This document shows, in pieces, positions 1 to 64,000 of a stretch of 64,000 nucleotides of DNA. The DNA is from Pseudonocardia ammonioxydans (GTDB lineage: Bacteria; Actinomycetota; Actinomycetes; Mycobacteriales; Pseudonocardiaceae). The translations under genes and the position numbers were made by a program. The stretch spans positions 1 through 64,000 of the forward strand of contig NZ_FOUY01000026.1 of the NCBI RefSeq assembly GCF_900115005.1, in the 5' to 3' direction. Position 1 is the first letter of the stretch. The number at the start of each line of letters is the position of its first letter. Below the pieces are notes generated by a model. That model was not told the origin of the DNA. It made no database searches and was given only the letters and a program-made list of their open reading frames with translations.

Positions 1-408
1 CAGGGCTACCCCCGGGTCAAGGAGATCATCATGCAGGACCTCGGCGCCTCGCTGATCTACCTGCCCAGCCACGCCGCGGACTTCCTGTCCCCGCAGGTGC
101 GGCCCTACCTCGACAAGTACGTGCGCGGCTCGAACGGCTACGAGGCCGTGGACCGGGTCAAGCTGATGAAGCTGATCTGGGACTCCATCGGCACCGAGTT
201 CGGCGGCCGCCACGAGCTCTACGAGCGCAACTACTCCGGCAACCACGAGGGCGTGCGCGCCGAGCTGCTCGGCGCCGCCGAACAGTCCGGCATGGCCGGG
301 GCGATGAAGGGCTTCGCCGAGCAGTGCCTCGACGAGTACGACCTCAAGGGCTGGACCGTGCCGGACCTGGCCAACAACGACGACGTGTCGATGTTCCGCA
401 ACCGCTGA
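1..408 (+). CDS. HpaB-type flavin-dependent aromatic hydroxylase, C-terminal part
   Basis: This is the 3' end of a gene that begins before the window; the frame is open from base 1 and stops with TGA at 406-408. The 135 visible residues resemble the C-terminus of the oxygenase component of 4-hydroxyphenylacetate 3-monooxygenase and phenol hydroxylases of the same family, including the stretch [15 protein letters not shown] near residue 70 and the following NHEGVRAE. Family members use reduced FAD from a separate flavin reductase to ortho-hydroxylate phenolic substrates. The substrate cannot be told from this fragment. No partner reductase is visible downstream; the next gene is convergent. 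Confidence 0.8.
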
Positions 409-478
409 CCGGTCCGGTGGGTACCGGGCGCGCCGTCCACGCTCCGGCGTGGGCGGCGCGCCCGCGTCTGCGGCCTGT

Positions 479-1702
479 TCAGCGACCGCGGTCCCCGTCG
501 GCGAGCCGCCGGTGGTGGGCGTTGCGGATCCGCAGGACGACCGTGGCCAGCAGCACCGCGGTCAGCGACCCGGTCAGCACCCCGATCTTGACGTGGTCGT
601 CCTGCGGGGTTCCGGTGCCGAACGCCAGCTCCCCGACCAGCAGCGACACGGTGAACCCGATGCCGGCGAGCTGGGCCAGCCCGAGCACGTCCCACCAGCC
701 GAGGTCCGGCGAGAGCCGGGCGGCGGTGAACCGCTGGACCAGCCACGTCGCACCCAGCACGCCGACGGTCTTGCCGACGACCAGGCCGACGATGATCCCC
801 AGGGTCACCGTGTCGGTCAGCGCGGCGCCGAGGTTCCCGCCGCCGACCACGGTCACCCCGGCGGCGAAGAACGCGAACACCGGCACCGCGAACCCGGCCG
901 AGATCGGCCGCCAGCGGTGCTCGAAGTGCTCCGAGAGCGACACCCCGTGCACCCTCCGGTGCCCGAGCACCGGCACCGCGAAGCCCAGCAGCACCCCGGC
1001 CACCGTGGCGTGCACGCCGGAGGCGTGCACCAGCACCCAGGTCAGTGCGGCGAGCGGCAGCAGCACCCACCAGGCACGGACGCCGCGCTGCACGGCCAGG
1101 GTGAACAGTGCCAGCGGCACCAGGGCACCGAGCAGTGCCGGCGCGGACAGCTGCTCGGTGTAGAAGATCGCGATGATCGTGATCGCCAGCAGGTCGTCGA
1201 CGACGGCCAGGGTCAGCAGGAAGATCCGCAGCGCCGCGGGCAGGCTGGACCCCAGCACGGCGAGCACGGCGACGGCGAAGGCGATGTCGGTCGCGGTGGG
1301 GATCGCCCAGCCGACGAGCGCGTCCGGGTTGGACAGGTTGATCGCGACGTAGATCAGGGCCGGCGCGATCATGCCGCCGACGGCGGCGGTGCACGGGAGC
1401 AGTGCGTGGCGCGGGTCGCGCAGGTCACCGGCCAGGAACTCGCGTTTGAGCTCCAGCCCGACGACGAAGAAGAAGATCGCGAGGAGCCCGTCCGCGGCCC
1501 AGGTGGCCAGCGGCAGGTCCAGGTGCAGCGCGGCGGGCCCGACGGTGAACCCGGCCAGCGCGGTGTAGGCGTCGCGCCACGGGGAGTTCGCGAACAGCAG
1601 CGCGAGCACGGCGGCGCCGACGAGCAGCACACCGCCCACCACCTCCGCACGCAGCAGGTCGCCGAGGCGGCGGGCGGGCGAGGTGGCGGCGGGGGTGTTC
1701 AC
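479..1702 (-). CDS. nhaA: Na+/H+ antiporter NhaA
   Basis: This 407-residue integral membrane protein exchanges cytoplasmic Na+ for external H+ and serves pH and salt homeostasis. The chain is mostly hydrophobic with about 12 predicted membrane segments. Family landmarks are visible: [13 protein letters not shown] near residue 80, [13 protein letters not shown] near 135 with the conserved transport aspartate, and the adjacent aspartate pair in [10 protein letters not shown] near 165. Length is normal for NhaA. The GTG start at 1702 has a GGAG ribosome site nine bases upstream. It stands alone, convergent with the hydroxylase before it and 73 bases downstream of eda on the same strand. Confidence 0.93.
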
Positions 1703-1775
1703 GGGCGCTCCGGGGGCGTCGGCGGGCAGCGGTCATCGCTCGCCGACCAGACTTCCCGGCACACCGGGAGGGACC

Positions 1776-2393
1776 CTACCGTAGGGCCGCCGCCACCGAC
1801 GCCAGCTCCCGGATCCGGTCGACGTCCCCGGCGGCCACCGCGTCGGCCGGGGTCAGCCAGGTCCCGCCGACGCAGGCGACGTTGGGCAGCGCCAGGTAGT
1901 CCGGCGCACTGTCCACGGTGATCCCGCCGGTCGGGCAGAACCGCAGCTCCGGCAGCGGCCCGGCGACCGCCTTCAGGTACGGGCGCCCGCCGGCGGCCTC
2001 GGCCGGGAAGAACTTCATCGCGGTGTGCCCGCGTTCGGCCACCGCCAGCATCTCCGAGATCGACGACGTGCCGGGCAGCAGGTCCAGGCCCGAGTCCTCC
2101 ATCGCGTCCAGCAGCCGCGGGGTGGTGCCGGGGCTGACCAGGAACCGGGCACCGGCGTCGGCGGAGGCCCGCACGTCGGCAGGCGTCCGGACCGTGCCGG
2201 TCCCCACGACGGCGCCGGGGACCTCGGCGGCGATCCGGCGCACGGCCTCGGTGGCGGCCGGGGTGCGCAGGGTGACCTCGATGACGGGCAGCCCGCCCTC
2301 GACCAGCGCCCGGGCCAGCGGCACCGCGGCCTCGGCGTCGTCCAGGACGACGACCGGGACGACCGGGGCCTGTTCCAGCAGCTTCTCGCTCAT
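1776..2393 (-). CDS. eda: 2-dehydro-3-deoxy-6-phosphogluconate (KDPG) aldolase
   Basis: Eda splits KDPG into pyruvate and glyceraldehyde 3-phosphate, the last step of the Entner-Doudoroff route. The 205-residue chain has the class I aldolase landmarks: GLPVIEVTLRTP near residue 28, VGTGTVRTP near 62, and the Schiff-base lysine in AMKFFPAEAAGG near 125, followed by CPTGGIT. The ATG at 2393 was chosen because a strong AGGAGGAG ribosome site lies just before it and because homology begins there; the open frame continues upstream with no family similarity. It lies 76 bases downstream of edd, presumably in one operon. Confidence 0.93.
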   Translation of the reverse strand: MSEKLLEQAPVVPVVVLDDAEAAVPLARALVEGGLPVIEVTLRTPAATEAVRRIAAEVPGAVVGTGTVRTPADVRASADAGARFLVSPGTTPRLLDAMEDSGLDLLPGTSSISEMLAVAERGHTAMKFFPAEAAGGRPYLKAVAGPLPELRFCPTGGITVDSAPDYLALPNVACVGGTWLTPADAVAAGDVDRIRELASVAAALR

Positions 2394-2469
2394 GACTCCT
2401 CCTGGGATCGTCGGTCGCCGTCCGCCGGGGCGGGGGCTCGCCGGGCGCAGGGCCCGTCGGGGTTCGGGA

Positions 2470-4401
2470 CTACAGGATGACCGCGGCACCGCGGTCGGCC
2501 GGGCCCACGGCGGCCCGGAACGCGGCGAAGAGCTCCCGGCCGGTGCCGACGGCCGCACCGGGCACCCCGGTGCGCCCGTCCGGCTCGCGCCCGTCCGGCT
2601 CGCGCCCCTCCGACTCGCGCCCCTCCGACTCGCGGGCCTCCAGCTGGCGTGCTTCCAGCTCCTCCGGGGCGACCAGCAGCGACAGCGTGCCGTCGAGGGT
2701 GTCGAGCCGGATCCGGTCGCCGTCGCGCACCTGCTGCAGCGGCCCGCCCTGCGCGGCCTCGGGCGTCACGTGCAGCGCGGCCGGGACCGCGCCGGACGCA
2801 CCGGACATCCGCCCGTCGGTCACGATCGCGACCTGCTGCCCCCGGCCCTGCAACACACCGAGCGCCGGGGTGAGCTTGTGCAGTTCCGGCATCCCGTTGG
2901 CCCGCGGCCCCTGGTTCCGCACGACGGCGACGAGATCGCGCCCGTCCAGCCGGCCGGCGTGGTAGGCGGCGAGCAGCTCGTCCTGGTCGTCGACCACGAC
3001 CGCGGGGGCCTCGACGACGCGGTGGTCCGGCTCGACGGCGGAGGTCTTCACGACCGCGCGGCCGAGGTTGCCGTGCAGCACCCGCAGGCCCCCGTCCGGG
3101 GCGAACGGGTCGGCGACCCCGCGCAGCACCGACTTGTCCAGACTCTCGGCCGGGCCCTCCCGCCAGACCGGCGCGGCCGCGCTCCCGGAGCCGTCGCCGG
3201 AGGTGTCCAGGAAGGGTTCGCGGGTGTAGCGCGACAGTCCGGGCCCGTCGACGGTGTGCACGTCCTCGTGCAGCAGCCCGGCCCCGAGCAGCTCCCGGAC
3301 CAGCACCGACGTACCGCCCGCGGCCTGGAAGTGGTTCACGTCGGCGGTGCCGTTGGGGTAGATCCGGGCCAGCAGCGGCACCACAGCGGACAGGTCGGCG
3401 AAGTCGTCCCAGGTCAGCTCGACGCCCGCGGCGGCGGCCATCGCGACCAGGTGCATCGTGTGGTTGGTGGACCCGCCGGTGGCCAGCAGCGCCACCACCC
3501 CGTTCACCACCGCCTTCTCGTCGACGATCTCGCCCATCGCCGCCGCCGGGTCACCGGCCGCGGCGAGCGCGCGGCGGGTCGTCTCCGCGGTCAGCGCGTC
3601 GCGCAGCGGGGTGCCCGGGTTGACGAACGACGACCCCGGCAGGTGCAGGCCCATGATCTCCATCAGCAGCTGGTTGGAGTTCGCGGTGCCGAAGAACGTG
3701 CAGGTCCCCGGGCCGTGATAGCTGCGCGACTCGGCCTCGAGCAGCTCCTCGCGGCCGGCCTCGCCCGCGGCGTGGGCCCGGCGGACGCGGGCCTTCTCCG
3801 CGTTCGGCAGCCCCGAGGACATCGGGCCGGCCGGGGCGAGCAGCACCGGCAGGTGCCCGAACGACAACGCGCCCATCACCAGGCCCGGAACGATCTTGTC
3901 GCAGACCCCGAGCAGGACGGCGGCGTCGAACATGTCGTGCGAGAGCGCGACCGCGGTCGACATCGCGATGACGTCGCGGGAGAACAGCGACAGCTCCATC
4001 CCGGCCCGGCCCTGGGTGATCCCGTCGCACATGGCGGGGACCCCGCCGGCGACCTGGGCCACCCCGCCGGCGTCCCGGGCGGCCTGCTTGATCAGCGCCG
4101 GGAACGTCTCGAACGGCTGGTGTGCCGAGAGCATGTCGTTGTAGGCGGTGACGATCGCGACGTTGCGCGCCGGCGACGCGGTGAGCGTCAGCTTGTCGGG
4201 GCCGCAGGCGGCGGCGCCGTGCGCGAGGTTCGCGCAGCCCAGCGACCCGCGGCTGGGACCGGCCGGTTCCTGTGCGGCGGCGGAGCGGATGCGCTCGAGG
4301 TAGGCCGCGCGACCGGCGGCGGACCGGGCGACGACCCGGTCGGTGACCTCGGCGAGGACGGGATGCGGTTCCGGGGCGGCTGTTCCGGGAGCAGCGGTCA
4401 C
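2470..4401 (-). CDS. edd: 6-phosphogluconate dehydratase
   Basis: Edd dehydrates 6-phosphogluconate to KDPG. The 643-residue protein belongs to the IlvD/Edd Fe-S dehydratase family; [27 protein letters not shown] and the segment [13 protein letters not shown] are all recognisable. The GTG at 4401 is preceded by GGAG at 11 bases; upstream in-frame ATG codons reach 4536 but add a sequence without family character. Near residues 580-610 there are six tandem pentapeptides ([15 protein letters not shown] twice, EPDGR twice) encoded by 15-bp DNA repeats, an insertion not typical of Edd. The gene pairs with eda and faces a ROK regulator that may control it. Confidence 0.92.
2572..2661. repeat. Six tandem 15-bp repeats inside edd
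   Basis: Units start at 2572, 2587, 2602, 2617, 2632 and 2647. The first two are identical, as are the third and fourth, and the last two have drifted. The period is a multiple of three, so the reading frame of edd is kept and each unit encodes one charged pentapeptide. Identical neighbouring units suggest recent slippage. Confidence 0.93.
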
Positions 4402-4596
4402 GGTGCGGCGATCTCCAGGTGGTGGGGTGGTCTCGGACTGCGTGGTCTGCGTGGTCTCGGACCGTGCGGCGCGCGGGCGATGGTGCGTCGGCACCGGCGC
4501 AATACGCACCGTATCGAACCACTTCCGCACTCTCAAGACATATATGTGAGCTGATCAGCGTTTTGCCAGCTCAAAGCCCTGTGGTTCACTGGACGA
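4402..4596. promoter_or_regulatory. Divergent control region between edd and the ROK regulator
   Basis: This 195-base region separates two divergent genes. It contains two perfect palindromes close together, ACATATATGT at 4538-4547 and GCTGATCAGC at 4550-4559, and is locally AT-rich in a very GC-rich window. These are candidate operators for the adjacent ROK protein or for another sugar-responsive regulator. Promoter hexamers here are weak and I do not assign a start site. Confidence 0.5.
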
Positions 4597-5781
4597 ATGC
4601 GAGGACGCACCCCGACCAGCGCGCCCGCGACCGCGGGCGAGATCTTCCGGCTGGTCCGGGACGGCGTGGCCGGCACCCGGACCGAGATCGGCCGGGAGAC
4701 CGGCCTGTCCCGGACCGCCGTCGCCGCCCGCGTCGGGCGGCTGCTCGCCGACGGGCTCGTCACCGAGGTCATCGGCGCGGCCGCCACCGGCGGGCGGCCC
4801 GCCGCGCGCCTGGAGTTCAACGCCGCCGGCGGCACCGTGCTCGCACTCTCGATCGGCGTCAGCCGGTCGAAGGCCGCGGTCTGCGACCTCACCGGCACCG
4901 TGCTGGCCGAGGACGTGATCGACCTGCCGGCGGCGGTCGGGCCGCACCGGCTGATCGGCGACGCCGTGACCGTCCTGGAGAAGCTGCTGCTCGACGCGGG
5001 GACCGGCGACACCGGGATCCGCGGGATCGGCCTGTCGATCCCCGGCACGGTGGACGCCGCCCGGGGCTGGTCGGTCGGCGTGCCGTCGCTACCGGGCTGG
5101 GAGCGGATCCCGCTGCCACCGATGCTCACCGAGCGGTTCCCGGCCCCGGTCCGGGTGGACAACGACGTGAACGTGATGGCGCTGGCCGAGCAGGCCGCGC
5201 ACCCGGACGTCGACGACCTGCTGATGGTCAAGATCGGGTCCGGGGTGGGTGCCGGCCTGGTCTCCGGCGGCGCCCTGCAGCGCGGCGCGTGGGGGGCGGC
5301 CGGGGAGATCGGGCACATCCCGGTCCACGACGGGCCGGGCATCGGCTGCGGCTGCGGCAACGTCGACTGCCTGGAGGTGCTGGCCTCCGGCCGGGCACTG
5401 GTGCGCGACCTGGCGGCCGGGCGGCCGGAGGGCGCGGTGTCGACGATCGCCGACGTCGTCGCGCTGGTGAAGCAGGGCGACCCGGACGCCGTGCGGCTGG
5501 TCCGGATCGCCGGGCGCCGGCTCGGTGAGGTGCTCGCCGCGGCGGTGAACCTGGTCAACCCGGCCCTGGTCGCGATCGGCGGCGACCTCGTGGGCGCGTT
5601 CGACCCGCTGGTCGCCGGGGTGCGCGAGGCGATCTACCGGCGCTCGATGGCGACCGCGACCCAGAGCCTGCGGATCGAGCCGGGCCTGCTCCACGGGCGC
5701 AGCGGCGTGATCGGCTGCGCGATCCTGGTGCTGGACGAGGTGCTCTCCCCCGCCTCGGTCGACGCGACGCTGTCGTCCTGA
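4597..5781 (+). CDS. ROK-family transcriptional regulator
   Basis: This 394-residue protein has an N-terminal winged helix (about residues 10-60, with ETGLSRTAVAARVGRLLADG) followed by a ROK sugar-kinase-like domain. The ROK domain shows the DNDVNVMALAE segment near residue 188, GSGVGAG near 212, and the zinc motif CGCGNVDCLE near 250. ROK regulators of the NagC/XylR type bind DNA and are released by sugars or sugar phosphates. The DNA-binding domain argues against a plain glucokinase. Being divergent from edd-eda, it may regulate that operon; this is inference from position. Confidence 0.85.
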   Translation: MRGRTPTSAPATAGEIFRLVRDGVAGTRTEIGRETGLSRTAVAARVGRLLADGLVTEVIGAAATGGRPAARLEFNAAGGTVLALSIGVSRSKAAVCDLTGTVLAEDVIDLPAAVGPHRLIGDAVTVLEKLLLDAGTGDTGIRGIGLSIPGTVDAARGWSVGVPSLPGWERIPLPPMLTERFPAPVRVDNDVNVMALAEQAAHPDVDDLLMVKIGSGVGAGLVSGGALQRGAWGAAGEIGHIPVHDGPGIGCGCGNVDCLEVLASGRALVRDLAAGRPEGAVSTIADVVALVKQGDPDAVRLVRIAGRRLGEVLAAAVNLVNPALVAIGGDLVGAFDPLVAGVREAIYRRSMATATQSLRIEPGLLHGRSGVIGCAILVLDEVLSPASVDATLSS

Positions 5782-5825
5782 CCCGGCCGGGAAGTCCTGG
5801 GCTCACCCGTCCTGCGGTCCTGCCC

Positions 5826-6578
5826 TCACACCGTGGGCGTGCGCAGCAGGTCGAACCGCATCGCCCGGGTCAGCGTGAAGCCCATCGCCCGGTAGAGCCG
5901 GATCGCGCCCTCGTTGGCCGCCGACGCGTGCAGCACCGGACGCTCGCCGCGGGCCACGATCCCGGCGGCGACCACGTTCACCAGGCGCCGGGCCAGGCCC
6001 TTGCCGCGGAACTCCGGGTCGGTGCACACGGCGCTGATCTCGGTCACCCCACCGGTCACCCCGCCGGTCGCGGCCGCGCCGCCGCCGTCCGGTCCGATCC
6101 GCATCCGCTCCCCCGCCATCGCGATCAGCCTGCCGTCGTGCCGGAACCCGACGTAGCGACCGAGCTCGGCGGTGCGGTCCAGCCACGGTCCGGGCCGGGT
6201 CCGTCCGGTCAGCTCGGCCATCGCCGCGTGGTCGGCCGGCCCGAGCTCGACGGCGTCGACGTCCGGCTCGCCGGGCACCGCGGCGCCGTCCATCTGGACG
6301 CCGGCGAACCGCTGCACCAGCTCCCAGCCCGCCGGCAGCACGGGCGGGACGTCACCGGCCCGCACCACGACGACCTCGCTGCCCGGGTCGCACAGTGCGG
6401 CGAGGTCGGCCCAGTCGTCGCCGGTGGGGTCGAGGGGCAGCCCGGCGAACGGGCAGACCTCCGGATGGAACCGGGCGGCGGCGCCGCGGACCGCGCCGAA
6501 CGCGCGTTGCGGGCCGGTCAGCGCGGCCGGGACCGGGTTGCGCAGGACGGCGTCGAGCGGGTCGTCGGAAGAGGTCAC
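5826..6578 (-). CDS. GNAT-family N-acetyltransferase
   Basis: The protein is 250 residues from the GTG at 6578; the frame is open further upstream, but that part lies in the galK promoter region and lacks domain character. The C-terminal half carries the acetyl-CoA-binding fold: TEISAVCTDPEFRGKGLARRL near residue 170 holds the R/Q-x-x-G-x-G/A motif as RGKGLA, and NEGAIRLYRAMGF follows near 215, as in FR47-like acetyltransferases. The acceptor is unknown. A short duplicated GGVT run near residue 165 comes from a 12-bp DNA duplication. It is divergent from galK. Confidence 0.82.
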   Translation of the reverse strand: MTSSDDPLDAVLRNPVPAALTGPQRAFGAVRGAAARFHPEVCPFAGLPLDPTGDDWADLAALCDPGSEVVVVRAGDVPPVLPAGWELVQRFAGVQMDGAAVPGEPDVDAVELGPADHAAMAELTGRTRPGPWLDRTAELGRYVGFRHDGRLIAMAGERMRIGPDGGGAAATGGVTGGVTEISAVCTDPEFRGKGLARRLVNVVAAGIVARGERPVLHASAANEGAIRLYRAMGFTLTRAMRFDLLRTPTV

Positions 6579-6696
6579 AGGTTCGCTACGGTACCCGCCG
6601 GTCCGCCGCACCGGACCCGTGGCGCCGCCGACGTCGCCCGCGTTGCCGTCGCTGAACGCGCCCCCGCGCACGGGGCCGAACGGACCAGGAGTGCCC

Positions 6697-7833
6697 ATGA
6701 CCGTCGTCGCCGACGCCTTCGCCGCCCGTCACGGCGGTGCCCCGGCCGGGGTGTGGTTCGCCCCGGGGCGGGTCAACCTAATCGGCGAGCACACCGACTA
6801 CAACGACGGCTTCGTGCTGCCGTTCGCGCTGCCGCACCGCGCGGTGGTCGCCGCGGCGCCGGCGACCGGGCCGGTGAGCCGGGTGCGGTCGGCGCAGGAA
6901 CCCGCGGGCGCGGTCGAGTTCACCGCGGCCTCGGTCGCACCCGGTGACGTCGGGGGCTGGGCCGCCTACGTGGCCGGGACCTGCTGGGCGTTCCGCGAGG
7001 CCGGGTACCCGGTCGGCGAGGTCGTGCTGGAGCTGGACTCCGATGTCCCGGTCGGGGCCGGGCTGTCGTCGTCGGCGGCGGTGGAGTGCGCGGTCGGCGT
7101 CGCGCTGGCCGGGCTGGCCGGGGTGCAGGTCGCGCCGACCGAGCTGGCGCGCATCGCCCGGCGGGCGGAGAACGAGTTCGTCGGCGCGCCCACCGGCGGG
7201 ATGGACCAGATGGCCGCGGTGCACGGCCGGGCCGGGCAGCTGGTCTTCCTCGACACCCGCGACGACACCGTCGAGCGGGTCCCGTTCGACCTGGCGGCGC
7301 ACGGGCTGGAGCTGCTGGTGATCGACACCCGGGCGCCGCACGCGCACGCCGGCGGGGAGTACGGCGCCCGCCGCGCCGACTGCGAGCGCGCCGCCGCCGC
7401 GCTCGGGGTGCCCGCGCTGCGCGACGCGGTCCCCGCCGACCTCGACCGGCTGCCCGACGACCGGGTCCGCCGCCGCGCGCGGCACGTCGTCACCGAGAAC
7501 GCCCGGGTGCTCGAGGTGGTGCGGCTGCTCGGCGCGGGCGCCGACCCGCGCGGGATCGGGCCGCTGCTCGACGCCTCGCACACCTCGATGCGCGACGACT
7601 TCGAGATCACCGTCCCGCACGTGGACGTGGCGGTCGAGGCCGCCCGCGCCGGCGGTGCGACCGGCGCCCGGATGACCGGTGGCGGCTTCGGCGGCTGCGT
7701 GATCGCCCTCTGCCCGGAGGACGCGGTCGGCGGGGTGACCGCCGCGGTCGAGCGGGCCTACGCCGAGCGCGGCTGGGCCGCACCCGCGGTGTTCCCCGGC
7801 ACCCCGTCGGACGGCGCGGGCAGGCTCGCCTGA
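6697..7833 (+). CDS. galK: Galactokinase
   Basis: GalK phosphorylates galactose to galactose 1-phosphate with ATP. The 378-residue chain has the GHMP signature set: GRVNLIGEHTDYNDGF near residue 24, the ATP-binding VPVGAGLSSSAAVE near 118, and MTGGGFGGC near 328. The ATG at 6697 has AGGAG six bases upstream. No galT, galE or sugar transporter is beside it, so the other Leloir genes must lie elsewhere. The next gene is a MarR regulator on the same strand. Confidence 0.95.
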   Translation: MTVVADAFAARHGGAPAGVWFAPGRVNLIGEHTDYNDGFVLPFALPHRAVVAAAPATGPVSRVRSAQEPAGAVEFTAASVAPGDVGGWAAYVAGTCWAFREAGYPVGEVVLELDSDVPVGAGLSSSAAVECAVGVALAGLAGVQVAPTELARIARRAENEFVGAPTGGMDQMAAVHGRAGQLVFLDTRDDTVERVPFDLAAHGLELLVIDTRAPHAHAGGEYGARRADCERAAAALGVPALRDAVPADLDRLPDDRVRRRARHVVTENARVLEVVRLLGAGADPRGIGPLLDASHTSMRDDFEITVPHVDVAVEAARAGGATGARMTGGGFGGCVIALCPEDAVGGVTAAVERAYAERGWAAPAVFPGTPSDGAGRLA

Positions 7834-7888
7834 GCAGCCCGTGGCACCGGCGCCTACCGTGGTCGGCAGCAGAGTCTCGGGTGGGGGC

Positions 7889-8398
7889 ATGACAGCAGCG
7901 GAACGGGACGGGGCCGGCGGTCCCGGCCACACGGGGACACGCGATGCCGCGGTCGAGGCGGTGCTCGCCGCGGCGCGGGTGCTGGTCGGGCTCAGCGCCC
8001 AGTCGGTGGCCGAGCTGGCCGACACCGTGACGCTGCCGCAGCTGCGGATCCTGGTCATGGTGGCCAGCCGGTCGCCGTCGAGCCTCCGCGAGGTCGCCCA
8101 GGAGCTCGCCGTCCACCCCTCCAACGCCACCCGCGCGGTCGAGCGGCTGGTCGGCGCCGGACTGCTGCGGCGTCGCGACGACCCCGCCGACCGCCGCAAC
8201 CTGCTGCTCGAGCTCTCCCCCAGCGGGCAGGATCTCGTCGCCGGGATCATGGAGCACCGGCGGGCCGCGGTCGGCGCGATCGTGGACCGGATGCCGGCCG
8301 CGCACCGCGACGCCCTGGGCACCGGGGCCGCCGCGTTCGCCGACGCCGGCGACCCGATCCCCCGCTCGGCCGTCTGGTCCCTGGGCTGGCCGACCTGA
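7889..8398 (+). CDS. MarR-family transcriptional regulator
   Basis: The 169-residue protein has a winged helix-turn-helix: LREVAQELAVHPSNATRAVERLVGAGLLRR near residues 72-101 is recognition helix and start of the wing, and RRDDPADRRN matches the wing region. MarR proteins act as dimers and usually repress a neighbouring gene until a phenolic or oxidant ligand binds. The ATG at 7889 follows a run of G residues; an upstream in-frame start at 7841 is possible but lies against the galK stop. A palindrome at 8476-8493 downstream is a candidate target site. Confidence 0.85.
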   Translation: MTAAERDGAGGPGHTGTRDAAVEAVLAAARVLVGLSAQSVAELADTVTLPQLRILVMVASRSPSSLREVAQELAVHPSNATRAVERLVGAGLLRRRDDPADRRNLLLELSPSGQDLVAGIMEHRRAAVGAIVDRMPAAHRDALGTGAAAFADAGDPIPRSAVWSLGWPT

Positions 8399-8475
8399 CC
8401 GGCTGATCGGCCCGGCACCCGGCCGTGTGCATCCGCCCGACCCTCGCTCCGCAGCGGTGAGCGGCGACACACCTC

Positions 8476-8493
8476 GATTGCGCTTGCGCAATC
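8476..8493. promoter_or_regulatory. Palindromic operator candidate GATTGCGC-TT-GCGCAATC
   Basis: A perfect 8-bp inverted repeat with a two-base centre lies 78 bases after the MarR gene and 55 bases before a small open frame. TTGC...GCAA cores are common in MarR operators, so control of the small gene by the MarR protein is plausible but unproven. The two-base loop argues against an RNA terminator. Confidence 0.5.
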
Positions 8494-8547
8494 AGTGCGG
8501 CTACGCAACCGTGGAGGCGCGTCGACGAGGACGAACCGACAGGGGTT

Positions 8548-8805
8548 GTGGTGGACAGGCTTGTGATGGATACCGAGGACGAACGAGTGGTCGGCACGTC
8601 CGGCCCGATCAGCACGGCCGGCCCGGGACCGTCGGACCCCGAGTGGCTCGACCGACTGGTCGACATGCACGTGCTCAGCGAGAACGGTGACGCCGAGGCG
8701 GCCGCGGCCGCCCGGGAGTGGCTCGATCGCGATCCCGAGGCACGCCGCGTCTGGGGCGAGGTGCAGCGCACCTGCGAGCTGCTGCACACACAACCCAGCG
8801 GGTGA
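8548..8805 (+). CDS. Small protein of unknown function
   Basis: This is an 85-residue soluble, acidic protein with no recognised domain. Residues 28-80 look helical; the segment AAREWLDRDPEARRVWGEV resembles short helical segments at the N-termini of FecR-type anti-sigma proteins, but there is no membrane segment or zinc motif to support that role. It starts with two GTG codons in a row behind AGGGG; either may be used. A palindrome lies upstream and a stem-loop just downstream, so it seems to be its own transcription unit between the MarR gene and zwf. Confidence 0.6.
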   Translation: MVDRLVMDTEDERVVGTSGPISTAGPGPSDPEWLDRLVDMHVLSENGDAEAAAAAREWLDRDPEARRVWGEVQRTCELLHTQPSG

Positions 8806-8825
8806 TTCGGCAGTGATGTGATTCG

Positions 8826-8868
8826 GCGGGGCCCCGCGGTGCACGATCTCACGCACCACGGGCCCCGC
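8826..8868 (+). terminator. Stem-loop after the small open frame
   Basis: Arms GCGGGGCCC (8826-8834) and GGGCCCCGC (8860-8868) pair perfectly, with an inner GGTGC/GCACC stem at 8838-8842 and 8853-8857. It lies 20 bases after the stop of the small gene and before the zwf promoter. There is no U-tract, as is usual in actinobacteria. Confidence 0.6.
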
Positions 8869-8876
8869 TTCCGCTC

Positions 8877-8904
8877 TTGGAAGACGGATCCGAATCGGTA
8901 CAGT
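8877..8904 (+). promoter_or_regulatory. Probable zwf promoter
   Basis: TTGGAA at 8877-8882 and TACAGT at 8899-8904 are separated by 16 bases and fit a primary sigma factor promoter. The transcript would have a leader of about 55 bases before the GTG at 8968. Confidence 0.5.
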
Positions 8905-8967
8905 ACGGAAAAGGCCCGTACGGCCGACCAGGCACCAGAGGATCCCGTTCAACCCAGGAGAGGGCTC

Positions 8968-10485
8968 GTGCCGCACACGCTTCCCGTCATGGACGCCGCC
9001 GACATCGTCGTCTTCGGCGGTACCGGCGACCTCGCCATGCGCAAACTGCTGCCCGCGCTGTACCTGCGCGACCGCGACGACCAGCTCGCCGAGGGCACCC
9101 GCATCGTCGCCGTGTCCCGCTCCGGCCTCGGCGACGACGGTTACCGGGACAAGGTCGACTCCGAGCTGCGCCGGACCGCGCCCCGCTGGGCCGGCCCCGA
9201 CGCCTGCGCCGACGACGACGTGCACTCCCGGTTCCTGCGGCGACTGCACCACGTGACGCTCGACGTCGCCGACGACGACTGGTCCGAGCTGTCCGGCCTG
9301 CTGGGGCCCGCGGACGAGGACGGAGCGCGGATCCGCGTGCTCTACCTCGCCTCCGCGCCGCAGCTGTTCGGGCGGATCTGCGTCGGCAGCGCGCAGGCCG
9401 GCATCGTCGACGACCGCACCCGCGTGGTGCTGGAGAAACCGCTGGGCCACGACCTGAGCTCGGCGCGCGAGATCAACGACGAGGTCGGCTCGGTCTTCGC
9501 CGAGGAGCAGATCTACCGGATCGACCACTACCTCGGTAAGGAGACCGTCCAGAACCTGCTGGTCCTGCGGTTCGGCAACTCGCTGTTCGAGCCACTGTGG
9601 AACGCCGGCCAGATCGACCACGTGCAGATCACCGTGGCCGAGTCGATCGGCGTCGGGAACCGGGCCGACTACTACGACGACAGCGGCGCGCTGCGCGACA
9701 TGGTGCAGAACCACCTGTTGCAGCTGCTCTGCCTGGTCGCGATGGAGCCACCCGCGCGGATCGACGGCGAGGGGGTGCGCGACGAGAAGCTCAAGGTGCT
9801 GCGCTCACTGACCCCGCTCGAGGGTCCCGGAGTCGTCCGCGACACCGTGCGCGGGCGCTATACCGAGGGGCTGGTCGACGGCACCGCCGTGCCTGGCTAC
9901 ACGACCGAGCTGGCCGAGTCCCGGGCCGGTACGCCACGCGAGCAGGAGCCCTCGAACACCGAGACGTTCGTGGCGCTGCGCGCCGAGGTCGCGAACTGGC
10001 GCTGGGCCGGGGTGCCGTTCTACCTGCGCACCGGCAAGCGGCTGGCCCGGCACGCCTCGGAGATCGTCGTGCAGTTCAAGCCGGTCCCGCACTCGATCTT
10101 CCCGGCGTTCGGGGAGGAGCTGCCCGCGAACCGGCTCGTGCTGCGGCTGCAGCCCGACGAGGGCGTGCGGCTGCACATGACCGCGAAGGAGCCCGGGCCC
10201 GGCGGGATCCGCCCGATCCCGGCGCCGCTGGACCTGAGCTTCGCGCGCACCTTCGGCGACCGGCTGCCGGACGCCTACGAGCGGCTGCTGATGGACGTGC
10301 TGCGCGGCAACCCGACCCTGTTCATGCGCCGCGACGAGATCGAGGCCGCCTGGCGCTGGGTGGAACCGATCATGCGGACCTGGGCGGACACCGACCAGCA
10401 GCCGCGCCCGTACGCGGCGGGCAGCGACGGCCCCGCGGCCGCCGCGACGCTGATCGAGCGCGACGGGCGTACATGGGGCTCGTGA
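8968..10485 (+). CDS. zwf: Glucose-6-phosphate 1-dehydrogenase
   Basis: Zwf oxidises glucose 6-phosphate to 6-phosphogluconolactone with NAD(P)+, feeding both the pentose phosphate and Entner-Doudoroff routes; edd-eda is 4.5 kb away. The 505-residue chain has the N-terminal nucleotide motif FGGTGDLAMRKLLPAL near residue 17, VLEKPLGHDL near 155, and the active-site signature RIDHYLGKE near 185. The GTG at 8968 was chosen for its AGGAGAGGG ribosome site and normal family length; the frame is open further upstream through the promoter. Its stop codon lies inside the hairpin at 10481-10522. No lactonase or opcA is adjacent. Confidence 0.94.
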   Translation: MPHTLPVMDAADIVVFGGTGDLAMRKLLPALYLRDRDDQLAEGTRIVAVSRSGLGDDGYRDKVDSELRRTAPRWAGPDACADDDVHSRFLRRLHHVTLDVADDDWSELSGLLGPADEDGARIRVLYLASAPQLFGRICVGSAQAGIVDDRTRVVLEKPLGHDLSSAREINDEVGSVFAEEQIYRIDHYLGKETVQNLLVLRFGNSLFEPLWNAGQIDHVQITVAESIGVGNRADYYDDSGALRDMVQNHLLQLLCLVAMEPPARIDGEGVRDEKLKVLRSLTPLEGPGVVRDTVRGRYTEGLVDGTAVPGYTTELAESRAGTPREQEPSNTETFVALRAEVANWRWAGVPFYLRTGKRLARHASEIVVQFKPVPHSIFPAFGEELPANRLVLRLQPDEGVRLHMTAKEPGPGGIRPIPAPLDLSFARTFGDRLPDAYERLLMDVLRGNPTLFMRRDEIEAAWRWVEPIMRTWADTDQQPRPYAAGSDGPAAAATLIERDGRTWGS

Positions 10486-10522
10486 GTGGTTGTCGCGGCC
10501 CTGACCGCGACAACCACTCACG
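10481..10522. terminator. Symmetric hairpin that supplies stop codons to zwf and cobM
   Basis: Arms at 10481-10498 and 10505-10522 are an exact 18-bp inverted repeat around a six-base loop (CCCTGA). Because the arms are mirror images, each strand reads TCGTGAGTGG: TGA at 10483-10485 ends zwf and the mirrored TGA at 10518-10520 ends cobM. It must act as a bidirectional terminator if it acts as one. A near-identical copy, with one compensated base-pair change, is at 38653-38692. Confidence 0.85.
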
Positions 10523-11261
10523 ACCGGCTTCGCCCCACCGAGTACAGGTGTGAGTCCGGGAAGTGCCGGGCCGCGAGCGCCTCGCCGACGATGACCACGG
10601 CGGTGCGCTCGATCCCGGCCTCCCGGACCGCCGCGGGCATCCCCGCCAGGGTCCCGCGCAGCACGACCTCGTGCGGCCGCGACGCGTGCGCGACCACGGC
10701 GGCCGGGCAGTCGCCGCCGTAGGCCGGGGCGAGGGCCTCGACGACCTCGTCGATGCGGTGCACGGCCAGGTGCAGCACGACGGTCCCGCCGGCCTGCCCG
10801 AGGGCCACGAGCCCCTCGTGGTCGGGCATCGGGGTGGCCCGGGCCGCGATCCGGGTGAGGGTCACGGTCTGCGCGACGGTCGGCACCGTCAGCTCCCGGC
10901 CCAGCGCGGCGGCCGCCGCCGCATAGGCGGGGACCCCGGGACACACGTCGTACGGGACACCCTGCTCCTCGAGCCGGCGCATCTGCTCGGCCAGCGCGGA
11001 GAACACCGACGGGTCCCCGGACGCCAACCGGGCGACGTCGAGGCCGTGCCGGTGCGCGCGCACCATCTCGTCGGTGATCTCGTCGAGGGTCATCAGCGCC
11101 GTGTCGATCGTGCGCGCGTCGGGCGGGCAGATCTCGAGCATCTCCGGCGGCACCAGGCTGCCGGCGTAGAGGCAGACCGGGGACGCGGCGATGAGGTCAC
11201 GGGCCCGCAGGGTCAGCAGGTCGACCGCCCCCGGCCCCGCCCCGATGAAGTGCACGGTCAC
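10518..11261 (-). CDS. cobM: Precorrin-4 C11-methyltransferase
   Basis: CobM adds the C11 methyl group from S-adenosylmethionine during corrin ring synthesis. The 247-residue protein shows the tetrapyrrole methylase fold: VHFIGAGPGAVDLLTLRA at the N-terminus, CLYAGSLVPPEML, the RLASGDPSVF loop near residue 78 and VCPGVPAYAAAAAALG near 105. The GTG at 11261 overlaps the cobL stop in a GTGA arrangement, which fixes the start and indicates translational coupling. It is the last gene of the bluB-cobT, cobL, cobM run. Confidence 0.93.
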   Translation of the reverse strand: MTVHFIGAGPGAVDLLTLRARDLIAASPVCLYAGSLVPPEMLEICPPDARTIDTALMTLDEITDEMVRAHRHGLDVARLASGDPSVFSALAEQMRRLEEQGVPYDVCPGVPAYAAAAAALGRELTVPTVAQTVTLTRIAARATPMPDHEGLVALGQAGGTVVLHLAVHRIDEVVEALAPAYGGDCPAAVVAHASRPHEVVLRGTLAGMPAAVREAGIERTAVVIVGEALAARHFPDSHLYSVGRSRS

Positions 11262-12658
11262 GACTGGGATCCCTTCTGATAGCTCCACAGGGTCACCGGC
11301 ATCGCCGTCCGCCAGCCGTGGAAGCTGTGCTCACCCACCCCGTCGGCTCCGCCTCCTGCCGTCCCCGGCCGGCGGCCGAGGGGTTCGGCGCGGGCCACCT
11401 GCAGCCGGACGAGCTCACCGCCGTGGTCGGCGTGCGCGGCGGCGAGCCGCGCCTCGGTCTGCACGGTGACGGCGTTGGCGACGAGCCGGCCGCCGGGCCG
11501 CAACGCGGCCAGGCAGGCGTCGAGGACACCGTCGCGGGTCAGTCCGCCACCGACGAAGATCACGTCCGGCTCCGGGAGCCCCGCGAGCACCTCGGGTGCC
11601 CGCCCGGTGACGACGCGCAGGCCCGGCACCCCGAGCGCGGCGGCGTTGGCCGCGACCCGGTCGGCACGCTCGGAACGGGACTCGACGGCGACCGCGCGGC
11701 AGGTCGGATGTGCCCGCATCCACTCGATGCCGATCGAGCCGGAGCCGGCGCCGACGTCCCACAGCAGCTCGCCGGGCCGCGGGGCCAGGTGGGCGAGGGT
11801 GACGGCCCGGACCTCGCGCTTGGTCAGCTGGCCGTCGTGGTCGTAGGCGGCGTCCGGCAGTCCGGGGGTCTCGCCGGGCGGGCGCAGTCCCGGGTCGGGG
11901 CGGCACTCGATGCCGACGACGTTGAGCGCGTCCGACGGGCCCCGCCAGCCGGCGGCGGTGCCGGTGACGATCCGCTCGTCGGGGGCGCCGAGCCGTTCCA
12001 GCACGGTCATCGCCGAACCGCCCCAGCCGGCGCCGGTGAGCAGCTCCGCGATCTCGGCCGGCGACCCGGCCCCGGCCGACAGCACGACGACGCGGGCCCC
12101 CGGGGCCAGGGTGCGGCGCAGCGCGTCGAGCGGGCGCCCGACGATCGACACCACCGGCACGTGCTCGGACGCCCAGCCCAGCCGGGCGCAGGCGAGGGCC
12201 ACCGACGACGGGTGCGGCAGCACCCGGAGCCGCTCCGGTCCGGCGACGCGGGCCAGGGTCGCGCCGATCCCGAAGAACATCGGGTCGCCGGAGGCGAGCA
12301 CCGCGACGCGGCGCCCGGCCAGCTCGTCCAGGATCCCGGGCAGGGCCGGGACCAGCGGCGACGGCCACGCCCGGCGCTCCCCCGGCACGGCGTTCTCCCG
12401 GGCAGTGTGCTCCCGGGCGGTGTGCTCCCGGGCAGTGCGCTCCCGGGCCGCCTGCTCCCGGCCGGTGTCGCCCTGGGCGGCCTGCTCCCGGGTGGTGCGG
12501 TCCCCGGCCCCGGGCAGCAGGTCGAGCTGGCGTGGCCCGCCGAGCAGCACCTCGGCCTCGCGCAGGGCGGCGCGGGCGGGTTCGCCGAGCCCGGCCCAGC
12601 CGTCCGCCCCGATCCCGACGACGGTGATCACCGGCCCGTCCGGTCCGGGATCACCCAT
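11258..12658 (-). CDS. cobL: Precorrin-6Y C5,15-methyltransferase (CbiE-CbiT fusion)
   Basis: CobL methylates C5 and C15 and decarboxylates the ring side chain in corrin synthesis. The 466-residue protein has a CbiE-type methylase domain (from VITVVGIGADG at residue 10 to about 245) and a CbiT-type domain (about 250-440) with the SAM motif WDVGAGSGSIGIEWM near residue 305. The ATG at 12658 overlaps the preceding cobT stop by eight bases. Residues 54-89 are about seven charged pentapeptides of the TAREH kind, encoded by 15-bp tandem DNA repeats; this insertion lies early in the CbiE domain and is unusual. Confidence 0.92.
   Translation of the reverse strand: MGDPGPDGPVITVVGIGADGWAGLGEPARAALREAEVLLGGPRQLDLLPGAGDRTTREQAAQGDTGREQAARERTAREHTAREHTARENAVPGERRAWPSPLVPALPGILDELAGRRVAVLASGDPMFFGIGATLARVAGPERLRVLPHPSSVALACARLGWASEHVPVVSIVGRPLDALRRTLAPGARVVVLSAGAGSPAEIAELLTGAGWGGSAMTVLERLGAPDERIVTGTAAGWRGPSDALNVVGIECRPDPGLRPPGETPGLPDAAYDHDGQLTKREVRAVTLAHLAPRPGELLWDVGAGSGSIGIEWMRAHPTCRAVAVESRSERADRVAANAAALGVPGLRVVTGRAPEVLAGLPEPDVIFVGGGLTRDGVLDACLAALRPGGRLVANAVTVQTEARLAAAHADHGGELVRLQVARAEPLGRRPGTAGGGADGVGEHSFHGWRTAMPVTLWSYQKGSQS
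12392..12496. repeat. About seven tandem 15-bp repeats inside cobL
   Basis: Units begin at 12392, 12407, 12422, 12437, 12452, 12467 and 12482, with the shared core CTCCCGGGC. They are in frame and encode (T/A)(A/T)REx pentapeptides. The first three units are most alike. Confidence 0.9.
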
Positions 12659-14390
12659 CGGTCTTGTCCGTGACCCCGGCGCTGTCGAACGTCGCGACGT
12701 CGGCCATCGCGCGTGCCGCGCCCTGCAGCACCGGCAGGGCCAGCAACGCCCCGGTGCCCTCGCCGAGGCGCATGTCGAGCTCCAGCAGCGGCGTGCACCC
12801 CAGGTGCTCGAGCACCAGGCGTCCACCGGGCTCGGCGGAGCGGTGCCCGGCCAGGCAGTACCCGGGCACGTCCGGGGCGAGCGCCGCCGCGACGAGCGCA
12901 CCGGCGCCGGCGATCACGCCGTCGAGCACCACCGGGGTGCGCAGCGCGGCGGCGCCGAGCACGAACCCGGCGAGCCCGGCGTGCTCGAGCCCGCCCACGG
13001 CGGCGAGCACGCCGATCGGGTCGGCCGGGTCCGGGCGGTGGCGCTCCAGGGCGCGGCGCACGACGTCGGTCTTGCGGGCCAGGGTCGCGTCGTCGATGCC
13101 GGTGCCGCGCCCGGTCACCGTGGCCGGGTCGGCGCCGGTGAACGCGCAGACCAGCGTGGCCGCGGCGGTGGTGTTGGCGATGCCCATGTCGCCGGTGAGC
13201 AGGCAGCGGTTCCCGGCGGCCACCAGGTCGCGGGCCACCTCGATGCCGTGCTCGACGGCGCGGCGGGCCTGCTCCCGGGTCAGCGCGGGCCCCTCGGTCA
13301 TGTCGGCGGTGCCGTGGGCGACCTTGCGGGGCAACAGACCGGGCGCCGGGTCGAGGTCGGCGGCGACACCGACGTCGACCACCTGCACCTCGGCGCCGAG
13401 CTGACGGGCGAAGGCGTTCACCACGGCCCCACCGCCGACGATGTTGCCCACCATCTGCACGGTGACCTCCTGCGGCCACGGCGTGACGCCCTGGGCGTGC
13501 ACCCCGTGATCGCCGGCGAACACGGCGACGGCGGCCGGTGCGGGTACCGGCGGGATCGGCGTCGCGGCGATCCCGGCGAGGGTGACCGCGACGTCCTCGA
13601 CCCGGCCGAGCGCCCCGCGCGGCTTGGTCATCCGGTCCAGCCGCTCCCGGGCGGCGCCGCGGGCGGCCTCGTCGACCGGGCCGACCGCGTCCACCGTGGA
13701 CTCCAGCAGCGCGACCGGCTCGGCGCCGGGCAGGCCACGGCTGCCCCAGCCCTCCTGGTGCACGGCCCACTCCAGCGGGCGGCGGCGGGCCCAGCCGTGC
13801 CCCTCCAGCTCGGGGCGGTCCGGGAAGGCGTCGACGTGCCCGACGCAGAGGTAGGCCACGACCTCCACGTGCGGGGGCAGGTCCAGCAGCTCGTGCAGCT
13901 CGGCCAGGCCGTCGTCGCCGAAGAAGCTCACCCAGCCGACGCCCAGGCCCTCGGCCCGGGCGGCCAGCCAGAGGTTCTGCACGGCCAGCGCCGCCGAGTA
14001 CGGCCCCATCTCCGGACGCCCGTGCCGGCCCAGGGTGTGCCGGCCGCCGCGGGTCGGGTCGGCGGTGACGACGACGTTGAGCGGGGTCTCGCGGATGGCC
14101 TCGATCCGGATCGAGCGCAGCGCCTCGGCCCGGGCCGCGGGCAGCGAGGCCGCGTAGCGGGTGCGGTGCTCGTCGACCAGGGTGTGCACCCGTTCCCGGG
14201 TCGCCGGGTCGCGCACCAGCACGAAGTCCCACGGCTGGGAGAAGCCGACGCTGGGCGCGGCGTGCGCCGCCCGGAGCACCCGGGTGAGCACCTCGTCGTC
14301 GATCGGGTCGGGCCGGAACCCGGTCCGGACGTCGCGGCGGGAGTGCAGCACGTCGTAGAAGTCCTGCACCCCGGTCCTCCCGATGATCAC
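12651..14390 (-). CDS. BluB-CobT fusion: dimethylbenzimidazole synthase and phosphoribosyltransferase
   Basis: Both halves make and activate the lower ligand of cobalamin. Residues about 8-210 are BluB-like (nitroreductase fold; FYDVLHSRRDVR, then SFSQPWDFVLV-like SVGFSQPWDFVLV, then GVGWVSFFG), which cuts reduced FMN with oxygen to give 5,6-dimethylbenzimidazole. Residues about 230-579 are CobT-like (KPRGALGRVED, FAGDHGVHAQGV, LTGDMGIANTTAAA, GTGID), which forms alpha-ribazole phosphate from nicotinate mononucleotide. The fusion would pass the product straight to its user. The GTG at 14390 begins just before the BluB homology; an in-frame ATG at 14462 is possible. No cobalamin riboswitch is visible in the short upstream gap. 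Confidence 0.9.
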   Translation of the reverse strand: MIIGRTGVQDFYDVLHSRRDVRTGFRPDPIDDEVLTRVLRAAHAAPSVGFSQPWDFVLVRDPATRERVHTLVDEHRTRYAASLPAARAEALRSIRIEAIRETPLNVVVTADPTRGGRHTLGRHGRPEMGPYSAALAVQNLWLAARAEGLGVGWVSFFGDDGLAELHELLDLPPHVEVVAYLCVGHVDAFPDRPELEGHGWARRRPLEWAVHQEGWGSRGLPGAEPVALLESTVDAVGPVDEAARGAARERLDRMTKPRGALGRVEDVAVTLAGIAATPIPPVPAPAAVAVFAGDHGVHAQGVTPWPQEVTVQMVGNIVGGGAVVNAFARQLGAEVQVVDVGVAADLDPAPGLLPRKVAHGTADMTEGPALTREQARRAVEHGIEVARDLVAAGNRCLLTGDMGIANTTAAATLVCAFTGADPATVTGRGTGIDDATLARKTDVVRRALERHRPDPADPIGVLAAVGGLEHAGLAGFVLGAAALRTPVVLDGVIAGAGALVAAALAPDVPGYCLAGHRSAEPGGRLVLEHLGCTPLLELDMRLGEGTGALLALPVLQGAARAMADVATFDSAGVTDKTDG

Positions 14391-14479
14391 GCTCTGGCGG
14401 CGAACGAGCCGACCACACGCCTGTGCAGCCGCGCAACCGACGTGCCGGGGGCGGTCGGGCACCTCACATACTGGCGGGC

Positions 14480-14848
14480 ATGAACTGTCCCTGCGGCACC
14501 GGCCGTCCCGAGGACGCCTGTTGCGCCCCGGTCCTCGCCGGACGCCCGGCCCCGACCGCGGAGGCGCTGATGCGCAGCCGCTACACCGCGTTCGTCCGGG
14601 GTGACACCGCGCACCTGCTGGCGTCCTGGCATCCCTCGACCCGCCCGCGCCGCCTGGGCCCGGACCCGGGCACCGTCTGGACCGGGCTGGAGATCCTCGA
14701 CCGCACCGGCGGGTCGATGTTCGAGACCGACGGCGTCGTCGAGTTCCGCGCGCACCACGCCGGCGGAGTGCTGCACGAGCGCAGCCGCTTCGTCCGCGAG
14801 GACGGCCACTGGTTCTACGTCGACGGCGTGCTGGACCCGACTACGTAA
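14480..14848 (+). CDS. YchJ/SEC-C motif family protein (UPF0225)
   Basis: The 122-residue protein begins with a cysteine cluster, MNCPCGTGRPEDACC, and continues with EALMRSRYTAFVRGDTAHLL, both typical of the YchJ family, whose first part is a SEC-C-like zinc site and whose second part is an NTF2-like fold. The biochemical role is unknown. A CATACT hexamer lies seven bases before the ATG, fitting a leaderless transcript. It is divergent from the cobalamin operon. Confidence 0.85.
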   Translation: MNCPCGTGRPEDACCAPVLAGRPAPTAEALMRSRYTAFVRGDTAHLLASWHPSTRPRRLGPDPGTVWTGLEILDRTGGSMFETDGVVEFRAHHAGGVLHERSRFVREDGHWFYVDGVLDPTT

Positions 14849-14864
14849 CACCCTGTCTCCTGAT

Positions 14865-14894
14865 CACGACTCATCGTGGGTTCCATGATCGGGG
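14865..14894. repeat. Small hairpin and 13-bp direct-repeat half before an unknown gene
   Basis: CACGA (14865-14869) pairs with TCGTG (14874-14878). Right after it, TCCATGATCGGGG at 14882-14894 recurs exactly at 15618-15630, on the far side of the next gene. The gene at 14901-15593 is therefore bracketed by a 13-bp direct repeat. Confidence 0.7.
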
Positions 14895-14900
14895 GTAGGG

Positions 14901-15593
14901 ATGGGCAAGCCGGATCAACCACGCGACCCGAAGACCGGAAAGTGGGTTCGGCGTGGCGGGCTCGGTCTCGGTGCCGCCGCCATCGCCATCAGCGTTGCCG
15001 CGCTCGGTGGCGGGCTCGGTGCCAGCAGTGCGGTGGGGGGCGCGGCAGGAGGCGGGTCGTCCGTCTCGTCGGGCGTCGGCGGCTCCGGCTCCGGCTCGTC
15101 GGCGGCTCGCTCCGGCCGGGGCTCCTCCGAAGCACGCACGGTCCGCGCCCGTGACCGAAACCAGAGCGCTGTGGCCCGCCGGCTCGCTCGCGAGGGACGG
15201 GACGTCCAGCGGCGCGACGGTGACGTCACCACCGACTGTTCCGCGGTCTCCTACGGGCAGGTGCGGGCGTTCTTCACCGCGACCCCGTGCGACGCCGTCG
15301 GCCGCGCGCTGTTCGAGGTGCGGGAGGGCGGCGCCCGGGTCGTCGTCGCGGTCGCCGTGGTCGACATGCCCTCCGTGGACGGCGCGGTCGCCCTGAAGCG
15401 CCTGGTCGACACCCCGGGGACCGGGAACGTCCGCGAGCTGCGCACACCTCGCGGCGTGCGCTGGACGGGACACCACTACCGCTCGGCCCGGGACGCGACG
15501 ACGGTCGTCAACGCCCAGGCCGAGCCGGTCGGCCCCGGCGCCGCGGCGGCCCGGCTCGCAGGTCGCGTGGCCCGGGAGGCCGGCACGGGCTGA
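14901..15593 (+). CDS. Membrane-anchored or exported protein of unknown function
   Basis: The 230-residue protein has a basic N-terminus followed by one hydrophobic segment (about residues 19-40, GGLGLGAAAIAISVAALGGG), then a Gly/Ser-rich linker to about 75 and a soluble domain of about 140 residues outside the membrane. The soluble part has two cysteines (in TDCSAVSY and ATPCDAVG), which could form a disulfide. No family is recognised. The gene is bracketed by a 13-bp direct repeat and ends near a large compound hairpin. Confidence 0.7.
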   Translation: MGKPDQPRDPKTGKWVRRGGLGLGAAAIAISVAALGGGLGASSAVGGAAGGGSSVSSGVGGSGSGSSAARSGRGSSEARTVRARDRNQSAVARRLAREGRDVQRRDGDVTTDCSAVSYGQVRAFFTATPCDAVGRALFEVREGGARVVVAVAVVDMPSVDGAVALKRLVDTPGTGNVRELRTPRGVRWTGHHYRSARDATTVVNAQAEPVGPGAAAARLAGRVAREAGTG

Positions 15594-15621
15594 GTGGTCC
15601 CGGCCCACCACCACCGCTCCA

Positions 15622-15685
15622 TGATCGGGGAGTCGTGGTGATCCGGTGCCGGATCCGGCACCGGACCGACACGACTCCCCGATCA
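15622..15685. terminator. Compound hairpin between convergent genes
   Basis: A perfect 16-bp outer stem (15622-15637 with 15670-15685) encloses a separate 22-base perfect palindrome at 15643-15664. It lies between two convergent genes of unknown function and could terminate both. The left arm begins with the 13-bp sequence that also precedes the upstream gene. Confidence 0.75.
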
Positions 15686-15693
15686 CCGCCGGC

Positions 15694-15951
15694 TCACGGC
15701 GGCCCGGGACGGTCCCGGGACGGCTCGGCGCGCGGCCCCGCCGGGTCGGGCAGCCGGCTGCCGTACAGCCGCCACCCGCTCGCGGTCGGCTCCCAGTGCA
15801 GTTCCTCCCACGGGTCCGGGTCGATCAGCTCGAGCCGGGCCCAGAGCTCCTCGTGGGCGCGACCGGCGTCGCGCAGGGCGCGACCGAGCCGGACGAGGGC
15901 CCGGACGACGGCGCTGCCGCTGCTGTCGGGACGGGTGTTCGCACTGGTCAT
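15694..15951 (-). CDS. Small protein of unknown function
   Basis: The 85-residue protein starts at the ATG at 15951 with an AGGA ribosome site eight bases upstream. The middle is helical and basic (VVRALVRLGRALRDAGRAHEE), followed by LIDPDPWEELHW and WRLYGSRLPDP. The C-terminus is Pro/Arg-rich. I do not recognise a family; the conserved-looking Trp-rich core and clear ribosome site make it a likely real gene. It is divergent from the CoA transferase gene. Confidence 0.55.
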   Translation of the reverse strand: MTSANTRPDSSGSAVVRALVRLGRALRDAGRAHEELWARLELIDPDPWEELHWEPTASGWRLYGSRLPDPAGPRAEPSRDRPGPP

Positions 15952-16064
15952 GACGTCGATCCTGGTCCCGGCGGGACCCGTCCGGAAGCGACAGGAACGA
16001 CCGGGTTCGACAAGATCCCGCCACGGTTGTGAGCGCGCCGAGCGCGCGGCTAGCGTCCCCGGAC

Positions 16065-17243
16065 GTGGATCACTCACCGCTCGGCGACGCGCCCACCGGA
16101 GGCCCCCTCGACGGCGTGCTGGTCGCCGACTTCTCCCGGGTGCTGGCCGGGCCCTACGCGACGATGATGCTGGCCGACCTCGGCGCGACCGTGATCAAGG
16201 TGGAGGGCCCGGGCGGGGACGACACCCGCACCTGGAAGCCGCCGGTGCTCACCGACCCGGAGCACGGCGACATCGCGACATACTACCTGTCGATCAACCG
16301 GAACAAGCGGTCGATCGTGCTGGACTTCACCGACCCGGACGACCTGGCGACCGCGCGGCGGCTGGCGCAGCGCGCGGACGTGCTGGTGGAGAACATGAAG
16401 CCGGGCGGGATGGCAAAGTTCGGCCTCGACCACGCCTCGGTCGCCGAGCACAACCCGTCGGTCGTGTACTGCTCGATCTCCGGGTTCGGCAGCCGCGGCG
16501 GCGCGCACCTGCCCGGCTACGACCTGCTCGTGCAGGCCACCTCCGGGCTGATGAGCCTGACCGGCGAGGCCGACGGGCCGCCGTACCGGGCGGGCGTGGC
16601 GGTGTTCGACGTGCTGACCGGGCTGCACGCGGCGCTGGCGATCTCCTCGGCGCTGCGGCACCGGGAACGGACCGGCCAGGGCCAGCTGCTGGAGACCAAC
16701 CTGCTCTCGGTCGCGGTGTCGGCGCTGGTCAACCAGACCGAGGCCTACGTGGCCGCCGGGGCGGTGCCGCACCGGATGGGCAATGAGCACCCGAGCGTGT
16801 TCCCCTACCAGCCGATGCCGACCAAGGACGGCGAGCTGATCGTCATCGCCGCCAACGACGCGCAGTTCCGCAAGCTCGCCACCGTGCTCGGCGATCCGGC
16901 GATGGCCGAGGACCCGCGCTTCGCCACCATGTCCGACCGGATCTCGCACCGCGCGGAGATCGAGCAACGGCTGCTCGCCCGGCTGGCGACCCGCACCGCA
17001 CAGGAGTGGTACACCGCGATCACCGAGGTCGGCGTGCCCTGTGGACCGATCAACTCGGTCGACGGCGGCGTCGCGCTCGCCGAGGAGCTCGGTCTCGAGC
17101 CGGTGGTCCGGGCGCCCGACGCGGCGGCCGTCCCGACGGTCCGCAACCCGGTCACCTACTCGGCGACCCCGCCGTCGTACCGCCGTTCGCCCCCGCCGGT
17201 GGGAGCGGACTCCGCGGAGATCCGGAGCTGGCTCAACGGATAG
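16065..17243 (+). CDS. Family III CoA transferase (CaiB/BaiF type)
   Basis: The 392-residue enzyme moves CoA between carboxylic acids through an enzyme-bound aspartyl anhydride. The CaiB/BaiF landmarks are visible: LVADFSRVLAGPYATMMLADLGA-type N-terminus, VIKVEGPGGDDTR near residue 46, VENMKPGG near 112, and PGYDLLVQATSGLM near 158 with the likely catalytic aspartate. The GTG at 16065 was preferred because TAGCGT lies eight bases upstream, a leaderless pattern; an in-frame GTG at 16029 is also open. It stands alone, so the substrate is unknown. Confidence 0.88.
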   Translation: MDHSPLGDAPTGGPLDGVLVADFSRVLAGPYATMMLADLGATVIKVEGPGGDDTRTWKPPVLTDPEHGDIATYYLSINRNKRSIVLDFTDPDDLATARRLAQRADVLVENMKPGGMAKFGLDHASVAEHNPSVVYCSISGFGSRGGAHLPGYDLLVQATSGLMSLTGEADGPPYRAGVAVFDVLTGLHAALAISSALRHRERTGQGQLLETNLLSVAVSALVNQTEAYVAAGAVPHRMGNEHPSVFPYQPMPTKDGELIVIAANDAQFRKLATVLGDPAMAEDPRFATMSDRISHRAEIEQRLLARLATRTAQEWYTAITEVGVPCGPINSVDGGVALAEELGLEPVVRAPDAAAVPTVRNPVTYSATPPSYRRSPPPVGADSAEIRSWLNG

Positions 17244-17260
17244 CGTCACTCCCCGCTTTT

Positions 17261-17279
17261 CGGATAGCATGAGTATCCG
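17261..17279. promoter_or_regulatory. Inverted repeat before the DUF4188 gene
   Basis: CGGATA (17261-17266) and TATCCG (17274-17279) flank a seven-base centre, 20 bases before the ATG at 17300. The position fits a repressor operator or the 5' leader of the gene. Confidence 0.45.
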
Positions 17280-17299
17280 CTCAACGGAGAGGACGCGTC

Positions 17300-17788
17300 A
17301 TGGCCCAGTACACCCGCACCACCAACGCTCCCACCGACGACGGGACCGGCATCGTGGTCTTCCTGATCGGCATGCGCTTCACCAGGCCCTGGCGGGTCGA
17401 CGCCTGGCTGCCGGTGTTCCTCGCGATGCCGCGGATGCTCGCCGAGCTCGCCAAGGATCCGGGGTCCGGCCTGCTCGGGCACCGGCTGGTACTGGGCGGC
17501 GACGGCCCGCTGGTGATCCAGTACTGGCGGGACCGCGAGTCGCTCTACGCCTACGCCGGCGACACCGGACGGCTGCACCGCCCGGCGTGGGCGGCGTTCA
17601 ACCGGCGGGCCCGCCGGGTGCCCGGCGCGGTCGGGATCTGGCACGAGACGTTCGTGGCGGGCGAGTTCGAGAGCATCTACGGCGACATGCCGCCCACCGG
17701 GCTCGCGAAGGCCCTGGGAGCACGCCCGATCGACCCGGCCACCGAGGGCGGCCGGCGGCGCCTGGCCGCCACCCGCCGGACGGCCTGA
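17300..17788 (+). CDS. DUF4188 family protein
   Basis: The 162-residue soluble protein matches the DUF4188 pattern: VFLIGMRFTRPWRVDAWLPVF near residues 20-40, LLGHRLVLGGDGPLVIQYW, LHRPAWAAFNRR near 95, and the end region GIWHETFVAGEFESIYGDMPP. The family has a ferredoxin-like dimeric alpha/beta-barrel fold and is sometimes called monooxygenase-like; no reaction is proven. GGAGAGGA precedes the ATG. An inverted repeat just upstream may be an operator. Confidence 0.8.
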   Translation: MAQYTRTTNAPTDDGTGIVVFLIGMRFTRPWRVDAWLPVFLAMPRMLAELAKDPGSGLLGHRLVLGGDGPLVIQYWRDRESLYAYAGDTGRLHRPAWAAFNRRARRVPGAVGIWHETFVAGEFESIYGDMPPTGLAKALGARPIDPATEGGRRRLAATRRTA

Positions 17789-17899
17789 CCGGCGCCGCAC
17801 GACCCGCCGCGACCCGGCGGTGCGAACCGGGCCGGGTCGCCCACACGGCCCGCGACCCCGGGAACCCCTCGATCTCCCGGGGGCGGCGGGCCGCGTGAC

Positions 17900-19033
17900 C
17901 TACAGGATCCGGCGCACCGGTCCGATCCGGCGCAGCGCCGCGGCCGCGGTCCAGCACAGCGGCGCGGCGAGCGCGAACAGGATCAGCGCCTTGACCGCCG
18001 CGGGTGCCGTCACCGCCGCCAGCGCCACACCCAGCCAGGCCACGATCGGCGCGTGCAGCACGTACACCGCGTAGGCGTTGGTCGACAGGAAACGCGCCCG
18101 CGGGCCGGGGCGGTCCAGCCACCGCCGCGCGGCGACCAGCACCACCACGATCGCGCACAGCGCGAACAACCCGTGCAGCACTGCCGCGACGGCCGAGATC
18201 GCGGTACCGCCCCCGGCCGCCGCCTCGCCCCCGAGCAGGCCGACGCCGACCAGCAGCGGCGCAAGGAGCACCGCGATCACGGCGGCGGTCACACCGGTCC
18301 GCGGGCGCAGCCGGTCGAACCAGCCGCGGCGGCCGCCCGCGACGCCGAGCGCGAAGCACAGCGCGTACTGCGGCAGGGAGCCGGCCGACGGCAGGACCGT
18401 CCAGAACGTGCCGTTCGGGACGACGACCCACCACGCCCAGGTCACCGCACCGAGCGCGAGACCCGCTGCGGCGATCGCGAGCACGCCCGGCACCCGGCCC
18501 GGCGCGCCACCCGGGCGCAGCGCACCCGCCGCCCGCAGTCCGGCGTAGACCAGCGAGAACACCAGCAGCAACAGCACGAACCACAGTGGACCGGGGTCCA
18601 GCGCGGTCAGCGCGAACCACAGCGGGTTCTCCTGCCCGCCGGCCGCCGGCAGGTAGTAGATCGGCTTGAGCAGGAGCACGAAGGCCAGGAACGGCACCCC
18701 GAGCCTCAGCAGCCGACCGCGCACGAACCCGGCCACACCGTGCCGGTCCACCGAGCCCGGCACGAACCAGCCGGAGATCAGGAAGAACGCCCCCATGAAC
18801 CAGGCCTGGTTCAGCACGACGACCAGGTCCAGCAGCGAGGCCGACCCGTCGGCCGGCGGTTCGTGATACGTCCAGGCCGGGATGTGCGAGTAGGTGACGG
18901 CGCAGTGGTGGACGATCACCAGCGCGGTCAGCACCACCCGCACCGCGTCCGGCCACGCCGTGCGGAATCCGGGCAGCGCCCCCTCGGCCCCCTCGGCTCC
19001 GGCGGGCCCGGCCCGCTCCCCCGTCGTCGTCAT
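17900..19033 (-). CDS. Acyltransferase family 3 membrane protein
   Basis: The 377-residue protein has about ten hydrophobic segments and belongs to the acyltransferase-3 family that acylates sugars, lipids or antibiotics at the membrane. The early segment VVLTALVIVHHCAVTY holds the family's conserved histidine, and GAFFLISGWF and RLLRLGVPFL follow as expected. Its ATG at 19033 overlaps the stop of a TetR gene (ATGA), so the pair is one operon and the TetR protein probably controls it. The acceptor is unknown. Confidence 0.85.
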   Translation of the reverse strand: MTTTGERAGPAGAEGAEGALPGFRTAWPDAVRVVLTALVIVHHCAVTYSHIPAWTYHEPPADGSASLLDLVVVLNQAWFMGAFFLISGWFVPGSVDRHGVAGFVRGRLLRLGVPFLAFVLLLKPIYYLPAAGGQENPLWFALTALDPGPLWFVLLLLVFSLVYAGLRAAGALRPGGAPGRVPGVLAIAAAGLALGAVTWAWWVVVPNGTFWTVLPSAGSLPQYALCFALGVAGGRRGWFDRLRPRTGVTAAVIAVLLAPLLVGVGLLGGEAAAGGGTAISAVAAVLHGLFALCAIVVVLVAARRWLDRPGPRARFLSTNAYAVYVLHAPIVAWLGVALAAVTAPAAVKALILFALAAPLCWTAAAALRRIGPVRRIL

Positions 19034-19659
19034 GACCCCTCCCCCTCAGGTCGTCGGATCGCCGCCACCATCAGGTCGGCGAGTTCCTCGGCGTACGCGA
19101 CGAGATCGGTCCCGGGATGGGCGATCCAGTACACGAACATCGAGTCCAGTGCGGACTGCACCGTCACCGCCATGACGCGGTGGTCGAACCGGCGGACCTC
19201 GCCGGCGGCCTCGGCCCGGCCGTACATCCACTCCAGACCGCGGTACAGCTCCTCGTTGTCGGCCATGCCGTACCGCAGCCGGCCGTCCTTGCGCCGCAGG
19301 TGCGTGACGATCTCCCCCACCGCCACCAGCTCGTCGCGGTGCTCCCGGCCGTCCCGGGCGACGGCGAGCACGTGTGCCCGCACCGTCTCCAGTGGACCGA
19401 GGCCCTCGAGCTGCGGCAGCACACGTTCGGCGATGCCGGTGTAGATCGCAGTCACGCACTCCTCCATCAGCTCCTCCTTGCCGGAGAAGTGGTAGGAGAT
19501 GACCCCCTTCGAGATCCCCGCGGTGCGCGCGATCGCCGCCAGGGACGTGTTGCCGAAACCCTCCGCCGCCAGGGTGGCGACGGCCGCCTCGATGATCTGC
19601 CGTCGCCGCGCCTGCTCGATGAAGGTCTTCTGGCCTGTCGTCCCGGAATCTGACCGCAC
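19030..19659 (-). CDS. TetR-family transcriptional regulator
   Basis: The 209-residue protein has an N-terminal helix-turn-helix (about residues 15-60; RRRQIIEAAVATLAAEGF, then ISKGVISYHFSGKEELMEE) and a helical ligand domain. The GTG at 19659 starts about seven bases after a TAAATT -10 element, so the message is probably leaderless. A perfect palindrome lies in the promoter spacer, which suggests autorepression. It is translationally coupled to the acyltransferase gene. Confidence 0.9.
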   Translation of the reverse strand: MRSDSGTTGQKTFIEQARRRQIIEAAVATLAAEGFGNTSLAAIARTAGISKGVISYHFSGKEELMEECVTAIYTGIAERVLPQLEGLGPLETVRAHVLAVARDGREHRDELVAVGEIVTHLRRKDGRLRYGMADNEELYRGLEWMYGRAEAAGEVRRFDHRVMAVTVQSALDSMFVYWIAHPGTDLVAYAEELADLMVAAIRRPEGEGS

Positions 19660-19666
19660 GGCCAGA

Positions 19667-19695
19667 AATTTAGCTGTCCGGACAGAGCGGGTCAA
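19667..19695 (-). promoter_or_regulatory. TetR promoter with palindrome in the spacer
   Basis: On the minus strand, TTGACC (19690-19695) and TAAATT (19667-19672) are spaced by exactly 17 bases, near-consensus for the primary sigma factor. The spacer contains CTGTCCGGACAG (19674-19685), a perfect 12-bp palindrome. A repressor there would block polymerase directly. Confidence 0.7.
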
Positions 19696-20018
19696 CACGG
19701 TTCCCTCCGACGGCCCGGCGCCGGGGTGCGGTCGGAGCGGCCGCGGGTCGGGGCGAGGGCACGGAGCAGGCCGTGATGCCGAGCAGGCCGTGATGTGGAG
19801 CAGAGCCGGGCCGTGGGCCGAACCGGGTACGGGTCGGCGCAGCCCGCGGGGCCGGGCCCGGCGCGCATCAGCGCAGGCGGCTGAGGTCAGGACCGCTGGG
19901 GTCGGGTCCGGGTACGGGTCGGGCCGCGCACAGGACCCCACCGATGTGGGGCGGGAAGAGTGCGGGCGGGACCGTGCAGGTCAGGACCGATGCGGGCCGG
20001 GGTCCGGCGCCGCGCCGG
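19696..20018. other. Gene-free stretch with short direct repeats
   Basis: I see no credible gene in these 323 bases. They contain a direct repeat GAGCAGGCCGTGATG at 19764-19778 and 19781-19795 (17-bp period) and several GGTCGGGTCC-like G/C-rich runs. The left end includes upstream promoter DNA of the TetR operon and the right end is the 3' flank of the molybdoenzyme gene. No terminator-quality stem-loop was found. Confidence 0.6.
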
Positions 20019-22406
20019 TCACGGCGCGGCGTGCACCCCGACCTCGGGCGGGTCGTGCGGGTACCGGGAGACGGCGACGGCACACAGCTGGCCGCTGCAG
20101 CCCTGGGCCAGTGCCGAGGTCCCGCGGTCCCGGGTGAGGACGTTCGGGTTGCCGTGCACGCACAGCCCGTCGTCGCCGTGGCCGGGACGCTCCGGGTCCG
20201 GGCGCGGGTCCCACCAGGCACCGGTGGGCAGCTGCACCACCCCGGGCCGGATGTCGTCGGAGAGCCGGACCGCGGCCAGGCAGGCCCCCCGGTCGTTGTG
20301 GATCCGCACGACGTCGCCGTCGACGACGCCGATCCCGCCGGCGTCGGCCGGGTGGATGCGCACGACCTCGCGCCCGGAGCGCTTGGCCGCGGCGGAGTGC
20401 GCCCCGAAGTCCAGCTGGGAGTGCAGCCGGGTGGCCGGCTGGTTGGACACCAGCCAGAACGGGTGCCGCTCGTCGGGGGCCTCGGTGGGCTCCAGCCAGG
20501 CCGGGTGTCCGGGATGGTCGGCGAGGCCGTGCCCGGCGATCGTGGCCGACCCGACCTGCACCTTCCCCGACGGCGTCGGCAGCGGGCTACCCTGCGGGTC
20601 GGCCCGGAACCGGGCGAGGACACCGCCGTCGTCGGGCCGCTGCGGGAGCTCCAGCTCGCCGCGCTCCCAGAACTCCTCGAAGTCCGGGGCGTCGAGCCCG
20701 CGGTCGGCGAGTGCCTTGCGGGTGCGGTCGTACATGTGGACCAGCCAGTCGTGCGCGGTCCGGCCCTCGGTGAACTGCTCACCGTGCCCCAGCCGCCCCG
20801 CCAGGTCGGCGAGGATCTCGTAGTCGTCGCGGGCCTCGCCGTGCGGCGGCACGAGCTGTTTCATCGCGACGACCAGCGGGTCGGAGCTGGTGGCGCCGAT
20901 GTCGTCGCGCTCGATCGTCATCGTCGAGGGCAGCACGACGTCGGCGTGCCGCGCCGTCGCCGTCCACATCGGATCGTGGACGACGAGGGTGTCCAGCTCG
21001 GCGACGGCGCGGCGCAGCCGGCGCAGGTCCTGGTGGTGGTGGAACGGGTTGCCGCCGGCCCACCAGGCCATCCGCACGTGCGGGTAGGTGCGCTCGGCGC
21101 CGTCGTAGACGTAGGTCCCGCCCGGGTCCAGCAGCATGTCCGCGACCCGGGCCACCGGGATGAACGAGCCGACCGGGTTCGGGGCGCGGGAGAACGTCGG
21201 CACCGGCACCGCGTTGCGGGTGCGGCCGTAGTGCCCGAGCGAGCCGAGCCCGTAGTTGAACCCGCCGCCGGGCAGCCCGATCTGGCCGAGGACGGCGGCC
21301 AGCGCCGTCCCGCCCCACACCGGCTGCTCGCCGTGCTCGGCGCGCTGCAGCGACTGGGCCACGGTGACCAGGGTGCGGCCGTAGGCGATCCGCCAGGCCA
21401 GCTCCCGGATCGTCGACGCGTCGATCCCGGTGATCGCGGCCGCCCAGCCGGCGTCCTTGACCGGTGCCGCGAACAGGTGGTCCCGCAGCTGCTCCCAGCC
21501 GTCGCAGTGGGTGGCGAGGAACTCGGCGTCCTCGCGTCCCTCGGCGACGACGGTGTGCATCAGGGCGAGCATCAGCGCGACGTCGGTCCCGGGCCGGATC
21601 GGCAGCCAGGTCGCGTCGAGCTCCTCCGGCAGGTCCGGACGCAACGGGCTGACCAGCACGAACACCGCGCCGCGGTCGCGGGCGGCGCGCATGGCGCCGC
21701 GTTCGACGTGCCGGCTCACACCTCCGGCGGCGATCGCGGAGTTCTTCAGCGCCATCCCGCCGAAGGCCAGCACGGTGTCGGTGTGCGCGGCGACCTGCTC
21801 CCAGGTGACGGCGTAGCGGGTGACGGCGTCGAACGTGCCCAGGACCTGCGGGAGGAGCACCTCGGCCGCGCCGCCGGAGTAGGTGTTGACCGAGCGCGTG
21901 TAGCCGCCGGTGACCGCGAGGAACCGGTGCAGCTGCCCCTGGGCGTGGTGGAACCGGCCGGCCGAGGCCCAGCCGTAGGACCCGCCGTAGACGGCCGCGT
22001 CGCCGTAGGTGCTGCGGACCCGCCGGGTCTCCTCGGCCAGCCGGTCCAGCACGGCGTCCCAGGAGACCGTCAGGTAGTCGTCCCGGCCGCGGGCCGGGTC
22101 CCGGCCGGGGCCGCGCTCCCACCATCCGCGCCGGACCGCGGGCGCGGCGACCCGGGCCGGGTGCCCGACGGCGGCCGGGACGTTGTCCAGCACCGGTGAC
22201 GGGTCCGGGTCACCGGGGTGCGGGCGGACCCGCAGCCGGGCCCCGTCGTAGCGCGCCCGGAACACGCCCCAGTGCGCGCTGTGGGTCTTCTCGGTGCCGG
22301 GGTCCCGGGTACCGGATCCCCCCGGGCCGGCGGGTGCTCCGGCCGCTTCGTTGGTGTCGATGGTCCACTCCGCACGCGTCGATCCGTCCCGGCAGCCGCT
22401 GCCCAC
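20019..22406 (-). CDS. Molybdopterin-dependent oxidoreductase, BisC/TorA-like
   Basis: From the GTG at 22406 the protein is 795 residues, close to biotin sulfoxide reductase (BisC). It belongs to the DMSO-reductase family bound to bis-MGD. THSAHWGVFRARYD near residue 45, YGGSYGWASAGRFHHAQ, the NTYSGGAAEVLLPQ region whose serine is the likely molybdenum ligand, and SNQPATRLHSQLD near residue 665 all fit. There is no N-terminal Fe-S cysteine set and no Tat signal, so it should be cytoplasmic and reduce S- or N-oxides. The start is uncertain because the frame stays open for 120 more codons across the divergent gene. Confidence 0.88.
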   Translation of the reverse strand: MGSGCRDGSTRAEWTIDTNEAAGAPAGPGGSGTRDPGTEKTHSAHWGVFRARYDGARLRVRPHPGDPDPSPVLDNVPAAVGHPARVAAPAVRRGWWERGPGRDPARGRDDYLTVSWDAVLDRLAEETRRVRSTYGDAAVYGGSYGWASAGRFHHAQGQLHRFLAVTGGYTRSVNTYSGGAAEVLLPQVLGTFDAVTRYAVTWEQVAAHTDTVLAFGGMALKNSAIAAGGVSRHVERGAMRAARDRGAVFVLVSPLRPDLPEELDATWLPIRPGTDVALMLALMHTVVAEGREDAEFLATHCDGWEQLRDHLFAAPVKDAGWAAAITGIDASTIRELAWRIAYGRTLVTVAQSLQRAEHGEQPVWGGTALAAVLGQIGLPGGGFNYGLGSLGHYGRTRNAVPVPTFSRAPNPVGSFIPVARVADMLLDPGGTYVYDGAERTYPHVRMAWWAGGNPFHHHQDLRRLRRAVAELDTLVVHDPMWTATARHADVVLPSTMTIERDDIGATSSDPLVVAMKQLVPPHGEARDDYEILADLAGRLGHGEQFTEGRTAHDWLVHMYDRTRKALADRGLDAPDFEEFWERGELELPQRPDDGGVLARFRADPQGSPLPTPSGKVQVGSATIAGHGLADHPGHPAWLEPTEAPDERHPFWLVSNQPATRLHSQLDFGAHSAAAKRSGREVVRIHPADAGGIGVVDGDVVRIHNDRGACLAAVRLSDDIRPGVVQLPTGAWWDPRPDPERPGHGDDGLCVHGNPNVLTRDRGTSALAQGCSGQLCAVAVSRYPHDPPEVGVHAAP

Positions 22407-22458
22407 GCTATGCCGCGCGGGACCGCATGCGGAAGGGACGGTGCGGGAAGGTCTGGGC

Positions 22459-22974
22459 ATGACCACTTCCGCGGAACTGCTCGTCGACCACTTCGGCCGC
22501 ATCGACGAGCTGGTGCACGAGATCCTCGACGGCCTCACCGAGGCCGACCTCACCCGCCGCCCGGAGGGCGCCGGGCAGCCCGGCAATCCGATCGGCTGGC
22601 TGGTCTGGCACCTGCTGCGGGTCCAGGACGACCACCTGGCCGAGGCGTTCGACACCGGCCAGATCTGGATCGACGACGGCTGGGCCGAGCGGTTCGGACT
22701 CGACCTCGACCCGTTCGACACCGGCTTCGAGCACACCTCGGCCCAGGTCGACGCCGTCCGGACCACGACCGGGCTGCTGACCGGCTACGGCGAGGCGGTC
22801 CACGCCCGGACCGTCGAGCTGGTGGGCGCGCTGGCCGACGAGGACCTGTCGCGGATCCTCCCGCCGACCTACGGCGAGGGGATCAGCCTGGGTGAGCGGC
22901 TGGTCAGCGTGCTCGGCGACGACCTGCAGCACGCGGGGCAGGCGGCCTACCTGCGCGGGCTGTTCGGGGTGTGA
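22459..22974 (+). CDS. DinB-superfamily protein
   Basis: The 171-residue helical protein begins MTTSAELLVDHFGRIDELVHEIL and has the DinB/DUF664 layout, with histidines in WLVWHLLRVQDDHL near residue 55 and DDLQHAGQAAYLRG near residue 155 that fit the metal triad. Many actinobacterial members are thiol-dependent S-transferases that use mycothiol; which reaction this one catalyses is unknown. The ATG at 22459 follows GGAAGG. Its stop overlaps a possible GTG start of the next gene. Confidence 0.82.
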   Translation: MTTSAELLVDHFGRIDELVHEILDGLTEADLTRRPEGAGQPGNPIGWLVWHLLRVQDDHLAEAFDTGQIWIDDGWAERFGLDLDPFDTGFEHTSAQVDAVRTTTGLLTGYGEAVHARTVELVGALADEDLSRILPPTYGEGISLGERLVSVLGDDLQHAGQAAYLRGLFGV

Positions 22975-23000
22975 CCGCGCCGCCGCATAGGCTGACGCGG

Positions 23001-23924
23001 ATGCCCACCTCAGCCGTCCCCGACCTGACCGCGCTCGCGCTGCTCGTCGCCGTCGCCCGCACCGGTGACCTGGCCGCGGCCGCGCGGGAGTCCGGGCTGT
23101 CGGTGCAGGCCGCCACCGCCCGGATCCGGGCGGTGGAGCAGCAGGTCGGCGCCCGGGTCGTGGAGCGCGACCGGCGCGGGCGGCGGGCCGGGCGGCTCAC
23201 GTCCCGGGGCGTGCTGCTGGTCGAGTGGGCGGGCCCGCTGCTCTCCGCCGCCGACGACCTCGGCGTGGCGGTCGCGGCGTTGCGCCCGGCCCGCGACGGC
23301 GGGGAACCGGTCGTGCCGGTCGCGGTGGCGAGCGCCGCGGAGGGGCTCCTCCCGGGCTGGCTGGCCGAGCTCAACGGCCACGCCGGTGCGAGCCGCGTCG
23401 TGCTGGTCGACACCGCCGACCCGGCGGGCGCGGTCCGCGACGGCTCCGCCGCCGTCGGCATCGTGGAGACCGCCGGGCCGCTGCCCGGCCTGCACGCGGC
23501 GACGGTCGCCACCGACACCCTCGTGCTGGTCGTGGCCCCGGGCCACGCGTGGGCGGGCGGCCCGGGCGTCGACGCCGCCGAGCTGGCCGGCACGAGGCTG
23601 GTGACCCGGCTGCCGGGCAGCGGTTCCCGGCCCGCGCTGGCGGCCGCACTCGCCGCGGCGGCGCCGGACGCCCCGGTCGCCGCGCCGGCGCGCGAGCTGG
23701 CCGCCGACACCGCCGTCCGCTCGGCCGTACGGGCCGGCGCCGGCCCCGCGGTCCTCCCGCAGCAGGTGGTCGCCGCCGACCTCGCGGCCGGGCACCTGGT
23801 CGAGGTCGCGGTGCACGGCGCCGATCTCGGCCGCGAGTTCCGTGCCGTCTGGCAGGAGGGCACCTCACCGCAGGGGACGGCCCGGGACCTGCTCCGCATC
23901 GCCACCGGCGGCCGGATCCGCTGA
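23001..23924 (+). CDS. LysR-family transcriptional regulator
   Basis: The 307-residue protein has a LysR-type winged helix (residues about 5-65; LVAVARTGDLAAAARESGLS, then ATARIRAVEQQVGARVVERDRRG) and a co-inducer domain. Two starts are possible: GTG at 22971, overlapping the DinB stop, or ATG at 23001, seven bases after TAGGCT. The second fits a leaderless transcript and the usual LysR N-terminus, and is used here. Its 3' end overlaps the convergent MFS gene by 60 bases. The target is unknown. Confidence 0.83.
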   Translation: MPTSAVPDLTALALLVAVARTGDLAAAARESGLSVQAATARIRAVEQQVGARVVERDRRGRRAGRLTSRGVLLVEWAGPLLSAADDLGVAVAALRPARDGGEPVVPVAVASAAEGLLPGWLAELNGHAGASRVVLVDTADPAGAVRDGSAAVGIVETAGPLPGLHAATVATDTLVLVVAPGHAWAGGPGVDAAELAGTRLVTRLPGSGSRPALAAALAAAAPDAPVAAPARELAADTAVRSAVRAGAGPAVLPQQVVAADLAAGHLVEVAVHGADLGREFRAVWQEGTSPQGTARDLLRIATGGRIR

Positions 23925-25145
23925 GCGGGCCCGGCGGAGGGCGAGCCCGCCGATCCCGGCCGCGACCAGGCACGCCACCGCACCGAGGGCCAGGCCGCCA
24001 CGGCCGCCGAGCTGCTCGCTGACCCAGCCCGCGACCGGGCCGCCGATCGGGGTGGAGCCGAGGAACGCCACCGACCACAGCGCCATCACCCGGCCCCGCA
24101 TGCCCGGCGCCGAGGCCAGCTGCAGCGTGCTGTTCCCGCCGGCCATGAACGCCACGCTCGCCATGCCGACCAGCCCCATCGCGACCAGGGCGACCCACAG
24201 CACCGGTGCGAGCGCCGCCAGGCCCAGCACCACGCCGAACAGGGCCGCCGTCCGGACCAGCGAGGGCAGCCCGGTCCTCCCCCGCCCGGCGACCACGAGG
24301 CCGCCGACGACCGCGCCGACCCCCATCGCGCCGGTCAGGTAGCCGTAGGTCGCCGCGTCGCCGCCGAAGGTCTGCGACGCCACGACCGGCAGCACCACGG
24401 GGAACTCGTAGGCCAGGCAGCCGATCAGCGCCATCATCACCAGCGGCACGAACAGCTCGGGGTTGCCGCGCACGTAGGCCAGTCCCTCGCGCAGCTGTCC
24501 GGGCCCGCGCGGCGCGGGTTCGGCCGGGGTGAGCGCGGCGACGTCGAGGCGTAGCAGCGAGGTGACGACGGCGGCGAAGCTGGCCGCGTTGACCGCGAAG
24601 CACACGCCCGTCCCGCCGGCGACGATCACCAGCCCGGCGATCGCGGGCCCGACCGCGCGGGCCGCGTTGACCAGTACCGAGTTGAGGGTGACGGCGTTGC
24701 GCAGGTCGTCGCGCCCGACCAGCTCCTGCACGAACGCCTGCCGGGCCGGGTTCTCGAAGGCCTTGTTCAGCCCGAGCACGGCGGCCAGCACGTAGACGTG
24801 CCACAGCACGACCGCGCCGGTCAGTGTCAGGACCGCGAGCGCGAGCGCCTGCAGGCCCATGAGCGTCTGCAGCCCGATCATGAGCCGGCGCCGGTCGAGC
24901 CGGTCGGCCCAGACCCCGGCGTACGGGCCGAGCAGCAGCGTGGGCAGGGTCTGGATCGCGACCACGGTGCCGAGCACCGCCGCGGACCCGGTGAGCTCGT
25001 AGACCAGCCAGGACTGGCCGACCGACTGCATCCAGGTGCCGATCAGCGAGATCGACTGGCCGCCGAACCACAGCCGGTAGTTGCGCCCGGACAGCGCCGC
25101 GAAGGTGCGTTCGGAGAACGAGCGCACCGCGGTCCGGGCGCTCAC
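23865..25145 (-). CDS. MFS transporter, EntS-like exporter type
   Basis: The 426-residue membrane protein has about twelve hydrophobic segments and the features of MFS_3 exporters: GRNYRLWFGGQSISLIGTWM near residue 20, the loop GVWADRLDRRRLMI near 80, and NKAFENPARQAFVQELVG near 128. Such proteins export siderophores, drugs or metabolites. Its GTG at 25145 overlaps the stop of a MarR gene (GTGA), so expression is probably controlled by that MarR protein. The last 20 codons overlap the convergent LysR gene. Confidence 0.87.
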   Translation of the reverse strand: MSARTAVRSFSERTFAALSGRNYRLWFGGQSISLIGTWMQSVGQSWLVYELTGSAAVLGTVVAIQTLPTLLLGPYAGVWADRLDRRRLMIGLQTLMGLQALALAVLTLTGAVVLWHVYVLAAVLGLNKAFENPARQAFVQELVGRDDLRNAVTLNSVLVNAARAVGPAIAGLVIVAGGTGVCFAVNAASFAAVVTSLLRLDVAALTPAEPAPRGPGQLREGLAYVRGNPELFVPLVMMALIGCLAYEFPVVLPVVASQTFGGDAATYGYLTGAMGVGAVVGGLVVAGRGRTGLPSLVRTAALFGVVLGLAALAPVLWVALVAMGLVGMASVAFMAGGNSTLQLASAPGMRGRVMALWSVAFLGSTPIGGPVAGWVSEQLGGRGGLALGAVACLVAAGIGGLALRRARSADPAAGGDAEQVPGRPLR

Positions 25146-25582
25146 CGGGCGTCCTTGAGCGACGACGCGAGTGCCTCCAGGGCGGGCAGCGCGCCGCGCA
25201 GGCCGCCGACCTGGTCCGCGGTCAGGCCCTCGACGTGCTCGGCCAGCAACCGGCCGCGCTCCTCGCGCTGGCGCCGGTGCTCCGCGGTCCCCGCCGCGGT
25301 CGCGGCGACGCGCACGGCGCGCCCGTCGGCCGGGTCGGTGTCGCGCACGAGCAGGCCCGCGGTCTCGAGCTTGCCGGCGAGCCGGGAGAGCATCGTCGGG
25401 TTGAGGCCCTCGACGGCCGCGAGCTCCCCCATCCCGATCGGGCCGCGCACCACCACGGTCCCGAGCACCGAGACCTGGGTGCGCGTCAGGTCGGCCCCGC
25501 GGGAGTGCCGGTCCAGCCCGCGCGCGATCCGGGCCAGGACGACGCGGAGCCGGGCGAGTTCGTCGGGGTCCAGGTCGCCCAT
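25142..25582 (-). CDS. MarR-family regulator of the adjacent MFS gene
   Basis: The 146-residue protein has the MarR winged helix: MGELAAVEGLNPTMLSRLAGKL near residues 50-72 and the wing DTDPADGRAVRV near 82. The ATG at 25582 has GGAG four bases upstream; a GTG three bases earlier is also possible. A TTGCC-TATC-GGCAA inverted repeat lies 15 bases before the start, a textbook MarR operator position, so autorepression is likely. Stop/start overlap couples it to the exporter. Confidence 0.87.
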   Translation of the reverse strand: MGDLDPDELARLRVVLARIARGLDRHSRGADLTRTQVSVLGTVVVRGPIGMGELAAVEGLNPTMLSRLAGKLETAGLLVRDTDPADGRAVRVAATAAGTAEHRRQREERGRLLAEHVEGLTADQVGGLRGALPALEALASSLKDAR

Positions 25583-25596
25583 CACGCTCCATTTGT

Positions 25597-25610
25597 TTGC
25601 CTATCGGCAA
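25597..25610. promoter_or_regulatory. MarR operator candidate TTGCC-TATC-GGCAA
   Basis: Perfect 5-bp arms with a four-base centre lie directly upstream of the marR-MFS pair, next to an AT-rich ATATGC hexamer that may be the -10 element on the minus strand. The core matches the general TTGC-spacer-GCAA form of MarR sites. Confidence 0.65.
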
Positions 25611-25675
25611 GCATATACCCGGGCAGGATCGCGGGCAGCCGGGAGCGCGGCGGGGTGGAGCGGGCGGGCCGTGGG

Positions 25676-26140
25676 TCAGCCGGAGGCCGGGCCGGGGTCC
25701 TCGCGCAGCCGGGACGCGAGCCGCTGCAGGTCGTCCCGCAGCCGGAAGAGCTCGTCGATCTCCATCCCGGTCGCCCGGATGACCTCCTGCTGGGCATCGG
25801 CCGCCTGCTCACGCAGCGCCCGGCCCGCCTCGGTCAGCGAGATCTGGACGGTGCGCTCGTCGTCCGGCCGGCGGGCCCGGGTGATCAGCCCCCGCTTCTC
25901 CAGGCGGGCGAGCATCGGCGAGAGCGTCCCGCTGTCGAGGAACATCCGGTCACCCAGCTCGCGCTGGGGCACCGAGTCCTCGGCCCACAGCACCAGCAGC
26001 ACCGCGTACTGGCTGTAGGTGAGCCCGATCGCGTCGAGCACGGGGCGGTAGCACCCGGTCATCGCCCGGGAGGCCGAGTGCAGCGCGAAACAGAGCTGCT
26101 CGTCGAGCGCCAGCGGCGCGACGCGTGCCGGACGGTCCAT
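25676..26140 (-). CDS. OhrR-like MarR-family peroxide sensor
   Basis: The 154-residue protein has LCFALHSASRAM at residues 16-27, matching the OhrR signature with the redox-active cysteine (Cys17), then GLTYSQYAVLLVLW near residue 40 and the winged helix with MFLDSGTLSPMLARLEKRG near 70. OhrR represses organic hydroperoxide resistance genes until its cysteine is oxidised. A second cysteine at position 30 could form a disulfide. The ATG at 26140 lies six bases after TACGCT, a leaderless pattern. No ohr gene is adjacent. Confidence 0.85.
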   Translation of the reverse strand: MDRPARVAPLALDEQLCFALHSASRAMTGCYRPVLDAIGLTYSQYAVLLVLWAEDSVPQRELGDRMFLDSGTLSPMLARLEKRGLITRARRPDDERTVQISLTEAGRALREQAADAQQEVIRATGMEIDELFRLRDDLQRLASRLREDPGPASG

Positions 26141-26230
26141 CCGGACAGCGTAGGACCCCGCCCACCGGAGGACATCCCGCGGCGAACGCCGGCCGGCGCC
26201 GTCACGTGCGGTGCCGTCGTGTGGTGCCGG

Positions 26231-26318
26231 CATGTGCGGGGCCGGCGTGTGCCGGGCCCGCACATGCCGGGTCGTCGCGTGCCGGGTCGTCGTGTGCCGG
26301 GTCGTCGTGTGCCGGGCG
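26231..26318. repeat. Hairpin followed by 15-bp tandem repeats
   Basis: CATGTGCGGG (26231-26240) is the inverted copy of CCCGCACATG (26257-26266). It is followed at once by three 15-bp units built on TGCCGGGTCGTCGTG at 26265-26309 and a diverged fourth. The stretch lies in the 230-base gap between the divergent OhrR-like gene and the deaminase gene and is not coding. Confidence 0.8.
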
Positions 26319-26370
26319 CGGCGCGCCGGGACCACTATGGTCGGCCCCGAGCCGGAAGGGGTGGGCAGTG

Positions 26371-26847
26371 ATGGACGAGCGCGACCGGAGGCACCTGCGG
26401 CGCTGTGTCGAGCTGGCCGAGGAAGCGCTCTCGGCAGGCGACGAACCGTTCGGGTCGGTGCTGGTGGACGGTGCGGGGACGGTCCGCGCCGAGGACCGCA
26501 ACCGGGTCGCCGGCGGGGACCGGACCCGGCATCCGGAGTTCGAGCTGGCCCGGCGCTCGACCACGCTGCTGACACCCGACGAGCGGGCCGCGGCGACCGT
26601 GTACACCTCGGGCGAGCACTGCGCCATGTGCGCCGCCGCGCACGCGTGGGTGGGGCTGGGGCGGATCGTCTACGCCAGTTCGACGGCGCAGCTCGCCACG
26701 TGGAACCACGAGATGGGACGCCCGCCCGGCCCGGTGCGGCCGATGCCGGTGTCGGAGGTGGCGCCGGGGGTGCGGGTCGAGGGCCCGGACCCGGACCTGG
26801 CCCCACGGGTGCGGGAGTTGATCGAGCGCTTCCACCGCGGGAGCTGA
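26371..26847 (+). CDS. Nucleoside/base deaminase of the CDA superfamily
   Basis: The 158-residue protein has the zinc deaminase pattern: HPEFELA near residue 55 in the HxE position and SGEHCAMCAAAHAW near residue 82 for the paired cysteines. EEALSAGDEPFGSVLVDG near the N-terminus is typical of the guanine/tRNA-adenosine deaminase branch. The usual Pro before the first zinc cysteine is His here, and HPE replaces the common HAE, so substrate preference may differ. GGAAGGGG lies 11 bases before the ATG. An 18-bp hairpin follows the gene. Confidence 0.82.
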   Translation: MDERDRRHLRRCVELAEEALSAGDEPFGSVLVDGAGTVRAEDRNRVAGGDRTRHPEFELARRSTTLLTPDERAAATVYTSGEHCAMCAAAHAWVGLGRIVYASSTAQLATWNHEMGRPPGPVRPMPVSEVAPGVRVEGPDPDLAPRVRELIERFHRGS

Positions 26848-27145
26848 CGGCTCCCGGGAACTGGCAATGCCCGGGACTGGCAACGCCCGGGAGCCGACGC
26901 GGCCTGGGAGCCACGAGGGCGCGGAAGCCGAGGGAGGGTCCGGGGCGCGGCCGCCCCCGAAGCGGCCGCGCCCCGGACCGTGCGCACGACGGACCGGAAG
27001 GCTCCCCAGCACCCGGCCCGTTCCGAGGTCCGGTTCCCTTCGGGATACCCGCTCGCCGCGAGCCCGGCACGTGATCCGCCCGAGTTCACCCGATCTGCCC
27101 AGCGAGGACGGGGTGCGAGGTCCGGCCGGGCGAGGTCCGCGGCGC
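26848..27145. terminator. Intergenic region with an 18-bp perfect hairpin
   Basis: Nothing in this 298-base gap looks coding. It begins with repeated CTGGCAAYGCCCGGGA units and contains an exact 18-bp inverted repeat at 26937-26954 and 26962-26979 around a seven-base loop, the strongest stem in the window. It lies between convergent genes and could terminate both. Confidence 0.75.
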
Positions 27146-28240
27146 TCAGGCCGCCGGGCCGACCGGGAACCGCAGGACGGCACCCAGGCCGTCCGTGAGC
27201 GTGACGTCGTCGTCGGGGCGGGTGAGGACGACGGCACCGTCGGCCGCCGCCACGGCCCGGACCAGGGCGTCCGGCGCCGGCACCGGGGTCGTCGTCGCGT
27301 CGGGCAGGTCACCGGACCGCTCGGCGACCGCGGTCGGGTCGGCACCCACGACCAGCTCGGTGCCGGGCACGGCGGACGGGTCGACGAGCAGCGTCTCCAC
27401 GGCGTGCGCCCGGGCCGCGGCGGCCACGCCGGCCACCCCGGTGACCGCGAGCCCGTCCGAGCGGCCGGAGGCGGTCGCGAAGCTCGTCAGGTACTCGCCG
27501 CGCCGGCGTTCGCGGACGTCGCCGGCGGCGGCCCGCACGGTGTCGTCGACCTGGTCGGGCACGGCGCCGCCGGTGTTCTCGATCTCGGCCATGACCTCCG
27601 CGGAGGCCGGGGTCAGCTCGTCGCGCAACCGCGCCCGGGCCGGGGCGTCCCCGGCCACCACGAGCAGCGCGGCGTTGCCGCCGCGGACCAGCTTGTCGAC
27701 CCGTTCGGCGACCGCGTGGGCGTTGCGCTTCCAGGTCTCCTCGACCCGGGCGTCGGCACCGCCCTCGCCGGGTCCGGCCGTGCCGGCCTTGTGCACCGGG
27801 CCGGAGGAGCCGGAGTCGACCGTCTCGACCGTGCCGTCGACGGCGCGGATCTCGCCGCCGGCGTTGTCGATCGCCACGACGACGGTCGGGACGTCCTCCC
27901 CGACGGCGGCGAGCACCGGAAGCAGGTCCGGCACGCTCCCCCAGCTCGCGGTGCCCCGCTCCGGCGGGATCTCGGTGTGCCGGTCGAGCAGCACCTGCCG
28001 GGCGTCCGCGACGAGGACCCGGCCCGCGGTGCCGTCCGGCACGTCCGCGTCGGTGACCGCGTCGTCGAGCACCCCCAGCATCGCGTCGTCGGCGCCGGCG
28101 TCGGCGAGGCGCTCACGCAGGTCGCGCCACCGCAGCCGGTACTGCTCGGTCGCGTCGGCGGTGTCGTGCGTGGCGTCCATGACGACCGTCGCGAACGGGC
28201 CGTCGCTGTCACTCAGGGGTCGGATCCACTCGGTACGCAT
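27146..28240 (-). CDS. baeRF (archaeo-eukaryotic release factor-like) family protein, Rv2629-like
   Basis: The 364-residue protein resembles the mycobacterial Rv2629 group of bacterial eRF1/Vms1-like proteins. It opens with WIRPLSDSDGPFATVVMDATHDT and RWRDLRERLADAG, the family's hallmark, has a central KRNAHAVAERVDKLVRGGN and VVAGDAPARARLRDEL, and ends in an L7Ae/eRF1 domain-3-like part. Members are suspected to act on peptidyl-tRNA or stalled ribosomes, but this is not established for this branch. The ATG at 28240 was chosen over a GTG at 28273 because homology starts there. Confidence 0.75.
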   Translation of the reverse strand: MRTEWIRPLSDSDGPFATVVMDATHDTADATEQYRLRWRDLRERLADAGADDAMLGVLDDAVTDADVPDGTAGRVLVADARQVLLDRHTEIPPERGTASWGSVPDLLPVLAAVGEDVPTVVVAIDNAGGEIRAVDGTVETVDSGSSGPVHKAGTAGPGEGGADARVEETWKRNAHAVAERVDKLVRGGNAALLVVAGDAPARARLRDELTPASAEVMAEIENTGGAVPDQVDDTVRAAAGDVRERRRGEYLTSFATASGRSDGLAVTGVAGVAAAARAHAVETLLVDPSAVPGTELVVGADPTAVAERSGDLPDATTTPVPAPDALVRAVAAADGAVVLTRPDDDVTLTDGLGAVLRFPVGPAA

Positions 28241-28317
28241 CGCCTTCGACGTTCCCGGCACACGGCCGGGCAAACCCGCTGTGCGTGACGGCCCGCGCGG
28301 CGGGTACCCCGGCCTAC

Positions 28318-28707
28318 ATGGGTGATGACTTCGAGGACCGGATCCTGCTCACCATCGGTCCGGACGCGGCCTTCACGTACCTCTCGGACGTGCAGAACCT
28401 GCCGGGGCACTTCGCGGCACTGCGCGACGCCCGCCTGGTCGCGTCCGACCGGGTCGAGGTGACCGCGGACGTCGGCGGCACGCGGGTCGAGGGCGAGGCG
28501 TGGCTGCACCTCGACAACGCCGCCCGGCGGATGACCTGGGGCGCACCCGGGCCGGGCGACTACCGCGGCGAGCTGACGGTGCACGACGCCGGACCGGGCT
28601 CGGAGGTCGTGGTGCGGCTGCACACCGAGCAGGCCGGCGGCGTCGACGTGCAGCAGGGGCTGCGCGACTCGCTGCAGCTCATCGGGGAACGGCTCGGGCA
28701 GGCCTGA
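28318..28707 (+). CDS. SRPBCC-fold protein (START/polyketide-cyclase-like)
   Basis: The 129-residue protein opens with MGDDFEDRILLTIGPDAAFTYLSDVQNLPGHF, the typical SRPBCC beginning in which the helix after the first strand starts PDAAFTYL, and ends with a long amphipathic helix, as expected for a hydrophobic-pocket fold. Ligand and function are unknown. The ATG at 28318 follows TACCCC by seven bases; a GTG at 28285 is in frame. It is divergent from the baeRF gene. Confidence 0.75.
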   Translation: MGDDFEDRILLTIGPDAAFTYLSDVQNLPGHFAALRDARLVASDRVEVTADVGGTRVEGEAWLHLDNAARRMTWGAPGPGDYRGELTVHDAGPGSEVVVRLHTEQAGGVDVQQGLRDSLQLIGERLGQA

Positions 28708-28820
28708 CGCCCCACCGCGGGTGGTTCGTGCGGTCCCTCCCGCTGCTCGGGCACACTCGGTGACCACTGCGGCAGGCGATCCGCTGCCGCGGTGTCCGAA
28801 CCGACCAGCCCGGGAGTGTC

Positions 28821-29234
28821 GTGCCCGCACCGAACCAGCACACGTCCACACCGCACTCCCCTGTCGCGGCCGGACGGCCCGCGGCGCCGGTCCTGGCGCT
28901 GCGCGTGCTGACCCTCGCCACCGTCGTCGTGCTGGGCTGGCAGTTCGCCACGGCGGCCGGCCTGTTCACCGGGAGCGGCCCCGGCCCGCACGGGGCCGGG
29001 GCGATCGTCCTGCACGTCGTGACCGGCCTGACCGCGCTGGCCGCCGGCTGGCTCGGGGGCGTGCGCGGCGGTCCGTGGTGGCCGACGGTGCTCGCCGCGG
29101 CCGCGTTCGGGTTCACCTTCGTCCAGGCCGCGTTCGGCGAGATCTCCGGACTGGTCGTGCACCTGCCCGGCGCGATGGCGCTGACCGTGACCACCGTCTG
29201 GCTGGCCGCCTGGTCGTTCCTGCGCGCGCCGTGA
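28821..29234 (+). CDS. Small integral membrane protein
   Basis: The 137-residue protein has four hydrophobic segments, around residues 24-48, 57-78, 84-104 and 110-133, with short loops and a Pro-rich N-terminus. No family is recognised. The GTG at 28821 has GGGAG six bases upstream. It precedes the isoprenoid operon but is separated from it by a repeat-bearing gap. Confidence 0.65.
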   Translation: MPAPNQHTSTPHSPVAAGRPAAPVLALRVLTLATVVVLGWQFATAAGLFTGSGPGPHGAGAIVLHVVTGLTALAAGWLGGVRGGPWWPTVLAAAAFGFTFVQAAFGEISGLVVHLPGAMALTVTTVWLAAWSFLRAP

Positions 29235-29241
29235 CGGTGGC

Positions 29242-29277
29242 GGTGTGGGCTTCAGGAGCGGTGTGGGCTTCAGGAGC
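29242..29277. repeat. Two exact 18-bp tandem repeats
   Basis: GGTGTGGGCTTCAGGAGC occurs at 29242-29259 and again at 29260-29277, in the gap between the small membrane protein and the polyprenyl synthase gene. It is not coding. Confidence 0.9.
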
Positions 29278-29404
29278 GGTGTCCGATTCGCCGGGCGGGA
29301 ACCCGCCGCCGCCCATAGTCTCTCCCGGACCGGTTCCACACAGGCCGGGTCCACACATCCGGCAGGGGCTCCCCACTGGCCCCACGGTTGCGGCGGAAGG
29401 CGGC

Positions 29405-30601
29405 ATGATGGTGGTCGAGACGGAACAGGCCGGCCGACGGGAGCGGCAGCGCGCCGACCCGGACCCGGCCTCCCCGGCCCGCACCTGGACCGACGATACC
29501 CGGGACCGGGTCCGGGCCGTGGTCGACGAGACCGTGCGCCGCCGGTGCGCCGAGCACGTCCACTCCATGCCCGGCGCCGGGTTCGTCACCGACGTGCTGG
29601 TCGACTTCGTCTCCCGTGGCAAGTATCTGCGCTCGATGTTCGGCTACCTGGGCTGGCGGTGCGCCGCGCCCGAGTCCGCCGCCGCGCTGCACGCCGTCGC
29701 CGGCCTCGAGCTGCTGCACGCCTTCGCCCTGCTGCAGGACGACGTCATGGACGGCTCCCGGCTGCGCCGCGGGAACCCCACCGTGCACGTCCAGCTCGCC
29801 GGCTGGCACCGCAGCCGGCAGCTGTCCGGCGACCCCGACCGGTTCGGCGAGTCCGGTGCCACCCTGCTCGCCGACCTGTGCCTGGTCTGGGCCGAGCAGG
29901 CCATGCGCGAGAGCGGGCTGCCCCGCACCGCGCTCGACCGGGGCTGGCCGCGCTACGACACGATGCGTTCCGAGCTCGCGGTCGGCCAGTTCGCGGACCT
30001 GCTCAACGACGCCCGCCGCACCCCCGCGTTCGACGACGTCCTCGACGTCCTGCGCCGCAAGTCCGGCAACTACACCGTGCGGCGTCCCCTCGAGCTCGGC
30101 GCCGCCATGGCCGGTGCCGACGACGACCTGCTGGCGCTGCTCGGCGACTACGGCACGATGGTCGGCGAGGCGTTCCAGATGCGCGACGACGTCCTCGGCG
30201 TCTTCGGCACCGACGCCACCGGCAAGCCCACCGGCGACGACCTGGCCGAACGCAAGGCCACCAGCCTGGTCGTGCTCGCCCGCGAGCTCGCCGACGACGG
30301 CACCCGCGACCGGCTCGACGCCCTGCTCCACGGCCCGGGCCCGGCAGACCCCGCCGGCCGTCCCGACAGCCCCGCCGGCCCCGGAAGCACAGTCGGCCCC
30401 GGAAGCACAGTCGATGTACCGGCGGCCCGGACGCTGATCGAGGCCACCGGCGCCCGCCGCCGCCTCGAGGAGCTGATCACCACCCGGGTCGAGGGCGCGC
30501 TGCGGCTGGTCGACGGCGCGGTCGCCGAGGGGCGGCTGCCCGACGACGTGGCCGCCGTGCTGCGGGCGATGGCCGTGCGCTGCGCGGACCGGATCGCTTG
30601 A
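29405..30601 (+). CDS. Polyprenyl (geranylgeranyl-type) diphosphate synthase
   Basis: The 398-residue enzyme condenses isopentenyl diphosphate with allylic diphosphates. Both aspartate-rich motifs are present: LLQDDVMDGSRLRRG near residue 112 and QMRDDVLGVFG near 258, with KATSLVV near 282. It resembles CrtE/IdsA-type enzymes and probably supplies geranylgeranyl diphosphate to the operon. Starts with two ATG codons behind GGAAGG. Near residues 325-336 two GPGSTV hexapeptides come from an exact 18-bp DNA duplication in a Gly/Pro-rich insert of the C-terminal part. Confidence 0.9.
   Translation: MMVVETEQAGRRERQRADPDPASPARTWTDDTRDRVRAVVDETVRRRCAEHVHSMPGAGFVTDVLVDFVSRGKYLRSMFGYLGWRCAAPESAAALHAVAGLELLHAFALLQDDVMDGSRLRRGNPTVHVQLAGWHRSRQLSGDPDRFGESGATLLADLCLVWAEQAMRESGLPRTALDRGWPRYDTMRSELAVGQFADLLNDARRTPAFDDVLDVLRRKSGNYTVRRPLELGAAMAGADDDLLALLGDYGTMVGEAFQMRDDVLGVFGTDATGKPTGDDLAERKATSLVVLARELADDGTRDRLDALLHGPGPADPAGRPDSPAGPGSTVGPGSTVDVPAARTLIEATGARRRLEELITTRVEGALRLVDGAVAEGRLPDDVAAVLRAMAVRCADRIA
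30377..30412. repeat. Two exact 18-bp repeats inside the polyprenyl synthase gene
   Basis: GGCCCCGGAAGCACAGTC at 30377-30394 is repeated at 30395-30412, in frame, encoding GPGSTV twice. Confidence 0.9.
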
Positions 30602-30660
30602 GCGGCACCCGCACGGCCCCCGCGACGGCGCCGGTTCCGTCCGGTCCTACCCTCCGGATC

Positions 30661-31413
30661 ATGGTCGACACTCCTGTTTCCCGCGCCCCCCGTACCGGAG
30701 CCGTCGGCCGCGCCGGCCTGCCCCGCCACGAGGTGCCCACCCACTTCGACGACGGCGCGGGCGACTACGACCGCCTGGTCGGGATGAACCCCGGCTACCA
30801 CGACCACCTGCGCGCGTCCGCCGCGCGGATGCGGCTGCCGCACGACGGCGCCGGCCTGCGGTTGCTCGACGCCGGCTGCGGGACCGGGGCCTCGACCGCC
30901 GCGCTGCTGGGTGTCGCACCGCGCGCCGAGATCGTCGGGGTCGACGCCTCGGCCGGGATGCTGGAGCGGGCGCGGACGAAGCCGTGGCCCGGATCGGTGC
31001 GGTTCGTGCACACGACCGCGGAGGCGATGGAGGGCGTCGAGGGGCCGTTCGACGCGATCCTCGCCGCCTACCTGCTGCGCAACCTCGACGACCCGGACGC
31101 CCAGCTGCGCCGCTTCCGCGAGCTGCTGCGCCCCGGCGGGACGCTGGCGCTGCACGAGTACTCGGTCGCCGACTCGCCGCGGGCCCGCGCCGTCTGGCAC
31201 GCGGTCAGCTGGGGCGTGATCATCCCGCTGGGCCGGGCCGCCACCGGCGAGACGGCGCTCTACCGGCACCTGTGGCGCAGCGTGAACTCCTTCGACGGTG
31301 TCGGGCGGCTGCGGGACCGGATGCGGGCCGCCGGGTTCGACGCCGTGCACTCCGAGACGATGACCGGCTGGCAGAACGGCGTCGTGCACACCGTCCTGGG
31401 GACCCGCCCGTGA
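30661..31413 (+). CDS. SAM-dependent methyltransferase (UbiE/CrtT-like)
   Basis: The 250-residue class I methyltransferase has motif I LLDAGCGTGASTAAL near residue 62, VGVDASAGMLERA near 84 and LRPGGTLALHEYS near 155. PTHFDDGAGDYDRLVGMNPGYH near the N-terminus resembles quinone or carotenoid methylases. TACCCT lies seven bases before the ATG, suggesting a leaderless promoter inside the operon. Its stop overlaps the next gene's GTG, so it is coupled to the CrtU-like enzyme. A carotenoid or related terpenoid substrate is inferred from context. Confidence 0.83.
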   Translation: MVDTPVSRAPRTGAVGRAGLPRHEVPTHFDDGAGDYDRLVGMNPGYHDHLRASAARMRLPHDGAGLRLLDAGCGTGASTAALLGVAPRAEIVGVDASAGMLERARTKPWPGSVRFVHTTAEAMEGVEGPFDAILAAYLLRNLDDPDAQLRRFRELLRPGGTLALHEYSVADSPRARAVWHAVSWGVIIPLGRAATGETALYRHLWRSVNSFDGVGRLRDRMRAAGFDAVHSETMTGWQNGVVHTVLGTRP

Positions 31414-32990
31414 GTACCCGGCCGACCGACCCGCGCCGGGTGCACCACCCGCCCGCGGGCGGGCTCGGGGACGCGGGCCTGCTCGGCCGGCGCCCGCGCG
31501 CGGTCGTCGTCGGCGGCGGCATCGCCGGGCTGGCCGCGGCGACCGGGCTCGCCGAGCGGGGTGTCACGGTCGAGGTGCTCGAGCGCGAGTCCTACCTGGG
31601 CGGGCGGGTCGGCGGGTGGCGGGACCGCCTGCCGGACGGCACGCCGGTGTCGATGGGCCGTGGCTTCCACGCGTTCTTCCGGCAGTACTACAACCTGCGC
31701 AACCTGCTGCGGCGCGGCGACCCCGGCCTCGACCGGCTCGTCCCGCTGGAGGACTACCCGCTCGTCGACGCCGAGGGCCGGGTCGACTCGTTCCGCTCGC
31801 TGCCCCGCACGCCGCCGTGGAACGCCGTGCTGTTCGCCCTGCGCAGCCCCACCTTCCGGCCGTCGGACCTGCTGCGGCTGGACCCACGGGCGGCCGCGCC
31901 GCTGGCGAACGTGTCGGTGCCCGGGATCTACGAGGCCCTCGACCACGTCGACGCGGCGAGCTTCGTGGAGTCGGTCAACTTCCCGCCCGCGGCCCGGCAC
32001 CTGGCGTTCGAGGTGTTCTCCCGCAGCTTCTTCGCACCCCCGTCGGCGATGTCGGCGGCCGAGCTGGCGACGATGTTCCACCTCTACTTCCTCGGCTCGT
32101 CCGAGGGGCTGGTGTTCGACGTCCCCGACGACGGGTTCGACGTCGCGCTGTGGGAGCCGCTGCGGCACTACCTGACCACCCGCGGTGTCACGTTCCGGAC
32201 CGGCGTCACGGTCTCGTCGGTCAGCAGGGTCTCGTCGGCCACCAGGGGCTCCCCGGCCACAGGGGACGTCCACGGTGGATGGTTCCACGTGGATCATTCC
32301 GACGGCGGTACCTCCGGAGTGGACGCCGTGGTGCTCGCCCCGGACGTCGCCGGGCTGCGGGAGATCGTCGCCGCGTCTCCCGGCCTGGGCGATGCCGGCT
32401 GGCGCGCCGACGTCGCCGCGCTCGGCAGCGCTCCGCCGTTCCTGGTCCAGCGGCTGTGGCTGGACCGCCCGGTCCGCGCGGACCGGCCGCCGTTCCTGGG
32501 CACCGGCGGCCTGGACCCGCTGGACAACATCTCGGTGCTGGACCGCTACGAGCAGGACGCGGCGGCGTGGGCCGCCCGGCACGGCGGGTCGGTGGTCGAG
32601 CTGCACGCCTACTCGGCCGTCCTGCCGCCCGACGAGGTGCGCAGCCGCTGCCTGGCCCGGCTGCACAAGATCTACCCGGAGACCGCCGGGGCGCGGACCG
32701 TCGGCGAGCTCGTCGAGTGGCGCGCGGACTGCCCGATGTTCGGCGTCGGCGACTTCGCCCGCCGGCCCACCGTCGCGTCCCCGGTGGACGGCCTGGTGCT
32801 GGCGGGGGACGGTATCCGGATCGACCTGCCCGTGGCGCTGATGGAACGGGCGGCAGCCACCGGCTGGCAGGCGGCGAACCGGCTGCTGGCCGGCTGGGGG
32901 CTCGCCGGGCACCCGCTGGAGACGGTCCCCACCGGGGGGCGGCTCGGGCCGCTGACCCGTGCCGCCGCCCACGTGATGCGACAGCGCTGA
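31410..32990 (+). CDS. CrtU-like FAD-dependent carotenoid desaturase/methylase
   Basis: The 526-residue protein has an N-terminal FAD motif VVVGGGIAGLAAATGLAERG near residue 32, ERESYLGGRVGGWRD, then GRGFHAFFRQYYNLRNLLRR near 85, which is typical of CrtU isorenieratene synthases and related phytoene-desaturase-fold enzymes. GDGIRIDLPVALMERAAATG near residue 468 closes the FAD fold. CrtU turns beta-ionone rings aromatic; here CrtB, CrtI and CrtY are absent, so the substrate is unsettled. The insert SSVSRVSSATRGSPATG near residue 270 is low-complexity. Coupled by GTGA to the methyltransferase. Confidence 0.8.
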   Translation: MSTRPTDPRRVHHPPAGGLGDAGLLGRRPRAVVVGGGIAGLAAATGLAERGVTVEVLERESYLGGRVGGWRDRLPDGTPVSMGRGFHAFFRQYYNLRNLLRRGDPGLDRLVPLEDYPLVDAEGRVDSFRSLPRTPPWNAVLFALRSPTFRPSDLLRLDPRAAAPLANVSVPGIYEALDHVDAASFVESVNFPPAARHLAFEVFSRSFFAPPSAMSAAELATMFHLYFLGSSEGLVFDVPDDGFDVALWEPLRHYLTTRGVTFRTGVTVSSVSRVSSATRGSPATGDVHGGWFHVDHSDGGTSGVDAVVLAPDVAGLREIVAASPGLGDAGWRADVAALGSAPPFLVQRLWLDRPVRADRPPFLGTGGLDPLDNISVLDRYEQDAAAWAARHGGSVVELHAYSAVLPPDEVRSRCLARLHKIYPETAGARTVGELVEWRADCPMFGVGDFARRPTVASPVDGLVLAGDGIRIDLPVALMERAAATGWQAANRLLAGWGLAGHPLETVPTGGRLGPLTRAAAHVMRQR

Positions 32991-33015
32991 GACCGGGCCG
33001 CGCCACGAGGTCGAC

Positions 33016-33090
33016 GAGCACGAGGGCACCGAGCACGAGGGCGCCGAGCACCCGGAAGACGAGCACCAGGAAGACGAGCCCGAGGAAGAG
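33016..33090. repeat. Five 15-bp repeats before the Rieske gene
   Basis: Units begin at 33016, 33031, 33046, 33061 and 33076 and share GAGCAC plus a purine-rich tail. The final GAGGAAGAGG also serves as ribosome site of the next gene. The stretch follows the CrtU-like stop codon. Confidence 0.85.
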
Positions 33091-33098
33091 GACCCGTG

Positions 33099-34109
33099 AT
33101 GACCCTGCTGTCCCGTCTGACCGAGCGGTGGCCCGCGTCGTGGCCGCTGCAACCGCTGCCGGCGTCGCAGTGGGCGCGCCAGGGGCCCACCCACGCCGGG
33201 GCCGACCCGAAGCTGATCGCGGCGGCGCTGGAGCGGGCGCAGGCCCGCCCGTCGGGGAACTGGTTCGTGCTCGCGGCGAGCCGGCAGGTGCGGGCCGACC
33301 GGCCGTTCGGCACCACGGTCGGCGGGACCGAGCTCGTCGCCTGGCGGGACACCGCCGGTGTCGTGCGGGTCGGCCCGGGCGCCTGCCCGCACCTCGGCGC
33401 CCCGATGGCACTCGCCGCCGTCGACTGCGGGGAGCTGGTGTGCCGCTGGCACGGCCTGCGCCTCGGCGCGCAGTCCGGCCCGGGCTGGGCGCCCCTCCCC
33501 GCGCACGACGACGGCGTGCTCGTCTGGGTCCGGCTCGACGACCTCGGCGGGGAGGAGCCCACCGAGGCCCCCGTCGTCCCGGCCCGCCCGGCCGGCGCCG
33601 TCCTCGACGCGGTCACCACGCTCACCGGCGTCTGCGAGCCGGAGGACATCGTCGCCAATCGGCTGGACCCGTGGCACGGCGCGTGGTTCCACCCGTACTC
33701 CTTCCAGCGCCTCGACGTGGAGTCCGCCCCGGCCGTCACCGAGGTCACCGAGGCCGAGGACCGGTTCCTGGTGACGGTCACGTTCAAGGTCGGGCCGGGG
33801 CTCGGCGTCCCGGTGCGGGCGGAGTTCGTGTGCCCGGAGCCGCGCACCGTCGTGATGCGGATCGTGGAGGGCGAGGGCGTCGGCAGCGTCGTCGAGACGC
33901 ACGCGACCCCGCGCGGGCCGGGTCACGACGGCCGGCCGCGCACCTCGGTGATCGAGGCCGTGGTCGCGGGGTCGGAGCGCCCGGGGTTCGCGGTCGCCTC
34001 CCGGGTCGCGCCGGCGATCCGGCCGATGATGGCCCGGGCCGCCACCCGGCTCTGGCGCGACGACCTGGACTACGCCGAGCGCCGCTACACGCTGCGGGCC
34101 CGCCCCTGA
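33099..34109 (+). CDS. Rieske [2Fe-2S] protein, DUF5914-like
   Basis: The 336-residue protein has one Rieske cluster site, CPHLGAP near residue 93 and CRWHGL near 112, followed by a longer domain with WHGAWFHPYSFQRLD near residue 190 that resembles the DUF5914 proteins found in carotenoid and terpenoid clusters. It may act as an oxygenase or electron carrier for the CrtU-like enzyme; this is inference. The ATG at 33099 has GAGG seven bases upstream; a GTG directly before it is possible. It ends the operon. Confidence 0.78.
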   Translation: MTLLSRLTERWPASWPLQPLPASQWARQGPTHAGADPKLIAAALERAQARPSGNWFVLAASRQVRADRPFGTTVGGTELVAWRDTAGVVRVGPGACPHLGAPMALAAVDCGELVCRWHGLRLGAQSGPGWAPLPAHDDGVLVWVRLDDLGGEEPTEAPVVPARPAGAVLDAVTTLTGVCEPEDIVANRLDPWHGAWFHPYSFQRLDVESAPAVTEVTEAEDRFLVTVTFKVGPGLGVPVRAEFVCPEPRTVVMRIVEGEGVGSVVETHATPRGPGHDGRPRTSVIEAVVAGSERPGFAVASRVAPAIRPMMARAATRLWRDDLDYAERRYTLRARP

Positions 34110-34159
34110 TCGCGGGCCGTCCCTGATCGCGGGCCGTCCTGATGGTGGCCCGGCCCTGG

Positions 34160-35197
34160 TCACTCCGGGACGACGGCGGTGTCCACCGGACGGCCCGCCT
34201 TGCGCAACGCCCGCGGCGGCATCCCGAACCAGCGCCGGGCAGCCCGGGTCAGCACGGACTGCTCGGCCAGGCCGACCATCGCCGCCACCTGGGTGAACGG
34301 CAGGTCGGTGCGGGTGATGAGCCGCTCGGCGACGTCCCGGCGGGCCTCGTCGACGATCTCCTCGAACGTCGTCCCCTCCGCGGCGAGGTGGCGCTGCAGG
34401 GTGCGCGGGTGCACCCGCAGCAGCCGTGCCACCGAGCCGACCCGCACCGGGCCGGTCCCGAGCGAGCGGTCCACCGCCGTGCGGACCCGGTCGGTGACCC
34501 GGCGGCCCGGCCGGTCGAAGTGGGTCTCCAGGTACTCGATCGCGATGGCCCGCACGGTCTGGTCGCCGTCGAGCGGGCGGCGCAGCAGGTCGGCGGGCAC
34601 CCGCAGCAGCGCCGCGGGCCGCTCGAAGCGCACCTCGGCACCGAAGAAGTCCCGGTAGCGCTGCTCCGGGGCCAGCGCCGGGTGCGGCAGGTGCACCGAC
34701 CGCAGCCCGTACGCCCCGCCGGCGAGCAGTCCCACGATCCGGTGCAGCACCCCGGTCCCGAGATCGGCGACGTGCGGCGGCAGCGGCTCGGTGCTGCCGT
34801 ACTCCACGCCGGTCACCCCGGCGACACGTTCCGGGTCGGGCACCGCGGCGACCGTCAGGACCGGTGAGTGCACGTAGAGGTAGCGCGAGGCGCAGTCCAG
34901 CGCGTCGCCCAACGTCGCCGAGTTCTGCACCGCGACGGCCAGCGGACCCAGCACCTCCGGGCCCTGCCGTTCCGCGAGCCGCAGCCCCAGGTCGGCGCAG
35001 TCGAGCTCGGCGGCCGCGGTCTCCAGCACCCGCGCCACCGAGCGGGTCGGGACCAGGGCGTCCGGGTCGGCACCGTCCACCGCGGCCTCGGGCAGCCGGA
35101 ACCGGGCGAGCATCTCGCTGCCGTCGCCGCCCAGCTCCCCGATCAGCGCCGGCAGCCCGCGCAGCGCTCTCGCCCGGGTGAGCGATCCCATTCCCAT
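34160..35197 (-). CDS. AraC-family regulator, VirS-like
   Basis: The 345-residue protein has an N-terminal arabinose-binding-type domain (about residues 25-210) and a C-terminal AraC double helix-turn-helix (about 245-335; SVARLLRVHPRTLQRHLAAEG and FTQVAAMVGLAEQSVLTRAARRWFG, each part of the DNA-binding fold). It is divergent from a monooxygenase-SDR-hydrolase operon, the same order as virS (Rv3082c) and mymA in Mycobacterium tuberculosis, where VirS activates the operon. TTGACC-16-TAACCT lies eight bases before the ATG, so its message may be leaderless. Confidence 0.87.
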   Translation of the reverse strand: MGMGSLTRARALRGLPALIGELGGDGSEMLARFRLPEAAVDGADPDALVPTRSVARVLETAAAELDCADLGLRLAERQGPEVLGPLAVAVQNSATLGDALDCASRYLYVHSPVLTVAAVPDPERVAGVTGVEYGSTEPLPPHVADLGTGVLHRIVGLLAGGAYGLRSVHLPHPALAPEQRYRDFFGAEVRFERPAALLRVPADLLRRPLDGDQTVRAIAIEYLETHFDRPGRRVTDRVRTAVDRSLGTGPVRVGSVARLLRVHPRTLQRHLAAEGTTFEEIVDEARRDVAERLITRTDLPFTQVAAMVGLAEQSVLTRAARRWFGMPPRALRKAGRPVDTAVVPE

Positions 35198-35205
35198 GTC
35201 GTGTC

Positions 35206-35250
35206 AGGTTAAGTAGTTGTCGCGCGAGGTCAAGTTACTCGCGGTAGGTT
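35206..35250. promoter_or_regulatory. Divergent promoter/operator between AraC regulator and monooxygenase
   Basis: On the minus strand TTGACC (35228-35233) and TAACCT (35206-35211) form a promoter with a 16-base spacer. The same bases read on the plus strand give two direct repeats, AGGTTAAGTAG at 35206 and AGGTCAAGTTA at 35227, 21 bp apart, with a further AGGTT at 35246. Two-turn spacing fits AraC binding, but overlap with the promoter elements means part of the similarity could be trivial. Confidence 0.5.
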
Positions 35251-35326
35251 TCGGGCACACTGGCCGCAGCGACGCACCAGCACGGTCGACGACGACCACA
35301 GGCACGGCAGAGCAGGAGGCCGCTCC

Positions 35327-36967
35327 ATGACCCAGCCCACCGACTCCCCCGGCGCGGCCGAGCACCGGGACGTGATCATCGTGGGCGCCGGCCTGTCCGG
35401 CGTCGGCGCCGCGTGCCGGCTCCAGCAGGAGCTGCCCGGCAAGGACTACCTGATCCTCGAGGGCCGCGAGAACATCGGCGGCACCTGGGACCTGTTCCGC
35501 TACCCGGGCATCCGGTCCGACTCGGACATGTTCACCCTCGCCTATCCGTTCAAGCCGTGGCGGAACCGCAAGTCCATCGCCGACGGCGACAGCATCCGCG
35601 ACTACATCGCCGAGGCCGCCCGCGAGTACGGCGTCACCGAGCGCATCCGGTTCGGCAGCCGCGTCGTCGGCGCCTCCTGGGACTCCGCGACCGCCCGCTG
35701 GACCGTCGAGGTGACGACGGCGCAGGGCACCCGGCACTACAGCTGCTCGTTCCTGTTCATGTGCTCCGGGTACTACGACTACGACCGGGGCCACCAGCCC
35801 GAGTTCGCCGGCCGGGAGGACTACGCCGGGACCTGGGTGCACCCGCAGTTCTGGCCGGAGGACCTCGACCACACCGGCAAGCGGATCGTCGTCATCGGAT
35901 CGGGGGCGACGGCGGTGACGCTCATCCCGTCTCTGGCCGGCGACGCCGAGCACGTGACGATGCTGCAGCGCTCGCCGTCGTACCTGACGGTGCTGCCGAG
36001 CACCGACCCGGTGGCCGACCGGTTGCGCCGGTTCCTGCCGGCCCGGCTCGCCCACCGCCTGCTGCGGCTGCAGTACGTGACGCTGACCCAGGCGTTCTAC
36101 CAGCTGGCCCGCCGCAGGCCCGAGCGTGTCAAGAAGGTGCTGCGCGGGCTCGCGCTGAGGTTCCTCCAGGACGAGTCCTACGTGGACGAGCACTTCACAC
36201 CGTCCTACGAGCCGTGGGACCAGCGGCTGTGCGTGATCCCCGAGGGCGACTTCTTCACCGCGATCAACAAGGGCACGGCCTCGGTCATCACCGACCACAT
36301 CGACCGGATCACCGAGCGGGGCATCCGGCTGCGCTCCGGCACCGAGCTCGAGGCCGACGTGATCGTCTCCGCGACCGGGCTGTCACTGAAGCCGCTGGGC
36401 GGCATGACGATCCATGTCGACGGCGAGCAGGTCGACATCGGCAAGACGGTCACCTACCGCGGGCTGATGCTCTCCGGCGTGCCGAACCTGGCGTTCTGCA
36501 TCGGCTACGTCAACGCGTCCTGGACGCTGCGCGCGGACCTGGTCGCCCGGTACGTGCCCCGGCTGCTGGGGCTCATGGACCGCGAGCAGTACGCGGTCGC
36601 CACCCCGGTGCCGGCCGTGTCACCGGACCGCCCGCTGCTGGACCTGCAGTCGGGCTACGTCCAGCGCTCCGCGCACCTGTTCCCCCGGCAGGGCCGCCGC
36701 GAGCCCTGGCGGCTGCGGCAGAACTTCTTCCTCGACGCGATCGGGCTCGGCCGGGCCGACCTGCGCCAGGACATGTCGTTCACGCCGGCGTCCGCGGTGG
36801 GGGCCCGCTCGGCCGCGGTCACGAAGCCGTCCGTGGCCGGCATCGCCGTGGACCGGGCTCCGGCCCCGGACAGCGACACAGCCCCTGACAGCGACACAGC
36901 CCCGGCCGCTGCCACAGCCCCGGCCACCGACACCGACACCCCGGCCCTGCAGGAGGTCACCTCGTGA
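35327..36967 (+). CDS. Flavin-containing Baeyer-Villiger-type monooxygenase (MymA/EtaA-like)
   Basis: The 546-residue enzyme uses FAD and NADPH to insert oxygen into ketones or heteroatom substrates. It has two Rossmann motifs, GAGLSG at residues 20-25 and VIGSGATAV near 189, and between them YAGTWVHPQFWP (166-177), the Baeyer-Villiger fingerprint with Tyr in the first position. The AGGAGG ribosome site is eight bases before the ATG. The last 50 residues are a low-complexity Asp/Ala/Thr/Pro tail encoded partly by four 18-bp repeats. Context matches the mycobacterial mymA operon, implicated in cell-envelope lipid modification; the substrate here is unknown. Confidence 0.88.
   Translation: MTQPTDSPGAAEHRDVIIVGAGLSGVGAACRLQQELPGKDYLILEGRENIGGTWDLFRYPGIRSDSDMFTLAYPFKPWRNRKSIADGDSIRDYIAEAAREYGVTERIRFGSRVVGASWDSATARWTVEVTTAQGTRHYSCSFLFMCSGYYDYDRGHQPEFAGREDYAGTWVHPQFWPEDLDHTGKRIVVIGSGATAVTLIPSLAGDAEHVTMLQRSPSYLTVLPSTDPVADRLRRFLPARLAHRLLRLQYVTLTQAFYQLARRRPERVKKVLRGLALRFLQDESYVDEHFTPSYEPWDQRLCVIPEGDFFTAINKGTASVITDHIDRITERGIRLRSGTELEADVIVSATGLSLKPLGGMTIHVDGEQVDIGKTVTYRGLMLSGVPNLAFCIGYVNASWTLRADLVARYVPRLLGLMDREQYAVATPVPAVSPDRPLLDLQSGYVQRSAHLFPRQGRREPWRLRQNFFLDAIGLGRADLRQDMSFTPASAVGARSAAVTKPSVAGIAVDRAPAPDSDTAPDSDTAPAAATAPATDTDTPALQEVTS
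36863..36934. repeat. Four 18-bp repeats in the monooxygenase tail
   Basis: Units begin at 36863, 36881, 36899 and 36917; the first two differ at one base and the last two are diverged. They encode APDSDT-like hexapeptides in a tail beyond the enzyme fold. Confidence 0.88.
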
Positions 36968-37827
36968 GCCGCACCCCGTTCCGCTTCGCCGAGGGCACCG
37001 CCGTGGTCACCGGCGCGGCCGGCGGCATGGGTGAGCACGTCGCCCAGATGCTCGCCGAGCGCGGCAGCGACCTCGTGCTCGTCGACCGCGACGGCGACCG
37101 GCTCGACGCGGTCGCGGCCGGGATCCGGGACCGCCACCCGGGCCTGTCGGTGACCGTCGAGACCGTCGACCTGGCCGTGCGCGACGACGTCGACGCGCTC
37201 GCCGCCCGGATCCTCGCCGCACACCCACAGCTCCGGCTGCTGGTGAACAACGCGGGCGTCGCACTGGGCGGCGACTTCGCCCGGCTCACCCTCGACGAGT
37301 TCGACTGGGTCATGGACGTCAACTTCCGGGCCCCGGTCCGGCTGACCCACGCCCTGCTGCCCGGACTGACCGCGCGACCGGGCGCGCACGTGGTGAACGT
37401 GTCGAGCCTGTTCGGCCTGATCGCGCCGCCCGGTCAGTCGGCGTACTGCTCGTCGAAGTTCGCGCTGCGCGGCTTCTCCGAGGTGTTGCGCGCCGAGCTC
37501 GCGCAGCTCGGCGCCACCGTCACGACCGTGCACCCCGGCGGGATCCGCACGGGCATCGCGCGGTCGGCCCGGGTCGGGGTGAACATCCCGGCCGAGGAGG
37601 CCGAGCGCGGGCAGCGGGACTTCGAGAAGCTGCTGACCTTCCCCGCCGACCGGGCGGCCCGGATGATCGTGGAGGCGATCGCGACGCGCCGCCCGCGGCT
37701 GCTCATCGGGGCCAGCGCCACGGTCCCGGACCTGCTGGCCCGGATCGCGCCCGCGCACAGCCTGACGCTCTTCTCCCGGCTGGTCGGCGCGTCGGGACGG
37801 CGCGCGACGCCGGCCGGAGCCCGGTGA
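36964..37827 (+). CDS. Short-chain dehydrogenase/reductase (SadH-like position)
   Basis: The 287-residue enzyme has the SDR cofactor motif VVTGAAGGMG near residue 15, NNAGVALGG near 96, and the catalytic NVSSLFG and YCSSKFALRG set near 143-160. The GTG at 36964 overlaps the monooxygenase stop (GTGA). In the mymA operon of mycobacteria an SDR (SadH, Rv3085) follows in the same operon. It presumably oxidises or reduces an alcohol/ketone linked to the monooxygenase reaction. Confidence 0.87.
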   Translation: MSRTPFRFAEGTAVVTGAAGGMGEHVAQMLAERGSDLVLVDRDGDRLDAVAAGIRDRHPGLSVTVETVDLAVRDDVDALAARILAAHPQLRLLVNNAGVALGGDFARLTLDEFDWVMDVNFRAPVRLTHALLPGLTARPGAHVVNVSSLFGLIAPPGQSAYCSSKFALRGFSEVLRAELAQLGATVTTVHPGGIRTGIARSARVGVNIPAEEAERGQRDFEKLLTFPADRAARMIVEAIATRRPRLLIGASATVPDLLARIAPAHSLTLFSRLVGASGRRATPAGAR

Positions 37828-38675
37828 GCGCCCCCGCCGTGCCGCGCACGGTCGACGTCCGTGGCACCCGCATCCGGGTCCGCGAGTCCGGCGACCCGGC
37901 CGGTGAGCCCGTCCTGCTGCTGCACGGCATCGGCCGCAGCCTGGAGGACTGGGACGACCAGCACGAGCGCCTCCCCGGTCACCGGGTGATCGCCGCCGAC
38001 CTGGCTGGGTTCGGCTACTCGGACCGGGTGCCCGGGACCGCCACCGTGGAGAAGCTCGCCGACACCGCGGTCGCCACGCTCGACGCGCTCGGCGAGACCC
38101 GGCCCGCGCACGTCATGGGCAACTCGCTGGGCGGCGCGGTCGCCCTGCTGATCTCGGTGCGGCACCCGGCGCGGGTCGCCTCGCTGGTGCTCGCCGACCC
38201 GGCCGGGTTCGGGTCCGAGGTGTCACCGGCGCTGCGGATCCTCGGCGTCCCGCTGCTCGGCAGGTTCCTGCTGGGCCGGCTCGACGCCCGCGCCGCCCGC
38301 AGGGCCGAACGGGCGCTGTTCGTGGACGGGTCGCTGGTCACCGAGGAACGGGTGCAGCGCAGCGTCGACATCGGACGGCGGCCGGAGTTCGCCGCGACGT
38401 TCCAGGAGATCGCGACCGAGCTGGGCCACGTGCTGCGCGGGATCCGGCCGGGCTGGCGCCGCGCGCTGCTCGGCGCCGCCGCGCAGGCACCGAAGCCGAC
38501 GCTGGTCGTCTGGGGCGAGCGGGACCTGATCCTGCCGGTGTCCCAGCTGCGGGCCGCGGCGCGGGAGCTGCCGCACGTCACGACGCACGTGTTCGGCCGG
38601 GCCGGGCACATGCCGCAGATCGAGGTGCCGGACCAGTTCGCTGCGCTGGCTCGTGAGTGGTTATCGCGGCCCTGA
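37824..38675 (+). CDS. Alpha/beta hydrolase
   Basis: The 283-residue hydrolase has LLLHGIGRSLEDWD near residue 32 (oxyanion loop), the nucleophile elbow MGNSLGGAVAL near 93, the acid in WGERDLILPVSQ near 230 and the final histidine in GRAGHMPQIE near 259. It could open the ester or lactone made by the monooxygenase, a usual partner for Baeyer-Villiger enzymes. GTGA overlap couples it to the SDR gene. Its last six codons and stop are formed by the left arm and loop of a repeated hairpin at 38653-38692, so the C-terminus appears overwritten. Confidence 0.88.
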   Translation: MSAPAVPRTVDVRGTRIRVRESGDPAGEPVLLLHGIGRSLEDWDDQHERLPGHRVIAADLAGFGYSDRVPGTATVEKLADTAVATLDALGETRPAHVMGNSLGGAVALLISVRHPARVASLVLADPAGFGSEVSPALRILGVPLLGRFLLGRLDARAARRAERALFVDGSLVTEERVQRSVDIGRRPEFAATFQEIATELGHVLRGIRPGWRRALLGAAAQAPKPTLVVWGERDLILPVSQLRAAARELPHVTTHVFGRAGHMPQIEVPDQFAALAREWLSRP

Positions 38676-38692
38676 CCGCGATAACCACTCAC
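38653..38692. repeat. Second copy of the symmetric hairpin
   Basis: Arms at 38653-38669 and 38676-38692 are an exact 17-bp inverted repeat around CCCTGA. Compared with the copy at 10481-10522, one base pair differs (G-C versus A-T) and both partners have changed, so pairing is kept. The shared sequence extends to GGCTC on the left. The hydrolase TGA lies in the loop. Confidence 0.88.
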
Positions 38693-38708
38693 AGGTAGGG
38701 TCCCCCTC

Positions 38709-40076
38709 ATGCGGACAGCGCCCTTCCACCGGGGCGGGGCGTGGATCGCCGCCCTCGCCTGCCTGCCCGTGCTCGTCGCGTGTGGCCTCGGCCCCAACCC
38801 GGTGACCAGCGCGGTGTCCGGGAAGGAGGCCCCGGTCGCGGCGGCCGCGGCCGACCTGGTCCCGGTCACCGTGCAGGTCCCGCCCGGGCTGGACGCCGCG
38901 CCGTTCGACGAGCCCCGTGAGGCGCTGGTCCCGCCGGGCTGGACGTTGTCGGTGTCCGCCCGCATCCCGGACGCCCGGCTGGCCGCGTGGACCCCGGACG
39001 GCGAGCTGCTGGTCTCCGTCCCGGACGCCGGACGCGTCGTGCTCCTGTCCCCCACCGGCGAGCAGCGCCCGCTGCTGGAGGGGCTGACCCGCCCGCACGG
39101 CCTGGCGTTCTCCCCGGACGGCGGCACCCTGTACGTCGCCGAGTCGAACCGGGTCGGGACCTACACCTGGGCCGGCGGGACGGCCACCCCGGCCGGCGTG
39201 GCCGTGGACGGCCTGCCCGACGCCGACAGCCCCGACCTGCGCGGCGCCTACGGCCACCAGCTCAAGTCGGTCGCGACCGGACCCGACGGCGCCGTCTACG
39301 TCTCGGTCGGGTCCACCGGCAACATCTCGGTCGAGGACCTGTCCGCGACACCGCCGCGGGCGTCGATCCTGCGGGTGCCGCCCGGCGGCGGACCGGCCGA
39401 GCCGTTCGCGGTCGGCGTCCGCAACGGGACCGGGCTGGCGGTCGCACCGGACGGCGCGGTCTGGTCCGCGGTCAACGGCCGGGACAACGTCCCCTACCCC
39501 TACGACCGGCCCTACGGCGACGCCTCCGGCTCCTCGCTGGGCCAGGTGATCGACGCCTACGTCAGCGACCACCCCGCCGAGCCGCTCGCCCGGCTCACCG
39601 CAGGCCGCAACCTGGGCTGGCCGTACTGCAACCCGGACCCGGACACCGAGCCCGGCGTGGCGGGCAGCCCGCAGGACCTCGCGGACGTGCCGCTGGTCGC
39701 CGACGCCGAGATGAACCCGGGCGGTCGCGAGCTCGACTGCACGACCCTGGCACCGATGGAGCAGTCGTTCCCGGCGCACTCGGCGCCGCTGGGCCTGTCG
39801 TTCACCTCCGGCGTGCTCCCCGGCCCCTACGCCGACGGCGCGCTCGCCGGAGTGCACGGGTCGTGGAACGCCGACCCGCCGGTGGCGCCCGAGGTGTCGT
39901 TCTTCCCGTACCGCGGGGGCGCCATGGGCCCGCAGCAGACCCTGGTCGGGGGCTTCCAGGACCCGTCCGGGGCGCGCTGGGGGCGCCCGGTCGCCGCGGT
40001 CGCCGGGCCCGACGGCGCCGTGTACATCACCGACGACGACGCCGGCGCGGTCTACCGGCTGGCCCCGCCCGCGTGA
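38709..40076 (+). CDS. PQQ-type sugar (sorbosone-like) dehydrogenase lipoprotein
   Basis: The 455-residue protein begins with a signal peptide ending in the lipobox LVAC (Cys25), so it should be anchored outside the membrane. The rest is a six-bladed beta-propeller of the soluble glucose/sorbosone dehydrogenase group: RPHGLAFSPDGGTLYVAES near residue 128, HQLKSVATGPDGAVYVSVGS near 180, VRNGTGLAVAPDGAVW near 238 and GSWNADPP near 380. Whether PQQ is bound cannot be seen. TAGGGT lies seven bases before the ATG, a leaderless pattern directly after the repeated hairpin. Confidence 0.85.
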   Translation: MRTAPFHRGGAWIAALACLPVLVACGLGPNPVTSAVSGKEAPVAAAAADLVPVTVQVPPGLDAAPFDEPREALVPPGWTLSVSARIPDARLAAWTPDGELLVSVPDAGRVVLLSPTGEQRPLLEGLTRPHGLAFSPDGGTLYVAESNRVGTYTWAGGTATPAGVAVDGLPDADSPDLRGAYGHQLKSVATGPDGAVYVSVGSTGNISVEDLSATPPRASILRVPPGGGPAEPFAVGVRNGTGLAVAPDGAVWSAVNGRDNVPYPYDRPYGDASGSSLGQVIDAYVSDHPAEPLARLTAGRNLGWPYCNPDPDTEPGVAGSPQDLADVPLVADAEMNPGGRELDCTTLAPMEQSFPAHSAPLGLSFTSGVLPGPYADGALAGVHGSWNADPPVAPEVSFFPYRGGAMGPQQTLVGGFQDPSGARWGRPVAAVAGPDGAVYITDDDAGAVYRLAPPA

Positions 40077-40128
40077 GCGGTACCGTCGGCCCCGGTGCCG
40101 GCACGGCACCGACCGGCGAGGAGGGGCG

Positions 40129-41178
40129 ATGCGGATCGTGGACTGGGCCGACGACGCCGAGGGCGGCCCGGCCGTCGTCCTGATCGACCAGCGGGCCCTG
40201 CCGCAGCGCACCGACCAGCTGCACCTGGGCACCGTCGACGAGGTCATCGACGCCGTCCGCTCGCTGGCCGTGCGGGGCGCACCGAGCCTGGGTATCACCG
40301 GTGCCTACGCGGTCGCGCTGGCCGCGCACCGGCACGGCACCGCCACACCCGACGCCCGGGCCGCCGTCCGGGCCGACGCGGAGCGGATCGCGACCGCCCG
40401 CCCCACCGCCGTCCCGCTCTCGCTCGGCGCCCGGCGGGCGCTGTCCGCGCTGGCGGGCGGCCCCGCGGCCGTGCTCGCCGAGGCACGCGCAGTCGCCGCC
40501 GAGGCCGCCGAGGTGCACGCGGCCGCCGCCGGCCGGGCCGCCGACGAGGTGCTGCGGCACTGCGGTCCCGGCCCGGTGCGTGCGCTCACGATCTGCAACA
40601 CCGGCCCGCTCGCCACCGGCGCCGTCGGCACCGCGCTCGGCGCGATCGTCGAGCTGCACGGGCGCGGGGCGCTGGCGGAGGCGCTGGCCTGCGAGACGCG
40701 GCCGCTGCTGCAGGGCGCGCGGCTGACCGTGTGGGAGCTGGCGCGCGCCGGGGTGCCGCACCGGCTGTGCGTGGACTCCGCGGGCCCGGCCGCGATCGCG
40801 AACGGCCTGGTGGACGTGGTGCTCGCCGGCGCCGACCGGATCGCCGCGAACGGCGACGTCGCCAACAAGATCGGGACCTACATGCTGGCCTGCGCCGCGG
40901 CCCGCTCCGGGGTGCCGTTCATGATCGTCGCGCCGGAGGAGACGATCGACCCGGGCACGCCGACCGGGGCGGACATCGTCGTCGAGGAGCGGCCGGGCGA
41001 CGAGGTGCGCGAGCACGCCGGGACGCCGATGACGCTGCCCGGCACCCCGGTCTACAACCCGGCGTTCGACGTCACCCCGGCCGAGCTGGTGACCGCGATC
41101 GTCACCGAGTCCCGGGCGTGGGCGCCGTCGCCCGCACCTTCCGCGCCTGCACCGCGAACCGCCGCAGCGCCTCGCTGA
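40129..41178 (+). CDS. mtnA: S-methyl-5-thioribose-1-phosphate isomerase
   Basis: MtnA converts methylthioribose 1-phosphate to methylthioribulose 1-phosphate in salvage of methylthioadenosine. The 349-residue chain has SLAVRGAPSLGITGAYA near residue 45, the catalytic cysteine in TICNTGPLATG near 155, and the catalytic aspartate in AGADRIAANGDVANKIGTY near 232. GAGGGG precedes the ATG. A class II aldolase gene lies convergent downstream and their 3' ends overlap by 77 bases; together they fit an aldolase-based shunt rather than the full methionine salvage path. A 5-deoxyribose or ribose 1-phosphate substrate is also possible. Confidence 0.9.
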   Translation: MRIVDWADDAEGGPAVVLIDQRALPQRTDQLHLGTVDEVIDAVRSLAVRGAPSLGITGAYAVALAAHRHGTATPDARAAVRADAERIATARPTAVPLSLGARRALSALAGGPAAVLAEARAVAAEAAEVHAAAAGRAADEVLRHCGPGPVRALTICNTGPLATGAVGTALGAIVELHGRGALAEALACETRPLLQGARLTVWELARAGVPHRLCVDSAGPAAIANGLVDVVLAGADRIAANGDVANKIGTYMLACAAARSGVPFMIVAPEETIDPGTPTGADIVVEERPGDEVREHAGTPMTLPGTPVYNPAFDVTPAELVTAIVTESRAWAPSPAPSAPAPRTAAAPR

Positions 41179-41779
41179 CCTCCGCCGCGGACAGCAGCCG
41201 CGGCTCGCCGACGGCACGGGCGCGCAGCCACACGTCGCACAGCCACTCCAGCTGGCGGGCACCGTCGTAGGCCTCGGCGAGGGTGTGCCCGACGACCAGG
41301 GTGCCGTGGTGGGCCAGGACGACGCCGGTCCCCACCCCCAGCGCCGCCATCGCGTTCTCGACCAGCTCGTCACTGCCGAACGGGGCGTAGTCGGCCACCT
41401 GCACGCTGCCGCCGAACATCGCGATCTGGTAGTGCACCGGCGGGACGTCGCGGCGCAGCAGCGACAGGGCCACCGCGGCGGGCGAGTGCGTGTGGACCAC
41501 GGCGCCGGTGCCCGCGCGGGTCTGCGCGGCCAGGTGCAGCGGCAGCTCGCTGGTCGGCTCCCGGGAGCCCGCCACGACCGCGCCGTCGCCGGTCACGAGC
41601 ACGACGTCGTCGGGGGTCATCGTCTCGTAGTCCACCCCGGACGGCGTGACGGCGATCAGGTCACCGGTGCGCACCGAGAGGTTCCCGGACGTGCCGACCA
41701 CCAGGCCGTCGCGCACCATCCGGCGCGACCAGCGGCACAGGGCCTCGCGGGCGGCGTCGTGATCGGTGTCTGCGGGCAT
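41102..41779 (-). CDS. Class II aldolase (fuculose-phosphate aldolase-like)
   Basis: The 225-residue metal-dependent aldolase has GTSGNLSVRTGDLIAVTPSG near residue 29, the acid EPTSELPLHL near 73, the zinc histidines in VVHTHSPAAVAL near 93, and LAHHGTLVVGHTL near 154. Such enzymes cleave ketose 1-phosphates to DHAP and an aldehyde. Next to mtnA, a likely substrate is methylthioribulose 1-phosphate or 5-deoxyribulose 1-phosphate. The ATG at 41779 was chosen by homology; the frame is open far upstream but only as antisense of the next gene. Its last 25 codons overlap the end of mtnA. Confidence 0.87.
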   Translation of the reverse strand: MPADTDHDAAREALCRWSRRMVRDGLVVGTSGNLSVRTGDLIAVTPSGVDYETMTPDDVVLVTGDGAVVAGSREPTSELPLHLAAQTRAGTGAVVHTHSPAAVALSLLRRDVPPVHYQIAMFGGSVQVADYAPFGSDELVENAMAALGVGTGVVLAHHGTLVVGHTLAEAYDGARQLEWLCDVWLRARAVGEPRLLSAAEVSEALRRFAVQARKVRATAPTPGTR

Positions 41780-41857
41780 GGGTTCATCATGACCGCACCG
41801 CCGCCGGCGGGCCCAGACCCTCTTTCGCGCGGGCGGGCTCTGCCATGATCTGCGGCC

Positions 41858-43531
41858 ATGGACACCCGCGCCGATGCCGTGGTGGTCGGGGCCGGGCTCG
41901 CCGGCCTGGTCGCCGCCGCCGAACTCGCCGACGCCGGCCGCTCGGTGCTCGTGCTGGACCAGGAACCGGAGCAGAACCTGGGCGGGCAGGCGTTCTGGTC
42001 CCTCGGCGGGCTGTTCCTGGTCGACACCCCGGAGCAGCGGCGCACCGGGATCCGGGACTCGGCCGACCTGGCGCTGTCGGACTGGCTCGGCTCGGCGGCG
42101 TTCGACCGCGGGGTCGACGACCCGGCGGGCGACGACTTCTGGGCCCGCCAGTGGGCCACCGCGTACGTGCACTTCGCGGCCGGGGAGAAGCGGGCGTGGC
42201 TGCACGCGCAGGGCGTGCGGTGGCTGCCCGTCGTCGGCTGGGCCGAACGCGGCGGCCACCTCGCCGACGGCCACGGCAACTCGGTCCCGCGCTTCCACCT
42301 CACCTGGGGCACCGGCCCCGGCGTGCTCGAGCCGTTCGTGCGCCGGGTGCGCGCGCACGAGGCGGCCGGGCGGATCACGCTGCGCTTCCGGCACCGGGTG
42401 GACGGCCTCACCGTCACCGACGGCACGGTGACCGGTGTGCACGGCACGGTGCTGGCCCCGGACGCCGCCCCGCGCGGGGTCGCCACGAACCGCGACGCCA
42501 CCGGCGGGTTCACCGTGCACGCCGGCGCCGTGCTCGTCACCTCCGGCGGGATCGGCGGCGACCACGACCTGGTGCGCGCGAACTGGCCGCAGCGGCTGGG
42601 GCCGCCGCCGGCGCACATGATCTCGGGGGTCCCGGCGCACGTCGACGGCCGGATGCTCGCCCGTACCGAGGCCGCGGGCGGGCGGGTCGTCAACCGGGAC
42701 CGCATGTGGCACTACACCGAGGGCGTGCTCAACCACTCCCCGGTGTGGGACGACCACGGCATCCGGATCATCCCGGGCCCGTCGTCGCTGTGGCTGGACG
42801 CGACCGGCCGGCGGCTGCCCGCCCCGAACTTCCCCGGCTTCGACACGCTCGGCACGCTCGCGGCGCTGCGCGCCACCGGGCACGAGCACTCCTGGTTCGT
42901 GCTCACCCGGAAGATCATCGAGAAGGAGTTCGCGCTCTCCGGGTCCGAGCAGAACCCCGACGTCACCGGCAAGGACCTGCGCGCCACGCTCGGACGCGTC
43001 CGTTCCGGCACACCGGCCCCGGTGGAGGCGTTCACGCAGCACGGCGCGGACTTCGTCGTCGCCGACACCCTCGACGAGCTCGTCGCCGGGATGAACCGGC
43101 TGACCGGGTCGGAGCCCGAGCTCGACGTCGAGCTGATCCGCCGCCAGGTCGTGGCCCGCGACCGCCAGCTCGACCATCCCTTCGGCAAGGACCTGCAGGT
43201 CATGGCGATCCACAACGCCCGGCGCACGCTCGGGGAGAAGCTCGCGCGCACCGCGCCGCCACACCGGCTGCTCGACCCGGCTGCGGGCCCGCTGATCGCC
43301 GTGCGGCTGCACGTGCTGACCCGCAAGACCCTCGGCGGGCTGCAGACCGACCTGTCGGGACGGGTGCTCGGTGCGGGCGGCTCGCCCGTGCCGGGGCTGT
43401 GGGCGGCCGGCGAGGTCGCCGGGTTCGGCGGCGGCGGGGTGCACGGCTACCGCGCTCTGGAGGGGACGTTCCTGGGCGGCTGCCTGTTCTCCGGGCGCCA
43501 GGCGGGGCGCGCGATCGCGCTGGCGACCTGA
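41858..43531 (+). CDS. FAD-binding dehydrogenase (KstD/fumarate-reductase-like)
   Basis: The 557-residue flavoprotein has VVVGAGLAGLVAAAELADAG at residue 8, QNLGGQAFWSLGGLFLV near 39, TSGGIGGDHDLVRANWP near 229, and the FAD-closing segment GLWAAGEVAGFGGGGVHGYRALEG near 511. It belongs to the FRD/3-ketosteroid dehydrogenase flavoprotein group and resembles a set of mycobacterial FAD-binding dehydrogenases of unknown substrate. CATGAT lies eight bases before the ATG. Divergent from the aldolase, it has no partner gene. Confidence 0.86.
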   Translation: MDTRADAVVVGAGLAGLVAAAELADAGRSVLVLDQEPEQNLGGQAFWSLGGLFLVDTPEQRRTGIRDSADLALSDWLGSAAFDRGVDDPAGDDFWARQWATAYVHFAAGEKRAWLHAQGVRWLPVVGWAERGGHLADGHGNSVPRFHLTWGTGPGVLEPFVRRVRAHEAAGRITLRFRHRVDGLTVTDGTVTGVHGTVLAPDAAPRGVATNRDATGGFTVHAGAVLVTSGGIGGDHDLVRANWPQRLGPPPAHMISGVPAHVDGRMLARTEAAGGRVVNRDRMWHYTEGVLNHSPVWDDHGIRIIPGPSSLWLDATGRRLPAPNFPGFDTLGTLAALRATGHEHSWFVLTRKIIEKEFALSGSEQNPDVTGKDLRATLGRVRSGTPAPVEAFTQHGADFVVADTLDELVAGMNRLTGSEPELDVELIRRQVVARDRQLDHPFGKDLQVMAIHNARRTLGEKLARTAPPHRLLDPAAGPLIAVRLHVLTRKTLGGLQTDLSGRVLGAGGSPVPGLWAAGEVAGFGGGGVHGYRALEGTFLGGCLFSGRQAGRAIALAT

Positions 43532-43544
43532 GCGCCGGCCGGGT

Positions 43545-44393
43545 CTAGAGGAGGTCGCTGCGGCTGATCACCCCGACCAGGACGCCGTCGTCGTCGACCA
43601 CCGGGACCACCCGGAACCCGCGCTGCGAGAGCAGCTGGTCGGCGTCGGCGAGCGGGTCGCCGGGGCGCACGACCTCGACGTCGTGGGTCATCACGCCCGC
43701 GACCGTGCGGGCCCGCATCATGCGCCCGCCCTCCACCGAGCCGTGCATCAGGTCCGCCTCGGAGACGATGCCGAGCAGCCGGTCGCCGTCGTCGACGACC
43801 GGGACGGCGGTGAACCGGTAGGACAGCAGCACCTCGGCGGCCTCGTCGAGCGCCAGCTCGGGCGGGATCGCGACCAGCCCGCCGTCGGTCATCACGTCGG
43901 CGACCCGCAACGAGGAGATCGGGCGGGCGCCGACCCGACCCGCGCCGCGCGGTGCCATCGCCTCCGGCAGCGGTGCGGCGGCCACGCTGCCGCCGAGGCG
44001 CCGCGCCGCCCGGCGGAACACCCCGCCGGCGTTCCGCTGCCGGAGCAGGTCGCTGCGGGTGATCACCCCGACCACCACCCCCTTGTCGACCACGGGCACC
44101 AGGCGCAGCTCCCCGTACACCCGCATCCGGTGCGCGACGATGGACACGTTGGTGGTCGGCAGCACCGACAGGACCTGCTCGGTCATCGCGTCACCGACCG
44201 TCGCCTCGGGCTCCCCGCGGTGGCGCAGCACGTCGACCAGGCTGATGACGCCGACCAGGGAGAAGCGCCGGTCCACCACCGGCAGGGCGGAGAAGCGGGA
44301 CTCGGCCATCCGCTCCTGTGCCCGGGTCAGCGACGCGTCGGCCCAGATCGTGACGACGCGTTCGGTCATGACATCCCGCGCTCGCAGCACCAT
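43545..44393 (-). CDS. Four-CBS-domain protein
   Basis: The 282-residue soluble protein is made of four CBS repeats, starting near residues 5, 65, 160 and 228, in each of which DVMT or DAMT or GVMT is followed about 45 residues later by a PVVD-type strand and GVISRSDLL-like ends. The two Bateman modules are joined by a basic linker with RRAARRLGGS. CBS pairs bind adenine nucleotides; what this one controls is unknown. TACCGT lies six bases before the ATG at 44393. It follows putA on the same strand. Confidence 0.88.
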   Translation of the reverse strand: MVLRARDVMTERVVTIWADASLTRAQERMAESRFSALPVVDRRFSLVGVISLVDVLRHRGEPEATVGDAMTEQVLSVLPTTNVSIVAHRMRVYGELRLVPVVDKGVVVGVITRSDLLRQRNAGGVFRRAARRLGGSVAAAPLPEAMAPRGAGRVGARPISSLRVADVMTDGGLVAIPPELALDEAAEVLLSYRFTAVPVVDDGDRLLGIVSEADLMHGSVEGGRMMRARTVAGVMTHDVEVVRPGDPLADADQLLSQRGFRVVPVVDDDGVLVGVISRSDLL

Positions 44394-44448
44394 GCTCCGA
44401 CGGTAGCGCCGGTGCACCCCGGCCCCGGCGTTGCAGTCCGCAAGCGTG

Positions 44449-47400
44449 TCACCCCGGCCCGGGCTCGAGGTGCCCGAACCGGTGCCGGGTCCGACTGACG
44501 GCCTGCTCGCGCAGCACCGTGAGCAGCTCGCGACGGCCGTCGGTCAGCACCGGGGTGTCCACCAGCGACGCACCGGCGTGCGCCGCGGCGACCCGCAGCG
44601 TCCGCGGCAGCGCGCCGAGGACCCGGATCCGGTCACCGGGGCGCGGGTCGAGCTCCGGACCGGCGTGCACCCCGCCAGGGACCGGGCCGGCCGGGAGGCC
44701 GGGGCCGTGCAGGTGGACGAGGACCCCGGCGGTCGCGGCGGCGAGCAGCACCCGCAGCACCTCCGCCCGGGTCGCCCCCGCACCCACCCACAGCGTCAGC
44801 GACGGCAGCGGCCGGTAGCGGAACACGTTCGCCTCCGCGGCGATGCCGGTCGGGTCGTGCTCGGGCGCGAACTCCGCCCGCCAGGCCGCGGCGTCCGAGG
44901 CCGCCGCCCGACGCAGCCGGGCCCGGTCGGCGTCGCCCAGGTCCGCGGCCGCGGCCAGGACCCGGTCGGCGGCCCGGCCGGAGGTGTCATCGGGCCCAGC
45001 GGAGTTCAGGGCCTCGGTGGGTACCCGGTCCGGGGCGTCGTGCCAGGTCCCGAACTGGGCGACGTAGTTCGGCCCGCCCGGTTTCGCACCCGGCCCCAGC
45101 ACCGAGCCCGTCCACCCACCGAACGACTGCCGTTGCACGACCGCCCCGGTGATGTGCCGGTTGACGTAGGCGTTGCCGACCTCCACGGTCGCGCACCAGT
45201 GCGCGATCTCGTCCTCGTCGAGGGAGTGCAGGCCGCCGGTGAGCCCGAACCCGGTGCCGTTCTGCCACCGGATCGCCTCGTCCAGGTCGCGCGCCGCCAT
45301 CAGCCCCAGCACCGGGCCGAAGCACTCGGTGCGGTGGAACCAGCTGCCCGGGGCGACCCACGCACGCACGCCCGGGCTCCACAGCCGCGGGCCGAGCCGC
45401 CGCGGCCGGACCAGCCACCGCTCCCCCGGCTCCAGGGTCGTCAGTGCCCGCAGCAGCTTCCCGGACGGTTCCTCGATCAGCGGCCCCATCGTCGTCGACA
45501 GGTCCGACCCGGGCCCGGGGCGCAGGGTCCGGACGGCGTCGACGAGCTGGCGGCGCAACCGCCGCCCGGTCGCCGAGCCGGTCGCGGCCGGCCCGACCAG
45601 GATCGCCAGCGACGCCGCCGAGCACTTCTGGCCGGCGTGCCCGAACGCGGACCGGACGAGGTCGGCGACGGCCAGGTCGGGGTCGGCCGCCGGGGTGATC
45701 ACCAGCGCGTTCTTGCCGCTGGTCTCGGCGAGCAGGTTCAGCTCCGGACGCCAGGACCGGAACAGCGCCGCCGTGCCGGACGCGCCGGTGAGCACCACCC
45801 GGTCGACGTCGGGGTGGGTCACCAGCCGTCGTCCGGCCTCGTCCTCGTCGGCCGGGAGCAGCTGCAGCGCGTCGCGCGGGATCCCGCCGCGGTGCAGCGC
45901 GGCGACCCCGGCCTCGGCGCAGGCACGCACCTGCGGGGACGGCTTGAGCAGCGCCGGGGCGCCCGCGGCGAGCGCGGCGAGGCAGCCACCGAGCGGGATG
46001 GCGAGCGGGAAGTTCCACGGCGGGGTCACCGCGACGACGCGGTCCGGGGTGAACGGCGCCCCGGCGAGCTCGGCGGCACGCTCGGCGTAGTAGGCGGCGA
46101 AGTCGATCGCCTCGGAGATCTCCGGGTCGGCTTCGGCGACGGTCTTGCCGCCTTCGGCGAGCATCACCGCGAGCAGCGTGCCCCGGGCCGCGGCGAGCGC
46201 GCGGGCGCCGCGGTGCAGGAGCGCGGCCCGGTCCGCGGCCGGGACGTCGCGCCACCCGGAGCCGGTGGCCCGGTGCACCGCCGCATCGACCTCGGCCGGG
46301 TCGCCGACCACCGGGACCCGCGGGACGGCGACGGTCCCGCCGGCCGCGGCCGCGGCGGCCCGGCGGGCCCACGCCCGGTTGGCCGGCCGCGCCGGATCGG
46401 TGTCGGGTTCGTTGCGGAACCCGGGCCCGGCCGGGGTGAGCGGGCCGTCCTCGCCGACCGGGGCCTCGACCGTGCGGTCCTGGGAGCGGCGCGGGCGGTC
46501 GGTGACGGTGTCGCGGTCGCGCACCGACGCCAGGAAGCGGTCCAGATAGGACTCCGGGCCGGCGGCCGTGTCCGCTGTGGCTCCGGTGGCTCCGGTGGCT
46601 GAGGTGGCGCCGGTGGCTGAGGTGGCTCCGGTGGCTGAGGTGGCGCCGGTGGCTGAGGTGGCGCCGGTGGCTCCGGCGAACAGCGCGTACAGGTAGCCCT
46701 CCGGCGAGGCGTTCTCCTCCAGCCGCCGCACCAGGTAGGACACCGCGGTGTCGAAGTCGCCGCGGTGCACGACCGGCGTGTAGAGCACCAGCTGCGACCC
46801 CGGACCGGACGCCGGCAGGTCCGCCGCGACGGCGCGGGCGAACGCCGGCGCCATCCCCTGCAGCATCTCGACGTCGATCTGGGCGCGGGCACCGCGGGCC
46901 GCCGCGAGCTCCAGGGCGAGCGCGACGTGGTGCAGGTGGTGCGAGGCGACCCCGAGGCGCAGCGGGTGGCTCCGGGCCGGGTCCCCGGCGGTCGAGTTCG
47001 CGGCGGTCGGGTTCCCGCGGGTCAGGTGTCCGCCGCCCGGGTGCCGGCCGTCGGGACCCCCGCCGATCGCCCGGTCCAGCAGGCGGACGTAGTTCGCGTC
47101 GACGTCGGACTTCGTCGGGTACGGGGCCTGCGGCCAGTCGTGGACCACGGCGTCCACCCGCTCCATCGCCAGGTTGGCCCCCTTCACCAGCCGCACCTTG
47201 ATCGGCGCGCCCCCGGCGGCGACCCGGCGGGCGGCGAACCCGCCCAGCTCGTCCAGGGCGGCGACCGAGTCCGGCAGGTAGGCCTGCAGCACGATCCCCG
47301 CGGGCAGCGCGCGCAGCTCCGGGCGGGACAGCAGCGTGGTGAACAGCGCGACGGTCAGGTCGAGGTCCTTGTACTCCTCCATGTCGAGGTTGACGAACAC

Positions 47401-48078
47401 GCCCTCGGCCCGCGCCGCGCGGTAGAGCGGCAGCAACCGGGTCACCAGCCGGTCGCGGCTGCCGTCGAGGTCCCACGGCACCAGCTGGGAGGCCACCGAC
47501 GACGCCTTCACCGACACGTGGTCGACGCCCGGGCGGCGCAGCAGCGCGATCGTGCGGTCCAGCCGGCGGTCCGCCTCGTCCTCCCCGAGCACGGCCTCGC
47601 CGAGCAGGTTGAGGTTCAGCCGGTGTCCCTCGGCCGCCGCGGCGGCGAGCCGGCGGTCCAGTGCGCGCCCGCCCGCGTCGACGATCAGGTGCCCGACCAG
47701 GCGGCGTAGGCGGGCCCGGGCCGCCGGGACGACGACGTGCGGCAGCGCCGGGGCGATCCGGGCGCCGGCGCGCAGCAACAGCCGGTCGGCCCCGCCGACG
47801 AACGACGGGAGGTCCGCGCCGGGTCCGGCCAGCCGGGCCAGCGCGCGGGCCGCGACCCGGTCGTCGGCGGGCCGGGCGACGCGGTCGACGAAGCGCAGCG
47901 TGAAGTCCACCCCGCCGGGGTCGTGCATCAGGGCGGCCAGCCGGGCCGTGGCGGCGTCGGCGCCCGCCGGGCCCGTGCCGGTGGCGGTGTGGGCGCTCCA
48001 GCGACGCACCCGTTCGACGGCCCGCCCGGTCAGGGCCTCGTCGAGGTCGTGCCCGGGATCGGTGGAGTGCACGCTCAC
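44449..48078 (-). CDS. putA: Bifunctional proline dehydrogenase / glutamate semialdehyde dehydrogenase
   Basis: PutA oxidises proline to glutamate in two steps. The 1209-residue protein has a proline dehydrogenase barrel (about residues 70-460; LNLLGEAVLGE, VSVKASSVASQL, VFVNLDMEEYKDL, RLVKGAN) and an aldehyde dehydrogenase domain (about 530-1040; VTPPWNFPLAIPLGG, ETSGKNALVI, and the catalytic cysteine in GHAGQKCSAASLA near 817), then a C-terminal extension of about 170 residues. There is no N-terminal DNA-binding domain. Between the domains, residues 467-500 are (GATSAT) repeats encoded by 18-bp tandem DNA repeats. GTG at 48078 is the chosen start; the frame is open upstream but without family similarity. 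Confidence 0.93.
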   Translation of the reverse strand: MSVHSTDPGHDLDEALTGRAVERVRRWSAHTATGTGPAGADAATARLAALMHDPGGVDFTLRFVDRVARPADDRVAARALARLAGPGADLPSFVGGADRLLLRAGARIAPALPHVVVPAARARLRRLVGHLIVDAGGRALDRRLAAAAAEGHRLNLNLLGEAVLGEDEADRRLDRTIALLRRPGVDHVSVKASSVASQLVPWDLDGSRDRLVTRLLPLYRAARAEGVFVNLDMEEYKDLDLTVALFTTLLSRPELRALPAGIVLQAYLPDSVAALDELGGFAARRVAAGGAPIKVRLVKGANLAMERVDAVVHDWPQAPYPTKSDVDANYVRLLDRAIGGGPDGRHPGGGHLTRGNPTAANSTAGDPARSHPLRLGVASHHLHHVALALELAAARGARAQIDVEMLQGMAPAFARAVAADLPASGPGSQLVLYTPVVHRGDFDTAVSYLVRRLEENASPEGYLYALFAGATGATSATGATSATGATSATGATSATGATGATADTAAGPESYLDRFLASVRDRDTVTDRPRRSQDRTVEAPVGEDGPLTPAGPGFRNEPDTDPARPANRAWARRAAAAAAGGTVAVPRVPVVGDPAEVDAAVHRATGSGWRDVPAADRAALLHRGARALAAARGTLLAVMLAEGGKTVAEADPEISEAIDFAAYYAERAAELAGAPFTPDRVVAVTPPWNFPLAIPLGGCLAALAAGAPALLKPSPQVRACAEAGVAALHRGGIPRDALQLLPADEDEAGRRLVTHPDVDRVVLTGASGTAALFRSWRPELNLLAETSGKNALVITPAADPDLAVADLVRSAFGHAGQKCSAASLAILVGPAATGSATGRRLRRQLVDAVRTLRPGPGSDLSTTMGPLIEEPSGKLLRALTTLEPGERWLVRPRRLGPRLWSPGVRAWVAPGSWFHRTECFGPVLGLMAARDLDEAIRWQNGTGFGLTGGLHSLDEDEIAHWCATVEVGNAYVNRHITGAVVQRQSFGGWTGSVLGPGAKPGGPNYVAQFGTWHDAPDRVPTEALNSAGPDDTSGRAADRVLAAAADLGDADRARLRRAAASDAAAWRAEFAPEHDPTGIAAEANVFRYRPLPSLTLWVGAGATRAEVLRVLLAAATAGVLVHLHGPGLPAGPVPGGVHAGPELDPRPGDRIRVLGALPRTLRVAAAHAGASLVDTPVLTDGRRELLTVLREQAVSRTRHRFGHLEPGPG
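46579..46677. repeat. 9/18-bp tandem repeats in the PutA linker
   Basis: Two 9-bp GGCTCCGGT units at 46579-46596 are followed by four 18-bp units (GGCTGAGGTGGCGCCGGT type) at 46597-46668 and a final 9-bp unit. Two 18-bp units are adjacent and identical. In frame, they encode GAT and SATGAT peptides between the two catalytic domains. Confidence 0.92.
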
Positions 48079-48305
48079 CCCGCACAGTGTGGCCCCTCCG
48101 ACGCCCGCCCGCGCGCCGTCGAGTGTCACGCAGGTGCACCCGCGCGAGCACTCACGTGACATTCGGCCGGTCGTGGCACGGGGTGCGGGCGTTTCTGCTG
48201 GACCGGGCGTCGCCGTGGCGGGATCATCGGCGGCAGCGCAGGCCGGTACCCATGACCCGGTACCACCTGTGACACAGCGCAGGAACGCGACGGAGAAGGA
48301 CCACC

Positions 48306-48896
48306 GTGAGCAGCCCACCGCCGTACCCGGGGCAGCCGGGCGACCCGCAGGACCCCCGGCACGGCTACCCGGAGCAGCCGACCCAGCAGTTCGGGCAGCA
48401 GGACCGGTTCGGGCAGGGCCAGGGTCCCTACGATCAGCAGTACGGCAGCTACCCGGGCCGCCCGTCGGCCCACGATCCGGGCGGGTACCCCGGCTACGGC
48501 GCGGGCCCCTCGCCCGCACCGCCGCGCAACGGCGCCGGCGTCGCGGCCCTGGTACTCGGCATCCTGGCCGTGCTCACCGGGTTGTTCCTGCTCGGCGGCC
48601 TGCTCGGGCTCATCGCGATCGCCCTGGGCATCGTCGGCATCACCCGGGCGTCGAAGGGCATCGCGACCAACCGGGGGGTCGCGATCGGCGGCCTGGTGCT
48701 CGGCGTGATCGGTGTCCTGATGACCGTCGCGGTGGTCGTGTTCGCGGTGTTCTCGCTGAACCTGTTCAACGACATCGACCAGGGCCAGTTCATGTCGTGC
48801 GTGCAGGACGCCGGCAGCGACCAGACCGCGCTGCAGCAGTGCCAGCGCGACCTCGAGGACCGGCTGCAGGGCGAGCTCGACCAGCTCGGCAACTGA
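48306..48896 (+). CDS. DUF4190 membrane protein with Pro/Gln/Tyr-rich N-terminus
   Basis: The 196-residue protein has a cytoplasmic disordered part (residues 1-75, rich in Pro, Gln, Gly and Tyr: PPYPGQPG, EQPTQQFGQQ), then two membrane segments (about 78-103 and 120-146) with the DUF4190 pattern GVAALVLGILAVLTG, GLIAIALGIVGITRA and GVAIGGLVLGVIGV. A short C-terminal part with two cysteines (SCVQDAG, QQCQRDL) would face outside. The GTG at 48306 has GAAGGA seven bases upstream. The function is unknown; the family is common in actinobacteria. Confidence 0.85.
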   Translation: MSSPPPYPGQPGDPQDPRHGYPEQPTQQFGQQDRFGQGQGPYDQQYGSYPGRPSAHDPGGYPGYGAGPSPAPPRNGAGVAALVLGILAVLTGLFLLGGLLGLIAIALGIVGITRASKGIATNRGVAIGGLVLGVIGVLMTVAVVVFAVFSLNLFNDIDQGQFMSCVQDAGSDQTALQQCQRDLEDRLQGELDQLGN

Positions 48897-48911
48897 GTTC
48901 GGCGACCGAGC

Positions 48912-50069
48912 TCAGCGATCGGCGAACGCACCGCCCGCACCGAACACCCGGGCGGCGAACCGCTCCCCCATCCGCTCGTGGGTCGCGGCGTCCGGGTGCA
49001 GGTCGTCGGGCAGCGGCAGCTCCGCGGCGTCGGCCTCGCCGTAGAGCTCCCGCCCGTCGAGGTGGGACAGGTGCGGGTCCTCGGCCACGCGGGCGGCGAG
49101 GATCGCGGCCAGCTGCTCGCGCACCACCCGCAGGGTCAGCCGGCCCGCGGCGACCTCGGCCGGGTCGCCGGTGGCGCGGAACCGCAGCGTCCCGTCGGAG
49201 ACGTCCGGCGCCAGCGGGCCCGGGGTGTCCTCGTGGATCGGGCACAGCACCGGGGACACGACGAGCAGCGGGGTGTCCGGGTGCCCGTCCCGGATGGTGT
49301 CCAGGAACCCGTGCACCGCGGGCCCGAACGCCCGCACCCGCATCAGGTCGGCGTTCACCACGTTGATCCCCAGCTTCAGGCTGATCAGGTCGGCCGGGGT
49401 GTCGCGGATCGCGCGGGCGACGAACGGGTCGAGCAGGCAGGAGCCGGAGAATCCCAGGTTGAGCAGCTCGACGCCCGCCGCGCGGGCGGCCACCGCCGCC
49501 CAGGTGGTGCTCGCCCCGGCGGCGTTCGAGCCCTGGCTGATCGAACTGCCGTGGTGCAGCCACACCCGCTGCTCCCCGGCTGGGACGGGCGCGAGGGGTG
49601 CGTCCGTGCGCAGCGCCACGACCTCGGTCAGCTCGTTGTGCGGCAGCCAGATCTCCACCAGCGCGTCCCGGCCGGGCAGCGGGAACCGGACGCTGCCCGC
49701 CGGGCCGTCGGTGATCTCCCGGGCCCCGGTCGCCGGGTCGATCATGTGCAGCCGGCCCCCGGTGGTGGCAGCGGACCCGGCCGGACGGCCGTCGACCAGC
49801 AGGTCGTAGGCCCCGTCCGGGCGCAGCGGCGCGCCGACCAGCCCGATCCGGGTGCGCACCGTCTCCAGCTCGACGACGGTCGCGGTGGTCCGGAACACCA
49901 CCCGCACGCCCGAGGGCTGCGACTCGGCCCCCGCCAGCTGCGGGTCGGTGTTGCGGGCGCGCGCGGCCGGTGGGAGCCGGTGCGGGACCAGACCGGCCGG
50001 GCCGGGAGTGGTGTCGAGTGCGCCGCGGAGCAGCTCCGGGCCGACCGGCGTCGTGATCATGGAGGGCAC
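48912..50069 (-). CDS. GDSL/SGNH-type esterase with N-terminal beta-sandwich
   Basis: The 385-residue protein has an N-terminal beta-rich part (about residues 50-180) and a SGNH hydrolase domain. Block I is WLHHGSSISQGS near residue 180 with the nucleophile serine, block III is LKLGINVVNADL near 240 with the conserved Asn, and block V is PDDLHPD near 360 with the Asp-His pair. It probably deacylates a carbohydrate or lipid; there is no signal peptide. GTG at 50069 has GGAAGG nine bases upstream, better than the ATG three codons later. Divergent from a PIG-L gene. Confidence 0.84.
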   Translation of the reverse strand: MPSMITTPVGPELLRGALDTTPGPAGLVPHRLPPAARARNTDPQLAGAESQPSGVRVVFRTTATVVELETVRTRIGLVGAPLRPDGAYDLLVDGRPAGSAATTGGRLHMIDPATGAREITDGPAGSVRFPLPGRDALVEIWLPHNELTEVVALRTDAPLAPVPAGEQRVWLHHGSSISQGSNAAGASTTWAAVAARAAGVELLNLGFSGSCLLDPFVARAIRDTPADLISLKLGINVVNADLMRVRAFGPAVHGFLDTIRDGHPDTPLLVVSPVLCPIHEDTPGPLAPDVSDGTLRFRATGDPAEVAAGRLTLRVVREQLAAILAARVAEDPHLSHLDGRELYGEADAAELPLPDDLHPDAATHERMGERFAARVFGAGGAFADR

Positions 50070-50132
50070 CCGGTGGAGCCTTCCAGACCCACCCGGCTGC
50101 CCCGCGCAGCGCCGGTGCCCGATCATTGCGGG

Positions 50133-50897
50133 GTGATCGACGACGAGCAGCGCACCGCCACCGACGACCGCAGCCACACCCGGATCGAGCGGGCACTCGT
50201 GATCGCGGCCCACCCCGACGACATCGACTTCTCCTGCAGCGGCACCGTCGCCGTCTGGTCCGACGCCGGGGTCGCGGTCACCTACTGCCTGGTGACCGAC
50301 GGCGACGCCGGCGGCTTCGACCCGGCCGTGCCCCGCTCGGAGATCGCCGGGATCCGCCGGGCCGAGCAGCGCGCCGCCGCGGCCCACGTCGGCGTCGAGG
50401 ACCTGGTGTTCCTCGGCTACCCGGACGGACGGCTGACGGTCACCCTCGAGCTGCGCCGCGACCTGGCGCGGGTGATCCGGCAGGTGCGTCCGGACCGGGT
50501 CGTCGTGCAGCGCCCGGTCCGCGACCTCGCCAGCATGTACGGCAGCCACCCGGACCACACGGCCGCCGGGGAGGCCGCGCTGTGTGCGGTGTACCCGGAC
50601 GCCCGCAACCCGTACGCGTTCCCGGAGCTGGCCGACGAGGGGTTCGCGGCGCACACCGTCGAGGAGGTGTGGGTGATCGAGGAGGCCGCCGGGGAGGACC
50701 CGTCCGCGGCCCGCGACGTCGACATCACCGCCACGTTCGACCGCAAGATGGCGGCGCTGCGGGCGCACGAGAGCCAGACCGCCCACATGACCGGGCTCGA
50801 GGACATGATCGGCCGGTGGGCGGGCGCGCAGGCGAAGCGGGCCCGGTTCCCGCACGGCGCCCTGGTCGAGTCGTTCCGGGCCCTCGACACCCGCTGA
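50133..50897 (+). CDS. PIG-L family deacetylase
   Basis: The 254-residue enzyme has the zinc motif AHPDDIDFSCSGT near residue 25, VTDGDAGG near 53, RRAEQRAAAAHVGVEDLVFLGYPDG near 75-100, and the third ligand in YGSHPDHTAAGEA near 137. PIG-L enzymes remove acetyl groups from N-acetylglucosamine conjugates, including the MshB and Mca steps of mycothiol metabolism; MshB and Mca are usually longer, so the substrate is open. GTG at 50133 has a CATTGC hexamer just upstream. Confidence 0.87.
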   Translation: MIDDEQRTATDDRSHTRIERALVIAAHPDDIDFSCSGTVAVWSDAGVAVTYCLVTDGDAGGFDPAVPRSEIAGIRRAEQRAAAAHVGVEDLVFLGYPDGRLTVTLELRRDLARVIRQVRPDRVVVQRPVRDLASMYGSHPDHTAAGEAALCAVYPDARNPYAFPELADEGFAAHTVEEVWVIEEAAGEDPSAARDVDITATFDRKMAALRAHESQTAHMTGLEDMIGRWAGAQAKRARFPHGALVESFRALDTR

Positions 50898-51026
50898 GCC
50901 ACTGCCGCCGGACCCCTTTCGCGGCAGCCGCGGCGAGGAGTAGAGTTAGCCGTACCGAACTCGGGTGTTCGGGACGTGTTCACAGCAGGGATCGCGTCGA
51001 CTGCGTCGTTCAGGTAGGTGGTCACC

Positions 51027-51242
51027 ATGTTCCGCGCCGCCCCGCAACGCCCGGAGCCGGCCCGCACGGTCGTCCTCGCCGCCCTGCTCATGGTGCTGCT
51101 CGCCGCCGCGACGATCACCTCGGTCCCGGCCGCACCGGTCGGTGTCACCCTGCTGCTCGCCCTCGCCGCGTTCTCGGTCCGCCCGCTGGTGGTGCTGCAC
51201 CACCGCCACGCCGCGGGCCGGGTCACCCTCAGCCGCCGCTGA
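51027..51242 (+). CDS. Small membrane protein of unknown function
   Basis: The 71-residue protein has two hydrophobic segments (about residues 14-32 and 36-55) and a basic C-terminus (HHRHAAGRVTLSRR). AGGTGG lies five bases before the ATG. Its end overlaps the convergent LAL-regulator gene by 14 bases. No family is recognised. Confidence 0.6.
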   Translation: MFRAAPQRPEPARTVVLAALLMVLLAAATITSVPAAPVGVTLLLALAAFSVRPLVVLHHRHAAGRVTLSRR

Positions 51243-54003
51243 GCCGCACCGCCAGCTCCGCCCGGGACCGGACGCCGACCTTGGTGTAGATCCGGGTCAG
51301 GTGGTACTGGATCGTCTTGACCGACACCTGCAGCTCGGCCGCGGTCTCCCGGTTGGTCCGGCCCTGGGTCACCAGCTCGGCGACCGCGCGCTCCTGCGGG
51401 GTCAGCTCGGTCGCCGCCCGTTCCCCGCGGGCACCGGCGTGCACCCCGCCCGCCTTGAGCTCGCGGTCGCAGCGGCGCACGTAGACCGTCGCCCCGAGCC
51501 CGGCGAACATCTCCCGCGCCGCGGAGAGCACCGCGTCCGCGTCGCGCCGCTTGCCGGCCCGGCGCAGCGTCAGGCCGTAGGCGAACCGCACCCGGGCCCG
51601 GTCGTAGCGGTGCGGGAGCCGGTCGGCGACCCGCAGTGCCTGCTCGAACGCCGACCACGCGGCGTCCTGCTCGCCGCGCGCGCCGAGCAGCCGGCCCCGC
51701 ACGTACCCGAGCCGGGCCAGCGTGGACCGGTGCCCGCGCTCCGCGGCCCGCCGCTCGTGCGGGATCAGGAACTCCTCGGCCCCGTCCAGGTCACCGGTCA
51801 TCACCAGCGCGTTGGCGAACACGTCGGTCCACGGCCACCAGCCCGGCTCGGCGGTGCTCCCGCCCGCGGTCCGCAGCGGTTCGAGCGCGCGCAGTACCGC
51901 CGGGTAGTCGGCCCGGGCCTCGGCCGCGTGCGCGCGGGCCAGCATCGCCGGCACCCGCGCGACCTCGTACTCGGAACCGCCCGCCTCCGCTGCCAGCGCC
52001 GCGCCCTCGGCCCGCTCGGGCTGGTCGCGCAGCGCGTGCACCTGCGCCGCGGTCCACTCCAGCAACGGGGCGACCAGCGCGATCCCGGTCCGCGCGGCGA
52101 GCTCACGGCCCTGGTCGGCGGCGCGCACCGCCCCGTCCCAGTCGCCGAGGAGGAACCGGGTCCGGGCGAGCCAGCCCAGCGCCCACAGCGAGATGCGGGA
52201 GGAGCCGCCGAGCACCGTGGTCGGGACGGCGCTCTCCAGGTCGGTGCGGGCCCGGTCGAGGTCGTCCTGCACCAGGTGCAGCCAGCCCCGGCCCATCGTG
52301 ACCCGCTGTACCTGGGCGCCCTCGCGGACCTGCTCGGACGCCGCCGCGTAGGCGGTGCGGGCCTCCTCCTGCCGTCCGGCCGCGGAGAGCCCGAGCCCGC
52401 GGATCGCCGCGGCCTCGACGCCGGGCGGGGTGTCCGGTCCGGCCAGCGCGATGGTGCGGTCCGCCCAGGTCACGAGCTCGTCGCCGCGGCCGCGGGCGAG
52501 CGCGTGCAGCACGTAGCGCTGGGCGACCTGGGCCCCGGACGCCCGGTCGTTCTCGCCGGACCCGGCCTGCTCCCAGGCGCTGCCCAGCCGGGCCGCGGCC
52601 TCGCCCGCCTGGCCGAGCAGCACGGCCAGGTACCCGAGCACCGCACCGCGCAGCGGGGTCTCCCGGGTGGCCTCGACGACCGGGACGAGCGCCTCGGCGG
52701 AGCGGCACTCCCCCGCCCCGACCAGCGCGTCCACCGCCCGCACCAGGCGTTCCTCGCGCAGCCGCCGGTCACCGGTGAGCCGGGAGGCCTCGGCGAGCAG
52801 CGAGGCGACCGTGCTCCACGCCCCGCTCGCGGCCTCCTCGGCGGCCCTGGCGTCGATCTCGGCGGCCAGCGTGTCGTCGCGGCCGGACACGGCGCCGGCC
52901 AGCAGCGTCAGCCGGCGGGTCGGGTCGTCGACGACCTCCCCGGCGCGGCGGCGCAGCGCGGCGACGACGTCGGCGCCGAGCTCGTCGAGCACCGCGGCAC
53001 GCACCATCGGGTCGGCCGGGACGGCGGCGGGGCCCCACCGGCTGCCGGCCCGCGCCACCAGCCCGGCCCGCGCGGTCTCGGCGAGCGCGGCCAGCACGCC
53101 GTCGGGGTCACCGGTCACCGCCCCGATCTCGTCGGCCTCGCCGGGCCGGTCCAGCACGGCGACCACGTCGAGCAGCGCCCGCGCCGGTTCGGACAGCGCC
53201 GCCCGGCGGTGCGCGACCGACGCGGCCACCTCGGGTGGGGCGGGCAGCCGGGCGTGCGGGTCCGCCCACACCTCGGCGGGCAGCTCGTCGAGCAGTGCCA
53301 GGACGTGGCGCGGGCGGCCCGCGGTGTGCCGGGCGAGGCGTTCCGCGGCGGGCTCGCCGAGCGGGACCCCGCGGGCGGCGGCGACGGCGGCGACCGCGCG
53401 GGAGTCGAGCGGGCGCAGCGCGACCGTGGTCCCGGCGACCCGGCGCAGCAGCTCCGCGCTGCCCGGCGGCCCGTCGGCGGGGCGGGCGGCCAGCAGCACC
53501 GTCACGGCGAGCGCCGGGTGGTGCGCGACGAGCGTGGAGAGCACCTGCAGTGACCACGGGTCGGCGTCGTGGGCGTCGTCCACGACGAGCAGCGTGCGGG
53601 CGTCGGTGGCGCAGGCCGCGGCGACCGCGGCGGCCGCGGTGAACGCAGCATCCGCGGTGGACGCGGCATCCGGCGTGGGCTCGGTGTCGTCAGGCGAGGG
53701 CGCTGTGCCGGACGGCGAGGACACTGGGCCGGACGGGAACACCGCCCCCGGGACCAGCTGGGCGAGCACCCCGCCGGCGCGGCCGGCCTCCCAGGACGCG
53801 CCGCGGGCCCGGTGCACCGGGCCGTCGTGCCCGGCGGCGACGGCGCCGACCAGCGTGGACACCCCGATCCCGGGTGGGCCGGTCACCAGGCCGGCCCGGG
53901 GCCCGTCCGCCCGCCCGCCGGTCAGCAGGCCGCGCAGCCGCGCGGCCTCGTCCGCCCGCCCGGCGAGCCCGGAGGCCCCCACCTCGACGGGGTCGTCAGC
54001 CAC
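51229..54003 (-). CDS. LuxR-family LAL-type transcriptional regulator
   Basis: The 924-residue protein has an N-terminal AAA-type ATPase (about residues 10-300), a long TPR-like helical middle and a C-terminal LuxR helix-turn-helix (about 862-922; LTPQERAVAELVTQGRTNRE, then VSVKTIQYHLTRIYTKVGV). The Walker B-like LLVVDDAHDADPW is intact, but the P-loop reads GPPGIGVST, with Val in place of the Lys that holds ATP phosphates, so nucleotide binding may be weak or lost. TACGGT lies seven bases before the GTG start, a leaderless pattern. What it controls is unknown; a small membrane protein is the nearest gene. Confidence 0.88.
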   Translation of the reverse strand: MADDPVEVGASGLAGRADEAARLRGLLTGGRADGPRAGLVTGPPGIGVSTLVGAVAAGHDGPVHRARGASWEAGRAGGVLAQLVPGAVFPSGPVSSPSGTAPSPDDTEPTPDAASTADAAFTAAAAVAAACATDARTLLVVDDAHDADPWSLQVLSTLVAHHPALAVTVLLAARPADGPPGSAELLRRVAGTTVALRPLDSRAVAAVAAARGVPLGEPAAERLARHTAGRPRHVLALLDELPAEVWADPHARLPAPPEVAASVAHRRAALSEPARALLDVVAVLDRPGEADEIGAVTGDPDGVLAALAETARAGLVARAGSRWGPAAVPADPMVRAAVLDELGADVVAALRRRAGEVVDDPTRRLTLLAGAVSGRDDTLAAEIDARAAEEAASGAWSTVASLLAEASRLTGDRRLREERLVRAVDALVGAGECRSAEALVPVVEATRETPLRGAVLGYLAVLLGQAGEAAARLGSAWEQAGSGENDRASGAQVAQRYVLHALARGRGDELVTWADRTIALAGPDTPPGVEAAAIRGLGLSAAGRQEEARTAYAAASEQVREGAQVQRVTMGRGWLHLVQDDLDRARTDLESAVPTTVLGGSSRISLWALGWLARTRFLLGDWDGAVRAADQGRELAARTGIALVAPLLEWTAAQVHALRDQPERAEGAALAAEAGGSEYEVARVPAMLARAHAAEARADYPAVLRALEPLRTAGGSTAEPGWWPWTDVFANALVMTGDLDGAEEFLIPHERRAAERGHRSTLARLGYVRGRLLGARGEQDAAWSAFEQALRVADRLPHRYDRARVRFAYGLTLRRAGKRRDADAVLSAAREMFAGLGATVYVRRCDRELKAGGVHAGARGERAATELTPQERAVAELVTQGRTNRETAAELQVSVKTIQYHLTRIYTKVGVRSRAELAVRLSGG

Positions 54004-54035
54004 ACCCCGGACCGTACCGGGCCGGACACGGCGAT

Positions 54036-54078
54036 GAGGGGCACCCTCGGGGCATCGTGTGCCCCGAGGGTCCCCCTC
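54036..54078. terminator. Hairpin terminator after the ben operon
   Basis: ACCCTCGGGGCA (54043-54054) pairs perfectly with TGCCCCGAGGGT (54060-54071) around TCGTG, and after one mismatch GAGGGG (54036-54041) pairs with CCCCTC (54073-54078). It lies 19 bases beyond the last ben stop codon on the minus strand and just upstream of the LAL-regulator promoter, which it would shield from read-through. Confidence 0.8.
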
Positions 54079-54096
54079 GTGCGGACCTCGGCCGGG

Positions 54097-56871
54097 TCAG
54101 CCTTGGTCGCCGCCGGCGACCGGGAGAACGGTGCCGGTGATGTAGGACGCTTCCGGCGAGGCCAGGAACGTGATCGCCGCCGCCTGCTCGTCGAGCGTCC
54201 CGTACCGCTTCATCAGCGACGACTCGGTGGTCTGCTCGACGATCGTGGAGTACCAGTCCTGCTCCTGCTGCGACTCCGGGGCGGGCCCGCGCGGGATCCG
54301 CCGCGGCGGGGCCTCGGTGCCACCGGGTGCGGTGGCCAGTACCCGGACCCCGTGCGGGGCGAGTTCCATCGCCAGCGCCGAGGTGATCGCGTTGACGCCG
54401 CCCTTGGCCGCCGCGTACGGGACGCGGTGGAGCCCGCGGGTGGCGACCGAGGAGACGTTGAGGATGGTGCCCGCGCCCTGCTCGACCATGTGCGGTGCGA
54501 CGGCGCGGCAGGACCACAGCGTCGGCCACAACGACCGGTCGATCTCGGCGCGGATCTGCTCCGGCGGGTAGTGCTCGAACGGCTTGGCCCAGATCGTCCC
54601 GCCGACGGTGTGGATCGCGACGTCGACCCGGCCGTAGCGCTGCAGCGCCGCCGCGACGACGGACTCGGCGCCCTCCCAGTGCTCCAGGTCCGCGGTGACC
54701 GCCTCGGCGGGCACGTCGTCGGCCGCCAGGTCGCCGGCCAGCGCGGTGACCTGGTCGGACCGGTCGGCGAGGACGAGCGAGCCGCCCTCGGCCCCGACCC
54801 GGCGGGCGACCGCCTCACCGATTCCCTGGGCCGCACCGGTGACCAGCACGACCAGCCCGTCGTACCGGCCCGGGGTCACGAACCGGGGCCGCCGGGCCCG
54901 GGCCGCGTCCCGCATGGCCCGGCGCATGGTGGCCTTCGAGTTCTCCGCGTGCGAGCTGATCAGCTCCCGGGCCCGGGTCCGGTCCCCCGCCTCGATCGCG
55001 TCGACGATGTCGAGGTGGTCCTGCGCGCAGTCCGGGTGGCACCACACGGCCGAGCGCAGCGTCTCCGACATCGCACCCTTGACCCCGAGCGCCTGGTAGG
55101 CGCGCAGCAGGTGGGTGTTGCGGGTGCGGGTGAACAGGTAGTCGTGGAACGCGGCGTTGGTCTCGGTGTAGGCCTCGGCGTCGGTGAACCGCTGGGCCCC
55201 GCGGTCGACGTAGGGCACGGTCGCCTCGGCCAGCAGCCGGTAGCCGGCGACGTCGCGCGACGACAGCCTGCCCAGCACCAGCTCCAGCGCACCGAGCTCC
55301 AGCGCCTCACGGGCGTCGAAGATCGCGTCCGAGGAGTGGATGTCCGGGTGCTCCTCACCGATCTCGTAGCCGTCCTCGGACACGGTGGCGCGCGTTCCGC
55401 CCGTCGCGACGAGCGGGTCGATGTCCGACGCCGGCAGCACCGGCATCGACTGGACCGACCGCGCACCCTCCGGTGCGACCAGCAGCGGCTCGTCGTCGTC
55501 CAGCGCGCGCGGCTCGCCGGGCGAGGGCGCGAACACGCGCTGCCCGAGGATCGCGTACTCCGGTTCCCCGCTGCCGGCCGAGGCCGGTGCGCCCGCGTGC
55601 AGCGGCTCCGGCTCGCCGAAGCGGGTCAGCGGCTGCCCGAGCAGGGCGTGGCCCTCCCGGCCGCCGAGGGTGAGCAGCGCGTCCGCCCCCTCCCGGCGCG
55701 ACGACGGTGACGACGGTTGTGCCGACGACTGCTGGGCCGCGACGGCGCCGGGCCGCTCGTCCCCGGCGCCGGCCGGCACCGGCGGCACCGCGGCGGCGGG
55801 CTCGGGCTCGGCCTGCTCCCCCGGGTCGCCCGCCCCCGCGCCGGTGTCGGGCACCGCGGCGAGGGCGAACTTCTCGTAGTAGAAGCCGACCGGGTCCAGT
55901 CCCCGCTCGCGCAGGTCGCCGCGGACCGCCTCGACCATGGGCGGCGGGCCGCACAGGTAGACCGCGCCCGTGCCGTCGTGCAGGTGCTCGGGGCCGAACA
56001 GCGAGGTCACGTAGCCCTGGTTGGGGGCGGACGTGGCGGGGTCGGCCACGCAGTAGTCCCAGCTCAGGCCGGTCGCTGCGGCCAGCTCGCGCACGGTGTC
56101 CAGCTCGACGACGTCGTCGTCGGTGGTGGCGCCGTAGACCAGGTGCACGGTCCGCGAGCTGCCCTGGGCACGCAGCGTGCGCAGGATCGACAGGATCGGC
56201 GCGAGCCCCGTGCCGCCCGCGAGGAGCAGCAGCGGCGCGTCCGACTCGCGCAGGAAGAAGCTGCCGTGCGGGCCGGTGAACGCCACCTCGTCCCCGACCT
56301 GCGCGCGGTGCTCCAGCCACTCCGACATCACCCCGCCCGGGCTGAGCTTGATCAGGAAGCTCAGCTCCTTGTCGTCCGGGGCGGAGGAGAACGAGTACGA
56401 GCGGGTGATGTCGGTACCCGGGACGGCGATGTTGACGTACTGCCCGGGCAGGAACGCCAGCTTGTCCCGGTCGTCGATCTCGACGGCCAGCCGCACCGTG
56501 GTCGGCGAGAGCCGGTCGAGGCCCGTCACCCGCCCGGCGAAGGTGGCCGCGGCGGTCTTCGCGACCGCGGAAGTGGTCGGGATCTGCACGACGAGGTCCG
56601 TACGCGGCTTCGCCTGGCAGGCCAGCAGGTAGCCCGCGTCCGCCTCGTCGTCGGCCAGGGCGTCGGCGATGTAGGACCCGCGGTCGTAGTCGCCGGACTC
56701 GCAGAACGCCTTGCAGGTCCCGCACGCCCCGTCCGAGCAGTCGACCGGGATGTTGATCCGGGACCGGTAGGAGGCGTCGGCGACCGACTGGTCCTCCCGG
56801 CAGTTGATGAAGCGGGTGACACCGTCCTCGAAGGCCAGCGCGACCTGGTGGGTGGCAGGCGTCGCTGCCAT
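54097..56871 (-). CDS. Fused benzoate dioxygenase reductase (BenC), FCD sensor domain and diol dehydrogenase (BenD)
   Basis: One unbroken 924-residue frame holds three modules. Residues 1-340 are BenC: a plant-type [2Fe-2S] site (Cys45, Cys50, Cys53, Cys85), the FAD motif RSYSFSS near 157 and NADH motifs GGTGLAP (219) and CGPPPMVEA (308). Residues about 340-515 are an Ala/Pro-rich linker. Residues about 515-655 match an FCD domain, the ligand domain of GntR regulators, with metal-ligand candidates Asn572, His576, His619 and His641; no DNA-binding helix is present. Residues about 668-924 are BenD, an SDR (GAAQGIG 679, YAAAK 819-823), which turns the benzoate cis-diol into catechol. AGGAGG precedes the ATG; benB ends 10 bases upstream. 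Confidence 0.93.
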   Translation of the reverse strand: MAATPATHQVALAFEDGVTRFINCREDQSVADASYRSRINIPVDCSDGACGTCKAFCESGDYDRGSYIADALADDEADAGYLLACQAKPRTDLVVQIPTTSAVAKTAAATFAGRVTGLDRLSPTTVRLAVEIDDRDKLAFLPGQYVNIAVPGTDITRSYSFSSAPDDKELSFLIKLSPGGVMSEWLEHRAQVGDEVAFTGPHGSFFLRESDAPLLLLAGGTGLAPILSILRTLRAQGSSRTVHLVYGATTDDDVVELDTVRELAAATGLSWDYCVADPATSAPNQGYVTSLFGPEHLHDGTGAVYLCGPPPMVEAVRGDLRERGLDPVGFYYEKFALAAVPDTGAGAGDPGEQAEPEPAAAVPPVPAGAGDERPGAVAAQQSSAQPSSPSSRREGADALLTLGGREGHALLGQPLTRFGEPEPLHAGAPASAGSGEPEYAILGQRVFAPSPGEPRALDDDEPLLVAPEGARSVQSMPVLPASDIDPLVATGGTRATVSEDGYEIGEEHPDIHSSDAIFDAREALELGALELVLGRLSSRDVAGYRLLAEATVPYVDRGAQRFTDAEAYTETNAAFHDYLFTRTRNTHLLRAYQALGVKGAMSETLRSAVWCHPDCAQDHLDIVDAIEAGDRTRARELISSHAENSKATMRRAMRDAARARRPRFVTPGRYDGLVVLVTGAAQGIGEAVARRVGAEGGSLVLADRSDQVTALAGDLAADDVPAEAVTADLEHWEGAESVVAAALQRYGRVDVAIHTVGGTIWAKPFEHYPPEQIRAEIDRSLWPTLWSCRAVAPHMVEQGAGTILNVSSVATRGLHRVPYAAAKGGVNAITSALAMELAPHGVRVLATAPGGTEAPPRRIPRGPAPESQQEQDWYSTIVEQTTESSLMKRYGTLDEQAAAITFLASPEASYITGTVLPVAGGDQG

Positions 56872-56881
56872 GGCGGCCTCC

Positions 56882-57433
56882 TCAGAAGTGGTAGATGTCG
56901 ACCACGTGGTGGATGTAGTCGTTCTTGAGCACCACGGTCTTGCGGCGGATGAGCGGGCTCTCGCCCGAGAAGTCGATCGTGTAAAACGACGTGCCGTAGT
57001 ACGGGTCGACCGTCTTGTACCGGAAGTACATGGTGTGCCAGTTGAACCGGACGTCGACCAGGTCACCGCGGCGCTCGATGACCTCCACGTTGGAGATGTT
57101 GTGGCTGGTCCGCGGCTCCGGCAGCGACGTCGCCGAGGACCGCTCGGTGCGGATCCGGAAGACCCGGTCCTCCAGGCCGCCCTTGTTGCCGTAGTAGATC
57201 AGCGAGATCTCGCGCTGCGGGTCCTCGGTGAGCCGCTCGGTGTCGTCCCAGGCGGGCATCCAGTAGACGACGTCGTCGGCGTAGCACTCGAGCCAGCGCT
57301 CGAACTCGCGGTCGTCGAGGTAGCGCGCCTCGCGGTAGAGGAACTGCTCGATCATGTTCTGGGTGATCAGCTTCTCGCCGCGGACGGTGGCGGGCTGGTC
57401 GGTGCTGGTCGTGCTCGTGCTGGTGGTGGTCAC
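56882..57433 (-). CDS. benB: Benzoate 1,2-dioxygenase, small (beta) subunit
   Basis: BenB is the structural subunit of the terminal oxygenase. The 183-residue chain has the family's cone-shaped fold pattern: FLYREARYLDDREFERWLE near residue 30, YWMPAWDDTERL near 57, SHNISNVEVIER near 109 and the ending NDYIHHVVDIYHF. The GTG at 57433 has AAGGAG eight bases upstream and is preferred because the open frame further upstream overlaps benA in another frame. The first ten residues are a Ser/Thr run. It sits between benA and benCD with gaps of 29 and 10 bases. Confidence 0.93.
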   Translation of the reverse strand: MTTTSTSTTSTDQPATVRGEKLITQNMIEQFLYREARYLDDREFERWLECYADDVVYWMPAWDDTERLTEDPQREISLIYYGNKGGLEDRVFRIRTERSSATSLPEPRTSHNISNVEVIERRGDLVDVRFNWHTMYFRYKTVDPYYGTSFYTIDFSGESPLIRRKTVVLKNDYIHHVVDIYHF

Positions 57434-57462
57434 GGTTCGGGCTCCTTCGACCGGTGGGCGGT

Positions 57463-58830
57463 TCAGCGCGGGTTCTGCTCTTCGGCCTCGATCGCCGCGC
57501 GCATCACGTCGCGCCAGTACCCGTGCTGGACCGGGTAGAGGCCCTCGTCCTCGTTCTTCAGGCCGGCGGAGATGACGCCCTCCATGCCGAGTGCCGTGGC
57601 GACCTCGTCCGGGCCGGACAGCCAGTGCTGCGCGCCGCGGGACATGTCGTTCCACGGGGACGCGGTGGCCTCGAAGGTGAGCTGGCAGGCCCGGAACTCC
57701 TCGAGGTCGTCGGGGGTGGCCATGCCGGAGGCGTTGAAGAAGTCCTCGTACTGCCGGATCCGGTGCGCCCGGGCGGCGTCGCTCTCGCCCTTCGGCGCGA
57801 TGCAGTGGATCGTCACCTCGGTCTTGTTCGGCGCGATCGGCCGGAAGTGCCGGATCTGGGTGGAGAACTGGTCCATCAGGTAGACGTTCGGGTAGAGACA
57901 CAGGTTGCGGGAGCCCTTGACCATGAACTCGCCCTTGGCCTCGCCGAACTGCTCCTTCAGCTCCTCCATGGAGCTCCACAGCGGACGGTCCTGGGGGTTG
58001 GCCGCCCAGGTCCACAGGCACAGGTGCCCGTTGGGGTAGGACCAGTAGCCGCCGCCGGACTTGCCCCAGCCGCCGGCGTCGAGCGCCTTGGTGTCGTTCT
58101 TGGACTCGCCGCTGCCCCGCCGCGACGTGGTGGCCGCGTAGTTCCAGTGCAGTGCGGAGACGTGGTAACCGTCGGCGCCGTTCTCGGCCTGCACCTTCCA
58201 GTTGCCGTCGTAGGTGTAGGTCGAGGAACCGCGCAGCACCTCCAGCCCCTCCGGCGACTGGTCGACGAGCATGTCGATGACCTTGGTCGCGTCACCGAGG
58301 TGCTCGGACAGCGGCAGCACGTCCGGGTTGAGGGAGCCGAACAGGAAGCCGCGGTACTCGTCGAACCGGGCCACCTTGGTGAGGTCGTGCGAGCCGTCCT
58401 TGCCGAAGTTCTCCGGGTAGCCGGCGCCGTCGGGGTCCTTGACCTTCAGCAGGGTGCCGTCGTTGCGGAAGGTCCAGCCGTGGAACGGGCACGTGATGGT
58501 CAACCGGTTGTCGGTCTTGCGGCGGCACAGCATCGACCCGCGGTGCGCGCACGCGTTGATCATGCAGTGCAGCTCGCCCTGCTTGTCGCGAGTGATCATC
58601 ACCGGCTGCCGGCCGATGTAGGTGGTGACGTAGTCACCCGGGTTCGGGAGCTGGCTGGTGTGGGCGAGGTAGACCCAGTTCCCCTCGAAGATGTGCTTCA
58701 TCTCGAGTTCGAAGATCTCCTCGTCGGTGAAGATCCGGCGGTTGGCGCGGTAGACGCCCGCCTCCGGGTCCTCGACGACGGCGGAGTCCAGCACGCGGTG
58801 GACATGCGTGGAGTGTGCGACGGCGGTCAT
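57463..58830 (-). CDS. benA: Benzoate 1,2-dioxygenase, large (alpha) subunit
   Basis: BenA carries the catalytic centre that dihydroxylates benzoate to 1,2-dihydroxycyclohexa-3,5-diene-1-carboxylate. The 455-residue chain has the Rieske site Cys94-x-His96 and Cys114-x2-His117, and the mononuclear iron site with Asp220, His223 and His228 in the segment [13 protein letters not shown]. Length is normal for BenA. The ATG at 58830 has GGAGG seven bases upstream. It is the first gene of the operon, divergent from the LysR-cat operon. Confidence 0.94.
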
Positions 58831-59074
58831 CGACGTCCTCCTGGTCGGTCCGGATCGACCCGGGGGCCGGTCCGGGACGGCTCTGGTCCGGGAATGCCGA
58901 CAACCGTGCACCTTTCGGCCACCCTCTCGCCTCGGGCAGGTACCCAGTCCTGACCCAGGGTGGGTTGAGACGCTCAGCGTCTCGGTTCGGCTCAACTCGG
59001 TCTTTGTTCCTCTGGCCGACCCGGGATTACGCTGAATCTCGTCTCGCCGGGACGGCCACGAGGAGGTGACACGA
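58831..59074. promoter_or_regulatory. Shared ben/cat control region with LysR-type palindrome
   Basis: This 244-base gap separates the benA and lysR-cat operons. It contains GAGACGC-TCA-GCGTCTC at 58967-58983, a 7-bp inverted repeat of LysR-box size, with outer TTGAG and CTCAA arms. TTACGC at 59028-59033 with TTTGTT 18 bases upstream could be the lysR-cat promoter. One regulator bound here could act on both directions. Confidence 0.65.
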
Positions 59075-60004
59075 ATGGATCTGCGCCAGCTGCGCTACTT
59101 CGTCGCCGTGGCCGAGACCCGGCACTTCGGACGCGCCGCCGAGCGGCTGCACATGGCCCAGTCCCCGCTCTCGCAGGCCATCCGCCAGCTCGAGAGCCAG
59201 GTCGGGGCGACGCTGTTCGAGCGCACGACCCGCCGGGTCGACCTGACCCCCGCGGGCGCCTCGCTGCTCGAGGACGCCTACCGCATCCTCGCCTCGATCG
59301 ACGACGCCCGCCGCCGGGTGGAGCGGGTCGCGGCCGGCGCGGACGGCGTCGTCACCGTCGGGGCCACCGACCTGGCCGCCTACCGGCTGCTGCCGCGGCT
59401 GGCCCGGGTGACCGCCCGCCGGATGCCGGCGCTGACGCTGCGGTTCCGGGCCGGGCTGCTCACCGCGGCCCAGGAGGACGAGCTCGACGAGCGCCGCATC
59501 GACCTCGCCGTGCTGCGCCCGCCGGTGGTGCGCCCGGACGTGTCCACCCGGACCGTCGCGAAGGAACGGCTGGTGGCGGCGCTACCGGCCGGGCACCGGC
59601 TGGCCGCGCGCGACTGCGTCTCGCTCGCCGAGCTGCGCAGCGACGACTTCGTCGCCTACGGCGCCAGCGGCTCCGTGGTCGACTCGGTCGCCACGCAGGG
59701 CTGCCTGGGCGCCGGGTTCCTGCCGCACCGGCGCACCGAGGCCCGCCACACCCCGGTCCTGCTCACCCACGTCGCCGCGGGCGAGGGCGTCGCCCTGCTG
59801 CCCGAGTCGGTACGCGCGCTGGGCACCGAGGGAGTCGTCTACCTCGAGCTGGAGGAGGAGCTGCGGGTCGACCTCGCGCTGGCCTGGCGCACCGAGGACC
59901 GGTCCCCCGCACTCGTCCGCCTGCTCGACACGCTCGCCGACCACGCACACGAGCTCGACCCCACTCCCCCCACCGTCTCCGCAGCCCCTGGAGGACCGCA
60001 GTGA
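59075..60004 (+). CDS. LysR-family regulator of benzoate/catechol genes (CatR/BenM-like)
   Basis: The 309-residue protein begins [20 protein letters not shown], has the LysR helix-turn-helix through about residue 60 ([20 protein letters not shown]) and a co-inducer domain like that of CatR/CatM/BenM, which respond to cis,cis-muconate or benzoate. ATG at 59075 is eight bases after AGGAGG; a GTG at 59066 is possible but inside that site. Its stop overlaps the catB start (GTGA), so regulator and enzymes are one operon, whereas CatR-type genes are usually divergent from catB. Confidence 0.9.
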
Positions 60005-61104
60005 AGATCGTCGCGATCGAGGCGATCCCGTTCGCCGTGCCCTACCGCAAGCCGCTGCGCTTCGCCAGCGGCGAGGTGCACACCGCCGATCACGTGCTGG
60101 TCCGCGTGCACGCCGAGGACGGGGTCGTCGGCACGGCCGAGGCCCCGCCGCGCCCCTACACCTACGGCGAGACCCAGGCCTCGATCCGCGCGGTGATCGA
60201 CACCGTGTTCGCCCCGGAGCTCGTCGGGCTGTCGGTGTTCGACCGGGAGAAGATCCACGCGGTGCTCGACCGCACGATCGCCAACCCGGCCGCCAAGGCC
60301 GCGCTCGACATGGCGATCTGGGACGTGATGGGCCGCCGGCTCGGCATGCCGGTCACCGAGCTGCTCGGCGGGTGGACCGACCGGATGCGGGTATCGCACA
60401 TGGTCGGCTTCGCCCCGGACGACGTGATGGTCGCCGAGGCGCAGCGGATGCGCGACGAGCACGGCATCACCACCTTCAAGGTCAAGGTCGGCCGCCACCC
60501 GGTCTCGCTCGACACCCGGGCCTGCCGGGCGCTGCGCGAGGCGCTGGGCCCGGAGGTCGAGCTCTACGTCGACGGCAACCGCGGCTGGAGCACGGCCGAG
60601 GCCGCCCGCGCCCTCGACGAGATGGCCGACCTCGGGCTGACGCTGTCCGAGGAGCTCATCCCCGCCGACCAGGTGCTGGGGCGGCGCTGGCTGACCGGCC
60701 GCACGTCCATCCCGACGGTGGCCGACGAGTCCGCCACCCGGCCCGGCGAGGTGACCCGCGAGCTGCTCGACGGTGCCGCCACGATGGTCAGCATCAAGAC
60801 CGCGCGCACCGGTTTCACCAGCTCGCAGCGGGTGCTGCACCTCTGCGAGGGGCTCGGCGCCGAGGTCGTGATGGGCAACCAGATCGACGGCCAGCTCGGC
60901 ACCGCCTGCAGCGTCGCCTTCGGTGCCGCGCACCGGCATACCAGCACGCGCGCCGGGGAACTCTCGAACTTCCTGGACATGGCCGACGACCTGCTCGTCG
61001 AGCCGCTCCGGATCGCCGACGGGGAGCTGCGGGTCCCCACCGGCCCCGGGATCGGCGTCGAGGTCGACCCGGACAAGCTCGCGCACTACCGCACCGATTC
61101 CTGA
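60001..61104 (+). CDS. catB: Muconate cycloisomerase
   Basis: CatB cyclises cis,cis-muconate to muconolactone. The 367-residue enolase-superfamily enzyme has the KxK base pair Lys160/Lys162 in TTFKVKVG, metal ligands near Asp191 (YVDGNRGW), Glu217/218 (SEELI) and Asp242 (ADES), and Lys266 in SIKTAR. The GTG at 60001 overlaps the LysR stop. Length and residues fit muconate cycloisomerase; a chloromuconate enzyme is less likely given the neighbouring ben and cat genes. Confidence 0.92.
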   Translation: MKIVAIEAIPFAVPYRKPLRFASGEVHTADHVLVRVHAEDGVVGTAEAPPRPYTYGETQASIRAVIDTVFAPELVGLSVFDREKIHAVLDRTIANPAAKAALDMAIWDVMGRRLGMPVTELLGGWTDRMRVSHMVGFAPDDVMVAEAQRMRDEHGITTFKVKVGRHPVSLDTRACRALREALGPEVELYVDGNRGWSTAEAARALDEMADLGLTLSEELIPADQVLGRRWLTGRTSIPTVADESATRPGEVTRELLDGAATMVSIKTARTGFTSSQRVLHLCEGLGAEVVMGNQIDGQLGTACSVAFGAAHRHTSTRAGELSNFLDMADDLLVEPLRIADGELRVPTGPGIGVEVDPDKLAHYRTDS

Positions 61105-61131
61105 ACCGCACCACCACAGGGGAGACGACAG

Positions 61132-61980
61132 ATGAGCACCGAGACCGCCGCCACCGCCGCCGGCTCCGGCCGCAGCGCCACCGAGACGTTCCAGAAGAAG
61201 GTGCGCGAGGGCGGCGCGGCCGTCGACCACGCCCGGGTCGACGCGATCGCCAAGGACGCGCTGTCCGCGCTGCACGACGTCATCCGCAAGCACAAGCCGT
61301 CCTACGCCGAGTACGACGCGCTCAAGGCGTGGATGATCCAGGTCGGTGAGGACGGCGAGTGGCCGCTGTTCCTGGACGTGTTCATCGAGCACGTCGTCGA
61401 GGACACCGTCAACGCCGACCGCAAGGGCGCCACCGGCTCCATCGAGGGCCCGTACTACGTGCCGGACGCCCCGGAGTTCACCTCCGAGGGCACCCTCCCG
61501 ATGCGGGAGGACGAGGCCGGGACCCCGTTCCTGTTCCAGGGCACCGTGACCGATCTGGACGGCAACCCGCTCGAGGGCGCCCTGGTCGACTTCTGGCAGG
61601 CCGACGACGCGGGCTTCTACTCGCAGTTCGCCCCGGGCCTGCCGGAGTGGAACCTGCGCGGCGTCTGCCGCACCGGCGCGGACGGCACCTTCAAGATCCA
61701 CACGATCAAGCCGGCCCCGTACATGATCCCGCACGACGGCGCGACCGGCGCCTTCATCGAGGCGGCCGGCTGGCACCCGTGGCGGCCCGCCCACCTGCAC
61801 CTGAAGGTCTCCGCCCCGGGCAAGCAGCTGATCACCAGCCAGCTCTACTTCGAGGGCGGCGAGTACGTCGCCGACGACGTCGCCCAGGCGGTGAAGCCGA
61901 ACCTGGTGCTGCACCCGACCCCGGCCGAGTCCGGCTCGGGCGAGCAGGTCACCTACGACTTCGCGCTGGACCCCGCCTGA
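61132..61980 (+). CDS. catA: Catechol 1,2-dioxygenase
   Basis: CatA is the intradiol dioxygenase that opens catechol to cis,cis-muconate using Fe(III). The 282-residue chain has the N-terminal helical dimer domain, then GPYYVPDAPE near residue 107 and the iron ligands Tyr163 (GFYSQF), Tyr197 (PAPYMIP), His221 and His223 (RPAHLHL). GGGGAG lies eight bases before the ATG. Its TGA shares a base with the catC ATG. Confidence 0.95.
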   Translation: MSTETAATAAGSGRSATETFQKKVREGGAAVDHARVDAIAKDALSALHDVIRKHKPSYAEYDALKAWMIQVGEDGEWPLFLDVFIEHVVEDTVNADRKGATGSIEGPYYVPDAPEFTSEGTLPMREDEAGTPFLFQGTVTDLDGNPLEGALVDFWQADDAGFYSQFAPGLPEWNLRGVCRTGADGTFKIHTIKPAPYMIPHDGATGAFIEAAGWHPWRPAHLHLKVSAPGKQLITSQLYFEGGEYVADDVAQAVKPNLVLHPTPAESGSGEQVTYDFALDPA

Positions 61981-62267
61981 TGGCCGAGCGTTTCGCCGTC
62001 CGGATGGTGGTCGACCTGCCGACCGACATGGACCCCGACGCCAAGGCCGACCTGCTCGCCCGGGAGAAGGCGTTCTCCCAGGAGTGGCAGCGCTCCGGGG
62101 AGTGGGTGAGCATCTGGCGGTGCGTGGGCGAGTACGCCAACCTGTCCATCTTCGAGGTGCGCGACAACGCGCAGCTGCACGAGATCCTCTCGGGCCTGCC
62201 GCTGTTCCCGTACATGACGATGGAGGTCACGCCGCTCACGACGCACCCGTCGGACATCAAGGCCTGA
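61980..62267 (+). CDS. catC: Muconolactone isomerase
   Basis: CatC shifts the double bond of muconolactone to give 3-oxoadipate enol-lactone. The 95-residue protein has the family pattern: MVVDLPTDMDPDAKADLLAREK near residue 9, WRCVGEYANLSIFEV near 46, and LHEILSGLPLFPYMTMEVTPL near 67. The ATG overlaps the catA stop by one base (TGATG), so translation is coupled. A strong hairpin follows the gene. Confidence 0.95.
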   Translation: MAERFAVRMVVDLPTDMDPDAKADLLAREKAFSQEWQRSGEWVSIWRCVGEYANLSIFEVRDNAQLHEILSGLPLFPYMTMEVTPLTTHPSDIKA

Positions 62268-62281
62268 CCCGCAGACCGACC

Positions 62282-62322
62282 CGGCCGGGCCGTCCCGCGA
62301 GCACCGCGGGGCGGCCCGGCCG
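62282..62322 (+). terminator. Hairpin terminator of the cat operon
   Basis: CGGCCGGGCCG (62282-62292) pairs with CGGCCCGGCCG (62312-62322), and after one mismatch CCCGCG (62294-62299) pairs with CGCGGG (62305-62310) around AGCAC. It lies 15 bases after the catC stop. Confidence 0.85.
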
Positions 62323-62339
62323 TCGTCGTGTACGGGCCG

Positions 62340-62555
62340 TCAGTCGGGAGCCTCACAGACCAGCCCGAGCAGGGCCGCCGCGCCCGAGCCGTCGGCGCAG
62401 CCGGTCGACACACCGGCCCGCTCCACCCGCTGGCTCGCGTCCGCCGGCGGCGCGGGCGACACCGCGACCAGCAGCGCCGCACCGGCCAGCAGGCCCGCGA
62501 GCAGCACCCCGCCCAGCACGAACGCTCCCCCGCCTGCGTCGTCGTCCTCGCGCAT
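62340..62555 (-). CDS. Small membrane-anchored protein of unknown function
   Basis: The 71-residue protein has an acidic start (MREDDDAGG), one membrane segment at about residues 12-35 and a short outer part with two cysteines (STGCADGSG, LVCEAPD) that may form a disulfide. The ATG at 62555 has GAGGAGGGG seven bases upstream. It is divergent from the PadR gene and shares the tandem palindrome region, so the PadR protein may repress it. Confidence 0.6.
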   Translation of the reverse strand: MREDDDAGGGAFVLGGVLLAGLLAGAALLVAVSPAPPADASQRVERAGVSTGCADGSGAAALLGLVCEAPD

Positions 62556-62585
62556 CGTGTCCCCTCCTCGGAACTCCGGTGACAT

Positions 62586-62615
62586 ACTCCCATGGGGAGT
62601 ACTCCCCTGGGGAGT
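62586..62615. promoter_or_regulatory. Tandem palindromic operator for the PadR-like regulator
   Basis: Two 15-base palindromes touch end to end: ACTCCCATGGGGAGT (62586-62600) and ACTCCCCTGGGGAGT (62601-62615). They sit between the divergent small membrane gene and the padR gene, 18 bases before the padR ATG. A TATGGG hexamer overlaps the right edge. Tandem sites 15 bp apart suggest two repressor dimers on the DNA. Confidence 0.75.
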
Positions 62616-62632
62616 ATGGGAGGGTCCCGAGA

Positions 62633-63259
62633 ATGTCCCGAGGGCAGACGCCGACGACGACGTCGTACGCCACGCTGGGCCTGCTGGCCGTGCAGCCGTG
62701 GAGCACCTACGAGCTCACCAACCAGATCCGGCGCAGCCTCGCGCGGTTCTGGCCGCGCGCGGCGAGCAAGCTGTACGAGGAACCGCGCAAGCTCGTGGCG
62801 CTCGGGTACGCGACCGCCGAGACCCAGCACCAGGGCCGCAGGCGGCGCACCGTCTATGCGATCACCCCCGAGGGACGGCGTGCGCTCGCCGCCTGGCTGG
62901 CCACGACCGGGGCGCCGCCCGCGCTGGAGTCCGAGCAGCTGCTGCGGGTCTTCCTCGCCGACCAGGGCACCCGTCAGGACCTGCTCGACACCCTCGCCGC
63001 GACCCGGGCCTGGGCCCGCGAACGGGCCGTGGTCGACGCCGCGATCGCCCGCGAGCACCTCGGCGGCGGCCCGTTCCCGCAGCGCCTGGCCGTGAACACG
63101 CTGGTCGGGCGCTACCTGTCGGACATGTCCGAGGCCACCGAGCGCTGGGCCGACTGGGCCAGCGAGATCGTGCGCGACTGGCCCGACGACCTGTCCGAGC
63201 TGCCCGTGGACACCGACGCGCTGCAGATGATCGCCGACCGCGACCCGGCCGGCCGGTGA
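62633..63259 (+). CDS. PadR-family transcriptional regulator
   Basis: The 208-residue protein has the PadR winged helix (ATLGLLAVQPWSTYELTNQI near residue 13, then FWPRAASKLYEEPRKLVALGY and the wing RRRRTVYAITPEGRRAL) and a C-terminal helical dimer domain with ERWADWASEIVRDWP. PadR proteins repress phenolic-acid, drug-export or other genes until a ligand binds. The ATG at 62633 follows a purine-rich GGGAGGG. The adjacent tandem palindromes are its probable operator. It ends four bases before the convergent alcohol dehydrogenase gene. Confidence 0.88.
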   Translation: MSRGQTPTTTSYATLGLLAVQPWSTYELTNQIRRSLARFWPRAASKLYEEPRKLVALGYATAETQHQGRRRRTVYAITPEGRRALAAWLATTGAPPALESEQLLRVFLADQGTRQDLLDTLAATRAWARERAVVDAAIAREHLGGGPFPQRLAVNTLVGRYLSDMSEATERWADWASEIVRDWPDDLSELPVDTDALQMIADRDPAGR

Positions 63260-63263
63260 CCGG

Positions 63264-64000
63264 TCAGAGTCCGGTCATGTCGACCACGAACCGGAACCGG
63301 ACGTCGCCGCGGGCGAGCCGGTCCAGGGCCGCGCCGAGCCGGTCCGGTGGCACCACCTCGACATCGGCGGTGATGCCGTGTGCCGCGGAGAAGTCGAGCA
63401 TCTGCCGGGTCACCGGCACCCCGCCGGAACCGGTGCCGACGATCCGCTTCTCCCCCACCACCAGGTCCATCGGGTCGATCGTCAGCGGCTCCGGCGGGAT
63501 GCCGACGAGGGCATAGGTGCCGTCCACGGCCAGCACCCGCAGGTAGGGAGCGAGGTCGACCGCCACACCGGTGGTGTCCAGCATGAGATCGACGCTGCGG
63601 AACGCCGCCGCCATCGCGTCGGCGTCCCGGGTGAGCACGACGTCGTCGGCGCCGAGCGCGAGTGCCGCGTCCCGCTTGGCCGGGCTGGTCGTGAACGCGA
63701 CGACCCGGGCGCCGAGCGCGCGGGCGTACTTGACCGCCAGCAGCGGCGCGGCAGCCGCCGGGTCGAGCGTCTCGGGCAGGACGTAGGTGAAGTACCGGTC
63801 GACGACGATGTGGGTGGAGAACCCGCCACGCGTCGTCCCGCCCAGGTGCGGGTCGAGCCCGCCGTAGGTCAACGTCGGGAACGTCTTGCAGGCGTTCTCC
63901 CGGCCCTGCCGGCAGGCCGAGCAGCGCCGGCACGAGCCGATGATGTTGCCCACCGCGACCCGCTCCCCCGGCGAGAGGTCGTCCACGGCCGACCCGACCG
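63264..64000 (-). CDS. Zinc alcohol dehydrogenase, CAD/YahK-like, partial and with internal deletion
   Basis: The 5' end lies beyond base 64000; about 245 residues are visible. GERVAVGNIIGSCRRCSACR and the later Cys form the structural zinc site, and the C-terminus (DFSAAHGITADVEVVPP, GDVRFRFVVDM) matches cinnamyl-alcohol-dehydrogenase-family enzymes such as YahK. Around 63730-63745 the sequence passes from AAAAPLL straight to AVKYARALGARVVAFTTS, whereas relatives have about 32 residues between these points, including the GxGGxG loop that binds NADP(H). The deletion keeps the frame. The protein is probably inactive or does not bind its coenzyme normally; an assembly error is possible. Confidence 0.75.
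   Translation of the reverse strand, partial: VGSAVDDLSPGERVAVGNIIGSCRRCSACRQGRENACKTFPTLTYGGLDPHLGGTTRGGFSTHIVVDRYFTYVLPETLDPAAAAPLLAVKYARALGARVVAFTTSPAKRDAALALGADDVVLTRDADAMAAAFRSVDLMLDTTGVAVDLAPYLRVLAVDGTYALVGIPPEPLTIDPMDLVVGEKRIVGTGSGGVPVTRQMLDFSAAHGITADVEVVPPDRLGAALDRLARGDVRFRFVVDMTGL

Follow-up and report, generated by a model that had tools for sequence, protein, structure and literature searches.

A BenC-FCD-BenD fusion in the ben operon of Pseudonocardia ammonioxydans and its FCD-bearing relatives

A single gene of Pseudonocardia ammonioxydans encodes, in one chain, the reductase of benzoate dioxygenase (BenC), an FCD domain, and the diol dehydrogenase BenD. Gene regulators are where FCD domains are usually met; in this protein, a pocket of the regulator type is built permanently into a redox enzyme. 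The fusion is confirmed in the window (the whole 64,000-nt stretch of DNA that was analyzed), and the build is widespread; it has already been reported, such that the window holds a further member. The FCD domain also occurs on BenC proteins that lack BenD, on a BenC joined to a cytochrome P450, and is absent from some fused genes. The reading that we favor, at a probability of roughly 0.4, is that the domain is a metal-dependent acid pocket of the reductase that tunes or docks it.

RESULTS

One frame encodes BenC, FCD, and BenD

The minus strand of positions 54097 to 56871 translates as a single stop-free frame of 924 residues with a computed mass of 97.4 kDa, and the plus-strand reading of the same interval contains a stop. 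The original prediction of an unbroken BenC-FCD-BenD frame and of a product of roughly 97 kDa is thus borne out, with profile matches to all parts. Domains are ordered BenC, variable linker, FCD, BenD, each part scoring above its curated cut-off, and the Pfam matches comprise Fer2, FAD_binding_6, NAD_binding_1, FCD, and short-chain dehydrogenase. The features of the gene are as follows:

54097..56871, minus strand: BenC-FCD-BenD fusion, 924 aa, ATG start
56877..56883, minus strand: Shine-Dalgarno-like GAGGAGG overlapping the benB stop (by eye)
55861..56850, minus strand: BenC part (residues 8-337; NF040810) with 2Fe-2S, FAD, and NADH domains
55372..55863, minus strand: variable Pro/Ala/Gly-rich linker, about residues 337-500 (from low identity and pLDDT)
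54943..55323, minus strand: FCD domain, residues 517-643 (Pfam PF07729)
55144..55158, minus strand: metal-site residues Asn572 (55156-55158) and His576 (55144-55146), invariant in 121/121
55015..55017, minus strand: metal-site residue His619, invariant in 121/121
54949..54951, minus strand: metal-site residue His641, invariant in 121/121
54100..54867, minus strand: BenD part, SDR diol dehydrogenase, residues 669-924 (NF040811)

The BenC part matches the NCBIfam equivalog NF040810 over residues 8-336 (464.6 bits, cut-off 430), and the BenD part matches NF040811 over residues 669-924 (409.8 bits, cut-off 380). Short-chain dehydrogenases carry a Ser, Tyr, Lys catalytic motif; in a 30-row alignment, the corresponding Ser808, Tyr819, and Lys823 are invariant, as are Cys45, Cys50, Cys53, and Cys85 of the BenC part. 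Judging from these kept residues, both enzymatic parts are presumably catalytically competent. Between BenC and FCD, the predicted structure falls below a pLDDT of 50 across residues 334-514; at the other end, the last FCD helix reaches residue 659, and the BenD match begins at 669. The whole-chain model (pTM 0.37) leaves the position of FCD relative to BenC undefined and was too poor for domain placement.

The ATG at 56871 lies 10 nt past the benB stop, with GAGGAGG 5 nt ahead of it (by eye). An internal start that would yield a separate FCD-BenD chain (GTG at residue 511, after GAGGAG) is not supported: GTG accounts for 40 of the 55 Val codons in this column over 67 loci, seemingly an enrichment, but its share ranks only fourth among 40 Val columns, and in the window the codon at this position is ATC. 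The P. ammonioxydans genome contains one full-length match to the fusion and, with the full-length query, no separate second FCD of this kind, a search that a short divergent FCD could escape.

The fusion closes a ben operon

Genes in the order benA, benB, and fusion run in the same direction, followed by a LuxR-type gene; a LysR-type gene, a catB-like gene, and catA lie upstream in the opposite direction:

57463..58791, minus strand: benA, benzoate dioxygenase large subunit (TIGR03229, 799.5 bits; start approximate)
56882..57433, minus strand: benB, benzoate dioxygenase small subunit (TIGR03232, 272.7 bits; GTG start by eye)
51229..54003, minus strand: LuxR-type regulator with an AAA ATPase domain (GerE, AAA_16), candidate ben regulator
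54036..54078, no strand assigned: strong inverted repeat in the spacer that separates the fusion from the LuxR-type gene
59066..60004, plus strand: LysR-type regulator
60001..61104, plus strand: catB, muconate cycloisomerase-like (TIGR02534, 224 bits, below the cut-off of 334.95)
61132..61980, plus strand: catA, catechol 1,2-dioxygenase (TIGR02438, 446.3 bits)

The inverted repeat (19 nt, 95% complementary) sits in a 93-nt spacer that folds with a z-score of -3.97; no T run was seen by eye, and the repeat is possibly a terminator or a processing hairpin. A few kilobases from the ben operon, a long PutA-like frame (44449-48519, minus strand) combines proline dehydrogenase and aldehyde dehydrogenase domains. 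A 647-residue frame (48912-50855, minus strand) matches GDSL lipases in its C-terminal third, and its N-terminal ~430 residues have no match at an E value of 1e-5.

The FCD domain retains a complete predicted metal site

The FCD match (PF07729; E value of 5.3e-16) scores 59.6 bits against a gathering cut-off of 24.3, and the domain is modeled as an all-helical GntR-type FCD fold. Its predicted metal site follows the pattern Asp/Asn-x3-His, His, His, with spacings of 4, 43, and 22. An alignment of 121 proteins (the window plus 120 listed of 1,063 hits from 7,997 scored candidates, with one near-copy of the window among the 120) shows no variation at Asn572, His576, His619, and His641 or at Arg521 and Glu525, and the four metal-site residues are present in 80 of the 80 fetched loci (67 aligned, 13 by eye). 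No helix-turn-helix family appears among the 10 Pfam matches to the fusion at E values up to 1. Profile match and structure model agree with the FCD assignment first made from the letters alone, and the metal-site residues, their spacing, and the absence of a DNA-binding domain all stand as originally described. Going by sequence conservation, the FCD pocket is under selection where it is present.

The fusion is widespread among actinobacteria

FCD is carried by all 120 listed homologues (of 1,063 hits and 7,997 scored candidates). Genome loci were fetched for the best 80 of 142 relatives, these 80 being actinobacterial by name (e.g., Amycolatopsis, Geodermatophilus, Nocardioides, Gordonia, Mycolicibacterium, and Streptomyces); FCD is present in all 80, and BenC, FCD, and BenD share one frame in 79, the exception (L028) lying on a MAG contig of 4 kb in which BenC matches out of frame. 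A chance frame or an assembly error is ruled out by the recurrence of FCD in every listed homologue together with the single frame in 79/80 loci. Over 1,500 random pairs, the linker has a mean pairwise identity of 0.35, compared with 0.74 in BenC, 0.77 in FCD, and 0.81 in BenD. Some records of fusions bear one-sided names that mask the second activity (BenC only in Tsukamurella; dehydrogenase only in P0004, P0014, and P0016). A viral origin of the fusion was also considered and set aside, a search for close relatives having returned no confirmed relative in viral contigs. Separately, records labeled as phage (H91 to H94, "Acinetobacter phage MD-2021a"; 28 to 208 kb) carry benC/antC-like genes and seem to be bacterial contigs deposited under a phage name.

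The linker, although variable, contains a recurrent pattern: at least one strict motif of the R-x-V/I-x-G-Q type (one to three copies) occurs in 117 of 121 linkers. The pattern averages 1.68 copies per linker, versus 0.012 in shuffles of the same 121 linkers, a control that is descriptive only, as the pattern was derived from these same sequences. The four linkers without a strict motif include that of the window and its near-copy, and the window has two degenerate G-Q copies, around residues 412 and 443, the R-x-V-x-G-Q repeats being clearer in most relatives. Relatives with motifs of the R-x-V/I-x-G-Q type include L118:3268-5592, L116, L117, and P0026. The motif is missing from 102 BenC-FCD proteins and from the BenC-FCD protein of one actinobacterial genome (both described below), making it, among the sequences sampled, a companion of the BenD fusion. 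Our guess is that it serves as a docking element.

FCD occurs on BenC without BenD and with a cytochrome P450

Searching with the FCD piece recovered a second group, at 41 to 47% identity. A profile search then gave 2,518 hits, perhaps with many plain BenC proteins among them, and of the 120 listed, 102 are full-length BenC-FCD proteins of 492 to 501 residues that end after FCD; by their source tags, most are taken to derive from metagenome collections. The four BenC cysteines and the equivalents of Asn572, His576, Asp618, His619, and His641 are kept in 102/102. In the actinobacterial genome G157, the order is benA, benB, BenC-FCD (535 residues), benD, and a LuxR-type gene, and the benD start overlaps the BenC-FCD stop (TGATG). 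This genome (loci L112 and L115) is the sole case of BenC-FCD without BenD among the 4 of 396 genomes of the phylum that matched, the window's included, and there is none among the 30 genomes of the family with BenC; both screens used a strict threshold (E value of ≤1e-100), making these counts lower bounds. A protein named as coming from Pseudonocardia sp. H11422 (P0264) is also of the BenC-FCD type.

A further arrangement, BenC-FCD-cytochrome P450 (929 residues), is found in five Paraburkholderia plasmid records that are 90 to 100% alike. In the one record for which Pfam domains were computed, the BenC part scores 503 bits (cut-off 430), and the metal-site pattern Asn, His, His, His is present in FCD. 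The copy on the plasmid of Paraburkholderia sp. FT54 (L089:8001-10790) is annotated only as BenC; it is accompanied by genes for an SDR, an FAD oxidoreductase, and an AraC-type protein, and neither benA, benB, nor benD is annotated within 8 kb, in a gene table that may be incomplete. Because FCD occurs both without BenD and with a P450, it goes with the reductase, and the original placement of its role between reductase and dehydrogenase is not supported.

Some fused genes lack FCD

Within the family of the window, 30 of 150 genomes contain BenC at an E value of ≤1e-100: a single frame holds BenC-FCD-BenD in 21 (the window included), benC and benD are separate genes with no FCD nearby in 6 (the benD match of L104 being in two pieces), and BenC and BenD share one frame without FCD in 3 (G111, G130, and G041), as judged by Pfam at E values up to 0.1. 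These 3 of 24 fused genes run counter to the expectation that the fusion needs its FCD, which seems, from these sequences, to be dispensable. Their linkers retain three, three, and two R-x-V-A-G-Q motifs, respectively, and G130 has AFEAGDRPAARR directly ahead of BenD, a segment resembling the FCD end; FCD was thus probably deleted there in frame.

In the BenC tree of the family, the three genes without FCD are scattered among FCD-bearing genes, requiring three changes, but the well-supported branches force only one. The BenC-FCD row with a separate benD groups with separate BenCs in this tree. In a BenC tree built without an outgroup, 44 FCD-bearing rows split from 6 separate proteobacterial BenCs with support of 90/90. 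A single gain of FCD is neither shown nor rejected by these trees.

DISCUSSION

What the FCD domain might do

From the kept residues and the operon, the BenC part would pass electrons from NADH via FAD and the 2Fe-2S center to the BenAB dioxygenase, and the BenD part would oxidize the resulting diol to catechol, remaking NADH. The diol made by BenAB is a 2-hydroxy acid. Since the named FCD ligands are acids as well (L2HG for DhdR, D-galactonate for DgoR, and citrate for CitO, in the available accounts), we favor an in-line, metal-dependent carboxylic-acid pocket that would belong to the reductase, as opposed to a leftover transcription factor. Benzoate or its diol would be the most likely ligand, and binding would most likely tune or dock the reductase, so that NADH would be consumed when substrate is available. 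We infer both the ligand class and the effect on electron transfer; ligand binding by FCD, with an influence on the reductase, is plausible. Against this reading, the metal could be purely structural, the whole-chain model gives FCD no defined place relative to BenC, and 3/24 fused genes do without the domain. The latter genes, along with the six separate-gene genomes without FCD, imply that any benefit of FCD is conditional, and the P450 version shows that the benzoate diol cannot be the ligand in every case. What survives of the first interpretation is the triple fusion, the FCD fold, the metal-site residues, and the missing helix-turn-helix; a role between the two enzymes is not supported, nor is a necessity of the domain.

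Several other explanations address the same observations. FCD might carry a structural metal and, along with the repeats of the linker, keep reductase, BenD, and BenAB together while sensing no ligand. FCD does lie between redox partners in both BenC-FCD-BenD and BenC-FCD-P450, linker motifs persist in the three fused relatives without FCD, and the FCD of PdhR is called a dimerization domain in 5tpm; however, the full metal site is kept even though a scaffold need not have one (FadR is without it in the available text of PMC7674646), and the linker of the window has only degenerate motif copies, leaving this scaffold unlikely, if worth keeping in mind. We find it distinctly improbable that FCD captures the unstable diol leaving BenAB and gives it to the nearby BenD: fused genes without FCD exist, and the domain is also found on BenC with no BenD in the chain and with a P450, although the diol is, like the L2HG of the DhdR complex, a 2-hydroxy acid and FCD closely adjoins BenD. 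If a GntR regulator gene had instead fallen in frame into the operon, FCD might persist with little function, as its absence from 3/24 fused genes, one with an FCD-end remnant, would allow; conservation near that of the enzymes, metal ligands invariant over 80 loci, and the lack of any trace of a GntR helix-turn-helix by Pfam make such a relic very hard to credit. There is only a slight chance that FCD signals its ligand state through contact with one of the regulators, LuxR-type or LysR-type. Genes of both types border the operon in the window and in Gordonia (from the available text of the report discussed below), and the Tsukamurella fusion is flanked by LysR and a large HTH regulator, but ben operons that lack FCD also have relatives of these regulators beside them (LuxR-type at L106; both at L116 to L118), and the fusion has no DNA-binding part.

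Returning to the acid pocket, direct metabolite control over the electron supply of an oxygenase would follow if FCD senses substrate. A broader version, which we hold tentatively and consider rather unlikely, would make FCD-tailed BenC a general metabolite-gated electron-transfer module, in which the acid sensor of a regulator came to act directly on the reductase of an oxygenase, as an allosteric switch or a dock, with Rieske dioxygenase (BenC-FCD and BenC-FCD-BenD) and P450 partners, and with the R-x-V-A-G-Q linker as an added dock in most fused actinobacterial forms. Nature provides a series for comparison: separate benC and benD, BenC-FCD plus benD, BenC-FCD-BenD, and BenC-BenD without FCD.

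Comparison with known systems

The best PDB match to residues 7-336 of the fusion (E value of 8.6e-96) is 1krh, the benzoate 1,2-dioxygenase reductase BenC from Acinetobacter; unlike the fusion, it is a 338-residue chain with neither FCD nor BenD. The FCD fold is shared with the GntR/FadR-type regulators 3c7j, TM0439, DhdR, and DgoR, and 3c7j has the same metal-site residues, but all four possess an N-terminal DNA-binding part, and none was found in the fusion. For BenC-FCD-P450, a precedent exists in GcoB of GcoAB, whose domains are ordered as in BenC and which supplies a P450; GcoAB consists of two chains with a three-domain reductase, and no FCD is described in the available text (PMC6021390), in contrast with the single-chain BenC-FCD-P450. 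Rhodococcus ruber Chol-4, which grows on benzoate, has a benC listed as reductase component/diol dehydrogenase; unlike in our account of the window, a separate benD is also listed and FCD is not mentioned in the available text (PMC6498646).

The claim that no enzyme of this build had been described does not hold: a 2019 genome paper on Gordonia alkanivorans YC-RL2 (AMB Express; PMC6362181) notes, in silico and for one strain, that benC and benD are fused with an FCD domain. Among the literature on FCD enzyme fusions, as far as its available text goes, this is the one report found. We met no report of BenC-FCD with a separate benD, of BenC-FCD-P450 (FCD and P450 not having been searched jointly), of FCD losses, or of the linker motif. 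The Gordonia locus and the window have in common the fusion with FCD, benAB upstream, a LysR gene on one side, and a LuxR-type gene on the other (PMC6362181, available text). The metal site, distribution, and a test of function are absent from the available account of that report (PMC6362181), and the metal site and distribution are analyzed here. Added beyond it are the occurrence of FCD on BenC without BenD, its occurrence with a P450, and its absence from some fused genes.
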